Below, in pieces: positions 1 to 64,000 of a DNA stretch of 64,000 bases (positions are counted from its first letter, which is position 1; every line of letters begins with the position of its first letter). Where the stretch lies: positions 11,788,407 to 11,852,406 of the forward strand of contig OW028584.1 of assembly GCA_932294295.1 (NCBI GenBank). Direction: 5' to 3'. The notes under the pieces were generated by a model. The model did not search any database and had not been told where the DNA came from. It worked only from the letters and a program-made list of their open reading frames with translations. A program made the translations under genes and the position numbers. The DNA comes from Alitta virens. Its lineage: Eukaryota > Annelida > Polychaeta > Phyllodocida > Nereididae.

Positions 1-960
1 GTGATTCAGGATCACCAGTAGAAGTATAATCTGGTCCATTTTAACATTAAGGATCACAGGGGTCCACCTGAGCAGCAGCAATCACATCCCCATGTGTGCA
101 TGGAGCCGATTAGCTAGGAGACAGTGAAGTAGTAACATTGGCACTTTGACTTCAGCCATTACTCATCGCCATGATCCCTACCTGTCCTAATTAGCCCATC
201 AGGTGCAGAAATACAGGACGTAAAGCCCTAATCGGCCACCACCACCACTTCAGCCATTAAGATTACCTTTAAATACTTAAACTGCAAATCCAGTTTAACT
301 CTCCATCTTGTGGATGACCTACGAACAGATGGTAATGATGTAACTGTGGCATATCTACCTATGGATGCTACCCAAATGACTAAGTAGTTTTTGGGTCATT
401 CCACAGAAACGTGCACTCCCCTGTCCTTCATCTTTCAAATGTGATTATAACACGCAAAATGGTTTTAATAATATTAATGTGGTAAGAGGATGGGCAGACC
501 AATGTTAAGATGTAAATACACACAAATGTTCTGAGGAATCTGTCAGAACTGATATGATGGCTCTTTTTGCTGTAAAAGGCAGCAAAAAGGGCAAGTCCCC
601 CACCTCATTTTATATATCTCTTTACCCTGCTCAATGAATGTAAGTTAAAAATCATTATTAACATAATAACAATCAGGAGAAGTTGAATTTTCAACTAACT
701 TATACTACATGAGGCATACTTACTAATTTGTTAGATTTTTTGTGATGTTTTACTGCCCTTAGCATGTTTATTACAAGAAAAAAAAAAAGTAGTTCGCACC
801 TCAATATAAGTCATAGACAATGGCATGTCTACATGGTTATCATACTTTTATTTTTTCAGGTATTTTTGCTATTGAGTTGGTGACAACCACAGCCCTGCCC
901 ATACCAGGCATCAGAAAAGCAACTTGTTCTCCTTGGGGAAGTACAAAATTACGCTAGTTT
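1..960. other. Non-coding spacer with a SINE fragment
   Basis: No convincing coding region is visible here. The stretch holds the 3' part of a SINE near 163-249 and otherwise AT-rich sequence with a short poly-A run near 778-788. A pyrimidine-rich stretch ending in CAG near 852-860 could be the remnant of a splice acceptor for the GPCR-like relic that follows. Confidence 0.6.
163..249 (+). repeat. SINE-1 fragment (3' body only)
   Basis: This is the conserved non-tRNA body of the tRNA-derived SINE found about ten times in the window: CCTGTCCTAATTAGCCCA, then a segment reading GCAGAAATACAGGACGTAAA, ending in an (ACC)n tail. The tRNA-like head is missing, so the copy is truncated at its 5' end. 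Confidence 0.85.
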
Positions 961-1330
961 ATGCAGCTATATATTCCTTGGGTTAGATACGTCATTGGCA
1001 ATATAATTCCATTCTCAGTCATGTTGTCAGCTAATGTTGCCATCATCATAAAACTTGTAAAATCCACCAGTTGGCGCTCCAGTATGCAGAGAACCCCTGG
1101 TGGCAACAACAGCAACAACTTATCTGGACTGACATCCACGCTTCTGATAAATAGTACACCTCATGTAATTGCAATACAAGCGCTAGATGTTACCACCCGC
1201 TCTGGTAATGAGATCACTGCAATTACCCGAGTTATTCTCCATAATGCCATTAACTTTTTCTTGTACTGCCTGGTTGGCAGTCGTTTTTGAAACGAACTTG
1301 CTGTGATCATTCGTTGCTGGAAGCTCTGAC
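961..1330 (+). pseudogene. GPCR relic (TM5 to helix 8)
   Basis: The plus frame reads like the C-terminal half of a class A GPCR: a TM5-like hydrophobic stretch (residues about 9-32 of the open frame), a polar third intracellular loop, a shortened TM6-like piece and a clear TM7/helix-8 signature, NAINFFLYCLVGSRF. A TGA at 1288-1290 follows at once, where the intact receptor at the right end of the window (61976-63061) continues with a basic R-K-E-L stretch. The frame past the TGA still reads as N-E-L plus a basic, hydrophobic tail. TM6 appears partly deleted and no TM1-TM4 is found upstream. I infer a decayed paralogue of the same receptor family. The giant retroelement starts five bases after this relic. 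Confidence 0.65.
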
Positions 1331-1331
1331 T

Positions 1332-1335
1332 CTAG
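1332..1335. repeat. Target site duplication (left copy), CTAG
   Basis: CTAG directly precedes the left LTR and is repeated at 23276-23279 directly after the right LTR. A 4-bp duplication fits Ty3/Gypsy-type integration. The target is itself palindromic. The pre-insertion site can be read as ...GACTCTAG-AGCTAAAG.... Confidence 0.8.
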
Positions 1336-2158
1336 TATAATGAGATTACTCTGGGGGGAGGTACCGATCTGGAGTGCTGCTCAAGTCAAGATTAGCTAGT
1401 TTTAATGTATGTGGTATTTTCCTCAATAATGTATACTGTCTTCTTTTACTGACAGTTTAGTTTTAGATAATTTAATTCTTAGCTCCTGCTCATTCAAAGC
1501 TTCAGATAATGCTTTATAAATGGCAATTTCTAGTATAAAACACAAAAACAAAACCACTTGCAATTAAGTTTCGGAAATATATTCTGGTTAATACAAATAC
1601 TTATATGATGATTAGACCAATGCTGGTTTCCTTTGGTCATTAATATTATACATGAGTTCTGGGTACAAATTGTGTCATGAACAGGATATGGTGGCTCTGT
1701 TTATATTGACAGACTCCAGGACATATACTCTGTATTTGACCCTTAGATTATACTCAACTGGTTCCCACACTGGGAATATATATATATATATATATATATC
1801 AAACAAAATAAACATTCAACACATCAGTTAGTCATAAACCTACCTAACTACACACTTTAGTTACTAATTAACTAATAATCACTTTCTACTATTTTTAGGC
1901 ATTCACTGCTTGGCATATGGTACACTTAAGACAGTTCGCACTCGTTCCCACTGATAATGAACTTTCCTTCACAAAAACATTATTGATATCATTCACATAA
2001 AATATACTGTTCTACAGTGTCAGTCGACACTTTCTCTACTACCTATACTAGTTCACTAATATCTACTCACTTGCATTCGACCTAACACACACTAAAATAA
2101 ACCATAAGTACTTTTCAATAAGCTAGTGGACTAAAAGTAATTAACAATGTTGCAAGCA

Positions 2159-2590
2159 TCTCACACAGAGTATGCTGCCAGGTGCCTCACACAGGACACG
2201 TAACCAAAAAACTCACACAGAGAATATTGCGCGCGTTTCACACAGAATACGCCGCCAGGTGTCTCACACAGGACACGTAACCAAAAATCTCACACAGAGA
2301 ATATTGCGCGCGTTTCACACAGAATACGCCGCCAGGTGTCTCACACAGGACACGTAACCAAAAAATCTCACACAGAGAATATTGCGCGCGTTTCACACAG
2401 AATACGCCGCCAGGTGTCTCACACAGGACACGTAACCAAAAAATCTCACACAGAGAATATTGCGCGCGTTTCACACAGAATACGCCGCCAGGTGTCTCAC
2501 ACAGGACACGTAACCAAAAATCTCACACAGAGAATATTGCGCGCGTTTCACACAGAATACGCCGCCAGGTGACCCGCACAGGACACGTAA
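2159..2590. repeat. 77-78-bp tandem array in the left LTR
   Basis: The GCGCGC landmark recurs at 2229, 2306, 2384, 2462 and 2539, giving five units of 77-78 bp. Each unit contains CTCACACAGAGAATATT, then GCGCGCGTTTCACACAG, then CGCCGCCAGGTGTCTCACAC and ACACGTAACCAAAAA. A diverged half-unit precedes the array at about 2159-2215. The same array is in the right LTR at 21377-21808. Confidence 0.9.
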
Positions 2591-3606
2591 CTAGGGTTTT
2601 TCACATGAATTAAATACAATTGTTTTAGCAAAGAATCTCCTACAGAGTATCCTTTCACTGAATTTCTACTTTATAGCTTACAGGTGTTTTGGATAAATAT
2701 GGGCTGTCCCACTGGTTCTTAAGTGATGATTTTATCAATTACAGAGATAAAGTTCACTTACTTTGTACAATGCCGATTTTGCTGACCACAGTTAGGCTAG
2801 GTCAAGAAGGCTCCTGCTGATTTGCTAACTGCTTGGTTTGAATTTACCTCAGTTGCTAGACGTCCACCTGATCAATGTTTTGAGAATACTGCACTGACCC
2901 TTGGGTATGGTGGCTGGTGGCCTAAGTAACATGGTTTTCAGCCTTGTCCCTATTGGAGCTGGCTCTTGGCCAATCAGGGGCCTACAGTTGGCTGGTTTCT
3001 GGGTGTCATCCTGTTCTGATTACTGCCATCTGTGGCATATAGATTTGGATTCATATTTTATGACTTGTACTCAGTGGTGAACATAAATTGGGTTTTATTG
3101 CCCAAGCTGAATCTATAATGAACTGATTGGTATGTGTCCCTTTCAGCTTGGCCTTCATTAATTGACTTCCTACTTTAAATGTACCAGTGACTTCTGTTTG
3201 GTATCATGCTGTTCCCTTTTGGTTCTCATTATGCTATTATCTCCCCTGGGGCTATTCCTGACTTTGATTCATACTGTGTTGGTTCCATTTTCTCATTATT
3301 CCTTATCTCTGGTTTTTAGATAGAGTGTAGGCTAGCTCTGTGTTGTTAATAATGATAATCTAGTTCTGGGTGTCTTTTGTGTCACCTGTGAGTCATCCCC
3401 TGTGTGTCTGTTGGAGTTTTGCACCTGTGTTACATACAGGTGTTCTCCTTCCTATAATTATTCTAACAATTCCTTTTATCTCCTTTAATCTGTTAATGTT
3501 ACATTTGTTTGTCTTCTTCGTCATGGCATTTGTGGTTTACTTCAATTACTTCATTCCTTTGTACAATGTTTTTCTAATTCTCTAATTTGTGTGTGACACA
3601 ATTACC

Positions 3607-4015
3607 TGAACATAAATATAAGTACAATTTGCTGGGTGATCAATACATTATGGTTTGTTCTTGGTGTTGACAGTGCTTCCCTCTGTGGTTCCTTTGGTCT
3701 TTGTGTTTGGTGGTGCTTCCAGCAGGTGGCGTTGTGGCTTCTTGTCTGGTGCTGCCCTCTTGTGAGATGTCGTAGGTTGTTGCTGTTGGTTCTGCTAAGT
3801 TTAATTATTCTAAACATAAATATAAGTACAATTTGCTAGGTGATCAATACATTATGGTTTGTTCTTGGTGTTGACAGTGCTTCCCTCTGTGATTCCTTTG
3901 GTCTTTGTGTTTGGTGGTACTTCCAGCAGGTGGCGTTGTGGCTTCTTGTCTGGTTCTCCCCTCTTGTGAGATGTTCCAGGTTGTTGCTGTGGGTTCTGCT
4001 AAGTTTAATTATTCT
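3607..4015. repeat. 204-bp tandem duplication in the left LTR
   Basis: The segment starting AACATAAATATAAGTACAAT is repeated with a period of 204 bp (for example TGATCAATACATTATGG at 3637 and 3841), with a few substitutions between units. Each unit holds CCAGCAGGTGGCG (3719-3731 and 3923-3935), which fits the published CTCF core consensus. The same pair is in the right LTR at +19218. Confidence 0.88.
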
Positions 4016-4057
4016 ATGGTTTCAAAGTGTTAGTACATATATACATGCTACATGACA

Positions 4058-4072
4058 TCCCTCATACCCCCC
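4058..4072 (-). promoter_or_regulatory. Candidate polypurine tract
   Basis: On the minus strand the 15 bases next to the 3' LTR read GGGGGGTATGAGGGA. A purine-rich tract directly upstream of the 3' LTR is where plus-strand DNA synthesis is primed in LTR elements. The TAT interruption is unusual. The position fixes the element's orientation independently of the ORFs. Confidence 0.65.
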
Positions 4073-4822
4073 GAAAAAATTTCGTGTTTGCTACCTCTAA
4101 GTGGCAACCCTAAATTTTTGGTCAAATTGTTATGGACATTAACCAATGTGTTTAACTACTGGCTTTTGTCGGGTAAATGTACCTCAATTGTCTTTTGGGG
4201 TTTCTGAGTCTAGCCTGGTGACCGCTTTGGTCCCCTAGGGGCCGACTTGTCTGAATGCCCTTTATTGACGTTGGCACTGATGTAAGTACTAGGTGGTTTC
4301 TTTGCCAATGCCTAGTTCCAATTTCGCTCACCAGGGTCTCTATCGTTCACCCTGGGCTCTCCATCTCTTTGGGAGTTCCCTGGGGTCTGTTAAGGTCATC
4401 ACTTTTATAGCTATTATGTGGTTTCTTCCCCATCCTGGCGCCAAGTTCATCAGAGGTTAATGTCCATTTGAGGTGGTTTTGTATATGGCATTTTCAAATG
4501 CCATTTTAAAGTATTTTATCTTTTTAAATCTATAAATTGGTCCAACCCATTGGGTTTGTCAGGGGGAGCAGGATGTCAAATAGAAATGTTATTTTAGTTT
4601 TTCTGCACCAAACAAAATTATCGTCGGCTTACAAATAGTAAAATTACCTGGTAATATTTCTATACATTCAATTATCATTAAAAAATTCAATGCCCATCAG
4701 TGGAAACGTGTGCTGTCAATAACTGCCTTATGAGTGGCTTACTCCCCTTTTGCTGGTGCACTGTCCAGTGACCCCTCTTAACCTCGTAAGATTACCAAGC
4801 GTCACTTTCCAGTATTCTTGAG
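4073..4822. other. Internal non-coding region between 3' LTR and Ly6-like gene
   Basis: I see no open frame worth calling on either strand. The region should hold the promoter or 5' UTR of the plus-strand Ly6-like gene. An AT-rich CTATAAATTGG near 4527-4537 is the only TATA-like string noted, about 290 bp before the ATG; its use is unproven. Confidence 0.45.
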
Positions 4823-6584
4823 ATGAACATGGCTGCATTTTTCATTTTCGCTGCTGTTTTGGTTTTCTTGCTGCCCACAATTCGTGGTAAGTGCTTATCT
4901 TTATATGTTATTGGTAGTATGTCAACAGAGCGTTTGTGATTTGCTAAATTTTGTTATTTTCGCCAAACCATGTTCTGTTACTTATGTGTGCATTCCACTC
5001 GCATTATTTATAAAAGTTTCCTAATCTTAGTCATTATAGCTAAAGGCTTCAGTCTAGCATTATACTTTATCGTTGCCTGGCATCATTTTTTATATGTTAA
5101 GTATAAAAACTGATCTCTGAGCTATTGGAGACTGAATGGGCCTTTATGTGCTGACTCCTTCGGTTATCTGAAATAAAGTGTATTCATTATTTATTCATTT
5201 CTTTTTCCATCCGCATTAGGTTACCAATGTCATGCTGATGATGTCACAGGCAGTTGTGTTGTTACCGGCGATGGACAATGTTACGTGAGTTGTCTATGTT
5301 TCATTTACTATTTGGGGTTAAGTTGTACTGTATTGGTCTATTTGGAAAGCATGACTCTGGCTCAGGATTTTGTTTGATTAAACATTTTGCTTTTATTCCA
5401 TATTGGGTTAGTTTTTCTACTGGTTAGTTATTGTTTTTCACCAGTCCGGGTTAATGAGTGCTTCCCTTAGTAAGTGGGTGCACATTATCACCATGTTGCG
5501 GACATCTTGGTTGGTCACAATGTCTGGGATTGGGAGGGGTCCGTTCGAGTTTTCATCCATTTCATAGATGATGTGCCTGCACAGCATTAGCAGATATACT
5601 AGTGCGTTACTCGAAATATTTTCATTATCGGGTACTACGGCCAATAAGTAGTCCCTGTATTCTGCCGCATCACTCCAAGGGGTGGAGAGGCCACCTCTCA
5701 CTTCCCCGTCGTATGGGTGACATATTCTGTGAATTTCGTCGCAGAACAGGCTGAGGAAGTGCCAAATGTCAGATCTATCGATTGCTTGGCCCCAGTTACC
5801 AAGATCCGTGTTGTATACCTGAGCCATTTTCGAGTCGGGTTTTATTATGGTTAAAGTCTGTTCTGGGTCTATAGAGGCCTCGAGGGGTTTTCTGAAAAAA
5901 TAAAGCAAATCAATTAACGTGTTCCAATTTAAATTCTCATACAACCAACTCCCCTATTTCATTAAGCTTATATATATTTCTTTTTTTTTTTTGTATTTTA
6001 CTACCTATGTTTTTTTTTTTATTAAATTTTCTTTTACATTCTATCTAAGACTTTCTATCTTTCTTTTCAGTCGGCTACCCTGTACACTACGCAGGGATCA
6101 TTCACCTACAAGGGGTGCGCCGCTAGGTGCCCTTATATAAAAGACGTAAGGGTGACGTGCTGTCACCAGTCCTTTTGTAATCGAGCAACCATCAAGATGC
6201 CAGGAATGATTATCATCGGTGCGATGCTTTGCCTAGCCATTATTGTTGTCGGAGTGGATCAGCCTTTGTTAGCCGCTTTTCTTGGGATTGTAGTCTGGGC
6301 CCTGCCGTATTACAGGTCAGACTTAGTTCTGCATTACTTTGACAAGTTTCATGTCGTACGTGTGCAGCTTCCTCGACAAGGCTTCCAAGACGCCCGCGAT
6401 GTAGTTTGGTCAGTTTCTCTTATTTATTCCCTACTTTCTCTACTTATAAATTGTGCTCTATAATGGTCACTATTCACTCTAATGATCTTTTGTTCCTTTT
6501 TTTTTTTTTATTCATTGCCCCTGCTATGTTATTTAATTAGAGTTTGGTATTTTTTTCAGAAGGTTTGAGGAGGAGAGTGATTAG
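4823..6584 (+). CDS. Ly6/three-finger-domain membrane protein, spliced, antisense inside the retroelement
   Basis: I assemble four exons: 4823-4886, 5220-5284, 6071-6315 and 6560-6584. Each has GT-AG borders and phases join exactly, giving 132 aa. Exon 1 is a signal peptide (MNMAAFFIFAAVLVFLLPTI, then R-G), with a phase-1 intron after it, as usual in Ly6/uPAR genes. Exons 2-3 carry eight cysteines in three-finger spacing, ending in the family hallmark CCHQSFCN. A hydrophobic C-terminal segment follows (MIIIGAMLCLAIIVVG and a second stretch), then a short charged tail ending E-E-E-S-D. If the 6316 donor is skipped, exon 3 runs on to a stop at 6461-6463 and gives 173 aa. Such domains usually act as secreted or membrane-tethered ligand or receptor modules. 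The gene opposes gag-pol-env, and AATAAA at 7278-7283 can end it. Protein family is fairly sure; role is unknown. Confidence 0.8.
5438..5944 (-). CDS. Orphan 168-aa ORF, retroelement sense strand, within intron 2 of the Ly6-like gene
   Basis: An uninterrupted 168-codon minus-strand frame lies downstream of Env in element orientation. No family is recognised. It is acidic, with several hydrophobic helical stretches (for example NALVYLLMLCRHIIYEM) and two W-containing motifs, and has no signal peptide. Within its N-terminal part the DNA reads as a strong splice acceptor, a T-run then CAG ending at 5892, so the real exon may begin at 5891 and the product may come from a spliced subgenomic RNA. 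That would remove about 18 residues and need an upstream start. Its place, after env and before the 3' LTR, is where complex retroviruses keep accessory genes. That comparison is positional only. Confidence 0.5.
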   Translation of the reverse strand: MYENLNWNTLIDLLYFFRKPLEASIDPEQTLTIIKPDSKMAQVYNTDLGNWGQAIDRSDIWHFLSLFCDEIHRICHPYDGEVRGGLSTPWSDAAEYRDYLLAVVPDNENISSNALVYLLMLCRHIIYEMDENSNGPLPIPDIVTNQDVRNMVIMCTHLLREALINPDW

Positions 6585-7358
6585 TGGAAAGTTTCCATTT
6601 CCACCCTCATCTGCATAATTTATACGACCCGGCTCCGCCCACCAATCTCGACTCGTGCGCCCCCTCATGACATGATCAAATTATTCACCGATGACGACTC
6701 GCTCTGCCTAATTGACTTGCAACTGATTCTGGATTTATTTGTGTTTGACCTAAAAGAAAGAATTGCGAATGTATAGCGCTGTCAGAATGTCAAGAACTGC
6801 ATAACCAAGATTTGTTACATCATTCATCTCCCGCCTAGGCATCCTGCTCAAGTCATCAATACATTTGTCATTTTCATGTCATTTTTTTTTTTGTAAATTT
6901 ATTTATATTTATATTTCTTTCTAAGTTAGCTATTCTGGATTGTTGTCAAATGTAGACCTCTATTTTGTAGTTGGATCTTAGAGATTTATCGGAGCTATTT
7001 GTTATATCATCACACCTGCTATGATGCAGTGTCTTGCACCCCAGGGGCTCGCTCCCGTCCTATTGTATTATCGGGGTCTTTTGTCTACATCATTGCATAA
7101 TTGCGGTCGTGTCTATTTTATCATTTGTCAATTTACTTTGTGTGTCTTTCTAATATGGTCGCCATGTGTGACCCGCTCAGGACCCTACTTACTCAGGCAT
7201 TTTTTTTTTTTTTTTTTTATACTTACAAATGTTGTCACATGTGCATAATGATACTCACGTTTTCTATATTTCACTCTAATAAAAGCTTGTTGGCCTGATT
7301 TTACGGCCCATTTCCAAAAATTTCATGTTTGTGTATTTTTATCATTACTTATCATTTC
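6585..7358. other. Convergent 3' region of Ly6-like and Env genes
   Basis: No supported ORF. This should be the 3' UTR of the plus-strand Ly6-like transcript; it includes long T-runs (near 6498-6509 and 7200-7218) and ends with a polyadenylation signal. The Env stop codon is just beyond on the other strand, so the two units are tail to tail. Confidence 0.5.
7278..7283 (+). terminator. Polyadenylation signal AATAAA for the antisense Ly6-like gene
   Basis: AATAAA lies about 690 bp after the Ly6-like stop and about 75 bp before the Env stop, which is read from the other strand. A signal here would keep the antisense transcript from running through env. The hexamer is seen; its use is inferred. 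Confidence 0.5.
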
Positions 7359-9902
7359 TTAAATTTCAAAGTCCTTCATGCTTTGTACCTCACCCATGTT
7401 GGCTCTGCTTGGCAGTGGGTAACATATCCCATAGTCATCCAATAGCATCGTCGTCACCCTGTGCTGCTGTTTAGTAATTCTTCTCAGCTTGGTGACGTCG
7501 CGCCACTTAATAGACACCGTTTCAGGGAGAGGCAGTCTTATACTTCCACATTGTAAGGAAGCAAATCCATTTGGTGTGAACGAGAAAGTCAATACTCCTG
7601 ATAAAATGGTGCCTCTTATATTAATCACTGATGGCATCAACTCTCCGACAAAGTATACCTCGTGGATAAGTGCATTCAGTGTCGCCACACTTAGGGCCAT
7701 TCGCTCTCTCCCTGAGTTAATTACCAGCAAGATTGATATCTTAGGGTGCCCAATTTTGTTTATTTGGGTGACTAATGGGATTCTTGGGCTTGTTAATGTG
7801 TTCCAAAATCTTTTAACAATTTGGTACGTCACCATCGCTGTGGCTGCTATCACAAAGGTCCCTAGGGCCTGCCATAATAGGTCGCTATTATGACTTCTGC
7901 ACACTTGGCTTGGTGATGCATATGAAGGTTCAAATTGGCCGGCTAAGATCCCCGCCGTCACCAGATTTGAAGTCCTGGCATGCTTATGCGCCGTCCATAA
8001 TGACAGTGCACAGCCCAATGTACCTATGACTGACAAAGTGAAAGACAGTGCGAGAGGCCATGATTTTGTTACAAATAGTTTATCTATGTTATCAAATGAA
8101 TGGTCGTCCATGGGGTTTAATGCTAAAGTGGCTAATATTTCCTTCGTCTCGAGTTCAAATTGCTCCAGGGGTGAGTCATTAATTGTTGACTCATCTATGT
8201 CAAATGATGTGATTTTGTTAGACAGCGCGTTTGTGACCATGCTGTCCAACTCGTTACTTGACCACGTCAGTGGCGAGTCGTCACTGCCATTCAACATATT
8301 TTTGATATTACGCTTAATTAATTTAGACAGTGGGTTATCTATTGGGCTGATTATTACATCCCTCGATGTTTTGTTGCAGAATGGGCCTTTCACATGGAAG
8401 TCATGGTCAACTAAGATACAGTTACATAATGAAGCCTTCTCAATTATTGCTGCTTTGTGTGTGTCCACGTGCATCGGTACATCTTGGCCGTTGCACCATA
8501 ATTGGACACGTTTCGAGAAACCATATACCATTATTTTATCTTCGGTTTCTATTATTTCAGGCAAATTAAATTTCGTTTGGTACACCCTAAACTCACAATC
8601 TAGGTGAGACGCCATATTAATACTATGCGTCATGATTTGTTCAAAGCACGTCTTGTTCTTCCTTTCTAATACGGCCATGGAAGACGGACACACTGTCACG
8701 CTGGGGTTTGAGTGGATCACGTGACATTGGTCTAGCTGGACTGGATTCACTGGCATTATGTTCTTTTCTGATAAGCCTAGGTGCGTGACCAACGGGCTCC
8801 ATTTAGTGGACAGACTACTGTTATGTGTCATTGGGATTGGAACCGTCTTGACTTTCAATAATGTCATCGGTTTCCCATTAGTTTTTATAACTTCTACGGG
8901 TATCTGGATGACTAAGCCGTCGTGACTCATGGCCATGGCTGACCTGCTAAAGGTATATAAATCCTCGGCGTGTTTAAAGATGAAGTCATAGCCTTCATGC
9001 CATTCCTTAACATCTGCTCGCGCCTGATCAAAGGCCCCCGCCAGCGAAATGTAGGGCAGGATTCGGTGTCTTAGCACACCATGACGCCCGTCTCTCACTC
9101 CTTCCAGAGTCTCCCGTAACATGTTAGCTACCGTCGGCATATCATGTAATGTGGCAATTCCCAATTCCGTTTGTACCTGGTTGAGTTTTGATAGCACTGG
9201 GATGGTGTCCGTTTTCTCATTGGTTGAGCTCGCGAACAATTCCAGCACACTGTTTAATCTATCTAGGTTCTTCTGTGTCATTGATAAGTCACTGCGCAAT
9301 TGTTTCACCATCTCGGCCGAGTACTGTTTTTGCTTCAGGTCCAGGGTCACATAATGTGCAAATTGGCCTTTAATCGATTCAACATTATCTTGCAGTTGCC
9401 TTTGTTTGTCACTTAATATTTTTAACCCTTTCTTGATATCTTTATCTCTTTTATAGCTCATAAACTGGTTAATTCCCTGACCTATGAGCCAACTGGCTCC
9501 TGAGGCTATCATCGTCCAGGGAAACCTTTTGGTCCTCCGTGAGGTGCTTGTGACTCTGACATGCTGCACTATGAGCTCATTTTTCAGTCCTCTGATCTCT
9601 TCACGCCACATATCGTACCTGTCAACCATGGATGCTAAGGAAGGTAATTGTTGACGGCAGACTTGTCTCATAAACTCACTTGAGGTTTCATGGCAAGTCC
9701 TATTTAAGGCAGGTGGAATTGTCACCACGGGCCAATCATAATCATCAAATCTAATAAGGAAATTTAGTGTCAAAACCTGTGGGCTTAAATGGATGCTGCC
9801 CTGTTCTTCAAAGATCGCCCCATATTCAGGTATTAACACGTCTTTGGCTTTTATTAGTTGTGTCACGGCAAGTACTAATACTACGGCAAGGCACATACTC
9901 AC
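7359..9902 (-). CDS. env: Env-like fusion glycoprotein with a C-terminal extension
   Basis: The 847-codon frame opens after the LRR stop; the first ATG is at 9896, giving 845 aa. Numbered from the frame start: signal peptide about 3-19; furin-type site RRTKR at 122-126; a hydrophobic Gly/Ala-rich stretch next to it (127-148), as expected of a fusion peptide; a helical, heptad-like region (about 150-235); many N-glycosylation sequons and cysteines; a membrane span at about 616-637. This layout resembles class I and baculovirus-F-like Env proteins of errantivirus-type elements. Unusually, a second hydrophobic span (about 676-697) and some 150 further residues follow. The product is probably a precursor cut into surface and transmembrane parts. 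Its frame is the same as that of the LRR protein upstream, with only a TAG between. Confidence 0.82.
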   Translation of the reverse strand: MSMCLAVVLVLAVTQLIKAKDVLIPEYGAIFEEQGSIHLSPQVLTLNFLIRFDDYDWPVVTIPPALNRTCHETSSEFMRQVCRQQLPSLASMVDRYDMWREEIRGLKNELIVQHVRVTSTSRRTKRFPWTMIASGASWLIGQGINQFMSYKRDKDIKKGLKILSDKQRQLQDNVESIKGQFAHYVTLDLKQKQYSAEMVKQLRSDLSMTQKNLDRLNSVLELFASSTNEKTDTIPVLSKLNQVQTELGIATLHDMPTVANMLRETLEGVRDGRHGVLRHRILPYISLAGAFDQARADVKEWHEGYDFIFKHAEDLYTFSRSAMAMSHDGLVIQIPVEVIKTNGKPMTLLKVKTVPIPMTHNSSLSTKWSPLVTHLGLSEKNIMPVNPVQLDQCHVIHSNPSVTVCPSSMAVLERKNKTCFEQIMTHSINMASHLDCEFRVYQTKFNLPEIIETEDKIMVYGFSKRVQLWCNGQDVPMHVDTHKAAIIEKASLCNCILVDHDFHVKGPFCNKTSRDVIISPIDNPLSKLIKRNIKNMLNGSDDSPLTWSSNELDSMVTNALSNKITSFDIDESTINDSPLEQFELETKEILATLALNPMDDHSFDNIDKLFVTKSWPLALSFTLSVIGTLGCALSLWTAHKHARTSNLVTAGILAGQFEPSYASPSQVCRSHNSDLLWQALGTFVIAATAMVTYQIVKRFWNTLTSPRIPLVTQINKIGHPKISILLVINSGRERMALSVATLNALIHEVYFVGELMPSVINIRGTILSGVLTFSFTPNGFASLQCGSIRLPLPETVSIKWRDVTKLRRITKQQHRVTTMLLDDYGICYPLPSRANMGEVQSMKDFEI

Positions 9903-9938
9903 ACGCTTATCGGCCTCCGCCCAGCACTGTTTCCAAAG

Positions 9939-11669
9939 CTAGAAATCAAAAAGGTCCCACACACTTTCTTTCTTTTCTTGACCTGTAGTAATTAAAGGTT
10001 TTTCTTTAATAGATGTATAATCATAATTAGCGGTGTTTGTTACTGTGGTTGTTTGGTGATTGTTTTGGGCCGTTGTCTCACCCTTACATTCCTCGCACCC
10101 TGTTAACATGACTTTCAATTGCTGTTTGTTTAGCTCGAGAATCATTGCTTTGTCATATTGCAGAGGGTTATTTCTGAGATCAATCGATGAGTTTCTCCCC
10201 AGGCCTGACTGCACTAGCCCTTCCCACGACCTTATTTTATTATACCTTAGGTCAGCCTTCAGTAGTATGTTATTCATAACTTTTGTGAAGGCCATATTCA
10301 GCAAGCTGTTGTGACGTCCATCTAGAGTGAGTTGAGATGGCAATGAGTTCAATTCTATGTGCATTAAATAGTTGTGTTGTACATGTAAAGTGATTTTCTT
10401 ACCCACTGGTAAAGAAAGTGACATAAAGCTTAGTTTGTTATTAGAAAGATTTAACACTGTCAGGTTCATACTTCTAGCCAAATCCATATTCACATTGTAC
10501 AGATAATTGTTACTTAAATCTATACTCTCAATTACCCTTAGGTCATAGTCTTTTATGTCGTCCACGTAAACCAATTTACCACCCGTAATCGCTAGTTCAT
10601 GCAGGTGCATATTGCTTACATGGTTCAATATTGTGAGGCGCTCATAACAAGAGTTCTCAATGATTAGTTCTCTAATTCCTACTTTAATGCTGAGTGATCT
10701 ACCCAGTTGTGGTATTATTGCGTAACCTTGAGTATGAAACCTTCTAATTCTCATTAGCCCCCCAACATCCATGATTTCGCTTTCGCAATTTTCATCAAAC
10801 AAGCTTTTATTGTCTGTGTTGCTTCGCGTTACTTGTATGTTTTTTATCAGTAAACCTGTCCCTAATAACTTAAAGGGAATGGGCCCTTTTGATAGGATGC
10901 TGAGCTCGTTAATCACGCATCTAATGTTTTTAATGGGGCAGAATATTCTTGAGATGGAAGTGTGAGGGTCTAATTCGTTCACTTTTAATCTAATAGTCTT
11001 CATGGCAGGGTTATTAATGTATATAGGGCCCTCAATTTGGGTTAGTTGTGGTGCACGTATCAGTAAGTACTCTAGTAGCTTGCACCCCCCCATCATATAT
11101 CTATTAATGTAAACCAATTCCTGAGCGTCGAGGTCAAATGACCTCACATTACATGGGTTGTTAAATAGTGGGTGCCTAATTTCCTTGGTAAATGGTGTTA
11201 TTAGCGTGATCCACAACACTTCATTGAATCTGCCCATGTTACTTATTTCTGTTTGTCTTGTCTTCACAGCCAACTGTTTCAAACATGAAATCACCGCTTT
11301 AGGTATTGTAATCAGGTTATCTATAAATAGTCCTGTTAAGTATTCCAACTTTGTTTCTATGGTGCTCGTCACTCTCAGTTCAGCTATTTCATGCCAATTC
11401 AAAAAGAGAGTGTTCATTCTAGTGTACCTCGAAATTATGTCGCTGATTGACACGCTAGTGTTCGGGTTATTAATGGATAAGTTTAAGTGCGTCACTTTAC
11501 CTTCATACCCCGGTTCCCCTGGCTGTAATGGATAGACCTGCGTTGCCCTCAAGATAGGAGAAATTATCGTCTCCGGTATGCATTGTAGTATGTTGGCCCA
11601 GGTTTGGCTTGGCCAAATAAATGCGAGCGTAATTATTAAAATCCTCATTTTTTTTTTTTTGTCATTCAT
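9939..11669 (-). CDS. Secreted leucine-rich-repeat protein carried by the retroelement
   Basis: This 576-aa frame lies between pol and env. The first ATG (11669) precedes a lysine run encoded by 12 consecutive A; a second ATG at 11648 starts a better signal peptide (MRILIITLAFIWPSQTWA), so translation may start there. Residues about 379-507 hold clear leucine-rich repeats with LxLSxNxL-type cores (IDLSNNYL, LNLSNNKL, ADLRYNKI, IDLRNNPL); weaker repeats probably extend from about residue 60. A C-x2-C pair at about 525-528 may cap the solenoid. No membrane span is seen after it, so the product should be secreted or bound to another protein. Standard Gypsy elements and retroviruses lack such a gene. 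The place before env suggests a partner of the glycoprotein (receptor binding, decoy or adhesion); this is inference. Confidence 0.82.
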   Translation of the reverse strand: MNDKKKKMRILIITLAFIWPSQTWANILQCIPETIISPILRATQVYPLQPGEPGYEGKVTHLNLSINNPNTSVSISDIISRYTRMNTLFLNWHEIAELRVTSTIETKLEYLTGLFIDNLITIPKAVISCLKQLAVKTRQTEISNMGRFNEVLWITLITPFTKEIRHPLFNNPCNVRSFDLDAQELVYINRYMMGGCKLLEYLLIRAPQLTQIEGPIYINNPAMKTIRLKVNELDPHTSISRIFCPIKNIRCVINELSILSKGPIPFKLLGTGLLIKNIQVTRSNTDNKSLFDENCESEIMDVGGLMRIRRFHTQGYAIIPQLGRSLSIKVGIRELIIENSCYERLTILNHVSNMHLHELAITGGKLVYVDDIKDYDLRVIESIDLSNNYLYNVNMDLARSMNLTVLNLSNNKLSFMSLSLPVGKKITLHVQHNYLMHIELNSLPSQLTLDGRHNSLLNMAFTKVMNNILLKADLRYNKIRSWEGLVQSGLGRNSSIDLRNNPLQYDKAMILELNKQQLKVMLTGCEECKGETTAQNNHQTTTVTNTANYDYTSIKEKPLITTGQEKKESVWDLFDF

Positions 11670-11886
11670 TCAATACATTTACTCTTTCCAAGCCTTGCTA
11701 ACTAACTGCGCTTGCTACATCAATCCCTTATATCTATTCCCCATCGGTGATTATCATAATTTTTGAGACGAGGCGTCGCCTTTGCCATTGGCCGCTCGTG
11801 CCTCTCTACACATTGATTTTGGATACTAATTCCGCAAGTTCGATTCCCTTCACCAAATTATTTATGCCATAATGGCTCCTGCCTGG
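11670..11886. other. pol-LRR intergenic segment
   Basis: About 217 bp between the Pol stop and the LRR start, with the two frames out of register. Pyrimidine-rich, AT-rich sequence; a subgenomic splice acceptor for LRR/Env mRNA is expected near here but I could not pick one confidently. Confidence 0.35.
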
Positions 11887-14800
11887 TTAATCTAGACTAA
11901 TTGGATCTATGGACAGGGTCCCATTAACTGAGTCCCTAATACATTCATCGGGTGACTCAGGCGCTGGGATGGCGCTCGTGCGTGACATGCTCTCTGGCTC
12001 CTTAATGCGCAGCCCTTCAACTAATTCCTGCAATGGTCCCAGTTGGTCCGCTATTTCATCTTGTGTGCTTCGCGGCAGCTGTTCCAGCTTGGCCAGCAGC
12101 TGCCAAATTGTTTCAGCAAAGCTCTCTCTCACTCTTATTTTTGCCACTCTGACCCTTCGTAAGTGAATTGGCTGAGAAATCAGTTCATTTTTCAGAGTGC
12201 TTATTACTATAAACTGGTCAGGGAGCACTTTACTGCAGACAAATGGCCCGATATAATAAAATGATATTTTTCTGCTCAGGAATAGTTTTGATTTGTATTG
12301 AGGGGCCCATATATAACAAAATTGTCCTTCAGAAATATCAATTGTTTTAGCTGACTTATTTCTCATGCGACTGGCACTCATTTGTCGTTGAGTATTCTTA
12401 TGTTGTCTCACTACCTCTTGTAGTTCCCCCATCCTTCTATCTACCATCTTTAAGTAATCATCATATCCGGTGACAGTTGTGGGTGTCGGCTGAATATCAA
12501 CATCTTTTAGATCCGTTCTATAGTTATGCTTTCTACCAAAGAACAGTTCGAAAGGTGTGATCCCTTCGGAGGTTGTCATGTTATTAGTGGCCCAGACCGC
12601 AAAGTAAACACCATTTACCCAATATTGCTCAATGTCTTCAGCCGTGAGAGTGATTAGCCGTTGTTGAATGGCTCCTATGGCCCTCTCAGCAAAAGAAAAG
12701 AAATGACAAAAGTTCGGGACAAATCTTAGGTTCACATCCAACAATCTGCAGGCTGCTTCAAATTGTTTTCCGCTCATGCTACCGTCTTGGTCAGCTATCA
12801 GCGTTTTTGGTGAACCTACTGTGGCCACATATCGCAGTATCACATTCAATATTTCCACACTAGTTCTTTGTTTTATTGGTTCTGCCATTACATAATGGGA
12901 AAAATCATCAGCCAAAACCACTATGTATTTGTAACCATCTGATGCTGTAGGCATGTATTTTAGGTCAATATACACAATGTCCATAGGTCCGCGGCTTTCT
13001 AAGCTTGGGCTGTCAGAAAAGTCGAAACCCACACAGTCTCCAGGGCCTGGTGATTTCTGAATGCAAATGGGGCAATTCCCTACGATATCTTTTATAATCT
13101 GATAAAGTCTGGTGCCAAACACTTGATTTCTTAGCATGGTATACAGTCGTTGCATGCCGATATGGTGACTTTTTGGGTCAAGGTGTGCCCTAGTCACTAC
13201 TTTAAATGTGTCATGCTCATCTAAAACCGGTCTCACCAATAGTCTACTTTCATCCTTTTCTGATATGTGCACCAACACGTCATTTACTAGAGCGAATGAC
13301 TCGCACATAGCCAGTACCTTTTTGCTGCATTTTTGTTCAGATGGGAGTGAGCCATTTTTAAGAAAGTTGTAAATGCCTCCGTAAGTTATTGATAGCTTCT
13401 GGTTCCTCACCATATCACTTTTAGACAGAGGTAGCAGTAATTCATGATCGCATGCTTTAGATATTCTTTCAAAGTACTCATCTATGTTTGATTGACTTGG
13501 GAGGTGCTTTATCTTGATATCACTTCTTACTATATCTGACCATGCAAATTTACCTGGTCTGATTTCTTCCTCCGGGATTTTAGTTACATCATCAAGAGTA
13601 ATGATAAATCTACCAGCGTCATCCATATGCACTAGTGGCTCCCCTTGCGGCCAGTATGGGTTAGTTGCTCCCATCTGCACGCTGTCTCCACCTGGTGCAT
13701 TTTCTGGCACTTGTGGTCCAAGCATTTGTGAGTTACATTCGACATCAGGTGGGCGGTCTACCCCTTGCTCTTTCCTGTCCCACACAGCTTCTTTTTCTGA
13801 TCCTTCGGTTGTCATGCTCTGGTGGGTTTCATCAGTCCCCCCTACTATTTCCTCTTCCTCACTCTCTTTATCTTGGAATCTTATTGGCTTCTGTAGGTTA
13901 GTTCGCTGCCTCAGATTGTATCTGCCAGCGGAGTCCTCTTTATCATTTAGAACAAACAGACTCCCTATCATTGAGTGCCCTTCGTGCCACAAGCTTTCCC
14001 AGATGTCATCTTCCCTGGGCAATGCGATGGTCTTCTCGCTGTCAGACTCCGGTGGAACGGCTTCCCTAGATAAGAAGTCTGCGCTATCCACCAGTGACTT
14101 CCCTGATCGATGTTCGATCAAAAAATTGTATGGAGATAATTTCTCCAGCAATTTTATGGTCAGTCTTGGTGCTGTTTTTGACTGGTGGGTGGTTGGTCTT
14201 ATAATCCCAATAGCCCCACTTGAATCTGTGATAACTTTGAATGACTCACCGCTTAGGTAGTTCCTAAACATGGAAATGGCCACATATATGCCTAATAACT
14301 CTAGTTCTGCTGATGAATTCACCTTGGGGAGGTTCTGCAATCTTTTAGCTTGAAACGAAATTATTCGTTCAGATTCTGAGCCAATGTCTTCCCCGGGGGC
14401 TACTTGGGACAGCACGCAGCCTATTCCCTCGTGCGATGCGTCTACCCTTAGTACATATTGGAAACCACATATTGGCACCCTCAGCACCTCTGGGCTCGCC
14501 AGTAAGTCCTTTATAGTGTCAAACGCTGCCTGTTCTTTTGTGCCCCAGATAAACTTCACTTTGTTACTAGTTAAATCATACAGAGGGCCAGCGATATTCT
14601 GAAAATTAGGTAAGTGTGACGCCAGGAAGGTGGCAAATCCTAAGAATTTACGCACTCCCTTCCTTGACGTTGGTTCTACCAGTTTCCCCGCTGCCTGTTT
14701 CTTTCCATTCGGGACCTCCACTCTCATTCCTCTTTCTTCTATTATGTAATTGAATCCCAGTATTGTCGTGCATTTTGCAGACCACTGGGTTTTTTGAAGG

Positions 14801-16663
14801 TTCAATTTCAGCCCTCTGTCTTTGAGTCTTCCCAGCACCTCGTCTAAGGCCGCTAAATGTTCATCGAACGTTTCTGTGAAAACATACACGTCGTCTGCAT
14901 AGAAAGCTACATTGTCTCCCCACCTTAGATCTTGCAATACCTGAGAGAGTGCCTCACTCCATAATGATAAAGAGGGTTTTGCGCCCATCGGCACCCTGGA
15001 CAATCGATAAGATTGAGAAAGGGAGTAAAAGGACAAACCATATAATTGCTTACTTCTTTCATCTAATTCGATTGAGTAAAAAGCTTGAGATATGTCTAGT
15101 GCTGTAATGAACTTAATGTTCCCTAGGCAGGCTAGCTTGGTATGTAGTTCAGGTCGGGTGAGCAGTGGGTGATGTTTGGAAGCTGACATAGAATTGATTG
15201 TCCTGCCGTCTAGGATTAATCTAACCTTAGTTGAGTTGGGTTTTTCGCGCACAAACACGGGTGAGTAGCATATGGCTTTACCTTGCTCGACTATATTGTG
15301 CATCATGAGCTTCCTGACTTCACCATTCATTGCTTTAATGAGTGACGAGGAAACTGGATATGGGCGCAAAATAAATGGCTTAAAGTCACCTGTCACTTCG
15401 ACGCTGGCTTTGTAGCCCTTCAGCAGCCCCACCTCGTCATAGCACGCAAATACATCGGCTTGTCTCATCACTAGTTCTTTGATTCTATCTCTTTGACCCC
15501 CATTCAGCATAGAGTCAGTAAACTGCAGTGTCTCCCCTATCAATTCCCCTCTGGACTTTTTCAACCTTTCATCATCTGTTTCTAACCATGGGTAGTCTTT
15601 CAAATTACTTTCATGCAGTTTACTATCTTTACCGCATGCTAGATTACCGTCTTGTTCTTCCAATTTTGTTTCCAGCTGTCTGCTATTCCCCATACTCAAT
15701 GTGAATTCGGATCTACAATCTGAGCGAGGCCCTTGCTTAATCATTGGTTTTGTTCTTGTCAGTGCTTTGGTTAGTTGCTCATTTCCACCTGGGATTAGAT
15801 TTATCTTGTCCCCTGGGGCACTGGTCGCATCACTGCACACAAACACCACGCTCTCTGATTCCAGGTAACCGAGTGTCATGCCAACTTCGATCACAATACT
15901 TCTATTCGAGTCATTTTCACATAGGACCAGACCCGCGTCGCTCACAAATGTTATTGTGTTGCTCTTTATAATCTTCCCTAGAGATTTCACCGCACTTATC
16001 ATGAACATATCTGTGCTCAACACCCGTGTGTCGGCGTTCTTGACCTGTGCTAAAATGACACATCGCTCCCCTTTCCCTAATGGACTGGCGCTCATGGCCA
16101 CTATGGGGTATACTGGGCGGTGTATAATGACTTGATTTAGACCTACATTCACCACTGCTCCCAGCTGAGACATCACATCATTACCAATCAATATCAGATT
16201 ACCTGTCATGTGGGTGGCAACGTGAATTGGTATGCTCAGTGCCACGCCCTCTGGCGTCGTAATTTTGACTCTAATGACGTGGTTCGAGTTAAGCTCCCCA
16301 TCATTACCGGCTACAAACGTGAGCGGCTTCGTGGGCTCCTTGGGGAGTCCCCTGAGAAGCTCACTTTCGCTTACAGTATTAATTGAGATTAAGGTTTTAA
16401 TAGCCCCAGTATCAAAAATTACTCTTACTTTTTCCATGCTGTCTCCCATTGAACATATAACTTCATTCATAGCTCCTACTCCTATCTGCAGTCCACTCTC
16501 CCAATCAACCTTATCTTCCTGAATTTCTTTAATTGCTATTCTATCGTTAAATCTGACTGTCTTGATTTCTGCATCTTCATTAATCATAGCGGATGGTTCA
16601 GTACCTTTCTTACGTACAGGGGGTTCAGTTGGTACTCCTGCAAAATCTGGCCCCCTTTCTAAA
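11887..16663 (-). CDS. pol: Pol polyprotein: protease, reverse transcriptase, RNase H, integrase
   Basis: Numbering is from the first methionine of the frame (16587); the frame is open upstream to the gag stop. Protease DTG at 59-61. Reverse transcriptase from about 390, catalytic Asp in LDIS (D498) and YADD at 563-566. RNase H with D716, E761 and D788. A charged linker of about 200 residues (840-1040). Integrase zinc finger H1135, H1141, C1172, C1175; catalytic D1208, D1266 and E1301 with about 35-residue D-E spacing; GPF module near 1447. Domain order and GPF place it in Ty3/Gypsy. All catalytic residues are present and the frame is unbroken, consistent with a functional enzyme. The product copies the RNA genome and integrates the DNA. 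It is probably made as Gag-Pol by -1 frameshifting at the gag stop. Confidence 0.95.
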
Positions 16664-16666
16664 AAT
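16659..16666 (-). promoter_or_regulatory. Candidate -1 ribosomal frameshift site at the gag stop
   Basis: The minus strand reads A-TTTTT-AG, in which gag ends CAT TTT TAG. Slipping one base back on the U-run puts TTT in the P site and continues TTA GAA AGG into the open pol frame. The frame relation is seen. The site is a stop-adjacent U-run rather than a classic X-XXY-YYZ heptamer, so the mechanism is inferred. Confidence 0.5.
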
Positions 16667-19600
16667 GTGGGTTATTATTGTAGTAGTCGTCATGGTAATA
16701 TACTGCTTGGGTTGGGGGTCCCATGTTCCGATTGTTGGCTCCGCCCCTGTTTCTGTTGTGTCCGCTGTCAGGGCGTTCTCTGTTTTGTTCTCCCCTGGGC
16801 CCTCTATAGAAATTCTGAGTTGATGCTGGCCTGGGCCAGGGTGATGCGTTGTAGTCAGGTAACATAGGGTTATTGAAGTATTTATCATGGTAACCATTCG
16901 GGCCATCATCGCCGCTCTCTCCCTTGCTTCGGTATGCTGTTCCTCGCATCACTGAGTCGTTGGGGCAGTCCCTGGCCACGTGTCCCAGTCTTCGACAGGA
17001 GTAGCATCTGAATGTTCTCCATGGGTTATCTCCTTCGCGTCCCGGCATACTCTCAAAGGTTGGGCGTAATGGCCTTGGTTGGTTAAGTGTTGTCTCTTCT
17101 GGCCTCATATGCCTGGGGCCCATGTTATACACTTCGCTTAGCTGCCTGTTCAGCTGATTGGCGAGCGGCTGAGCATCCATATGGTTAATTGCTTTTTTGG
17201 TCCCCCCTTTATTAACCTGAGGAGAATTTCCTGACCCATCTTCTCCCTCACTATCATAGAATTTCAGCATTTCCACCACCCCCTTGAAGTTATCGATTCC
17301 TCTCTCTTTTATTCTTAATCTAATGTTAGCAGGAGTCATTTTCAACAATTTATCTACCAATGCTGATTCATTGTATTCCAGCACCCTGTTTAGTTCCATG
17401 ATTCTTCTCACCACTTCATTCCATGTTTCGTGGTCCTTTCTTTTCAAGTCATAGAATTGCTGGCTGGCAGCGTGGCGCGAGCCCAATCCCCCCGCAAATC
17501 TGTTAAGGAATTCTTCCCTCAGTGTTTTTAAAGCCTCACATCCCAAAATTCCCTCAAACCAATTTCTGGCGCTACCTGCTAGCGTTTTCTTGAAAAATTT
17601 TATGGAGATGGATTCATCTTGGATGTTATGGTGTTCCAAGAAATCTTCAAAAAGTAACCAGTGTCCCTTGGCGCAGTCTTCACTTCCCTCTCCGTCGAAC
17701 GATTTCGGGAAGAACTGGGTGACCTTGGTGTAGTCGGGTGGACCCTGGTGGTTAGTCTTCGCTCCATTAATGGTCATCCCACCTGGTGCCAGTCCATGTA
17801 TATATGCATGCTGCTGCGGTGGTGGACCCCAGGGGTTAGATGAGTTACTGGGATTAAAACCTGAAGGGCCAGCATTGCTTAGTATATTGAGATGTGTCTG
17901 GCTTTCTGGTTCGGATAAATTCATTTCACATGTGTGATTCTCCCCATACTTGTTTCCGACCCCACGCATGGTTTGCTGCCCATTCATACTTGCGTTATAA
18001 TTTGATGTTCCCATCTGTCCATCGGCTCTCAGTTGGCTATAGTCTGGGGTCGAGGTCATGTATTGGTCCGTCATGCTCCGCCCTGGCTTTCCTGGGGGAA
18101 AGGGGGATGTGGTCCTGCAAGTATTCAAAAGTGGGTTGTTTGTATCTATTGTCTGGCCCACCTGCTGTCTAGTCATGTTATCATTATTCATTGCATGGAT
18201 CGCGGTGCCCACAGAGTTGTGCACCTTGGGGTATTGAGGCGTGATCCCTCTCGTCACGGGGGCCATCACGCTTCCTTCTATTTGGCTGGTGTACGTCATC
18301 ATGTCTGCTGGTGCCCTGCTAGTTGTGTCACCCATTAAAGGGTGTGCTAATGGGGTTCTAAGATGCGATTGGGGCTGTATGTTGATATGGGGTATAGCAG
18401 GTACTGGCGTGTAACTTGGTACCGATTGACAGAGCGGGCCAACACTGCTATGACCTTTCAGTTTAGGTCTAGCTCCGGTCCCGCATGAGTCAACACTGGT
18501 AGTAGGCTGGCTGTTATTATTAACTTGGATTAGTTGGGGGTTGGATAAGCCGCTTGGGTGCGCTGCTGCCTGAGCCATATTCGATGTCGTCAGTCCTTGA
18601 TTCACTGGTACATTGTTGAACACATCCCACGAGCTGTTTCCTCCTGCCACGTTTGGTGCATTACTCGCGGTAGGCTGGGGATTCCCGGCCGTTACAGGCA
18701 TGGCATTTGTGTTATTTGGGGGTGGGGCCACTTGATTAATTGTTTTACTGATTGGAGTCGACGCGGCCAGTGGAGCGCCTATTATGGCGGCTTGGAGGTT
18801 CTGCATACTGGAAACAACATCATTAAAGTCATATTTTTTTGCTGCAACCTGTGCGCTATTTGGTTTAGGGGGCCCAAGTGCTTTATTTAGTTGGCCTTGG
18901 GTTGGGTTAGTTGCCTGAGTGGGTACAATGGCTGGGTCCAGTAGGGAGCTCTTTGTTGCGGGTGTTGTGAAAGGCGATCTTTGTTTTGCTGGAGTTGTTT
19001 TTATTGGAGGATTTGGTAATGCCGGTGAGTGGGCCCTCGGTGTTGTCGTGGCATTGCTTGTCCCGACCTGTCCTGTAGCCTTGCCTTGGGCACTTGCCTG
19101 TGATACCTTTACAAGTTGGTTTGCTGACATGGCTGGAGCTGTCGGAGCTATACCTGCTGCTACTGATCCTGCCAGTAACTGCGAAACACTTGTCGTCGCG
19201 ATCGAACTAGTGGTCGCAGTTGCCGGTGGGTTGAGTAGTATTTGTGGTCCTCCGGTTATTGCTCTTGGGGTTCCATTCAATGCGTACCTGTTATCTGGAT
19301 CAAAGCCGAATTGCGTCCTGAAGGCATCTCTCATTAGGTTAGTTAAGTTGCTGACATTCATTGTTTTCTGAGCCAGGACGTGGATTTTTCCTGCTATTCT
19401 CCATAGTCTGTCATTGTCCCCGGATGCTGGTGTTGGGCCTGCAAAATTTTTATGAAAAGTGTCGTGGTCTCCCTGTGTAAACCCCCCAGTTGGCTGTTTG
19501 GTGCCTATTAGCACATCCCACGTCATTCCTAGGGCTTTCCTTACATCATGCCCCTTTATGAACTTCGCCGCAAATGCTGTGGCTAATATTTTTGCTGCAT

Positions 19601-19856
19601 CTCCAGCTTCAATCTTTCTATGAGATGTTCTTTCAAATACCACTCTATGTATCGGGTGTATAAAGTTGGTGTCAACTGCGCTCCAGTGGGCGTTGGCATC
19701 AGGTGTAAAACAGTTAGCAATGGTGTTCCCAAATGTACTAGTCATTGCTAGTCTCACTTCCTTTGGGTCACTCGAGGTAAAATAATCAACATCCCTCTGT
19801 TTAGCTGAAGTGGTGACATCTTTAGGCCCCCCGGCCGCACTCGCTTGGCTATTCAT
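16659..19856 (-). CDS. gag: Gag polyprotein, unusually large, with one CCHC zinc knuckle
   Basis: An unbroken 1,065-aa frame. The first 210 or so residues look globular and helical. Residues about 210-720 are low-complexity and rich in Pro, Asn, Thr, Ala and Gln. A retrotransposon-gag-like capsid region follows at about 730-880 (motifs such as WFEGILG, and EEFLNRF within its helices). A single zinc knuckle CYSCRRLGHVARDC sits at about 951-964, followed by an Arg/Gly/Asn/Tyr-rich tail likely to bind RNA. Typical Gypsy Gags are 300-500 aa, so the long N-terminal half is atypical. It forms the particle that packages the RNA genome. The ATG at 19856 is the first in frame after the leader and is followed by Asn-Ser-rich sequence without a signal peptide. 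Confidence 0.9.
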   Translation of the reverse strand: MNSQASAAGGPKDVTTSAKQRDVDYFTSSDPKEVRLAMTSTFGNTIANCFTPDANAHWSAVDTNFIHPIHRVVFERTSHRKIEAGDAAKILATAFAAKFIKGHDVRKALGMTWDVLIGTKQPTGGFTQGDHDTFHKNFAGPTPASGDNDRLWRIAGKIHVLAQKTMNVSNLTNLMRDAFRTQFGFDPDNRYALNGTPRAITGGPQILLNPPATATTSSIATTSVSQLLAGSVAAGIAPTAPAMSANQLVKVSQASAQGKATGQVGTSNATTTPRAHSPALPNPPIKTTPAKQRSPFTTPATKSSLLDPAIVPTQATNPTQGQLNKALGPPKPNSAQVAAKKYDFNDVVSSMQNLQAAIIGAPLAASTPISKTINQVAPPPNNTNAMPVTAGNPQPTASNAPNVAGGNSSWDVFNNVPVNQGLTTSNMAQAAAHPSGLSNPQLIQVNNNSQPTTSVDSCGTGARPKLKGHSSVGPLCQSVPSYTPVPAIPHINIQPQSHLRTPLAHPLMGDTTSRAPADMMTYTSQIEGSVMAPVTRGITPQYPKVHNSVGTAIHAMNNDNMTRQQVGQTIDTNNPLLNTCRTTSPFPPGKPGRSMTDQYMTSTPDYSQLRADGQMGTSNYNASMNGQQTMRGVGNKYGENHTCEMNLSEPESQTHLNILSNAGPSGFNPSNSSNPWGPPPQQHAYIHGLAPGGMTINGAKTNHQGPPDYTKVTQFFPKSFDGEGSEDCAKGHWLLFEDFLEHHNIQDESISIKFFKKTLAGSARNWFEGILGCEALKTLREEFLNRFAGGLGSRHAASQQFYDLKRKDHETWNEVVRRIMELNRVLEYNESALVDKLLKMTPANIRLRIKERGIDNFKGVVEMLKFYDSEGEDGSGNSPQVNKGGTKKAINHMDAQPLANQLNRQLSEVYNMGPRHMRPEETTLNQPRPLRPTFESMPGREGDNPWRTFRCYSCRRLGHVARDCPNDSVMRGTAYRSKGESGDDGPNGYHDKYFNNPMLPDYNASPWPRPASTQNFYRGPRGEQNRERPDSGHNRNRGGANNRNMGPPTQAVYYHDDYYNNNPHF

Positions 19857-20553
19857 GTTTTTAATTACTCTCTCTCTATCAGTTCAGTGTTAATTGCTAC
19901 AATCTGTTTCTTCTGCGCCTCCTGTCGCAGCTCTAAACCGCGGTGCGCTCTATTGTTAATATGTTCTAAATTTATTCTATCTGTCACCTTTGTTTTCCTT
20001 TTATCAATTCACTCCACAAACCTTCAGTTCTATATTTTCCAAGTTTTTACCTAAGCTTTTACTCCAGTCGGATTTTTGGTCAATCCAAAGAAATGCGAGG
20101 CTAAGGAAAAGAAATAAAAAAGGAATTATGTAAGAAGTAACTTGCTTTTTACCTGACCCGTCTGCGATTGTGAACTTTCTAACTATGACACATGGTACGA
20201 TTCTCGAATATTTTACCTTTCATTAGTTCTATGTTTATTTACTTGTTTTTGTGGGCGTATTTCTCATTAGCTCTGTGATGTTGGCCATGGGCCTTTTGCC
20301 CGCCGTTTTATCTATTCCCCCCCCAGCTGTCTTTCTTCTCTCATTTCTCTAGTTCCTTTATGTGTTTCTCATTTGACACTTTGTTGCCCTTCGGCTAATG
20401 TGTGACCTATCTAATTACGCTACTTGTCTGTTTCTTCGCTTGTCACGCTATATTTCCTTAATTTCTGTTCTATCTTTGTGACCAGCACTCCCAGATATCT
20501 GATCTTTTTAACTTCTTGCTTTACGCAGTTAAATGCCCGGATTATGTCCACCA
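19857..20553 (-). other. Retroelement 5' leader (between PBS and gag)
   Basis: About 700 bp of untranslated leader in the sense direction. It has no open frame of note and is where packaging and splice-donor signals would be expected. None could be identified with confidence. Confidence 0.5.
20536..20553 (-). promoter_or_regulatory. Candidate primer binding site
   Basis: Immediately next to the 5' LTR, with no spacer, the minus strand reads TGGTGGACATAATCCGGG. It starts with the required TGG (complement of the tRNA CCA end), and the implied tRNA 3' end would have C at position 61 as expected. I could not match the implied acceptor stem (5' GGACATA) to a tRNA I know. Confidence 0.5.
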
Positions 20554-23275
20554 TATAATGAGATTACTCTGGGGGGAGGTACCGATCTGGAGTGCTGCTC
20601 AAGTCAAGATTAGCTAGTTTTAATGTATGTGGTATTTTCCTCAATAATGTATACTGTCTTCTTTTACTGACAGTTTAGTTTTAGATAATTTAATTCTTAG
20701 CTCCTGCTCATTCAAAGCTTCAGATAATGCTTTATAAATGGCAATTTCTAGTATAAAACACAAAAACAAAACCACTTGCAATTAAGTTTCGGAAATATAT
20801 TCTGGTTAATACAAATACTTATATGATGATTAGACCAATGCTGGTTTCCTTTGGTCATTAATATTATACATGAGTTCTGGGTACAAATTGTGTCATGAAC
20901 AGGATATGGTGGCTCTGTTTATATTGACAGACTCCAGGACATATACTCTGTATTTGACCCTTAGATTATACTCAACTGGTTCCCACACTGGGAATATATA
21001 TATATATATATATATATCAAACAAAATAAACATTCAACACATCAGTTAGTCATAAACCTACCTAACTACACACTTTAGTTACTAATTAACTAATAATCAC
21101 TTTCTACTATTTTTAGGCATTCACTGCTTGGCATATGGTACACTTAAGACAGTTCGCACTCGTTCCCACTGATAATGAACTTTCCTTCACAAAAACATTA
21201 TTGATATCATTCACATAAAATATACTGTTCTACAGTGTCAGTCGACACTTTCTCTACTACCTATACTAGTTCACTAATATCTACTCACTTGCATTCGACC
21301 TAACACACACTAAAATAAACCATAAGTACTTTTCAATAAGCTAGTGGACTAAAAGTAATTAACAATGTTGCAAGCATCTCACACAGAGTATGCTGCCAGG
21401 TGCCTCACACAGGACACGTAACCAAAAAACTCACACAGAGAATATTGCGCGCGTTTCACACAGAATACGCCGCCAGGTGTCTCACACAGGACACGTAACC
21501 AAAAATCTCACACAGAGAATATTGCGCGCGTTTCACACAGAATACGCCGCCAGGTGTCTCACACAGGACACGTAACCAAAAAATCTCACACAGAGAATAT
21601 TGCGCGCGTTTCACACAGAATACGCCGCCAGGTGTCTCACACAGGACACGTAACCAAAAAATCTCACACAGAGAATATTGCGCGCGTTTCACACAGAATA
21701 CGCCGCCAGGTGTCTCACACAGGACACGTAACCAAAAATCTCACACAGAGAATATTGCGCGCGTTTCACACAGAATACGCCGCCAGGTGACCCGCACAGG
21801 ACACGTAACTAGGGTTTTTCACATGAATTAAATACAATTGTTTTAGCAAAGAATCTCCTACAGAGTATCCTTTCACTGAATTTCTACTTTATAGCTTACA
21901 GGTGTTTTGGATAAATATGGGCTGTCCCACTGGTTCTTAAGTGATGATTTTATCAATTACAGAGATAAAGTTCACTTACTTTGTACAATGCCGATTTTGC
22001 TGACCACAGTTAGGCTAGGTCAAGAAGGCTCCTGCTGATTTGCTAACTGCTTGGTTTGAATTTACCTCAGTTGCTAGACGTCCACCTGATCAATGTTTTG
22101 AGAATACTGCACTGACCCTTGGGTATGGTGGCTGGTGGCCTAAGTAACATGGTTTTCAGCCTTGTCCCTATTGGAGCTGGCTCTTGGCCAATCAGGGGCC
22201 TACAGTTGGCTGGTTTCTGGGTGTCATCCTGTTCTGATTACTGCCATCTGTGGCATATAGATTTGGATTCATATTTTATGACTTGTACTCAGTGGTGAAC
22301 ATAAATTGGGTTTTATTGCCCAAGCTGAATCTATAATGAACTGATTGGTATGTGTCCCTTTCAGCTTGGCCTTCATTAATTGACTTCCTACTTTAAATGT
22401 ACCAGTGACTTCTGTTTGGTATCATGCTGTTCCCTTTTGGTTCTCATTATGCTATTATCTCCCCTGGGGCTATTCCTGACTTTGATTCATACTGTGTTGG
22501 TTCCATTTTCTCATTATTCCTTATCTCTGGTTTTTAGATAGAGTGTAGGCTAGCTCTGTGTTGTTAATAATGATAATCTAGTTCTGGGTGTCTTTTGTGT
22601 CACCTGTGAGTCATCCCCTGTGTGTCTGTTGGAGTTTTGCACCTGTGTTACATACAGGTGTTCTCCTTCCTATAATTATTCTAACAATTCCTTTTATCTC
22701 CTTTAATCTGTTAATGTTACATTTGTTTGTCTTCTTCGTCATGGCATTTGTGGTTTACTTCAATTACTTCATTCCTTTGTACAATGTTTTTCTAATTCTC
22801 TAATTTGTGTGTGACACAATTACCTGAACATAAATATAAGTACAATTTGCTGGGTGATCAATACATTATGGTTTGTTCTTGGTGTTGACAGTGCTTCCCT
22901 CTGTGGTTCCTTTGGTCTTTGTGTTTGGTGGTGCTTCCAGCAGGTGGCGTTGTGGCTTCTTGTCTGGTGCTGCCCTCTTGTGAGATGTCGTAGGTTGTTG
23001 CTGTTGGTTCTGCTAAGTTTAATTATTCTAAACATAAATATAAGTACAATTTGCTAGGTGATCAATACATTATGGTTTGTTCTTGGTGTTGACAGTGCTT
23101 CCCTCTGTGATTCCTTTGGTCTTTGTGTTTGGTGGTACTTCCAGCAGGTGGCGTTGTGGCTTCTTGTCTGGTTCTCCCCTCTTGTGAGATGTTCCAGGTT
23201 GTTGCTGTGGGTTCTGCTAAGTTTAATTATTCTATGGTTTCAAAGTGTTAGTACATATATACATGCTACATGACA
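20554..23275 (-). repeat. 5' LTR of the giant retroelement (right copy)
   Basis: Same length and, as far as read, same sequence as 1336-4057. In sense orientation this is the promoter-bearing LTR upstream of gag. It carries the same 77-78-bp array (21377-21808), (TA)n tract (near 21001) and 204-bp duplication (22825-23233) with two CTCF-like strings at 22937-22949 and 23141-23153. The exact transcription start and R region could not be placed. Confidence 0.93.
21377..21808. repeat. 77-78-bp tandem array in the right LTR
   Basis: The same five units as in the left LTR, offset by 19218 bp. Unit count and unit variants are the same in both LTRs, which argues for very recent duplication by reverse transcription rather than independent array evolution. 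Confidence 0.9.
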
Positions 23276-23279
23276 CTAG
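23276..23279. repeat. Target site duplication (right copy), CTAG
   Basis: Partner of the CTAG at 1332-1335, directly after the right LTR. Confidence 0.8.
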
Positions 23280-23441
23280 AGCTAAAGAAATGTTGCAGGA
23301 CTGTTTATAAAAGAATTACTATAAAAAGACTTGCATTTACTCCCTCATTCCTTTAATTAATCCACCTGTAAAATAAAATTATTGCGAAAGAGACATGTTG
23401 AATGTTGTTTTGTTTTTTCCTGGTCAAAATAATTAAAAACT

Positions 23442-23935
23442 TTGTACCTGAATCTGAAAAATAAAAACTTTATTTTGCATATGTTGAATCAAAAAATAAA
23501 ATATGGAATCCAAGTCTATGGTACAGCTGCAAAATCACATATAATGAGACTCCAAACATTACAAAATAAAGCAGTAAAAGTTTTATATAGACTTGATATA
23601 CGGATACCAACAAAAGAAATATACCATAAATATAATATTATGGTAAAAGATATGTACAAGGCTAGCATGATTGAATTTGTGTTCAAAGTGATAAAAAACC
23701 TTGTCCCTCCTATTTTTCAAAATTATTATATATTTAATGTCAGAAGAGTCACTAGACAAAATAAAGAACTATTGATAAGCAGAGTAAAGACAGAGCAAGC
23801 CAAAAGAACAGGAGTTTATGAAGGCACGTATTATCACACGTACCGGTATCTGGAGTGTCAACTCAGCTAAATCTGGGGGATTCAGAAAGCTAACTCGCGC
23901 TGTGAGAGTATTTAATAAAAATTAATAAAAGTATG
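23442..23935 (+). pseudogene. LINE reverse-transcriptase C-terminal relic
   Basis: The plus frame (142 codons) contains the motif YGIQVYGTAAKSHIMRLQTL followed by Q-N-K-A-V, typical of the end of the RT domain of CR1/Jockey-type LINEs (usually YxxxxWG...LxxLQNKAVR). A helical C-terminal tail and a VRRVTRQN-like segment follow. The frame breaks near 23870, but the next bases still read as the usual terminal F-R-R-A-V-R-like motif, ending with AATTAATAAAAG. The RT catalytic part is missing. It lies just outside the retroelement and is older than it. Confidence 0.72.
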
Positions 23936-25079
23936 AAAAAAATATTCACAGTATTTTTCTTAGCTCTGCCTTCGACTTGGTATCATATATTAAATGATTG
24001 ACCACTATAACTAGCTCAAATTACTGCTAGTATATTGATACACTAAATATTAATTTAACAGCCTAATTGCCATGCAACATTAGCTGTCAGATTCAAACTC
24101 CCATTTATTTCCTCTGACTAAAATCAATGGACTCAATTCTACTGTTTTGGCTCCTATTATCTCAATATACTCTTGTGAAGGATGTCCTTCCCTTTGATAT
24201 TCACTAGCTTGCTGACGTGCACTTCAGCTGCTATTCAGTACTTCACAATACTGACCAAAAATGGAATTATGTTTACTATTCCACTTTTTGGCTTTTCTGA
24301 ATATTTTAGAGGGATGTACTTCCCAATCTTATCTTCTGGCCCACTGGTCAATACTCAGTAGCCTTTCATTATATTGTAATGTAAGGATAGCGAAGAATTA
24401 GTGTACGATTTTGGAAATGTATTCTGAGAGAATTTACAACGAATAATAATATTGAATGCTTAATTTGCACCCAACACACATTAATTCACACAATGTTTCA
24501 GGACTCAATGAACTTCTTTATACTTTCTAAATAATGGCTAATTAACCATCCTACTTCTGAAAGCACACAGGCTGACTGTTATTTACTCAGTGCTCTCTCA
24601 GCCTTTCTCAGTAATTGTTCCTGAATTAACTATACCTTACTTCTACTTCTGTTGATAACACTCCAACATATGTATATTAAATGGACCACACTGTCCACAC
24701 AATAATTACCACATCTACTCACCACTTGACCTATAATGACTGCTCTCAGGTCAAGTTAAGCTATCCTTTTTAATCTTCTTTAAGTTTCACTATTGAGAAT
24801 CGATACGTACAATTACATTGGTAATCAAAGTAGCATGAATTAATGCTTCGTTTGGTAGACTGATCAGGTCACTATTCTCAGCTCATTCAATTTGACTGTT
24901 GATCACCCATACACTCATTAACAATTATCATTCATTTATCATTGCTCAGATAAAGCAATAAAACCTGGACAATACTGTCCCTTTCACTTTACATACACTT
25001 CAAACACATAAGTACAATACAATTGGCCAACATTCAATTCCCTTCCCAATGTGTCCCTAATTAGTTTCGTATCAAAAAT

Positions 25080-25345
25080 GCTCGGTCATGTGAAAGTAGG
25101 TCATGTTGAGGTCATGTGGAACCGGGTCAAGTTGAGGTCATGCTGCTGATTATTGATCTTCAATGTTGGCTGCTGTTACTGCTCCATGGCAAAACAGGTC
25201 CAGTTGAGGTCATGCGAAAGCAGGTCAAGTTGAGGTCATGTTGATGGTCAGCTTTTCACTTCTCACTAGGTGGTGCTGATAGTTGGTCAGCTCTTCACTT
25301 CTCACCAGGTGGTGCTGTTAGTTATTGATACTCAAGGTTGGCTGC
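25080..25345. repeat. Short imperfect tandem repeats
   Basis: GTTGAGGTCATG-type units recur about five times between 25105 and 25240. They are followed by two copies of a TGGTCAGC-TTCACTTCTCACNAGGTGGTGCTG unit and a partial repeat of an ATTGATNNTCAANGTTGGCTGCTG unit (about 25147 and 25325). Confidence 0.6.
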
Positions 25346-26594
25346 TGCTGTTGCTTCATTGCATGCTCATCATTGGTCTTTCCATGTCCATGAGATTCAT
25401 TTCTGTCTATTTCCCCAGATGGTTCTGATGTTGATTGATGCTGCCCTCTGTTGTGTATCTTGTTGTTGTCTTCATACTCAAGCTCACATCAATTATTACT
25501 CAGCATTACCTTAATTATGTCCTAATTGTCTTCTCTTGCATTTGTATACTAATGACTGCTCCATTCGTCTTATCTTGGCCATTACCATCTACCTGTTATT
25601 CCTGTTTATATGACAATATACATGACAGATGACAATTTACATGACAGTATGGAATAATTTTCAGCCACAAAACCATCATGATTTCAAAACATTAAAAGCA
25701 TTACACAAAAACATCAAAAATTACTTCATCAGTGGTTACATACCTGTTGTAAATGGATATTGACCTTCATTATTTTTATATAATTCAAACCTGATTCTGT
25801 AAAGGCAACCAGCCTGATAAACTTTGGCTTTTCTGGTCGCCATCCACTTTTGGTTAATAAAATTACTACCAATAATCAGATATTACCTCCACATAATGTA
25901 CATAGACTCATACGTCAGGGCACTGGAATAAGTAGCTAAACTCTTCAAAATGTGAATCAAAGCCCAAGCAACCATATAAACAGCAAGACAGCATAGCCAT
26001 TAGCCAATCTCTGATATGGACCTTTCGCCAACCAACATAATATTTTTGCCAACACAATAACCACCGAGAAATATTTACTACAACACAAAATACAACCATC
26101 AAAGGATTCAAGAGAAGAATTGAAAGCATCAGACTGACAGGAAAATACATAGCAATTAAGAACAATAAAATAAGGCCTATTAGTAAGACAAGAAATGGCA
26201 CACCCAAAATGGTTTATTCAAATGTGTTCTATCTCTAAAAATATTATCATAAGTGAAGAAATTGATAATGATAAAATAAACAGTTTAATGGAAATTAAAT
26301 TTAAATTTAATTTCAAAGGCAGTATAAATATTTCATGGTTATCTACATTTTAATTCAAATGGTTATCTACTGTCTAATTATTATTTAACTAATAGGGTTA
26401 GTATAAAGTCTGAATTCAATCATTCACGAATTGAAGTTGAATATGGCAGGTAAGTGACAGGCGATTTCCTAGCTCAGCAACACTTGGTCCATTGCAATAG
26501 CTTACAGTCATGCATGGTTGAACAATGATACCATGAACATGACCAGTTATGAAAATTTGTAATTGCATGACTTGTCTTTTAGATATTGGTCTTA

Positions 26595-26787
26595 TGTGGT
26601 GGTGGTGGTGGATTAGGGCTTTACGTCCTGTATTTCTGCACCTGTTGGGCTAATTAGGACAGGCAGGGACCATGGCAATGAGATGAAGGATGAAACAGCC
26701 ATCCAACTGAGGCTCGACCGGAAATTGAACCTAGGACCCAGTGGTTGAAAGCACAGTGCGCTACCACTGAGCTCGGCCCACACCCTA
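26595..26787 (-). repeat. SINE-1 copy
   Basis: Full-length copy in reverse orientation: (GTG)n tail, conserved body with TTACGTCCTGTATTTCTGCACC, then the tRNA-like head with a B-box complement (CCGGAAATTGAACC) and A-box complement (CTACCACTGAGCT). Confidence 0.88.
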
Positions 26788-27309
26788 TTATTGGTCTTTG
26801 ATAACAACATGGTTTATTCCAAAATGAAATATCCTGAAGAATTTTTACTTTTAAGAGGTGTGCATGAAATTTTAAATTAAATTTTAAAAATAAATATGTT
26901 ACATACAAAGAGTATGACAATAAAGATATGACCTTTAAAACATACATTCATAAACTTTCCCCAAAAATGTTTTGAATATCACAATAAAATAAATTTTTCC
27001 GGTTTTTGCTTTTATACAACATTTTGTCTCATAAACACATGTCACTTTGGTTCCCCCAGCTACCCTACCTTTTATGCTCTATCTCCCATTAAAATCAGCA
27101 CCGTATACATTAGGGGGAGGGGCTTAAGTTCATGCACATTCTATTGATGAATAGCCCTCCAGCTGTTGGCTCCATTGCAAGCCCAGGCCTATAGCCCAAC
27201 AATCAATGTAAACACAGAATCTAGGTCACGTTACTATCTGATTGATCCCTTCTGTGCAGTGCACACTACAACACAACAAACAGAACAGCAGCAGAGACCA
27301 GTTCAAACC

Positions 27310-30300
27310 ATGGCTGTTCTGAGCACCCTGCAAAATTATGCAGACTCCCTCTTGGAGCAATTGAACTTAGTTCAGAGTGCACCAATCATGGAGCAAATCA
27401 GGACATACAAATGGAGTATTTTTGGAGGAACAGTTGCAGCTTATGCATTGTACAAATATCTATCAAGACCGAGGTGAGTAATATTAGTTGATAATAAACA
27501 ATAAAAAGTGTACACTGTGGTGTATATAACTAATACAAGCCAGGGTGGGCTTCTATTAGACAGGAGCCTTTTCTATCTGTAGCTCTATAGTATAAGGTAT
27601 AATATAATATTTTATTGCATGACATATTGTACTTGTGTGCCAACTTCCAAGTTATATCCTATTGGATATTGATTATGAATTATTGATTTCTATATATAGT
27701 AAACATTGCATAACAGCTGCTAGGGGTCACAAATGTGCTAAGCTATAAGACATTGTAAAAGTTTTATGTTATATAAACCACCAAAGAATGACAAATTTAC
27801 GCACGTGCCATTGCAAAATTGTAGGCCAAAATAAAACATACCGTATTTTCTCGATTACAAGCCGGGTTTAGAGTAGAGGCCGGGGCTAGTGCAAAGTATA
27901 CATCTTATGCAATTAAATTTTAACACTGGTCTAGCTATAGATAGAAAAGGCTCCTGTCTAATAGAGGCCCGCCCTGGCTTGTATTAGTTATATATGAAAC
28001 ATAGGCTGCGCTGCAACCAAATCCTCAATCCATCCGATGGGTGGGTGGATGGGTGGGAGCATAACAATTTCGTTTCCTGAGCAAAACTCATATAGAACAG
28101 TGCCTATTACAAATTTGTCCCCCTTTTTTTTATATTTTATTTATTTATTTATGTATTTTATAGTCCTCAAATTGTTTCCTGGTCTATTCTTGCAGTAGCG
28201 AGGGGCCCTGCCAGTTAGTTAAATATTGGTAAAATATTCTTCTGAGGTAAAAAAAAAAAACAATAAAAACTCCTGTCCTATCTAATTGGTGTTTCATATG
28301 TCAGCTATGTTTTATAAAATTTGGAAAATAAATCTGCATTAACGTATTCACAAAAATAATTCAGAAACCCCCACTTCTGTTGCATAAAAGCATTAGTGTG
28401 TGTCAAGGTGTCCTAGTTTTTGAACTCCAGTTAAGCAACCACCTCCTTAGTCCTTCTGTGTTGCATTAAGAAAATAATAAAATCTTGGTCATACCTCAGT
28501 GATTCCCAGGCACTGGTCAGGGCAATTAGTTCCTGATGTGACATCATGCATATGTAATGAGCCACTTCTTTAAATGCAGTAATTCTGACTGTAGTATGTC
28601 AACTTTAAAATCAGTTTTTTAGGGCTTATCCTTAACCAATTAAATTCAGATGGTGGTGGTCGATTAGGGCTTTATGTCCTGTACTTCTGCACCTGATGGG
28701 CTAATTAGGACAGGCAGAGACCATGGCAATGAGACGAAGGATGAAACAGCCATCCAACAAAGGCTCGACCGGGAATTGAACCCGGGACCCAGTGGTTGGA
28801 AGCCCAGCGCTCTACCACTGTGCTAGGCCCCCATCCCCAATTAAATTCAGGAATTTGTATTCAAGAGTATATTCTTTCAAGAGAATATTCTTTCACGTGA
28901 CTCAAAAAACTAAGAAAGTGCAAATTTCATTTTAGGACACCTTGAAACTTTGGGTCTTCTCAAATACTTGCATTTTTTGTATATTTTTACTACATTCTTT
29001 CAGCTATATGATGTCAATTTATCAATTTTGCCAGAGGAGATGACAAAGAATATTGTAATTATGAAATATATATCATGCTTGTCATCAATTAAAATGCATT
29101 TTGCATGTTAAGAATGTTGCTGATGTTAAATATTCAATAAATACATGTATCTACACCTCTAGCAGGACACATTGGGTTCATTGATGCTGGGTAAACTAAT
29201 GTGTAATAATATGGTTTAGCTAATTTTCATCTATTATTTAGGCATATTTTTGCCGGTAATACCTCATATACAAAGTATATGACCAAAAAAAAAAGGAGAA
29301 AAAAATGCTATTTTATTGGCCATTTATTATGGCTGTCATTGCAAAGTATAAGATGCTATGTATGGAGACATGCAGGAAACGACACATTTTATTAGCAATT
29401 TATTTCCAAATTAAATTGTTTTTTAAAGTGTTTCAAAAGGTAGTTTGAAAAGTAAAAGCACTATCATTTAGATATGCGATTTGCAGAATTTCACACACGT
29501 GAATGTAAGAAAAAATACAGCAGGCACCCAATCGACAAACACGATTAATAAGATAGATAATACAAGTAGAAATAAATCAATATAAAACGAAGGGAAATGA
29601 CTGGAAACTGACAAATGAGGTGTAACTCATCATAACTCAATTAATTTCAGAAATTTACCACCTGGGCCAGTAGGGTGGCCAGTAATTGGAGCTTTGACAG
29701 AAATATCAATGGACATTCACAATGACTGCATCAGGATGTCAAAGAAATACAAATCAGACATCATTTCATTTTATATTGGACAGCAGTAAGTATAGATGAA
29801 TATATATATTACACTGAATCGATACAGCAGCAGAACATCTAGACTTCCTTTAATATAATTCATGCATAGCTTATAGTGGATTTTCACGGAAGGTTCTCTG
29901 TATTTCCACCAGGTGGCTAAAACGGAATACTGCAATACTATTGGCTGGGAAAGTTCCCCCCCTTCACTGTAATTTGATAAAGCAAAGTGCATCCAAGCGG
30001 CAGTATTTTAAGTGCATTTTAATGTATTTTAATGTATATTTAACATCTTATCATTCAGTTGGTATCTGTTATTGCCCTGAGAAAGTTGTTTTTATTCAAT
30101 AGGTTAGTTATGATCTTCTTTTTCTGAAAAGCAAAATGAGTTATAAGAGGAGAAGAAAGACTTATGTCTTGTTGAATTCAGGACTGCTCAGTGAAAAGAC
30201 TCTATTATCCATAGTCATTAAAATACAAGGAGTGGCAGAATCTATTGCTCTCAGTTGGCCCAGTTCTGATGTCTTGAATTTCAAAACACGACGAATCATT

Positions 30301-33300
30301 TGGTTTCTTATTTTCTTTTATTGTATATCATAATGGTTGTTATCTGTTTGATTAATTATTGTTATTCCTTTGACATTTGTTTTGGTTGTATTCTTTTAAT
30401 TATTTATTAATACCGAGTTTCATGAGCAACTTGGAATCTGTGACAGCAAAATAGGGGATTAAAATAAGATTAAACAGACAAAGACCTTCAGTGGTGTCAT
30501 CTTCTGACTGTGAGCAAAATTTTAATCGGAATTGTTTGTAACTAGTGGCATGCTGTGTCCCATTAAGTACATATATTATTTTAATAGCAATACATTAATG
30601 TTATTTATTTAAACTCCAAACCATGATGAAAGCAATGCTTGATTTATCAATTGTTGTGAAAAGATGTAATTATTATTAGAAATCTAGGGTGCCATTTTAG
30701 ATAAATATGTTGAGTTAATATTAAAAGTAAAGGTATCAATTGATTTTTTATAATAACACACTATTCACTATTTAACAGTATTGATCATTTTTATCATGTG
30801 TATAAACAAAATAAATTAATTTGAAATTTGCCAGTTTCCTATTATTAAAAATCTGGCTGCGGTGTAATTTTGGTAATATACAATACTAATAATGAATGAA
30901 TACTCCTAGAACTGATTGAAGGTTTCAGACAAATGATTGTTTAGCTGGTGTCAATCCAAAATTTTGTTTAACATCAAGATATTGTTTGGTCTTTGTTTGA
31001 AACAATGTCTTGGCTGATTTTAAACCAAAGTTTTGATGGGCACCAGTATAACAATCATTTGTCTGAAAGAAACAATCATTTCTAAGAGTGAATGCCCAGT
31101 TAATTCCTCTGATCCAAGATGATTTTCATGTCCTAGACTCAACGTGATCCTGAACAGTGCAGATTCCATAAGAGCAGGGTTTGCAAAAACTGATGATTTC
31201 TCTCATCGAGATCCTGGATTCAAAGACGACATGGACCTTCATGAAGGTAGGGCGAAATTAATCACCAGACAAGTTGACGAGCGACATCCCAGCTGGATGA
31301 TGATCGCATGAAACGTTAAATGGAGTTGCCTTGTACTCAGTGTCTCTGTTGAAGCAAGTAAAAGACCCCACCCATGAGGTAAATGTGTTACATAGTGTGG
31401 AGTCCAGGCCTTATAATCTCATCATTACGGTTGCCCCTGATTGCTGGTCATATAAAGGGACTAAGCTTCAGACCCAGTAGCATTGAGACCAAGTAGAATT
31501 CTGGTCTGGATTCATCAGAAAACTTAGACAGCAGGACAGATCAACTGACAGCTAGACAAGCTAGGTGACAGACAGATCAATTAAATGTCTATTATTAGCT
31601 TTACCTTTAGGTGTTCTGGAAGTAGGTGGTCTTCTTTTGTTCCAGAACCATTTTCTCAGCATAGTTTGCGACTGAGTGGAATGTGGAGTATATACAATTA
31701 CTTACACAATACAAATTTGATTTCCCTCCATATTATATGTATAGCTTGCTGAACTTCTGATGCTGCCCTGCAAGTATTGGTCCTTTTATTTACATTTGAC
31801 AAGTTATTACTTCTAATTACTAGGTCGCTAATGCTGCCCGGCATCCTGGTTCCATATTCCTTTGGTTTGAAACATTCTTGGATCCCAGACCTGTCTAATG
31901 CATTCTTGAAGGCATATAGACTTTGTGTCTTTACCACTCTTTCAGGTTATTTATTCCACTCTTCAACTGTACTTATGGTGAAGCAATTTCTCCTCAGATC
32001 CAATCTTAGGATTCTCGTCCTGAAGAGTTTAAGTGGATGTCCTCTCGTTTGTCCTTCTATCCTGGGCAGTCGTGGAGTCATAGATGCTGTGCAACATTTT
32101 AAACAGTTCGATTATGTCCCCTTGCATCCTTCTACATGGCCAAATGTGCCACGTGCATTTTCCATGAGAAGAATGAAAACGCGTGGTTTTTGCCTAAATA
32201 TAATCAGGCGAAAACCATGCATTTATCCAAACGCATGAAAGACGCACGTGGCACATTTGGCCATGTATGTAGCAATGTTGGTAGGTTCAGGTATTTGAGC
32301 CTTTGATGATAGTTCATACCTTGATTGGGCATACTCTAGATGATGCCTTACTAGCGATGTATATAGTGGTATGAACACTTCTTTGTCCAAGTGTATAAAA
32401 GTCCTTCTGATGAGTCCCATCTCTTTGATGGCCTTTTTGGTGTAATAAATATTTGTTTATTATTTCACATTCAAAAGCAGGTAACAGGCATGGTCATGTG
32501 ATGCCATCTCCTTTTAATGAGATGATAAGCATGGATTCATGTTATGCATTAACCCCATGGGTAGGGTCTTTTACTTACCTCAGCATAGAAATCAAGTACA
32601 GATTTTCATGATAATTTATTAAAGACCATGAAAACTAGCATTTTTTGCACTTTTACTTAAATGAATTTATTTTTTACTTTTGCTTCAGTGATGTTCAGTG
32701 AATCCTTCAGCGAAGAATGGAAAAAGTTGAAGACATTTATGATGACCTCATTGAAGACAAATGGATTTGGAACAGCCAAATCAGAAGATAACATGAAGCT
32801 TCAATTAACAAGGATGATAGCTCATCTGGAGACTCAGCCTGACAATACAATAGACAGTGAAGAGATGAAGAATCTGCTAAACAAAGCTACAGCCTGCATA
32901 ATCATGAAGATTATGACCAATCAGAATTATGAATTTGATGATCCAGAGCTTCTCGATTTGATCTCCAGATTGCGACACTTCATGGATGTGGCATTCAGAA
33001 GTGCTTTTCTTCTCATGTTCTTAGTTAACATGTTCCCTAAACTTTTCATGTGGATGATCAAGTGGAAGTTTGTCTGGGAGTTTCGCTCGGCTCTGCGCCA
33101 CCTTCGGGAATTTTATCAAGTCCATTTTGAGGTAAATTGTTTAGCCAAGAAATTACAAGTTACACATAAACAATGGTGTCTGTTAGTCTAACAGACAAGG
33201 TATTGTCATCACTTAGTGGGTAGATTAGGGATTTACGTCCTATATTTCTTATTTCTGCACCAGTTGGGCTAATTAGGATAGGCAGAGACCATGGCAATGA

Positions 33301-36300
33301 GATGAAGGATGAAACAACCATCCAACTTAGGCTCAACCGGGAATCAGACCCCCCCCCCCCCTGCCTATCATTACTTAGTGGGCATTGGCAGTGTATGTTG
33401 GCACTGTTTTACTACAGGGTATCTATATCCCTGTGTTTTCCTAGTTCCACCAGAATTTTCTCTGCTGATATCCATAATTATGTTATTCTTAATAACAGAT
33501 GCATCAGACTGATACTAAAGTCTTCAGAAGACCCACTTTATATTCAGCTTTAATATGTTAAATCTTGTATGGCAACTATGCCACGGCTAAGAAAATTAAA
33601 GTATCAAACCTGAAAAAAAAGAGTATTAAAAGAAGAGAAGATACATTAATATGATTGACGGAAGAAGAGTCACGAAGCACTTGCAAATTAAAACAAATTA
33701 TGAATTTCTGCACAAGAGTGAGGTCAGTAATATTAATTTTAAGCCAGTTTTTTCCTTTCTCTTTTTCATATAGGACCATAGAGAAACGCTTGATGTGAAC
33801 AATTCTCGAGATTTCATGGACGACATTTTGATCATGAATTCAAAAACCAATGCATGGACTGACTTGCAAATGGTTGACACCATATTGATATTCAACCCAG
33901 ATGCCATTGACACAACAAGTAAGTATTATAGTGCCTAGCAGAAAAGTGGTTACACTGGCAAACAATACAATATTTTTCAGTCTTTCAAAGTGCTTCCGTC
34001 ACATCACATTAGTTGTTATTGTTAGTAGGTTTAAGCGGTGAAAACCACTGAATATCACCAGCCAACCCTGACTGTTTATAAAACAAACATGGCCAAATGT
34101 GCCATGTGCGTTTTCCATGAGAAGGATAAATGCATGGAAAATGCATGGTTTTTAGCTAATTATAATGAGGCAAAAACCATGTGTTTATCCAAACGCATGG
34201 GAAACGCACGTGGCACAATTGGCCATATAGTAATCTACATTTTAGGATAATCCCTCTGTTGGTCAAAACTCATGTCTGATTGAGCACATTGAATAGTTTT
34301 TGGACAGTTGTTTCACTGTTTTCAAACAAAAACAAAGCAATGATATACGTCACATTAGCACTTTATTTAGTGATTTTCAGTACTTGTCCAACTCACTTAT
34401 ATGCTAGGCACTCCAAGCAGTGTTATTTTCAGTCAAGGTCCAAACATCCCCTGAGGTCCCAGTGGCGTAGCTAGAGGTTTGCAGAGTGGGGGAGGGGCAT
34501 TCAGGGGAGCACAATGTTTTGGGGGGGGGGGGGGGGCCCACCCTCTCAACTTGGTTAACTTTAACATGTGTCAAGATTTTAACGTATGTTTAAGTGTTAA
34601 CAAAAAATAGAAATCGTGTTTACCTCTGAAGTTGAGTTATCAGTGTTGGCATTTGTGGTACTATATAAAGTATAGTGAAATTGCTAATATATATTATATA
34701 GGAAATTTAACAAATTAAAACCCAATTTTCTTAAAAATATGTCCTTTCTTGTCGACACCATTGGTTAGATGGGGCAAGCCTAAAAGCAAACATTCCATTT
34801 TGACAATGCACACTTTAACTAGCTGGACATTATAAATTAACTTTTTGTAATACGACATTCCTATAAACAATTTAATATCACCATTATAAATTAACTTTTT
34901 TCAATACATTACTATAAACAATTTACTATAGGATAACTATATCACCATTATAAATTAACTTTTTTCAATAGGACATTACTATAAACAATTTTATATCACC
35001 ATTATGAATTAACTTTTTTTAATACATTACTATAAACAATTTAATATAGGATAACTATATCGAATATGCCTATATATGTATCAAAGATATTTAGAACAAA
35101 CTTCCTATGTCCTATATTCAGATATGAACCCAAAGATCTAAAAATGTAAAATGATATATACTCTACTTAAAATAGTTTCATAAGAGCTAGATTGTAGGAG
35201 CTGATAATGGTAGTTATGAAACACCATGAACCGTCCTGAAAAGCATGCAAACGCCTGCCCTGTCCTGTTCTGTATGTAAATGAACATGAACTGTCCTGTT
35301 CTGTATGCAAATGAACATGAATAAACCTGTTCTATATGCAAATGAGACACCATGCAGTGTGCCTTCAAAGCCAGCCCAGGTTTTACAGCAGAGCTGTAGT
35401 TTCAAATATGAAGATAACCATGTGGTTTATGAATAACAATTTTATTAAATGATTTCCCTATATACAAAATATATTAGGTATAAACTATATACTTTGAAAT
35501 GATAGAGTTAATGTATTATGTATCAAACGGCATATACAAATTACATTTTTAGGACATGTTTATTCTTCTGCATTAGAAGTGTCATGCTTGAAAAGTTTTA
35601 ACAGGTATCAACATAAACAATAATCAAACCGACAACTGAGCTTAATCTTTCATGCATCAATATGATATGAGAATTCAATTTCATCAGTGTTGATCAGGAG
35701 TTAATTTGGGTTGTGATCATTTTCAATAAGCAACTAATTTATGAACTGATCTGTTATAGGTTTGAGCATTTAATTCTTACCAGCCATTTTATAAACTGTT
35801 ATCCAAGATTTTACAGAGTGGTATATTTTGCTTATTTGTTCATACGAGATATGCAGGAATCTTCAGTGTATCTCTAATAGATAAGGCCTGCCTTTGATGT
35901 TAATCATTTTATGTGCATTCTAGTCAAAAGGAAAAAAAGGGTTGTAGCTCAAATAATAGAATTAAAGAGAAAATAGATTCCGTTTTTTTTTTTACTGGAC
36001 AATGGTGGATTTGAGACTGTTTTAAACTATCATTGCTGCTTTTAATCAATTTTATGCATTTTAACCTTAATTTTAACATTGTAATATATTCTAATATTTA
36101 CATTATTTATATCGTACTTTTACATGTACCTCTTATGCCAATTATATATAAATAATATATATAAAGACAGTCATGCCCCTGCTTTGATAACATACCTTAT
36201 TATAAAACAATGCACTATCATGTCTGTGACGATAATAATAAATCATTAATGCTTTTGTCTCATCAATTGATATTATCATTCATTGACATTACAGCCAACC

Positions 36301-39300
36301 AAATTGCATGGGCCTTGTTTTACGTATGTTGGAATCCAGAAGTTCAGGAGGAGATTTTGAAAGAAATCAAATCTGTCTGTGGCGACAACATGCCTGCATT
36401 TAAGGTAAGGCGAACAATGAGAGAGCTAGGGTCAGGCAAAGTAGGCCTCCCCAGAATCACCAAGTTAGGATGATATTAAGTTTTCAGAATACATTTTTTA
36501 GAATAGGATTTACCTGTGGAATAATAGATTTTCACGGAAGGTTCTCTGTATTTTCGCCAGGTGGCTACAGAATACTGCAATTCTATTGGCTGAAAGAGTT
36601 CCCGCCCTTGACTCTGATTGGCTGAAGCAAAGTGCACCCTAGCAGCAGTATTTTTAGTGCATTTTAATGTATATTTGACATCTTATAATATAGTTGATTT
36701 CTGTTATTTCCCAGAGAAAATTATATTTATGGAATCAGTTAGTTATGACCTATATCTGAAAAGCAAAATGAGTAATAAGAGGAGAGAAAAGACTTATGTC
36801 TTGCTGAATTCAGGGCTGCTCAGTGAACAGACTCTATTTGGCGGGTGGAAAGGCATTGGTCTTACACGCAATGTTGTGGGTTCAAACCCAACCACGCCGT
36901 GGTGGAATGAGCAGATATCCTCCTTGAACTACTGCTCCATTCCATTTAGGTGCAAATGGGTACTTGGCTACAGGCAGTGATGGCAGTTGTATAATGGTTA
37001 ACCAAGCCACGCCATAATGGCTGCATGCTGACCATTGCTGGGTGTATACTCCCCAGGTGTTGAGAAAGACTCATGCTTGTGCAGGCCTGCCAAGGTGTAA
37101 ATTATAATGTTGGCCGAGCTTGATCCTTTTTCGAGATAACATGGCTTATTCGGTAAACAGTAGAGAGAGAAAATTATGTTCATCTGTAAGGACACTTGTT
37201 ATGAAACATATCTAATAACATCAAAATACAGAGATCAGGGAGGTTAACAATTTCACCTTTGAAGGGCATGAATTTAGAAAATCAATTCGAAAGGAAGGAG
37301 GACAGTTTAACATTACCTTTATTATGATATTGTCCACTCCACATTAACCTTTTTTTAATATTATACACAACTTGCCTCATCTATTCATGTTGTACTTTCA
37401 TCAATTATTGCTTGCAGGATCGAAACTACTTGAACTATTGTGAAGCTGTCATGTTGGAAAGTTTGCGAATGAGTTCTATTGCATCCTTGTCTGGTCCTCA
37501 CATGAACATAAGAGATGTGAATCTCAATGGCTATAACATTCCCAAGTAAGTATCGTTGTCAGTTCGACAGGGAAACAACACCATTATTGTAGGCTGTTCA
37601 CGTCTTGCCCAAAGAACAACAAAAAATAACCAAATCAATAAATAAGCATACAAATCTTTACAAATACAAAGTAAAACAGGAAATATTCTTTGACAAAATA
37701 AAGAAGGAAAATGTTGATGGTTAATAAGATGGTGTGAATAGCACTATAGCCAGTTATTAGCACATCAGTTTGGTTTGTATACTACTACTAGTATTACTAC
37801 TACTACCAGTACTACTACTACTACTAGTACTGCTACTACTACTACCACTACTACATCCACTACTACTACTACTACTACTACTACCACTACCACTATCACT
37901 CCTACTACGGGGTGGGGGCCTAGCTCAGTGGTAGCTCGCCAGGCTTCCAACCACTGTTCAATTCCCGGTCGAGCCTATGTTGGATGTCTGTCTCATCCTT
38001 CGTCTCATTGCCATGGTCCTTACCTGTCCTAATTAGCCCATCCGGTGCAGAAATACAGGACGTAAAACCCTAATCCACCACCACCACCACTCCTACTACT
38101 GCTACCACTACTACTACCACTACCACCACTACTACCACTACTACTAATACTACTACTACCACTACTACTACTGCTACTAATACTACTACTGGTACTACTA
38201 CTAGTACTACTACTACTAGTACTGCTACTACTGATACTACTGCTCCTGCTACTGCTACTACTACTACTACTGCTACTACTAGTACTACTACTACTACTAC
38301 TACTACTTATTCTCATTGGAATAGCACTTTAAGAAGAAGTTATGAAAAACCGGGATGTCCTCACTTTTATCAGATTAGGCATATTATAGTAAAGGTCAAA
38401 TAATTCTATTGACAAGCAGTGGTCACAAAGACATATATGTGTTAGGGTGCTGGCCTCCTCTTTAAAAGTCTAATAATAATACTGAATTTAAGTAGGATTT
38501 CAACTTGAACATATGGTTATGATGATTCTTCAGAAACACCATGGTGCAGGCCAATATGTATGCAGTTCATTATGATGAGAAGCTCTTCCCTGAGCCAAAC
38601 AAGTTCAAACCGGAGAGATTCTTGTCTTCAGATGGAAAACTTATCAATTCAGAGAATGTGATGGCATTCGGTACAGGTAAGTGACAATGCCAACAGTGCA
38701 CAGCTGAGTCAGGCAAATTAGCAAAATCGAGGGTTTCTAGGTCAAGGGGTCAAGTTTACAGAGTATGCCAAAAGCAAGTATTGGGGGGGGGGGGGAGGGG
38801 CATGGCATTACAAAGAACATTTAGTTCTTAACATAATTATAAAGGCTACAGGCCTACACACAAACACTGAAACAGCTACCCCCAAATTTTATTTTATAAT
38901 CTAATCCTATATAAGAACTTTTTGTTCACATAAGAAAGTTTTAAGGTGTAAAGTATAATAGTGGATTTTCACAGAAGGTTCTCTATTTCCACCAGGTGGC
39001 TAAAACATAATACTGCAATTCTATTGGCTGAAAATGTTCCCGCCCTTGACTGATTGGCTGAAGCAAAATACATCCTAGCAGCAGTATTTTTAGTGCATTT
39101 TATTGTATATGTGATCTTATTATTTCATAGATTTCCGTTATTTCCCAGAGAAAATGATATTTATGGAATCAGCTGGTTATAATCTACTACGTCTAAAAAG
39201 CAAAATCATAAGGGCAGAGGAAAGTCTTTTGTCTTGCTGAATTCAGGGCTGCTCCGTAAAAAGACTCTATTGAGTGGTTCTGTTGTCAACTTCTTTTCAG

Positions 39301-39533
39301 GCCTCCTGTAGCCCTTGTCCTTAAATCGTTACAATATATAGCTTTATTTTTTTCTTTCAGGGCGGAGAAAGTGCATTGGAGAACCTCTGACAAAATGTCA
39401 GGTTTTCTATTATGTCGCCGGATTGGTTCAAAACTTTCAGCTGAGCTTTGTGGAGAAACCAGACTCAACATTAACAGACAACATGTTCCGGGCTCCACCC
39501 AAACACAAAATGAAGTTTACACCAAGATATTGA
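27310..39533 (+). CDS. Cytochrome P450, CYP2-clan-like, nine exons, 516 aa
   Basis: Exons: 27310-27473, 29651-29785, 31137-31246, 32689-33131, 33774-33918, 36295-36404, 37418-37545, 38534-38676, 39361-39533. All have GT-AG borders and phases join without a break into 516 aa. The start is chosen for its AACCATGG context; an upstream in-frame ATG at 27166 adds residues atypical of P450s. Membrane anchor at about 36-51, PPGP hinge at 58-61, I-helix DAIDTT at 327-332, ExxR at 383-386 (E-S-L-R), PERF at 438-441, heme loop FGTGRRKCIGEP from 457 with ligand Cys464. All invariant residues are present, so it should be an active ER-bound monooxygenase using P450 reductase; the substrate is unknown. Odd: the I-helix A-G before x-D-T is replaced by D-A. 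Introns are long and repeat-filled. Clan placement rests on the heme loop and length and is moderate. Confidence 0.93.
28638..28850 (-). repeat. SINE-1 copy with intact target site duplication
   Basis: The SINE body and tRNA-like head (about 28650-28838, reverse) are flanked by a perfect 12-bp direct repeat AATTAAATTCAG at 28638-28649 and 28839-28850. This is the hallmark of LINE-mediated insertion. It lies in P450 intron 1 and is the cleanest copy for defining the family's ends. Confidence 0.92.
29877..30216 (+). repeat. Dispersed repeat A, copy 1
   Basis: About 340 bp beginning GATTTTCACGGAAGGTTCTC and including CCACCAGGTGGC, ATTGGCTG, an AGTGCATTTTAATGTAT stretch and a terminal AATTCAGGACTGCTCAGTGA. 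Two more copies lie in later introns of the same P450 gene (36531-36845 and 38962-39277). A short frame starting MSYKRRRKTYVLLNSGLLSE is shared by copies 1 and 2 but broken in copy 3, so it is not taken as a gene. P450 intron 2. Confidence 0.8.
31258..31440 (+). repeat. SINE-2 fragment
   Basis: The body of a second SINE-like family: CATCCCAGCTGGATGATGATCGCATGA, then GCAAGTAAAAGACCCCACCCATGAGGTAAATGTG. It matches, in reverse, 45700-45840 and partly 44170-44230. The tRNA-like head is not visible. It starts about 12 bp after P450 exon 3. Confidence 0.6.
31698..32420 (-). pseudogene. CR1-like LINE C-terminal relic, split by a MITE
   Basis: The minus strand reads as the end of a CR1-type LINE protein in pieces: MGLIRRTFIHLDKEVFIPLY then S-L-V-R-H-H-L-E-Y-A-Q-S (32420 down to about 32325), a R-G-D-I-I-E-L-F-K-type helix (about 32130-32095), and a terminal segment with VVKTQSLYAFKNALD (about 31940-31900). 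A palindromic MITE at 32134-32266 interrupts it. Frameshifts separate the pieces. It lies in P450 intron 3 on the opposite strand. Confidence 0.7.
32134..32266. repeat. Palindromic MITE, family M1, copy 1
   Basis: 133 bp running ACATGGCCAAATGTGCCACG ... CGTGGCACATTTGGCCATGT, with arms complementary over nearly the whole length so the single strand can fold into one long hairpin. Three other copies are in this window (34087, 46549, 47296). No transposase is encoded. This copy sits inside the LINE relic. Confidence 0.85.
32500..32600 (-). repeat. SINE-2 fragment
   Basis: Short reverse copy of the SINE-2 body: ACCCCATGGGTAGGGTCTTT then TACTTACCTCAGCATAG, as in 44178-44220 and 45738-45775. P450 intron 3, just before exon 4. 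Confidence 0.55.
33216..33360 (-). repeat. SINE-1 copy, truncated at a poly-C run
   Basis: Reverse SINE-1 body (TTACGTCCTATATTTC then TTGGGCTAATTAGG) with the head cut where the sequence turns into a run of about 13 C (near 33349-33361). P450 intron 4. Confidence 0.75.
34087..34227. repeat. Palindromic MITE, family M1, copy 2
   Basis: 141 bp with the same ends (ACATGGCCAAATGTGCCATG and its inverted partner, which ends GGCACAATTGGCCATAT) and central GAGGCAAAAACCATG. P450 intron 5. Confidence 0.85.
34505..34540. repeat. Poly-G tract
   Basis: An uninterrupted run of about 17 G near 34519-34535. Length is prone to sequencing and assembly error. Confidence 0.6.
34826..35060. repeat. AT-rich minisatellite
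   Basis: Four copies of a unit built from CACCATTATAAATTAACTTTTTTCAATA then CATTACTATAAACAATTTA, some with an added TAGGATAACTATAT block, so the period alternates between about 58 and 75 bp. P450 intron 5. Confidence 0.75.
35230..35350. repeat. Short tandem repeat (about 33-bp unit)
   Basis: Three to four diverged copies of CCTGTTCTGTATGCAAATGAACATGAA-type units. The open frames over it on the minus strand (for example CIQNRTGQ-like) only reflect the periodicity. P450 intron 5. Confidence 0.65.
36531..36845 (+). repeat. Dispersed repeat A, copy 2
   Basis: Same family as 29877-30216, about 80 percent similar by eye, with CGCCAGGTGGC in place of CCACCAGGTGGC. It ends GAACAGACTCTATT, where a tRNA-like element (36838-37150) begins. 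P450 intron 6. Confidence 0.8.
36838..37150 (+). repeat. tRNA-like SINE-3 candidate
   Basis: A tRNA-like head near 36838-36898 (GGCGGGTGGAAAGGCATTGG ... GGGTTCAAACCCAACC, a near-perfect B box) is followed by about 250 bp of non-tRNA body. Only one copy is in this window, so the family assignment rests on the head alone. Confidence 0.5.
37779..38310. repeat. (ACT)n microsatellite split by a SINE
   Basis: Imperfect (ACT)n/(TAC)n runs from about 37779 to 37905 and again from 38093 to 38310, interrupted by a SINE-1 copy. The long homopolymer-like frames (Thr- or Ser-rich) on both strands are repeat translations. P450 intron 7. Confidence 0.9.
37907..38093 (+). repeat. SINE-1 copy inside the (ACT)n tract
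   Basis: Forward copy: head with A box CTAGCTCAGTGGTAG and B box GTTCAATTCCC, body CCTGTCCTAATTAGCCCA, tail (CCA)n merging into the ACT tract. It either inserted into a pre-existing microsatellite, or its tail expanded to make the right half. Confidence 0.88.
38962..39277 (+). repeat. Dispersed repeat A, copy 3
   Basis: Third copy of the repeat, with CCACCAGGTGGC at 38989-39000, in P450 intron 8, ending about 80 bp before the last exon. Confidence 0.8.
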
Positions 39534-39589
39534 AAGGGACTATTTATAAGTGACATTTTCCTCGACCAAGGACTGCTAGAAAGATATCA

Positions 39590-39595
39590 AATAAA
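39590..39595 (+). terminator. Polyadenylation signal of the P450 gene
   Basis: AATAAA 57 bp after the P450 stop codon, followed by T- and GT-rich sequence (TTGTGATTTGTTTTTTGC), as expected of a cleavage site downstream element. Confidence 0.75.
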
Positions 39596-40460
39596 TTTAT
39601 TATTCAATTGTGATTTGTTTTTTGCTGGCAGATTTAATAATTGTCACTCAATATGACCATGGCCAAAATCTATTGCATTCGCTTCATTGTCTTCTTAATA
39701 CTGATTACCTACCATCCAGAGCCTTGCTGGGTTCACTATCTCTCCATAAAATAAATAAACTTCACCTAGTATTTAATTTTTCATCCCATCAAAAATCCAA
39801 TATGTAAACAAACCAAGTGATGACGTCACAATACTCAACAATGGGTGATGCCATTTCCACTGTATTTCCAATGTTTTGGTCTTGGTTTCTTTCAATGTAT
39901 CACTTATTTTTTGTAATTTAATTTCTGATAGATTCATTAGCTTACACATGTTTAGTGTGCCTTGATCAAATAAGGTGATTTTCAGGACGTGTACACTATG
40001 CATGTTCTATACTCCCAATTAAATCTATGGTACCATGACATCACAATAAGTGTGATTAGTGTAACATTAATTCTCCTGGCCAGATAACAACTACATGTTA
40101 CAGTGAATCATCCAAGTATGGATAGTTTTTGACCTAACTAAATTGGTGTAAGTAAGTACTGATTATTTTTTTCACTTGGCAAATTGGTGATATCATGCTG
40201 ATTTATGTTGAATATAAGTTATTTCACAACTTTGAAATAAAACTGACAACCATGAATCATTATGCATGTAGAGATTAGCTTATATTAAGACCCCAATAAT
40301 AATCTCCAGCATTATGTCCGAATCTATCCTCTGTCCAGCAAACATGCAGAAGGATGTTTGCTTTGATAACTCAGCAACTAAAAGGGATAGAGAGACAAAT
40401 GATGGCTCATTTTGTTGCTTACCTGCTTCTATAACTGAATATCCACTGTGCACTGTGCTG

Positions 40461-40520
40461 TCACCTAACAGCCCAGCGACCTGTTTATGGACATTCTTTG
40501 CTAGTTTACCTAGTTAAACA
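40461..40520 (+). repeat. Dispersed repeat shared with 60769-60836
   Basis: GTCACCTAACAGCCCAGCGACC then TATGGACATTCTTTGCTAGT and TTACCTAGTTAAAC match 60769-60836 with about ten differences. The upstream sequences match only loosely. Confidence 0.6.
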
Positions 40521-40756
40521 AAACGATTGGTTAACCTATGTAGCTGATAGGCTAGGTATAGACTTAAAAAATCTTCTCTTAAAAATAAAAAAGAAATGGA
40601 TTAATATTTTTTGAGTTTAATAAATTTTTCTGAATTTCCTGCTTGTTAGAACATGAAATGCGTAAATCAGCACATGAACATCTAATTATTCTGTAATTTC
40701 ATTGTTAGACCTATAAGAGAAATTGATTAATTTACTTAAGATGAGTAAATGAGCAG

Positions 40757-40868
40757 ACATACGTCCTGTATTTCTGCACCTGATGGGCTAATTAGGACAG
40801 GCAGGGACCATGGCAATGAGACGACGGATGAACAGCCATCCAACTTAGGCTCGACTGGGAATCGAACT
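40757..40868 (-). repeat. SINE-1 copy, truncated
   Basis: Reverse SINE-1 body (TACGTCCTGTATTTCTGCAC) ending inside the head at GGGAATCGAAC; the A-box part is missing. Confidence 0.8.
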
Positions 40869-41479
40869 ATATAATATGAATATGCCAAAAGCGTGTACAA
40901 TAACAACAAAAAGTATTGCCTAGGCAATCTATGGCTTTTACGTGGAGTTTTGGCTTCATCTTAGCAGCTGCTTAGTCTGTATAGCGAGCCAGGCCTGCTT
41001 CATTGTGATGTCATAGTCATGTATTTATTGGGTCATGAAATCGCATGGCAGAACAACAAATTCCTGACCAATGTTAATCCTACTGTGGTTTTACAATGGT
41101 GATTTGAACTAAAGTTATAGTTGCTGAGTAATTGAAGCAATCGGGCTATCATAGCTGGGCAAGGATGCTGGAAAGACAGAGATTAGTTGTGACAGGATTC
41201 CGCCAGGGGCAGCACATGCCCACCAAGAGGTGAGCAACATCTGGTGTTTTTGTCAAATTTTGATGTGATTAGGGACACAGTGGATGAATGAAAGTTAAAT
41301 GATATCTCTTGAATTCCGTGACAAGAGGATGCCTTAGATCCATATTAATGAATTTTATTATTTCAATTTTTGATCTGCCGTCGGAGATTTTGGCTATTTA
41401 CCATTATATGCGTCTTCGTCACCTGATCTACAGCGAATGTCTGCAACATATTATTGCTCTCCGGTCTCACCTTGACTCG

Positions 41480-41610
41480 TTCTCGTCTAAGGAGACAGGT
41501 AGGGTCTGTCAATCGGAAGGTGACGTCACAATCTGTGAACCAATCACAGCACAAAACTCGCCAGACCCAACCTGAGTGTTATTCACTCAAGGAACCAGGT
41601 CTCACCCCAA
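41480..41610 (+). repeat. Dispersed repeat B (inverted partner at 46110-46262)
   Basis: GGAGACAGGTAGGGTCTGTC, TGACGTCACAATC, CCAGACCCAACCTGAGTG and TTATTCACTCA recur in reverse complement at 46110-46262. Each copy itself has inverted AGGT-GGGTCTG / CAGACCC-ACCT arms, suggesting a MITE-like element. Confidence 0.65.
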
Positions 41611-43264
41611 GATGAGCCACTGCCTCATAATTTTGATGGCATAATTTTTCATGACATCATTCAGCATAGTTGTCAGTGCTGTCATTTATGCCTCATATGT
41701 TGTTCTTCTGTTTGGTGTATTTGTAAATGAGACCACTATGTCTATACAGATAATGATTGCAGGGTAAAGTAATTGCAGAAACATGGCATGGGCTAAATTA
41801 CAGGCATCAATACTATTTTCTATGGCAACCACTTGAGATTACCATTTTTAAATCACCACATGTGTTCTTCAACATTTACAGTTATTTTCCATATGTGAAA
41901 ATATTTTACTTCCTGCAATAAAAGTAGAGCACATTAATATTGCCTTCTCATATACAAAGGCAACCAAAAAAAGAAAAGAAGGCCAATTCTGTTTCCATGG
42001 CAACTGTGATTATTGAAATCTCCTTAATTTATAAAATACATTTATTTAATAATGCTCAAAATAGGATGGCAGATATTATTAATTATTGGCAAAATTCAGG
42101 TTTTACCTTTTTGCTGATAAAATGTGTACAGATATCAATACAAGTTACCATATCAACTAATGAATCCCAGGTAACCTCATAATTTGGTTCAATTATGTAG
42201 GAAAATAGCAATTTCCAACATGTTGCTTACAAAGTAAAAACAAGGAAGTGAAAAAAGTGGTCTTGCACGTGTAAGGCATATGGGTGATTGCTGAATCCAG
42301 AAGGTGGTGTTACTGTTGTATAAATGACTAATTACTGATAGTATTCACCCCCACCCCTACGGCAAGGCCCAAAGGGCCGAAGCCCATGCGGCAGGGGGTT
42401 GGGGGCCGCTTTTGGCCCCCAGAAGCTGATGGTTTTTAGATTGCAGGAGATGCATTCTGAGTAAAGTTAATAGGGTTTCTTGTGCCAGGCAAAGCTAATT
42501 TGTTCATTTTATGGGTTTTGTGAAGGGCTTGTGTGCGCCCCCCTTAGGCTTGCGCCCTAGGCGGTTGACTAGTTTGCCTAGTGGTAGAACCGGCCCTGTA
42601 TCCACTGCACCCTCCCTTTAACTGCAAATGGCTAAATATGAAATAACTCAGTGAAGGCAAGAATTGAATATATAAATTTAAGTTTTAAATGCAATGAAAC
42701 AAATGATTTTTTTTTAAAGTTTAACCTAATAAATTTTCTATTTTATTGTATTTCATATTAATATATAAGGTGAATTTGCTCATGCATGTGAGGATGAGTC
42801 GATGGCCCATAGAAGACTGGTACACACATCATGTGAAAGCTTCTGCATTTGACAGGTCCCTCTTTGACAGGTTAGGGCTGGACATCATTTGATCCTTGAC
42901 GATTCAATATTATCGCGATAACTTTCTAACGATACATGATTTTTATCACAATAATTCTGAATGAGCTTCATATAGATGTGTGCAGAAGAGAAAAAATGAA
43001 TTGAATGTGCCTCTTTTAGCTGTGAATGAGAACTACAGCCTAACTGAGTTAAGAAACATTTAATATGATAATAGTAAATAAATCGATCTGAATCAACACA
43101 TTTCATACAATTAAATAAATACAATAAAAATGTATTGTATTTATTTATTGTAGCATAATAAACCTTGTTGACGTTTTGGTTATGTCCCGAAATGTAAACA
43201 AAGCTCCAGAAGCTAGGCTGGCGGGCGAGCAAGTGCCGGTAGGTGAAATGATGAAGGCACTGAA

Positions 43265-43318
43265 AGTTTTCATCCTCTGACAATATCCTGAAGGCTTGCT
43301 TTTGCAACCTTCTGGATA
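43265..43318. repeat. Direct repeat of 43945-44000
   Basis: TCATCCTCTGACAATATCCT then GAAGGCTTGCTTTTGCAACC and TTCTGGATAAAA is almost identical at 43945-44000 (one T shorter there). On the minus strand both read KQAFRILSEDE, so they may be two remnants of one unidentified coding repeat. Confidence 0.65.
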
Positions 43319-44149
43319 AAAACTGCTATTTTGTGCCGACCTGTTGCTTACCTTCAATTCGTGATGCTGGAAACAATTTCTGCACACAGTCATGACGATG
43401 ATTTTATAGCTCAGTTCAGCCTTTACCCTGATTTTTGAACTTCCGAGCCGAATATTTTCAAACTATTGCTCTAGGAATCTCCTGAGCCATAGACGTCTAC
43501 TCTGTGCTACTTGTAATGTTTCAGTATTAGTTTAAGACTGATTAATTACGACGAGAAGATGCTGTGTTCAACAAGTTTATTTCAGAGCATCATTTCGCGC
43601 TCTCTGACATGTGCGCGCGCATTGTGCGCACGACTAAACACACGTCGCACTCGGTGGTACAAGTTTCTGTTCAGTAGGCCTAGTTCTCAATTTTGCCACC
43701 AGGGGCACTGAGGTGGGTTGATTACAAGGCCAAGAGCCACAAAAACAGCGAAATGCCCCGAAAATAGCCCTAATTTAGCATTTTTTTGAACTACTGATCA
43801 TACTGATATCTTTCTCAAAAAACGAGCCGAATATTTTTAATCTATATATTTTAAAGTATACTGAGCCCTATGTGGCACTGTTCAGCTTCATCTCCGCTGA
43901 GCCTATTCATTTGAAAATTTTCCTGAATGTTCCACTCTCTCACATCTCATCCTCTGACAATATCCTGAAGGCTTGCTTTGCAACCTTCTGGATAAAATTG
44001 AAAGATACCGAATTGACCCACCTTTTTAACTCTACACCACCAGATTTTAGGTTCCAGGATTTATCCTTCAAAAGATAGATACAATATAGATATAGAAAGT
44101 GCAGCCCTCTAAGGCAAGTTCTTGCCACTATCGAGGGTTGATTGATGAG

Positions 44150-44305
44150 GTGAGAGAGGAGTCTACCCATGTTACACATTTACCCCATGGAAGGGATCTT
44201 TTACTTGCCTCAGCATAGTGCCCATGAAAGGTTGCCCGGGCCTCGGATTGAACTCGGTTCCTTCAGAGGAGAAGGCGAGCGTCTTACCACTAGACCACCC
44301 AGCAG
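44150..44305 (-). repeat. SINE-2 copy with tRNA-like head
   Basis: On the minus strand it reads GGGTGGTCTAGTGGTAAGAC ... GAGTTCAATCCGAGG: A and B boxes of a tRNA-like head. The body follows, TGCTGAGGCAAGTAAAAGAT then CCCATGGGGTAAATGTG. The head is not a working tRNA by eye because the arms do not close. The same body is at 45690-45870, 32500-32600 and 31258-31440. Confidence 0.72.
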
Positions 44306-44736
44306 ATGTAGAGACCAATTTCAGCCTGTATCATTTATTGGCAATGAAAATTAATTTTTGAAGCCCTTGGCTCCTGGACTATGAAGACCTCCTCAATTTA
44401 GAATCATGATAATGAAGCCCCTAGGCCTTCTGAAGCAAAAAGTGGCTCATCTTACCCCCACTCTCCCCAACAGGTCATTGGAACTACCAGCTTTCATCAC
44501 CAAGTGGCAGAACAGTTCACATAAGCCTTATGTAAAGGTCTTTAATAGCAAAAAATATAAAGTTCATTCATTTTTTTCACACACTTTTCTCCCCCAAATT
44601 TACACATGCTATCACGTTACTTGTGGGTTTTCCGTCATAGTATATGCTTAACTGCTAAGGTTGCATAAGAACATCCATAAAAGATTCTGTCTATCACACT
44701 TATGAATAATAATTATATAACTTAAAATAGAAAACA

Positions 44737-44742
44737 TTTATT
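44737..44742 (-). terminator. Possible polyadenylation signal of the LAPTM-like gene
   Basis: AATAAA on the minus strand about 380 bp after the stop codon of the four-span gene. It is the first clear minus-strand hexamer seen downstream. Confidence 0.4.
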
Positions 44743-45118
44743 AAAATCTCAAAGCACCAACTGGAAATTATCAATTAACGAATTAAGTTATATTACAAAA
44801 TCCAGCACTTCTAGTACGTACCTAACCAACATTATTGTAGGTATGTCTAACAGCCTTTTAAATTCCTACAGCTTGACATCAAATATTCTGAAGAAAAATA
44901 TCAGTAGAATAAAATATTTACCTGCAGCCAACTACTGTAATAGAACGATAAAAACTCTTTCTATTTACAATATCAAAAGTGTGGTGTAAAATACCAGCAT
45001 AATGAAAGATTTCACAGCATTGTAGTCTACGAAAGTTACTTGGGGATATCAGCATCCAAGTACAAAAAAAAAACTACCAAATTAAAAGCAGATCTATTTC
45101 TTCACAGAAAGCTTCATA

Positions 45119-48100
45119 TTAGAATCTGACATGTTCCTCGGGTTCCACTTGATCTAATCTTTCAACAGTCTCTGGATTCAGGGGCTGTGCGGGTTCTGCG
45201 GGTTCTGCTGGTTGACTCGGCTTATCCGTTCCTGTGTACACTGGTTTCCGTGTTCGGCCATATCCTTCGTCCCACTCCTTCGGTTCTCTCATGTTGTAGA
45301 AGTAGTACGATATAACGATAATGAAACAGTACGCCTGAAAGTGAGAATAAATGCATAGTACATAGGTGGTCTAGTGCTTTGGGCCTTAACCAGCTGCCAT
45401 CCGCGTTCTGGGTTCAATTCTTGGCATGAATTATCTTTAAATAAATTATGTCTAATCTGGCATTATAGTATACAACTCATAGGGGGTGTGTATGTGCAAT
45501 ATTGCATGAATACCATGTTATTATCTCTTCATTACATCTGCTTCAGCAGATATTCATACCACCTGATCAATATGAACCCAGATAGAATTCCAAATTGTGC
45601 CAACATTGGGTCAATCCGACTGTCGTTAGCCGACAACTTCAATGTCGGTGTCACAGTGCTACTGGTGACCTGCTTTCAGAGGCAGATGTAATGATGAGAT
45701 AAGGCTTGGATTCCACACCATGTCACACATTTACCCCATGGGTGGGGTCTTTTACTTGCCCCAGTATAGACACTGAGTGCAAGTCACCACAAATTTCGTC
45801 TCATGCGATCAACATCCAGCTGGGACGTAGTTATTGAAGAGTGCCCGGGCCGGGGATCGAATCCTGGACCATCAGCATAGCTGGCCAATAGGGTATTGGC
45901 GGATTCTCCTTTTAAATCATCACATTTACAATGCAAAAACATGTTTACTTAATGAATCTTCAAGTTATAAAAACTTTTTTTCACTCATCAGGATTAATAG
46001 ACCTGGACTGAGAGAACTGCAAATGTGGGAAAAAGTACCAGAGAGCACACGGCCACTGAAGCGGGTTAAGCACAATTAGGTGACGATTAATGAATAGATC
46101 ACGTCATCATGCCTCTCTGGTTCACTGAGTGAATAACACTCAGGTTGGGTCTGGTGAGTTCTGTGATCTGATTGGCTGATATCTAGCAATCACGCATTGT
46201 GACGTCACTATCCGATTGACAGACCCAACCTGTCTCCTTACTTGAGACAGGAACGAGTCAGCATCATGCAAACAATGCTTACAATGGTGACATATATATC
46301 TTTTCTGATATGAAAAAGTTCCAATAAAAGCTATATATAATGTTATGTGCTTTGGTGCCAGTGAGCTCTGGTGCTACTTATGCTTCCTATTACTGAGCAA
46401 AAATATACTTACAAAGAATAACATGACTACAACTTCCAATGAACTGACTATTATTGCATTGATGGCTGCTTTGCTGGTTTTGTTTTCAGCTTCTGTAAGT
46501 AAATAAATAAATAAATTGTTGAAATAAATTTTTTAAAGCAAAATTAATACATGGCCAAATGTGCCACGTGCATTTCCCATGAGAAGGATAAATGCACGGA
46601 AAATGCATGGTTTGTAGCTAATTATAATGAGGCAAAAACCATGCGTTTTCCATGCGTTTATCCTTCTCATAGACAACGCACGTGGCATAATTGGCCATGT
46701 ACTTTCAGCATTTCACCTGCTAAAAAAGTCAAACAGCACAAATAACTCACCCGATATTTGGACGATGGCTACAATGAGAACGATGACATCTATCACACCC
46801 ATGACAGTGGTCATTATCAGCCATGGAATTAACAGTCTTCTTTTTCCCTTGAAATACAGATCATGAGAGACATCAGATAATTTGAGATAAAGATAATACA
46901 AAAATATTAGGTGTACCGCACAATAGTATAATATTATGTTTTATAAATAATGGATGGTGAGGAGACAAAGATGCAGTTTTGTTTTACTGCCCAAAGCTGG
47001 GAATAATGCCCAAAATTCCTGAGATCAGCAAAACTGCATAATATATCATATTAATCGTATAAAACATTTCTCATATAAACCCGAAAAATAGAAGTCAAAT
47101 TTGCATCATGTTTGACATCACAATTCCAAGAAGCACCTCATCACAATTCTAAGAAGCATCGGAAGGGATGCTGTGCATGTATATTGTTCATACATGTAAG
47201 TATTACATTACTCACAAACAGTTAGGGATACTAATTTTATTTAAGGGCAGAATTTCTGAAAATTAAAAAGAACAAAAAGCAATAGTTATAGGCCTACATG
47301 ACCAACTGTGCCACATGCGTTATCCATGAGAAGGATAAATGCATGGAAAACGAATGGTTTTTAGCTCATCACAATGAGGCAAAAACCACTTGTAAAACGC
47401 ACATGGCACAATTGGCCATGTACTATATATCAGGAAAGTAGTGCATTTAATTATTATTTACATAAGAATCATTATCTCAATGTCCCAAAGCATCATTCAA
47501 AAATCATTGCATTACACAATTTGAAAGGTGGGGCACTCGAAACTTTTGTTTAAATTTGCATAAATAAATTTTTTGGAAAAACTGTTGCTTTTGCACACTA
47601 TCACTACACTAGTTTCAACATATAGTATACATATAACTTTTTTTTACTTTTTAATTCGCATAAAATCAAATCCCTGTGAGATTTATATATGTTATATTTG
47701 TTTTTATTTGATACTTACAAAACATAATGCAACAGCCATAATGAGAGCAGAAATTGCCCACAGGCTGATCAATGCCACAACTATGCATGGTAGTATTATC
47801 TTTTCTGAAATGAAAAACAAATAGTTAATACTGATATCATTTAAATTTTGTCAGTGGCAGAATGACGTGTGACATTCTGCATGTACTTGCAATGTTTATA
47901 GTGACCAAAAATATCTGCACCCACGCAATATGATGGCCATTACAATACTATATTTGACAACTTGTTCATACGACCCCTCATATCCTGGAGAGTTAACACG
48001 CTAAAAAATTATAAAATACTCTGAGTAAAAAAAATTAAAAAAGTTCCCCATACGTAAAATCTGTTTTTAAGTAAAAAAAGGTTTGCATAAACTTAATGCG

Positions 48101-51100
48101 GTCATATTGTCATAAAAAAAATCGTAAAATGTCAATTTGCAAACTTGATGATTTGAAACCTCACTTACTAACTCCACCTTTCTCCCCTGAGTCCAAGACT
48201 GATTTGATATCCCATATATTGACGGCCATCCATATCAGAGACACAACCTGCAAATAATTTTTAAATATTGGATGGTGAGGAAATCGTTTTAATCAAGTTC
48301 AATTTCAAGTATTTATGCAACCGTCAGTACAACCACTAAAATGAAAGGAGAAATGAAAAGAGAAATAATTATGGTTACAATGGGGTGTAATTGGGCAAAA
48401 AACAAAAAAAACATAAAAGTATACATATACACATATACAAAAAAATATAGTGTACACAAAATTATTTGCATTGGCTCCTGAAATAAATGTTACTTAATAG
48501 TGATATTGCACGAGGCGTAGGCCAGTAAACTGCAAATTGGTCGACTCTCCATCCACCACGTGGTATATTCTACACCTACATTTTTAATTTAATTTATTTC
48601 TTTATTTATATATGTTTATTTATTTTTATTGTTATTATTTTTCTGCTAGTTTCACTTTCACATGACCAATATTGCCTAGATTAATTGGTCATGTTTGCTT
48701 TCACATGACCAATATTGCACTGCCAATTTATTTATTGGTCCCGTCATGTGATGCCCTCTGTGTATGCTGACTGGCTATTACAATTTAGGTTTAGAACATA
48801 CGTGTATATTCGCAATTCAATTTACAGGGCCAAGAGTGAGATTAATTGGACCACCCATTTCAGACCTAAGTCTAAATTTCAGGGGTAGAAAGTTTTATCT
48901 AATTTAGTAAAAAAGGGTATTTATATGTGAGCTAGAAAGTCAAACTATATGGTAAATCCATCCCTGGGGGGCACCAAATCTAACCATTTGACAATATGTC
49001 GTACAGACTACTACCATTACAGTGTGTGTGTGTGTGTGTGATAAGGGCTTTACGTCCTGTATTTTTGCACCAGTTGGGCTAATTAGGACAGGCAGAGACC
49101 ATGGCAATGAGAAGGAGGAAACAGCCATCCTACTTAGGCTCGACCGGGAATCGAACCCGGGACCCAGCGGTTGGAAGCCCAGAGCGCTACACTTACTACC
49201 ATTACAGCCACATTCATAAAAGGTGGAAATAATTTCTTGGGTTTGGAAGCTACAATCCAGAGGACGTTATTTGAATGTAGGACTCTTAATTGGTGGAGGA
49301 ACTCCCTGAACCAATGAGAGCCTTGAGTTCACATGCCATTTGAGGTTTAGGTTCCAAGTCCAAGAGACTGGTTTTCAACTCTATCAATTTGGCTGTAATA
49401 TAAAAGACAATTGTTCACTTGAATAGCACGTTAATGTTTCAATATATTCAAGGATACCACTCATTAATATAATTATGTTGTATTTTTCCAATCTGACATT
49501 CAAAGGTTGTAAGGACCATTACATCTTTAATGATATTTTAACTCTAGTTGACTGTTTCAACATTTACCATATATCGATGTTTATCTAGCATAGTGCATGT
49601 TACCTAGGTTCCCATTTGGGTAATTTCTATGGTCTTTGTTTATCCAAATTATTATATTTGCCAAACTACAAACTAGTGCAAAAAAAAACAAAAAAAACTA
49701 AGTTATCTATTTCCACCACCCCCTAACTCAACATATACAGGTTATTTGTAAATTTACATACGTATCAAAAGATGTTAATTAAATTGAAAATTATTTTCAT
49801 ATGCCCGCACAGTCATAATTCAGCCATCCTATATTGCTCATCATCATATATCATCATAAAATTTGTTCTCCCTTCTTCTCTATCTCTCTTTTTGTAAGCC
49901 TTAAGAATTAGTTTATTATTATTATGTTTTTACTATGTACTGATTAAATTATAAATCCATAGCAATATAACTGATACACAGAAACACAAGGGGGCGTATT
50001 GATAGCGTTGTTACCACAACTTAGTCACTGCCTCCTTGACCATATAGTATATGATAATTTATATAAAGTTGTTCCAGACAGATTTATTTATGTAAATGTA
50101 TGGTCAAAATAAAATATTCTCGAGTCTTATTAGTCATTGAAACATTTCATAATGGATGAGGCTCATGTCAGTTTCAATTAACTAATATTTGATTGGCTTC
50201 AATGGAGCAATATTTGATTGATAGGGGAATCCCTTAGGCTGGGTTATGATTCAGCGTAGCAAAGAGGGGAATCCCCTTCACGTGTATAATTATCCAGACC
50301 CCCACCTGGGGCTGGATGCATTCCAATGGACCACTTTTTGCTAAGATAGCACTCAGCTTGCTTGAATAAACATTCCAACATCCTGCTAAGACACCTACAC
50401 AGACAGTAACACAATGCTACACAAGACTAGTGAGGATCATTATCATTCCCACTTCTGGAAATATTGCATAAAATGTGGTGGTACATAATATGAGACAAAT
50501 TGTGAATCATATTGCATGTCATACAGTGCACAGCAGGAATTACTCATATCATTAATTAATATAGGAGTAAGTCATGTTAGAACTCGAAAGAAATGGTAAC
50601 AAATCTTTAGTTTGTGGGTAAATCAACAAGAATACAAATACAATAAGGGTCTTCCCAAAATTCGAGTTTTGATTAGAATATGGTTATAACAGGCAGGTGG
50701 TCCTAAAGAGTGGTTCCACTGTATTTGTCAAATGCCAACATGATTCATGAAGCTATTTGCACAAGTTGCAGCTGTTGAATATAATATGTGAATCTCATGT
50801 AAGTGTGATGATTTGACTCTTGATTCATACTTTATAATACTTTATTCAATATCACTTTCAATTGGTATCGATAGGTCCATCAAATAGACAGGTCTTGTTT
50901 AATGTAATATATAATTGGTCATTGCATGCTTCCAATAGCAATATTCAATATACAGTATCTAATAATGCAAACTTAATTTGGAGGTTTACAGTACAATATA
51001 GTCTCTATTGAATCTATAGTGTACTCATACTGCAGAGATATGAAGTTGAGCCTTATTTTATGGGGTGACAGGCATTGACATTATCACACCTGCGTCAACA

Positions 51101-51382
51101 TTGTAGTTCAGGTAGCTTGCACTTTCATTTCAGTAATTTCTATGTTTATCAGCAATTAAAAACCATGCTAATCAGTTATAATTCAGTTATAATTCACTTT
51201 ATACAGTTCAACAATAACAGCAAAACGTAAAGCTACTGTGTTCATATTAAACACCATGGTTTTTTTTAGGTGTAAACAAATGTTTGTCCACTCACCAGAG
51301 TTACAATGGTGATAGCAATAACACCAGTCCTCAAACTCCACTTGCAGCAGCATCTTGAGGCCAATATGCACGTACACAGCAT
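45119..51382 (-). CDS. Four-span membrane protein, LAPTM/DUF4728-like, six exons, 214 aa
   Basis: Minus-strand exons in order: 51382-51296, 48247-48169, 47804-47719, 46847-46751, 46492-46413, 45334-45119. All borders are GT-AG and phases join into 214 aa. The protein starts MLCTCILASRCCCKWSLRTG and spans the membrane four times: about 21-40, 57-83, 92-115 and 126-156. An N-E-N-K-T-type sequon (ENKTS) lies before TM4. A Pro/Glu-rich cytoplasmic tail follows (PSQPAEPAEPAQPLNPETVE). The cysteine cluster then L-R-T-G at the first span and the size resemble LAPTM4/5 lysosomal proteins and the insect DUF4728 group, so a late-endosome or lysosome membrane role is likely but unproven. The exon 4 acceptor is AAG rather than CAG and is the least certain border. 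Introns hold M1 MITEs and SINEs. Confidence 0.85.
45366..45430 (+). repeat. tRNA-like fragment
   Basis: GGTGGTCTAGTGCTTTGGGC ... TCTGGGTTCAATTCTTGGCA resembles a tRNA A box and B box. It lies 30 bp from an exon of the LAPTM-like gene and probably represents a SINE head; no second copy of the following sequence was noticed. Confidence 0.35.
45690..45880 (-). repeat. SINE-2 copy
   Basis: Reverse copy with the longest body: TTACCCCATGGGTGGGGTCT then TTTACTTGCCCCAGTATAG, CATCCAGCTGGGACG and a head remnant GCCCGGGCCGGGGATCGAATCC. Intron of the LAPTM-like gene. Confidence 0.7.
46110..46262 (-). repeat. Dispersed repeat B, second copy
   Basis: Reverse complement of 41480-41610 with an inserted block (TGATATCTAGCAATCACGCA). 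Inverted arms CAGGTTGGGTCTG / CAGACCCAACCTG are perfect here. Confidence 0.68.
46287..46343 (+). repeat. LINE 3'-end tail, solo copy
   Basis: GTGACATATATATCTTTTCT then GATATGAAAAAGTTCCAATA and AAAGCTATATATAATG matches the 3' end of the LINE at 56243-56310. This is a 5'-truncated copy ending in a TATATA tail. Confidence 0.65.
46549..46700. repeat. Palindromic MITE, family M1, copy 3
   Basis: 152 bp, the longest copy and nearly a perfect palindrome: ACATGGCCAAATGTGCCACG ... CGTGGCATAATTGGCCATGT, with CATGAGAAGGATAAATGCA facing GCGTTTATCCTTCTCATAG. In the intron between exons 4 and 5 of the LAPTM-like gene. Confidence 0.88.
47296..47421. repeat. Palindromic MITE, family M1, copy 4
   Basis: 126 bp with the same ends (ACATGACCAACTGTGCCACA ... 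TGGCACAATTGGCCATGT) and an internal deletion in the right arm. In the intron between exons 3 and 4 of the LAPTM-like gene. Confidence 0.85.
48261..51290. other. Intron 1 of the LAPTM-like gene
   Basis: About 3 kb of AT-rich intron with no recognised coding sequence. It holds a (TG)n run at 49021-49040, a SINE-1 copy (49041-49192) and a repeated CACATGACCAATATTGC motif (48658 and 48703). Confidence 0.6.
49041..49192 (-). repeat. SINE-1 copy
   Basis: Reverse copy: TTTACGTCCTGTATTTTTGC, body, B-box complement CCGGGAATCGAACCCGGG, head cut near the A box. The (TG)n run at 49021-49040 is probably its expanded tail. Confidence 0.85.
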
Positions 51383-51399
51383 GATGTCACAGTGAGATC

Positions 51400-52430
51400 A
51401 ACCCAATAAACAGGTAAATTTCTGTAATCTACTGACCCAGTATACCAGTCGCTATTTTCCTATTTCTGGCAACTGCATGAGTGAGCCAGACATGAAATAG
51501 ACGCGCCTGCTGCTTGCTGCACGGTGGCGCCAACTTCAAAATAAACAGCCACCCACGCAAGCAAGTGTAGAAAGCAGAAATCAACATAGGCTGCTGCAGC
51601 AGCATACCCTCGGCAAGTTCGGGATTGTTTGAGAAATGCATGTAAGTGTGTACATTATAAGTCTCAAGTGTATAAGCGGTGTGGTAAAATGGCTCACTCT
51701 ATGTGTATTAGTGAGAACAGACTTGTCAAATATATTGAGTGCTGGAATACCAAGTTCTCAAAGTTGTTTGCTGCAAGTCAGTTTGTTAATATTCACATGG
51801 TGTGCTTTCAGGAAGATTTGTGCATCATCAAGCCATAAAAGAACTTAGAGACAATTTGATACTTTTAATCATCAAATTTTACAAAGTAAATTATACAAAT
51901 ATGACATAAGGGGAGTATAGCTCATCAATGGTTTCATTGTAAAAAACAATATGTTAAACTAAATTATATCAGAGTCGTTCTATGAACACTTGAGGTCAGA
52001 ATGGTTTCAATCCATGCTACAAGCGAAACACCTCACATTTTTGGTACAGAATAAACTTGGAACTTTGAAAATTGGACGAAAACTGAAGGAGCTGTGTCAT
52101 AAAATGTATTACGAAGGAAAAACGCCAATGACGTTCTTTTGTGCCTCGTTTTTCGTATTCTGTAGTATTTGCCAGGCAATATTTGCCGTAAGCACCATTG
52201 GATGTGTGTTTGTGTGTGTGTTTGCGTTTAACGCCTCATTAGCACCTGTTGGGCTATGTAGAGGCTTGAACGGTTAAGGATATTCAAACTTGGTTCACAT
52301 TTATAATATTACAATTTGTAATATACATTGGTTTCATGTAAAAATTGTAAAATACTATTAGGAGGAAATGATGTAAAAAGGTGTTTCAGAGAATTTGAGT
52401 GATACAATGACATTCTAATCAAATATGTTT
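51400..52430. other. Region upstream of the LAPTM-like gene
   Basis: The segment 51480-51540 is locally GC-richer (GGCGCC, GCGCGCC-like words) and may belong to the promoter or 5' UTR of the minus-strand gene that starts at 51382. No other gene is supported; short open frames in both strands have no family features. Confidence 0.4.
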
Positions 52431-52439
52431 TACTGTAAG

Positions 52440-53210
52440 GGGATATTGACATCTTTAACATACTGGGGCTGGTTTGTTTGAAAGAAGATGTGAATGAGTT
52501 AGTCTAGTTTGTCCGATAAGACATCTATGAATTAAAACCTCATCTCTTCGTGTATTTGTGCTAATTGATAAGTTATTCTTAACTATAGGTAGAATGGAGC
52601 GTAGTTTGTTATTTTCACATTCATTCCATTGTGTTTGCCAGCAAGACATGATAAAATCATTTATGATTGGCCTAAAATCTGTGTATGGCACATTGTAGTC
52701 AGTGTCAATGCTTTTTTGGCAAAATAGTCTGCTTTTTCATTTCCTTCAATACCGACATGAGCTGGTATCCAACAAAATATTATTTCTTTGTTGTTTTTCA
52801 ACATTGCATATGTCATCAGTTTATCTAATACAGAAAGATGTTCAACACGCTTATTTTCTAAGAGCTTGCAATGCAGACTTTGATTCAGAACAGACAACAA
52901 AATGTTTATATTCTGAATCAGCTATAATCTTTTTTGCTTTATAAATGGACATTAACTTTGCAGTGTACACAGAGCTTTCATCTGGAAGGCATTCACTAGT
53001 TTAATTTAATAGAAGAGAGTGCATAAGCAGTGTGTTTATCAACTTTTGAACCGTTAGTATATATAAATTTGTGTGATTCAGAGTGGCATCCGAAGATGTT
53101 AAATCTTCTTTGATATTCTATTGGATTAAGGTCCCTGCTTTCGTTAGCTTATCCAAATCTATATTAATTGTGGCGGTTGGAATATTCCAGAGTGGTATAG
53201 GTGGTCTCTT
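52440..53210 (-). pseudogene. LINE relic with RNase H domain
   Basis: On the minus strand, in two or more frames: FIYTNGSKVDKHTAYAL (RNase H first strand, with N for the usual catalytic D), LPDESSVYTAKLMSIYKAKK (Glu helix), FVVCSESKSALQAL (with E for the usual D), FCWIPAHVGIEGNEKADYFA (terminal His/Asp motif), then a C-terminal WQTQWNE ... IGQTRLTHSHLL ... P-A-P-V-C segment. This is the 3' half of an I/Jockey-type LINE ORF2 that keeps an RNase H. Stops and frameshifts are present and two catalytic acids are changed, so it is dead. Confidence 0.78.
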
Positions 53211-53319
53211 CTATGATAATGGTATTTATTTCAGCTTCATGAATGTAACATTTCATTTGCGAGCACCATTGGATGCAGCAACAGATAGTGATAAAAGCAG
53301 TAAAATTGGTCATGTGGCC

Positions 53320-53790
53320 ATAAATCAATTCAGACCTATACAATTTTTAGGGATCAATCTTAATAATAAACATATTGATAATATTAAAGGTAACATTTCT
53401 ATCAATATTGGAATTATTTGTAGAGCAAAAAAATTACATAAATATCATTACTTTAATCATACTATATATTACAGTTCTATTTCCTCAAATCAACTGCTGA
53501 AATGTTTGGAGTTCAACTAATACTACATAAGTAGTAATGCCTATTCTTAAATTTCAAAAGAATGTGTTACGACTTCTTTCATAATGATAATAATTATAAT
53601 ACCAGACAAAATAATAAACTGCACTTTCCTATATTTCATTCTTCTTTTGGTCAAAGATGTATACGTCATAATGGTGTAAAATTTTGGAATCCTTTATACA
53701 ACAAAATAAGTATTATATTGCTCTTATCATTGTTATAAGAAAAAGGTTGAAACAGTCTCTACTATTAAACCACTTTAGTTTACAACAATA
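53320..53790 (+). pseudogene. LINE reverse-transcriptase relic
   Basis: The plus strand reads FLGINLNNKHIDNIKGNISI (post-catalytic FLG motif of LINE RTs) and then IGIICRAKKLHKYHYF. A stop and frameshift follow, and then YNTRQNNKLHFPIFHSSFGQ and V-K-F-W-N-P, the usual end of CR1/Daphne-type ORF2. The catalytic core is missing. It faces the RNase H relic at 52440-53210. Confidence 0.7.
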
Positions 53791-53902
53791 ATTTTAATTG
53801 CTTTTTAGCAGTATATCCACCTATTTTTTGTTCTGTATATAGCAAAGTTTTAATTTTTTTCTGAAATGTTTGTACAGTATTAGTGTTACCTTTAGATTCC
53901 TA

Positions 53903-54096
53903 AGGGCAGGGGCCTAGCTCAGAGGTAGCGCTCTGGGCTTCCAACCGCTGCGTCTGGGTTCGATTCCCGGTCGAGCCTAAGTTGGATGCCTGTTTCATCC
54001 TTTGTCTCATTGCCATGGTCTCTGCCTGTCCTAATTAGCCCAACTGGTGCAGAAATACAGGACGTAAAGCCCTAATCACACACTCACCCACACAAA
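53903..54096 (+). repeat. SINE-1 copy, best preserved head
   Basis: GGGGCCTAGCTCAGAGGTAG ... GGGTTCGATTCCCGGTCGAG gives near-consensus A and B boxes of an internal pol III promoter. The body CCTGTCCTAATTAGCCCA follows and the tail is (CACA)n-like. This is a good family reference. Confidence 0.9.
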
Positions 54097-54124
54097 ATGG
54101 TCCCAGTCAGTAAAATATGAATAT

Positions 54125-54352
54125 ACCAATATGTGGAATGTTAGCAGCGAAACATCTTTCGATTGCAACTAATACGACCATCCAGCCAGAATACTCCATC
54201 GTCCAATATGTAAGAAATGTGTGGATTTTACAGGATTCTTTCTGACGTTGCTCTTATATCGAGACCGAACATTCCCAAAATCCAGTGTCTTGGTAAACTG
54301 GTCAAAATAATTAAAGAATCCACAAATGCCAATACAGTGAAGAACAAGCTTG
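54125..54352 (-). pseudogene. GPCR relic (TM2 to start of IC2)
   Basis: On the minus strand the frame reads SSLFFTVLAFVDSLIILTSL and continues to the TM3 region, closely matching residues 87-161 of the intact receptor at 61976-63061. A TAA and a frameshift occur at the TM3 start, after which a second frame reads YSGWMVVLVAIERCFAANIP, again parallel to the intact receptor (SGWILVLVSVERCFAANLP). Only this segment survives, between two SINE-1 pieces. Confidence 0.82.
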
Positions 54353-54360
54353 ATACATGT

Positions 54361-54421
54361 ACATTAGCCCATTAAGTGCAGAAATACAGGACATAAAGCC
54401 CTATTCCATCACCGCCACCAC
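54361..54421 (+). repeat. SINE-1 3' fragment
   Basis: TTAGCCCATTAAGTGCAGAA then ATACAGGACATAAAGCCCTA and (CCACC)n: only the last 60 bp of the SINE. Confidence 0.75.
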
Positions 54422-54984
54422 CATCCTATATGGTCGCCACTGGATCACAATTTTTGAGTGCAGGCTTTATCACAGCCACTGCCACAAATTCAGTGCTTGA
54501 AGGTTTTTAAATTTTACTGCACTTATACCACATATTACATTTTACACAATCATTTAAATTCATGTATTACAAGGGAATGCTAGAAATTTGATGAAAACAG
54601 ATGTAATTGTAATGCGAAGTATTTTACAATTGGCAATCTATATAAAAACAGCATTCCAAGGTATCTAACAAGATAAAATAAAAATGTCTAGTGCAATGAA
54701 ATTCAACATGACCCAAGTGCAAACTATTCAATTACACTTGTTTATGCATTAATATGAGTGCATCAATTGTTTAACACATTACAGGGCACTGTATAGCTTC
54801 TCCAATCTAATAGAAGGTCCAAGCCGCTAGATAGATACTGAGAATTTCCAAGAAGACAATGAACAGAAATATATCACAACGTGGTGAAATGTTATGTAAC
54901 TGAAGCTGAAGGGAACCACTCCCATACACTCCACAAGCATCACACACTTGTCCGCGTATGGTTAAAAGTAAGAATGTTCGAGCA

Positions 54985-55727
54985 TTAGGATTAGCAATAT
55001 TGTGCCAGCAGAACTGGTCTGAGACGCTTAAAAGCACTCTCTATATGGTGAACATCTCTATATGAGACAGAAGATAAATATGATAAAGTACTGGGGAAGA
55101 TTAATGTCACTGCCATCCTATGACATCCTAAATAAATGCCTCAAAATTCAAGAATCTCTCTACATTAAGGGTCAGACCAACTGGTACAATAAAACAATAC
55201 ACATCATTAATGAATGTAATATAAATAGTTGGGAAACAAAGGAGCCAGGGACTCTGGTCTCTGAAATCAAACTTAAACTGTATGAAAGTGAACAATCAAG
55301 GATCCTTAGCGAGATAAATGACTCTGAGAAGCACCCAAAACTAAGAACATACAAATTATTTAAAACTACGTATTGCTTTGAACCTTATCTAAATCTCAAC
55401 CTTCCCAAGAAAACCTATAATAACATAGCAAGATTTAGACTTAGCTCACATAACCTCAAAATTGAAACCGGAAGACATGAGAACCCTAAAATACCATTAG
55501 AAGAAAGAAAATGTAATAAATGTGATAGTAATGAAGTAGAAGATGAACTACATTGTCTCTTAATTTGTAACAATTATGCAGAACCCAGAAATCAATTAAT
55601 CCTAAAAGCAAATAAACTGATTCCAAATTTCCATAACTTAGATAAAATACATCAATTTAAAACACTAATGTCAAATAAAGAACCTGAAATGATATATGCT
55701 CTTGGTAATTTCCTAAATAAAGTGATG
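54985..55727 (+). pseudogene. LINE ORF2 C-terminal remnant with zinc-binding motif
   Basis: A 222-codon open plus frame (55062-55730) with MIKYWGRLMSLPSYDILNKC near its start and, near the end, a Cys-x2-Cys ... His-Cys-x4-Cys motif (RKCNKCDSNEVEDELHCLLI then C-N-N-Y). This is the standard C-terminal zinc finger of a LINE group common in marine invertebrates. An upstream stop at about 55050 separates a little more of the same protein. The RT domain is absent. The frame is long because the decay is recent or mild. Confidence 0.75.
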
Positions 55728-56310
<583 letters not shown>

Positions 56311-59278
56311 GTAAACATGCATCTTTTTTCTACATTTTCTACATTGGGTCATATGATGCAATAAACATTTGCAGTTTTTTTCGTAAAATATGGTCGATTC
56401 CATACAGCTGTAGCAACTTATTCCTGGCTGTAGCTATAACTGGCCAGCTGCTTCTGTCTTCTCCTATGAACCTTGCCAAATGTAAGCAATTTATATATCA
56501 TAAATGTTCACTATTAGATCTGGCATAACTAGACAGTTCTGTTTAGTGGCAGGTAGCATCATATAGCAGAGTTGTCTGGCTTTGTCTAAGTTCAATTTGA
56601 CAGGCTGTTTAGTGAAAATATTTGGTATATTTAACCCAGTCAGCAGTTTTTGTTCATAATTAGCAATTTCATCATAATTAGTTGCATAATAATCTATATT
56701 ACTTTCACTTGATTCGTATACTTATTATTGTTTACTTAATATTATGTAATTAATACACGACTGTTTTGTAATATATATACGTAAGTAATCTAAATGCCAT
56801 ATATTTAATGCAAATCAGTCACTCAACAATCCAGTAACTGTTGAAAGGAATGGCAATTGATAGCCAGAACCGACCTACATTGCATTAGATGCGATGTAGG
56901 GTCAGAGCGACTTGCATAGGAATTCTTGGAATTTGACATTTACGACACATTTTTCTCAATAAAAATATTAGCATACCTTATTTCGTCGTTATGCACGTCA
57001 GGACTGCTCTGCTTACTATCTATCAGCTTGCACTCAGATATTACTGAAAAAGCCACTGGAAACATCGTTTTACAGAGCATTTTCATAAATTCAAGTTAGC
57101 TAGTTCATGCTTTCGTCGTTGCAACACCCCCCCCCCCAGCAGTCACATGACGGTGGCCCCACTGTGGCTGTTCAGATTTTGTTGATGTGAAAAATCGGTG
57201 AATAATTTTCTCCATTTGCTTTTTATTGAATTGAAGTCATGTGGATGTTATTTTATTGTATTGTAAATGTCAAATTGACAGAAATGAGGACTTGCCAGCG
57301 CTATTCTGTGTAAATCTTATTATCCACTAGGGGCGTTGAAACATTGCTGGGGCCCTCTTGTGAGTTTTGGCGGAACTAGGCGGCCATTGCTGTCATTTAT
57401 AATCAAGGAAGCATGAGTTCATAAATAGTGCGCAAATCAATAATATTTGGAAGAAATCAACCATATCTGAGTGCAATACAACAGAAAAAAGTATGTCTAA
57501 ACTTAGAGCAGGTGTATTTTGTGTGGCAAACGTTTATGAAAAGGCTAGTTCCCACACAAGCCAAAATTCCATATTTTTTCATCTCGGTCATTGTAAATCT
57601 GTCCTGTGGATAGGGGACTTGTAGCTAGGCAATTGATAAAGTATAATTCCTATAGTTGCCACCTAAAATATAAACAGTGAGCAAAAAATATTTTGACTTA
57701 TGAATACATGAAAATTGGTGTGTTGAGTATCATTCCATACAAAATAAACCTTTAGGATTTGTATTTATTTATATTAAAATTATATTTATTTAAATCACTA
57801 CAAACCTCAAAGGTTTATTTTGTATGACATTATTCCCAAAATCTTTATGTGGCATAGCATGGTTGCTGAATTATATATATATATTCCTTAGGAAGCATTG
57901 TCATATCCCATATATGACTATTCAGGACATAGAAATGGTAATCTTAGGTGTAGACTAGCTAAGGGAACATGCTATGGTATTGATAATTCTAGCAAACTGC
58001 GTATTCCTCATTCTAGCAAACTGTATACTCCTCATTTTGCATAAAATCTTTGAAACAGAAAAGTTAAATGGCAGGAAAAAATATGCAATACTTTTGATGC
58101 TCAATTGGCTTTAATCTGAACTAAATGGACGGCTATTATTATTTTAGCACTTGTCAGAATTTTATATACAAATGAAGAAATTCAAGAGTTAAAAAAAAGG
58201 ACATTTTGGACTCGAATAAGCATTGCATAACAGGCTATGTAAGTCAAGTGGCAATCACTTCAGTTTGTCGCACACACTAAATAAGCACTCCGTAAAAAAT
58301 GTTTTGTAAAACATAGCTGAGAGATTTCAGTGTGACTATCAAAAGGCATCACTAGGCCATATAGAGTGAAATTTAGTAAGTGCATTAGTGGTAGAGTTTT
58401 GCTCTGGAAACGAAAGTGTGTGTTTGAGTTCTGCTCTGGAAACTAAAGTGTAACACCCTCAATTTTAATGATGCCTGTGTGCTATGTCTGATTGGATGAG
58501 GGTTTTGATACATAGTGATTTGGATATGTAAAGCAGGCGACATAGGCCTGCTTTGATCAATAGTAATTCACATTGTTTGACAGATAATGCTAATCTTCCA
58601 GTAACACCTTTGACAAAGCAGGGATCTCAGAGCAATACCAATTAACTCAACACTTAAATAGCTATTAATAATTAGCACCTCCTATTTTTGTGAAACTGAA
58701 CATCTATAAAATGAATACATTTTCCCGAGATTTAGAGGTAAACAAAAAAGACCTATAAATACATGTATATGTCTGCATGCAAGAGGCTGTCAGATGGGAA
58801 CAAAAATTGCTGCATACAATTATGCAGCAATAAGCTACTTTTTGTGTCGCTGAATTTGTGCCTAGACAGACAGACCCACATACAGACATTATGACAGATA
58901 GATAGATAGGTTCACAGTTCAAGAACAATTAAGAATACTTTGAGCACCACAAGTAAAGAAAATAATAAAATGATATTATGATATTTTTTAATAATACAAT
59001 ACTCCAATGCTCCATTTTTTTAACTTATTTATTTACCAATTACTAATGTTAACCTGTAATGAGGGCAAGCCACTTAATAACAACAGATACTTCAAATTCA
59101 AGTGTCTACAGATACACAAGATTAATCATTCAGTCATTATTAGGAGAGGGTGCCATCATTACAAATTAATACATAAATGGGTGTTTCACACACCAGACAT
59201 TCCAGAAATTGTTGAAAAAAGTTTTGCACAGTGACCTACATTTGATGCTTTCTTTGAAAAGGCATCAACACATTTCCT
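56311..59278. other. Intergenic spacer
   Basis: No supported gene. It contains a poly-C run near 57127-57138 and a stretch near 58330-58450 that loosely matches 60440-60560 (TGACTATCAAAAGGC then ACTAGGC-like words), suggesting another low-copy repeat. Confidence 0.45.
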
Positions 59279-59576
59279 TTAGTGTAATTTCGTGAAATGT
59301 AAGTATGCACAATATATGCCAACAACATAGTTTTGAGGACAAATGGCAGCCTGTTCCTTGATTCTTGTGAAAACTTTGTCAATAATCGCTTTCTTCTCTT
59401 CCTCTGGCCTAAGTTCTGATAAGCCTTGTAGCAAAAATGGTGTGGCCCAGGCTCTGATTGCCATATTAAACGTCTTTGCAAATGCTTGTCTCGTGTTAAT
59501 ATCATCTGAAAATACAAAAAGTATTGTTGGTTTGTCCTTGAAAGTCTTGGGCCTTCTTGTGGCAAGGGTGGTAACA
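59279..59576 (-). CDS. Possible terminal exon of an unrecognised (methyltransferase-like?) gene
   Basis: A 106-codon minus frame (59599-59279). A likely acceptor, TTCACTCACAG, precedes 59576, so the exon would encode about 98 residues: a beta-strand-like PTILFVFSDD, a helical AFAKTFNMAIRAWATPFLLQ, and an end IYCAYLHFTK before the stop. The strand-helix-terminal-strand pattern is like the C-terminus of class I SAM-dependent methyltransferases, but no catalytic motif lies in this exon and no upstream exon was found. It could be a single surviving exon of a dead gene. Shown because amino-acid composition looks coding. Confidence 0.35.
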
Positions 59577-60059
59577 CTGTGAGTGAAGAACTCACACACT
59601 AGTGGTTAGCTTTACAGGGCTCTGTATGTGTCCTAACTAACCCTGATTCTGTATTCTGAAATAGATGATGTGGAGTGCTCCATTTTTATACCGTGAGGTG
59701 GTATTACCATGATATATTACCGCTAGATGGCGAAACGGGGCTGACAAGTTTGGTTTTTTTTTTCTGTAGCCCTCTAGCGGTAGGTCAGCCAATCCAAGTG
59801 ACACACTCAACATTCAAAACGCTCAACTGTCACTGCAAGACACATTGCTGTGCTAAATATAGATACATTTTGTGAACACGCTGATTTGGCGCTTCACAGA
59901 TCTTCAACCAATCACACTGATATGCATAAACCAGGTAATTAAGCCTATTTTGAGCAAGGCCGCCTAGCATATCTATAAGAAATTGCTCGAATGGCTTCAC
60001 TTGTCAGCGGGACACAGCACCATCATCATCTATGAGATTTTAAGATAGCCTTCCTTTTA

Positions 60060-60249
60060 GTGTGCGTGTGTGTGATTAGGCTTTACGTCCTGTATTTCTG
60101 CACCAGTTGGGCTAATTAGGACAGGCAGAGACCATGGCAATGAGACGAAGGAGGAAACAGCCATCCAACATAGGCTCGACCGGGAATCGAACCCGGGACC
60201 CTGTGTTTGGAAGCCCAGAGCGCTACCTCTGAGCTAGGCCCCCGCCCTC
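60060..60249 (-). repeat. SINE-1 copy
   Basis: Full-length reverse copy: (GT)n tail, TTTACGTCCTGTATTTCTGC, B-box complement CCGGGAATCGAACCCGGG, A-box complement CTACCTCTGAGCTAGG. Confidence 0.9.
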
Positions 60250-61400
60250 GATTATGGAGGTTAGAAGAAAACGAGAATTTTTCTGCTTTCATATTTTCTG
60301 CTTATTATACAAGTTTCATATCATTTAAGACCATGAGGCCTCCAAAAGGCTAATGACACTATTTTAGACATATTCTGGCAAAATTGTAGGCATATCAACA
60401 CAACACAAATTTTTCAAATTTTATAAAACGTAGCTTAAATATGTCAATATGACTATCAAAAGGCTAAACTAGGCTGTATAGTGTGTATTACTGTATGTAA
60501 TTTTGTAAGGTATATAAGTGTATAATGTTTGATTTCTGTTCCCCAAGCGAAAGTGTCACACCCACCCACTGCCCTGCCCTCCCACTGACGGACATGGATT
60601 TTTCTAAGTTATAACAATAACCCTGTTCAACCATCATTTGATGTGGGTCAAGAAACAGATGTTGGGCCATTGAACAAAGATATATATGTACTTGCACACT
60701 TGGCCTACTTCTTTTGTCAGCTGGGATTTTATCAAAGTAATCATAAAACATGTGCTCACCCAAGCATGGTGTCGCGTCACCTCAGAGCCAAGCGACCAAA
60801 TTATGGACATTTTTTGCTAGCTTACCTAGTTAAACTATAAATTGTTAAATTATGAGGCCGATAGACCATGTATTGCCTTAAGAAATCTTTATTCCCTCCG
60901 CATATGTCCAATATTACTAGTCAACTGTTATTTTCCATATATATATATATATTAGTAGGCCATAATTGGACCAATGAGTGATAAATATTAAGGGGTGAAT
61001 TGCATTTTATTCTGCCATAGATTTTGCTTATTTTTTGCTATTTAAAATTTTAAAGATTGATCTTCTCAACAAACTAAATATTACAGTTAATAAAAGAATA
61101 GTTAATCCTTTAATTCTTTGGGCAGTAACGGTTGGAAAATGTTTTATTCTGAACGTTGGATATCATGGGTTTGTTGATTCTCACTGTATACATGACAAAA
61201 TTATATCAATTCTAACTAAACAAAAGTCAGTTCCCCCTAAAATATGTGCCTATATTTTCTAATCCATCCATTCAATTCCAGTGAAATCCACAGGGTTTCC
61301 TCAGTACGACGATAGGAACAACAAGCAGTAAAAAGTATCAATAATGCAATCGTCAAGTGCTTCAGTGAGTGAGCTCTGAAGTCAAAAGTTACCCATTTAA
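60250..61400. other. Intergenic spacer
   Basis: No supported gene. It holds the second copy of a dispersed repeat (60769-60836, partner 40461-40520) and a (AT)n stretch near 60938-60950. Confidence 0.45.
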
Positions 61401-61407
61401 AGAACTG

Positions 61408-61560
61408 CAAAAGGCAATACACAAAGGTTGTAATCCCAGCAGGCCAACAATACCAGTGAAATCACATGTTAATCAGGTGTATCATTAAACGCACCAATTC
61501 TTTGTTTGCCTAGCAGTAATTAAACCAGCTGGGATTACAACCTGTGTGTATTGCCTTTTG
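61408..61560. repeat. MITE, family M2, with 33-bp terminal inverted repeats
   Basis: The left end CAAAAGGCAATACACAAAGG then TTGTAATCCCAGC is repeated inverted at the right end (GCTGGGATTACAA then CCTGTGTGTATTGCCTTTTG), with two differences. The 90-bp centre is not palindromic and no transposase is encoded. A clear target duplication was not identified. Confidence 0.8.
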
Positions 61561-61975
61561 TTGAGGTGTTTATTATACACCATTGTTTATACTCACAATG
61601 CTATGTGATCCACAGTAAATGAACTATTATAAGTCTAAACAATCTGAATATAGATACATTGTACACTGATAATCTAATACATGTATGATCAGTGTTTTCA
61701 AACATATTAGTTAGGAATTAAATAGCACATTCTGCAACACTCATACTCTATAGTGTAGAAGCTGTATATACACATTTCTTTTGATCAACAATTTAAAAAT
61801 GCTATGCAATATTAGTCAGAAAAACATAATTAATCAGGACAGGAACATTAAAGTTGACATTATCAAATTCAATAGAACCGTTTTATACTTCTTCCTCAGC
61901 TACTGGGACAGTCTCTTCAACTTGACTGATAAAGGTACCTCTGTCAGCTTCATCTGTTCTTGGTCTGGTTGATTG

Positions 61976-63061
61976 TCATAAACCAGAAACACTGCTTTCA
62001 TGACTCATAGTGGATAGTTTTAGACCACCGAACATCTGTACCAGTTCTTTCCTAAACCTTGGACCACTGATACAGTAGAGGAAGAAGTTCATTGAGTTAT
62101 TGAAGTAAGACAAAATGGAAGCTACCGCCCAGTACACTCGCATCTTACCATAAAATACCAGACTGGAATCATCAAGCCAAGAGTTTTGGTAAATAAGATA
62201 AACAGCTACGGGAGCGGTGCATAAGATGTAGAAAATCGACACACAGATCAGTATTGCTGTCATACTTGACATCCTATTGCTCGTATTTTGATCCGTAGCA
62301 GCCCTCGATCGAAGAACTTTAACGATGATACTTATATTACAGAGGAGGATGCAAACGAATGGTCCTATGCAGAAAAATATCAGATCTATCCATGGAAAGA
62401 CATAGCTGTGGTAATGGTCTGTTGTGTCTTTGTTACTACAGTATTTTGTGGTGGTTCTGTTTGAGGCATCAATTTTTAGTTCAAACCCAAAAAAGAAATG
62501 AAAGTTGATAACAGCCAATAATCCAGCACAGATAATCATAGATACTGCAGCTTTGGTTCTTGTGCAAGATTGCTTGTAGATGTGTGGTAAGTTGGCGGCG
62601 AAACATCTTTCGACTGACACTAGCACCAAAATCCAACCCGAAAAGTCCGCTGACCAGTAAACAAGAAATGTATGCAATTTACACGCTGCATCCGAATTTG
62701 TCCTGACATCTTGTTCGGTCAAGCCCAGGAGCCAGTACCTCAGCAAACCGGTCAAGAGACAAAACGTATCCACAAAAGCAAGAACAGTGAAGAACAAACT
62801 AGAAACATTCTTCTTTAAAGATGGTCTGGTCATCACTAAAGCTGACAAGGCATTTCCAATGGTCCCAATGCAAATAAGGAAACCAGGGATATATTTCCAG
62901 ATGACAGTAGCAATGTTATCATAATAATAATATGCTTTAATTTCTTCTTCAGTGTACCCACTGCTAGAGGTAACATTGTCAAATTCTTCATTAAAGTTCA
63001 TAAGCTCAGCAATACTGCTAATGTCTGTGGTTATATGTAGACTCATAGCAGTTGTTTCCAT
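61976..63061 (-). CDS. Class A (rhodopsin-like) peptide-type GPCR, intronless, 361 aa
   Basis: One uninterrupted exon with seven hydrophobic spans. TM1 holds the family G-N pair (G69-N70); TM2 reads SLFFTVLAFVD with the conserved Asp. A disulfide is likely between C127 (top of TM3) and C208 (second extracellular loop). The TM3 end is ERC (151-153) instead of DRY, TM6 has CTAP instead of CWxP, and TM7 reads NNSMNFFLYC instead of NPxxY. A basic helix 8 and a Ser-rich tail (MSHESSVSGL) follow. Such departures occur in expanded invertebrate receptor groups related to FMRFamide and thyrotropin-releasing-hormone type receptors; the ligand is unknown. N-glycosylation sequons (NVT, NRT) lie in extracellular parts. 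Related relics at 54125-54352 and 961-1330 show a local family. Confidence 0.92.
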   Translation of the reverse strand: METTAMSLHITTDISSIAELMNFNEEFDNVTSSSGYTEEEIKAYYYYDNIATVIWKYIPGFLICIGTIGNALSALVMTRPSLKKNVSSLFFTVLAFVDTFCLLTGLLRYWLLGLTEQDVRTNSDAACKLHTFLVYWSADFSGWILVLVSVERCFAANLPHIYKQSCTRTKAAVSMIICAGLLAVINFHFFFGFELKIDASNRTTTKYCSNKDTTDHYHSYVFPWIDLIFFCIGPFVCILLCNISIIVKVLRSRAATDQNTSNRMSSMTAILICVSIFYILCTAPVAVYLIYQNSWLDDSSLVFYGKMRVYWAVASILSYFNNSMNFFLYCISGPRFRKELVQMFGGLKLSTMSHESSVSGL

Positions 63062-64000
63062 CCTTATAAATGTCTTTTATAGTTTTCAATTATTTCATGA
63101 AAAATCTAAATCTGTAGAATTGTTGTGGTCTGAAATTATAAATGTTCCAAGTGAAATGAGGAAACGGCAATACTAAAACTGTATGATATACGGTTCTGAC
63201 AAAATATAGGTATTAAAAATGAATAACTGATGATATGTAAATTTATTGGTTCCAGGTTAAAAGGGCTTGAACGGTTCCACTTAATGACTCTCTCAGTTTG
63301 AAATTCATGAATAATGATGCAAATTCAAACTATAATGCAATTGATTTAGCTTAAGTTGGCAAAGGGTGGCTTCATGTAATTCAAATATTTATGTATTTGG
63401 TTGTCTATGATTACAATTTCAACATAGCGAAATCTAATGCAATTGATTTAGCTTAAGTTGGCAAAGGGTGGCTTCAGTTATTCAAATATTTATGTCATTG
63501 TCTGTTTATGGTTAAGATTTCAATATATATGGTCAAATCTAATGCAATTGATTTAGCTTAAGTTGGCAAAGGGTGGCTTCATGTAATTCAAATATTTATG
63601 ACTTTGGTTGTCTATGATTACGATTTCAACATAGCCAAATGTAATGCAATTGATTTAGCTCAAGTTGGCAAAGGGTGGCATCATGTAATTTAAATTATGG
63701 TATTGGCTGTCTTTGGTGACGATTTCAATATGGTCATTACACATTGCTTTGGCTGAATAATTTGTTATGGGATTGTCATTATAGCATGCAATGCAAACAA
63801 ACACTGTAATGATTATATTGCATGACCAGCATGTGCATGCATGACCACTAATGGACACAGTAATTAATGCATGCTTTATACTTAGGTTCTACAGTGGAAC
63901 TTTGTTCTAAGGACACCTCTCCATACGACCATCAAATTTAAATCATTTGTCATCTTACTGCAAAGGTTGTAAATGTACTTTACCTTTGTATTATTGCCAT
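63062..64000. other. Region upstream of the GPCR, with minisatellite
   Basis: No further coding sequence is supported. The last 270 bp look unique and AT-rich. The GPCR promoter should lie here. Confidence 0.5.
63330..63740. repeat. 103-bp minisatellite, four copies
   Basis: TAATGCAATTGATTTAGCTT then AAGTTGGCAAAGGGTGGCTT recurs at about 63333, 63436, 63539 and 63642, a steady period of about 103 bp with substitutions and small gaps between units. Confidence 0.88.

What the first reader, a model, noticed from the sequence alone, without database searches (positions are those of the whole stretch)
4823..7283. Complete intron-containing Ly6-like gene carried antisense inside an LTR retroelement
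Between Env and the 3' LTR, on the strand opposite gag-pol-env, four exons with matching phases encode a signal peptide, an eight-cysteine three-finger domain ending CCHQSFCN, and a C-terminal membrane segment. An AATAAA follows just before the convergent Env stop. An antisense gene can keep its introns through an RNA genome, because its splice sites are not read on the sense transcript. So this looks like a captured host gene maintained as cargo, with its own transcription unit. Ly6-domain proteins can act as surface ligands, adhesion or complement-type regulators; a role in shielding or altering the infected cell or particle is conceivable but is only a guess.
Basis: partly seen in the sequence, partly recalled or inferred. 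Interest (0 to 1): 0.93.

Follow-up and report, generated by a model that had tools for sequence, protein, structure and literature searches.

The report
Antisense intron-bearing Ly6 gene in retroelement
A virus-like jumping element in an animal genome carries, back to front, a conserved gene with predicted introns still in place; the gene is predicted to make a membrane-anchored Ly6-type surface protein, was likely taken long ago from a host gene, and would probably help the element survive or spread.

Summary
The window contains a 21.9-kb Ty3/Gypsy-type element on the minus strand, with two identical 2,722-bp LTRs and a 4-bp target duplication. Between its env-like gene and 3' LTR, on the opposite strand, lies a predicted four-exon gene encoding a signal peptide, an eight-cysteine three-finger (Ly6-type) domain and a membrane tail. 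It is not a one-off. In this 671-Mb animal genome, 50 of 58 places with a related env (at least 45% identity) have the same antisense exon 0.76-1.5 kb behind env. A Pfam profile finds an antisense three-finger exon behind 31 of 43 more distant env copies (26-35%). Where located, splice sites, phases and cysteines persist across subfamilies of 39-100% protein identity. Five selected moderately diverged pairs give dN/dS 0.06-0.16; the other frames carry stops. Some host-like Ly6 genes share the intron phases. Best reading: an ancestor took up an intron-bearing host gene in reverse and the element keeps it because its protein helps. Transcription was not tested and the shielding role is inferred. 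One capture or two is unresolved. Six truncated derivatives and several broken copies exist. The searches made found no published equivalent.

The parts
1336..4057 (-). 3' LTR of the element (2,722 bp)
   Evidence: 100% identical to 20554-23275, flanked by CTAG
20554..23275 (-). 5' LTR of the element
   Evidence: as above
4797..4806 (+). conserved block AAGCGTCACT upstream of exon 1; putative core promoter or 5' UTR motif (inferred)
   Evidence: similar block in the nine aligned loci of several subfamilies; the few TATA-type patterns looked for were absent
4823..4886 (+). Ly6 exon 1, signal peptide, ends in phase 1
   Evidence: a Met-Ala start with 19 codons and phase 1 in 11 of 15 loci scanned
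4887..5219 (+). intron 1 (GTAAGT...TTAG), predicted
5220..5284 (+). Ly6 exon 2, first half of the three-finger domain (3 Cys), ends in phase 0 after Cys-Tyr
5285..6070 (+). intron 2 (GTGAGT...TTTTCAG), predicted
5441..5827 (-). 129-residue sense-strand ORF nested in intron 2 (within open frame 5438-5953); predicted four-helix protein
   Evidence: conserved at 40-54% in other subfamilies; model pLDDT 76
6071..6408 (+). Ly6 exon 3, second half of the three-finger domain (CCHQSFCN) plus hydrophobic membrane segment and tail
6409..6559 (+). intron 3 (GTCAGT...TTTCAG), predicted; the stop TGA would be formed across the junction
   Evidence: GTNAGT in 11 of 11 aligned loci; with the acceptor aligned there, a TG|A stop would form in 8 of 11 (read by eye)
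6560..7300 (+). exon 4, mostly 3' UTR (end approximate), with AATAAA at 7278-7283
7359..9938 (-). env-like ORF (859 residues), converging on the Ly6 gene
   Evidence: no Pfam family reached its cut-off
9939..11669 (-). 576-residue ORF with an N-terminal hydrophobic signal-like segment (by eye) and a leucine-rich-repeat match
   Evidence: LRR_8 E 9e-5, 22.6 bits against a cut-off of 27
11887..16671 (-). pol (reverse transcriptase, RNase H, integrase)
   Evidence: Pfam; RT closest to Ty3 among solved structures
16659..19883 (-). gag-like ORF with zinc knuckle
   Evidence: zf-CCHC 1.6e-5

Best explanation
The element carries, on the strand opposite gag-pol-env, a conserved protein-coding gene with predicted introns for a three-finger (Ly6-type) protein predicted to be membrane-anchored; the gene was likely captured with its introns from a host Ly6 gene and is likely kept because its product would act at the surface of the producing cell or particle. 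Shown: its position and orientation in dozens of copies, conserved exons, splice-site sequences, phases and cysteines, purifying selection on the antisense frame, and matching intron phases in some host-like Ly6 genes of this genome. Inferred: in the sense-strand genomic RNA the introns read CT...AC and are not recognised, so they survive each RNA cycle. After integration, an antisense promoter close to or inside the 3' LTR would drive a transcript that is spliced and ends at the AATAAA just short of the env stop. The protein would be exported and anchored by its C-terminal hydrophobic segment. The role I think most likely is protecting the producing cell or particle from host attack, as CD59-like proteins do. 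An aid to Env or receptor binding is the main alternative. Confidence in the conserved functional protein-coding gene is about 0.95, in capture with introns about 0.8, and in the shielding role about 0.35.
For: Exon-3 homologues at 68 rows or 64 places, in graded subfamilies from 100 to 35% identity. 50 of 58 env places of at least 45% identity have the antisense exon 760-1508 bp 3' of the env match. PF21947 finds an antisense exon within 3 kb behind 45 of 58 close and 31 of 43 distant env places. Splice boundaries of exon 2 intact in 26 of the 26 loci, out of 30 fetched, where it was located (many are near-identical copies). Exon 1 keeps 19 codons plus phase 1 in 11 of 15 clade-A loci scanned and in 4 of 5 clade-B loci scanned. 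dN/dS of exon 3: L018-L020 0.066, L027-L028 0.060, L039-L040 0.064, L042-L043 0.148, L012-L019 0.157; clade B L051-L052 0.08. The five other frames carry stops in all 7 pairs where they were tested. Env and Ly6 identities rank together, Spearman 0.83 over 43 pairs. All 12 of 12 aligned members hit PF21947 at E up to 0.1, and all 49 PDB matches listed up to E 10 are three-finger toxins by name (best E 2.6e-4). Host-like L054 (phase 0 on both sides of intron 2) and L055 and L056 (phases 1 and 0, with a weaker acceptor) match the plan.
Against: No RNA evidence of transcription or splicing. Six of 14 copies of the 5' part lack exon 3. 7 of 68 exon-3 rows have a stop. Twelve of 43 distant env places lack a detected exon. 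Exon 1 was not found in one subfamily (L039-L041) or in L047, and exon 2 not in clade-B L053. In close pairs introns are about as conserved as exons (intron 1 of L039-L040 95%, exon 3 89%), which selection on the protein alone does not explain. dN/dS is higher in other pairs: 0.24-0.49 in several that involve the degraded copy L019 or very distant loci, 0.65 in L028-L033 and 0.99 in L061-L062 with few changes. The window's frame alone scores 24.3 bits against a PF21947 cut-off of 25.3, although the genome search scored the same place 26.2. Host-like L057 gave a different exon-2 phase and L060 no acceptor. The exon-3 tree does not group clades A and B together. No functional data bear on shielding.
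Confidence: 0.8

Rival explanations
1. The two env lineages took up Ly6 genes independently, at the same place and in the same orientation, so antisense Ly6 capture is recurrent rather than a single ancient event.
For: The exon-3 tree places host genes between clades A and B, with support 58-83 on 49 columns. The tails differ: a longer membrane segment plus tail in A, a short GPI-like end in B. Some host genes share the same phases, so shared phases do not prove common descent.
Against: Same position, orientation and similar distance from env in both; the same 19-codon first exon; exon 2 ends in Cys-Tyr at the intron in both. The tree is very short.
Confidence: 0.35
2. The Ly6 protein works together with Env as an attachment or fusion accessory or receptor mimic, not as protection from host attack.
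For: Tight linkage to env and identities that rank with env. Ly6-type proteins serve in gamete recognition (Bouncer/SPACA4, PMC8488580, search listing and start of abstract only).
Against: One subfamily (L021, L022, L024, L025) keeps an open Ly6 exon 3 although no env row lies within 10 kb (ORFs of one copy).
Confidence: 0.3
3. The conserved feature is an antisense regulatory RNA or DNA element, and the protein is incidental.
For: Intron 1 is highly conserved in some pairs. Antisense transcripts regulate some retroviruses (PMC10186651, passages).
Against: Only one frame is open and its nonsynonymous changes are suppressed. The five domain cysteines of exon 3 are kept in 39 of 39, 39 of 39, 40 of 41, 40 of 41 and 39 of 40 loci.
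Confidence: 0.03
4. The segment is a late insertion, an assembly artefact or a neutral passenger.
For: Truncated and broken copies exist.
Against: Same architecture on many contigs and in subfamilies down to 39-48% protein identity, with dN/dS 0.06-0.16 in five selected pairs.
Confidence: 0.02
5. Transfer went the other way: host-like Ly6 genes such as the C13 cluster are domesticated element cargo.
For: The C13 cluster gene (L054) also ends exon 2 in Cys-Tyr and has a membrane tail.
Against: Host-like genes L055 and L056 have more cysteines in exon 2. Ly6 genes are an old animal family (established knowledge; PMC10421932, passages).
Confidence: 0.05

Closest known systems
Antisense additional ORFs between pol and the 3' LTR of plant Ty3/Gypsy elements (Grande, RIRE2, Retand)
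   Same: Conserved protein-coding sequence, antisense to gag-pol, just inside the 3' LTR, present in most copies; own promoter reported for Grande (PMC7264820 and PMC11963269, passages)
   Different: The word intron does not occur in the held text of either paper; origin described as unknown and the review argues against gene transduction. Here there are predicted introns and a clear host gene family, part of which has the same phases.
HTLV-1 HBZ and related antisense retroviral genes
   Same: Spliced antisense gene expressed from the 3' end of a provirus (PMC10186651, passages)
   Different: A nuclear bZIP factor expressed from the 3' LTR; not a multi-intron host-type gene and not a surface protein.
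Herpesvirus saimiri CD59 homologue (ORF15)
   Same: A Ly6-superfamily gene of host type in a virus; blocks complement lysis (PMC7912105, passages)
   Different: DNA virus, ten cysteines, GPI anchor, 48% identical to human CD59. Here the carrier replicates through RNA, and the gene is antisense, has predicted introns and eight domain cysteines.
Host Ly6/uPAR genes and three-finger toxins
   Same: Typical three-exon plan (PMC10421932, passages); the eight-cysteine pattern matches short-chain three-finger proteins (pattern recalled; eight cysteines in PMC10421932)
   Different: Resident in a mobile element; clade A has a longer membrane segment and tail in place of a GPI-like end.
Bs1 and other gene-transducing retrotransposons
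   Same: Host sequence carried by an LTR element (PMC7264820, passages)
   Different: The review says transduced sequences are usually in the sense orientation.

Membership tests
Three-finger / Ly6 superfamily | Cysteine framework ending CC-x4-CN over a two-exon domain | tested here: met
   Exon 2 has 3 Cys, exon 3 has 5; exon-3 domain Cys kept in 39 of 39, 39 of 39, 40 of 41, 40 of 41 and 39 of 40 loci
Three-finger / Ly6 superfamily | Profile match over the curated cut-off | tested here: inconclusive
   Window frame 24.3 bits vs 25.3; same place 26.2 in the genome search; 12 of 12 members match at E up to 0.1; clade-B L061 34.5 and L063 27.8 pass. The domain is split by an intron.
Three-finger / Ly6 superfamily | Three-finger fold | not testable with these tools
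The sequence profile lists only three-finger toxins, 49 of 49 up to E 10.
Three-finger / Ly6 superfamily | Signal peptide exon, then domain split by an intron, then membrane anchor | tested here: met
   Hydrophobic exon 1 and C-terminal hydrophobic segment; phases as in host-like L054 (intron 2 only), L055 and L056, not as in L057
Ty3/Gypsy LTR element | PR-RT-RH-IN order, RT nearest Ty3, paired LTRs, short target duplication | tested here: met
   RT, RNase H, integrase in that order; RT E 5.7e-41 to Ty3 vs 2.9e-20 for the best Gag-Pol entry that is not Ty3; LTRs and 4-bp CTAG duplication. The protease match is weak (E 0.036).
Ty3/Gypsy LTR element with envelope (errantivirus-like) | Fusion glycoprotein of a known type | tested here: inconclusive
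   Conserved 859-residue ORF, with a basic KR site before a hydrophobic stretch in the alignment; structure model unusable, pLDDT 34.7; weak PDB match to a 'fusion protein' E 0.003, next to a similar match to a tektin
Antisense additional ORF class | Antisense coding sequence between the last sense gene and the 3' LTR, in most copies | tested here: met
   50 of 58 close env places; the LTR side was checked in the window only
HBZ-like antisense gene | Transcript starting in the 3' LTR and spliced | not testable with these tools
   No RNA data
CD59-like complement regulator | Blocks lytic pore formation | not testable with these tools
   Only a weak CD59 profile match in one clade-B exon (L061, E 0.0011, below cut-off)

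The most novel reading that the evidence does not exclude
An RNA-replicating element captured a whole host gene backwards, introns included, before its two env lineages split to about 31% identity, and has since inherited spliceosomal introns through countless RNA cycles. It even gained a second gene on the sense strand inside one of those introns. The Ly6 protein is a surface shield or ligand, which makes this element class a carrier of intron-bearing host genes.
Probability: 0.5. Interest if true: 0.93.

Novelty: new variant of a known kind. Interest (0 to 1): 0.86.

Why it matters
Genes captured by retroelements are expected to lose their introns, because the carrier passes through a spliceable RNA. 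Here a conserved gene with predicted introns rides on the strand where the carrier RNA should not splice it. That is a route by which regulated, multi-exon host genes could be moved. The family gives many natural copies at several divergences in one genome, so antisense expression, selection and function can be tested directly. The cargo is a surface protein type that a herpesvirus also carries, which hints at a common use.

Tried and rejected
Host identity: genome size and contig number (671.1 Mb, 23) resemble the published Apostichopus japonicus assembly (PMC10344927, passages). Its chromosomes span 18-46 Mb while contig C1 here is 80.0 Mb, so I do not name the species. A rhodopsin-type GPCR ORF and Ly6 genes indicate an animal.

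A first count that misled: with the window's exon 3 as query, none of 43 distant env places had a match. The Pfam profile then showed antisense exons behind 31 of 43, so the first count lacked sensitivity. One search was an early count on 83 of 131 env rows; with all 131 rows replaces it.

Host phases: my first scan of host-like genes found no exon-3 acceptor for L055 and L056; a looser scan found one in phase 0 with a weak pyrimidine tract. L057 and L060 do not give a consistent model, and no exon 1 was found for L054. I lowered capture-with-introns from 0.85 to 0.8 for that.

Dead ends: PF00021 in the genome gave three weak hits, none over its cut-off; IMG/VR had no relatives of exon 3 or env; the protein database gave one exon-3 relative of ENA origin on a 726-base contig, almost identical by eye to locus L020, and none for env among the 7994 candidates scored; the nested ORF matched no Pfam family convincingly, no PDB sequence and no PDB fold, best E 0.9; the env model was unusable and was not searched. 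The bacterial-type promoter scan is not informative here. Troyka elements were considered and dropped: 3-bp duplications and no env (PMC12440569, abstract and passages). The C13 cluster was first suspected to be cargo; a DNA search shows seven local copies, so I treat it as host, unproven. L058 lies about 2.2 kb from an RT fragment of 34% identity and its status is open.

Literature searches: in an open-licence subset only (one search was for the host's identity). None of the listed papers described, as far as titles, abstract starts and the passages read show, an antisense intron-bearing Ly6 gene in a retroelement; most were seen only as listings.
Full report
What is in the window. A retroelement occupies 1336-23275 on the minus strand. 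Its two LTRs (1336-4057, 20554-23275) are 2,722 bp long and identical, and CTAG flanks both outer ends, so the insertion is recent. Reading along the element: a gag-like ORF with a zinc knuckle, pol with RT, RNase H and integrase, a 576-residue ORF with a leucine-rich-repeat match, an 859-residue env-like ORF, then the antisense gene, then the 3' LTR. The RT is closest to Ty3 among solved structures (5.7e-41, against 2.9e-20 for the best entry that is not Ty3).

The antisense gene. Exons are 4823-4886, 5220-5284, 6071-6408 and from 6560, with intron phases 1, 0 and 2. By count this gives 155 codons and a TGA formed across the last junction. The first exon is hydrophobic. The domain has the eight-cysteine three-finger pattern. 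The part after CCHQSFCN is hydrophobic and ends in a polar tail, unlike a GPI signal. The exon-3 profile lists 49 PDB sequences up to E 10, all three-finger toxins by name, best E 2.6e-4. I do not call it a toxin: it has a predicted anchor.

Other copies. The 5' part of the gene has 14 DNA matches in the genome, eight of them followed by exon 3 within 3 kb and six not. The exon-3 protein gives 68 rows, merged to 64 places; 7 of the 68 rows report a stop. Env gives 131 rows, merged to 123 places. Of 58 env places with at least 45% identity, 50 have an antisense exon 3 at 760-1508 bp. Of the eight others, three have one farther off (4.9-7.7 kb) and five are env fragments without one. With the window's exon as query, none of 43 places at 26-35% and none of 22 at 24% or less had one. 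The PF21947 profile changed this: 45 of 58, 31 of 43 and 1 of 22 within 3 kb. Its control search rang in 2 of 14 control genomes, none over the cut-off. Genome searches score only the best candidates, so the counts are lower bounds.

Conservation of the gene plan. In the first 30 exon-3 loci, exon 2 was located in 26, and all 26 keep AG and GT at its borders; 29 of 30 show AG before exon 3, and L026 could not be read. Many of these are near-identical copies, so independent subfamilies number about six (my reading). A first exon of 19 codons from a Met-Ala start plus one base was found in 11 of 15 loci scanned, not in L039-L041 or L047. Downstream of exon 3, GTNAGT follows in 11 of 11 aligned loci. 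In distant (clade B) elements exon 2 was found in 5 of 6 loci (not L053); the second intron sits at the same point, after Cys-Tyr in phase 0, and is about 120 bp in L051 and L052. A first exon of 19 codons was found in 4 of those 5. Clade B ends in a short GPI-like tail.

Selection. NG86 dN/dS of exon 3 was computed on 16 loci. Five pairs with useful divergence give 0.06 to 0.16: L018-L020 (dS 1.33), L027-L028 (0.33), L039-L040 (0.50), L042-L043 (0.99), L012-L019 (1.41). Very close pairs range from 0.06 to 0.65, several pairs with the degraded copy L019 or between distant loci give 0.24-0.49, and many distant pairs are saturated. In 7 of 9 pairs chosen, those of equal length, all six frames were compared: the five other frames carry stops in every pair, and their ratios exceed 1 in most cases, except the minus frame that shares third positions and a few close pairs. 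Clade B gives 0.08-0.34, with 0.99 for one pair of dS 0.02. Env and Ly6 identities rank together (Spearman 0.83, 43 pairs; 46 of the 68 Ly6 rows were given, env pieces over 550 bp only, window excluded). A gene carried without use would drift to a ratio near 1, so the element, or its lineage, appears to need the protein.

Host source. Three-finger exons outside the element pattern include L055, L056, L057 and L060, and a local cluster of seven on contig C13 (L054). L055 and L056 give exon 2 with phases 1 and 0, an exon-3 acceptor in phase 0 with a weak pyrimidine tract, and an exon 1 ending in phase 1; L054 gives phase 0 on both sides of intron 2; L057 gives another phase and L060 no acceptor. 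This is broadly what capture of an intron-bearing host gene predicts. A tree of exon 3 (49 columns) does not group clades A and B and has low support, so one capture or two remains open.

How it would work. On the genomic RNA the antisense introns appear in reverse complement and lack GT-AG signals, so they would pass through reverse transcription (inference from splicing rules). After integration, the gene would be read from a promoter near the 3' LTR; a conserved block like AAGCGYCACT lies just upstream of the first exon in nine aligned loci of several subfamilies. AATAAA at 7278-7283 would end the transcript before the env stop. The protein would be surface-anchored. Complement-type protection is my first guess because herpesvirus saimiri uses a CD59 homologue in this way (PMC7912105, passages); Env assistance is nearly as likely. 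One subfamily without a detected env keeps an open exon 3, which mildly favours a role not tied to Env.

Nested gene. Intron 2 holds a 129-residue ORF on the sense strand, conserved at 40-54% in other clade-A subfamilies, with dN/dS of about 0.08-0.23 for most moderately diverged pairs and 0.36 for L027-L030. It is modelled as four helices (pLDDT 76) with no known relative. The roughly 120-bp clade-B intron of L051 and L052 has no room for it.

Novelty. Antisense ORFs near the 3' LTR (plant elements), spliced antisense retroviral genes (HBZ) and a viral Ly6-superfamily gene (herpesvirus saimiri) are each known. I found no report of their combination with host-type introns retained in the searches listed, which cover open-licence papers only.

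Noticed in passing
window 5438-5953 (-): Conserved sense-strand ORF nested inside intron 2 of the antisense gene; predicted four-helix protein without known relatives.
   Followed up: partly
window 9939-11669 (-): Large ORF between pol and env with a signal-like start and a leucine-rich-repeat match, possibly a second glycoprotein or captured domain.
   Followed up: no
window 2129-2597 and 3606-4013: The LTR contains six copies of a 77-78-bp repeat and a 204-bp tandem duplication, also present in the other LTR.
   Followed up: no
L021, L022, L024, L025 (L049): Subfamily without a detected env that still keeps an open Ly6 exon 3; in the one copy read further, pol is followed by a short LRR-type ORF. 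The nested ORF has one stop in each of the four.
   Followed up: partly
L039/L040 and L027/L028, intron 1: Intron 1 is as conserved as or more conserved than exon 3 in these close pairs (92-95%), unexplained.
   Followed up: no
G000:C13:2.1-3.3 Mb (L054): Local cluster of seven Ly6-like genes with membrane tails, probably host. The L054 copy holds a widespread repeat of about 670 bp that the other six lack.
   Followed up: partly
window 61979-63076 (-): Single-exon rhodopsin-type receptor ORF (7tm_1, 8.8e-17), a likely host gene.
   Followed up: no
window 26596-38090: Several copies of a roughly 130-bp repeat in both orientations around 26.6, 28.7, 33.2 and 38.0 kb, with a shorter copy at 162-253.
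   Followed up: no
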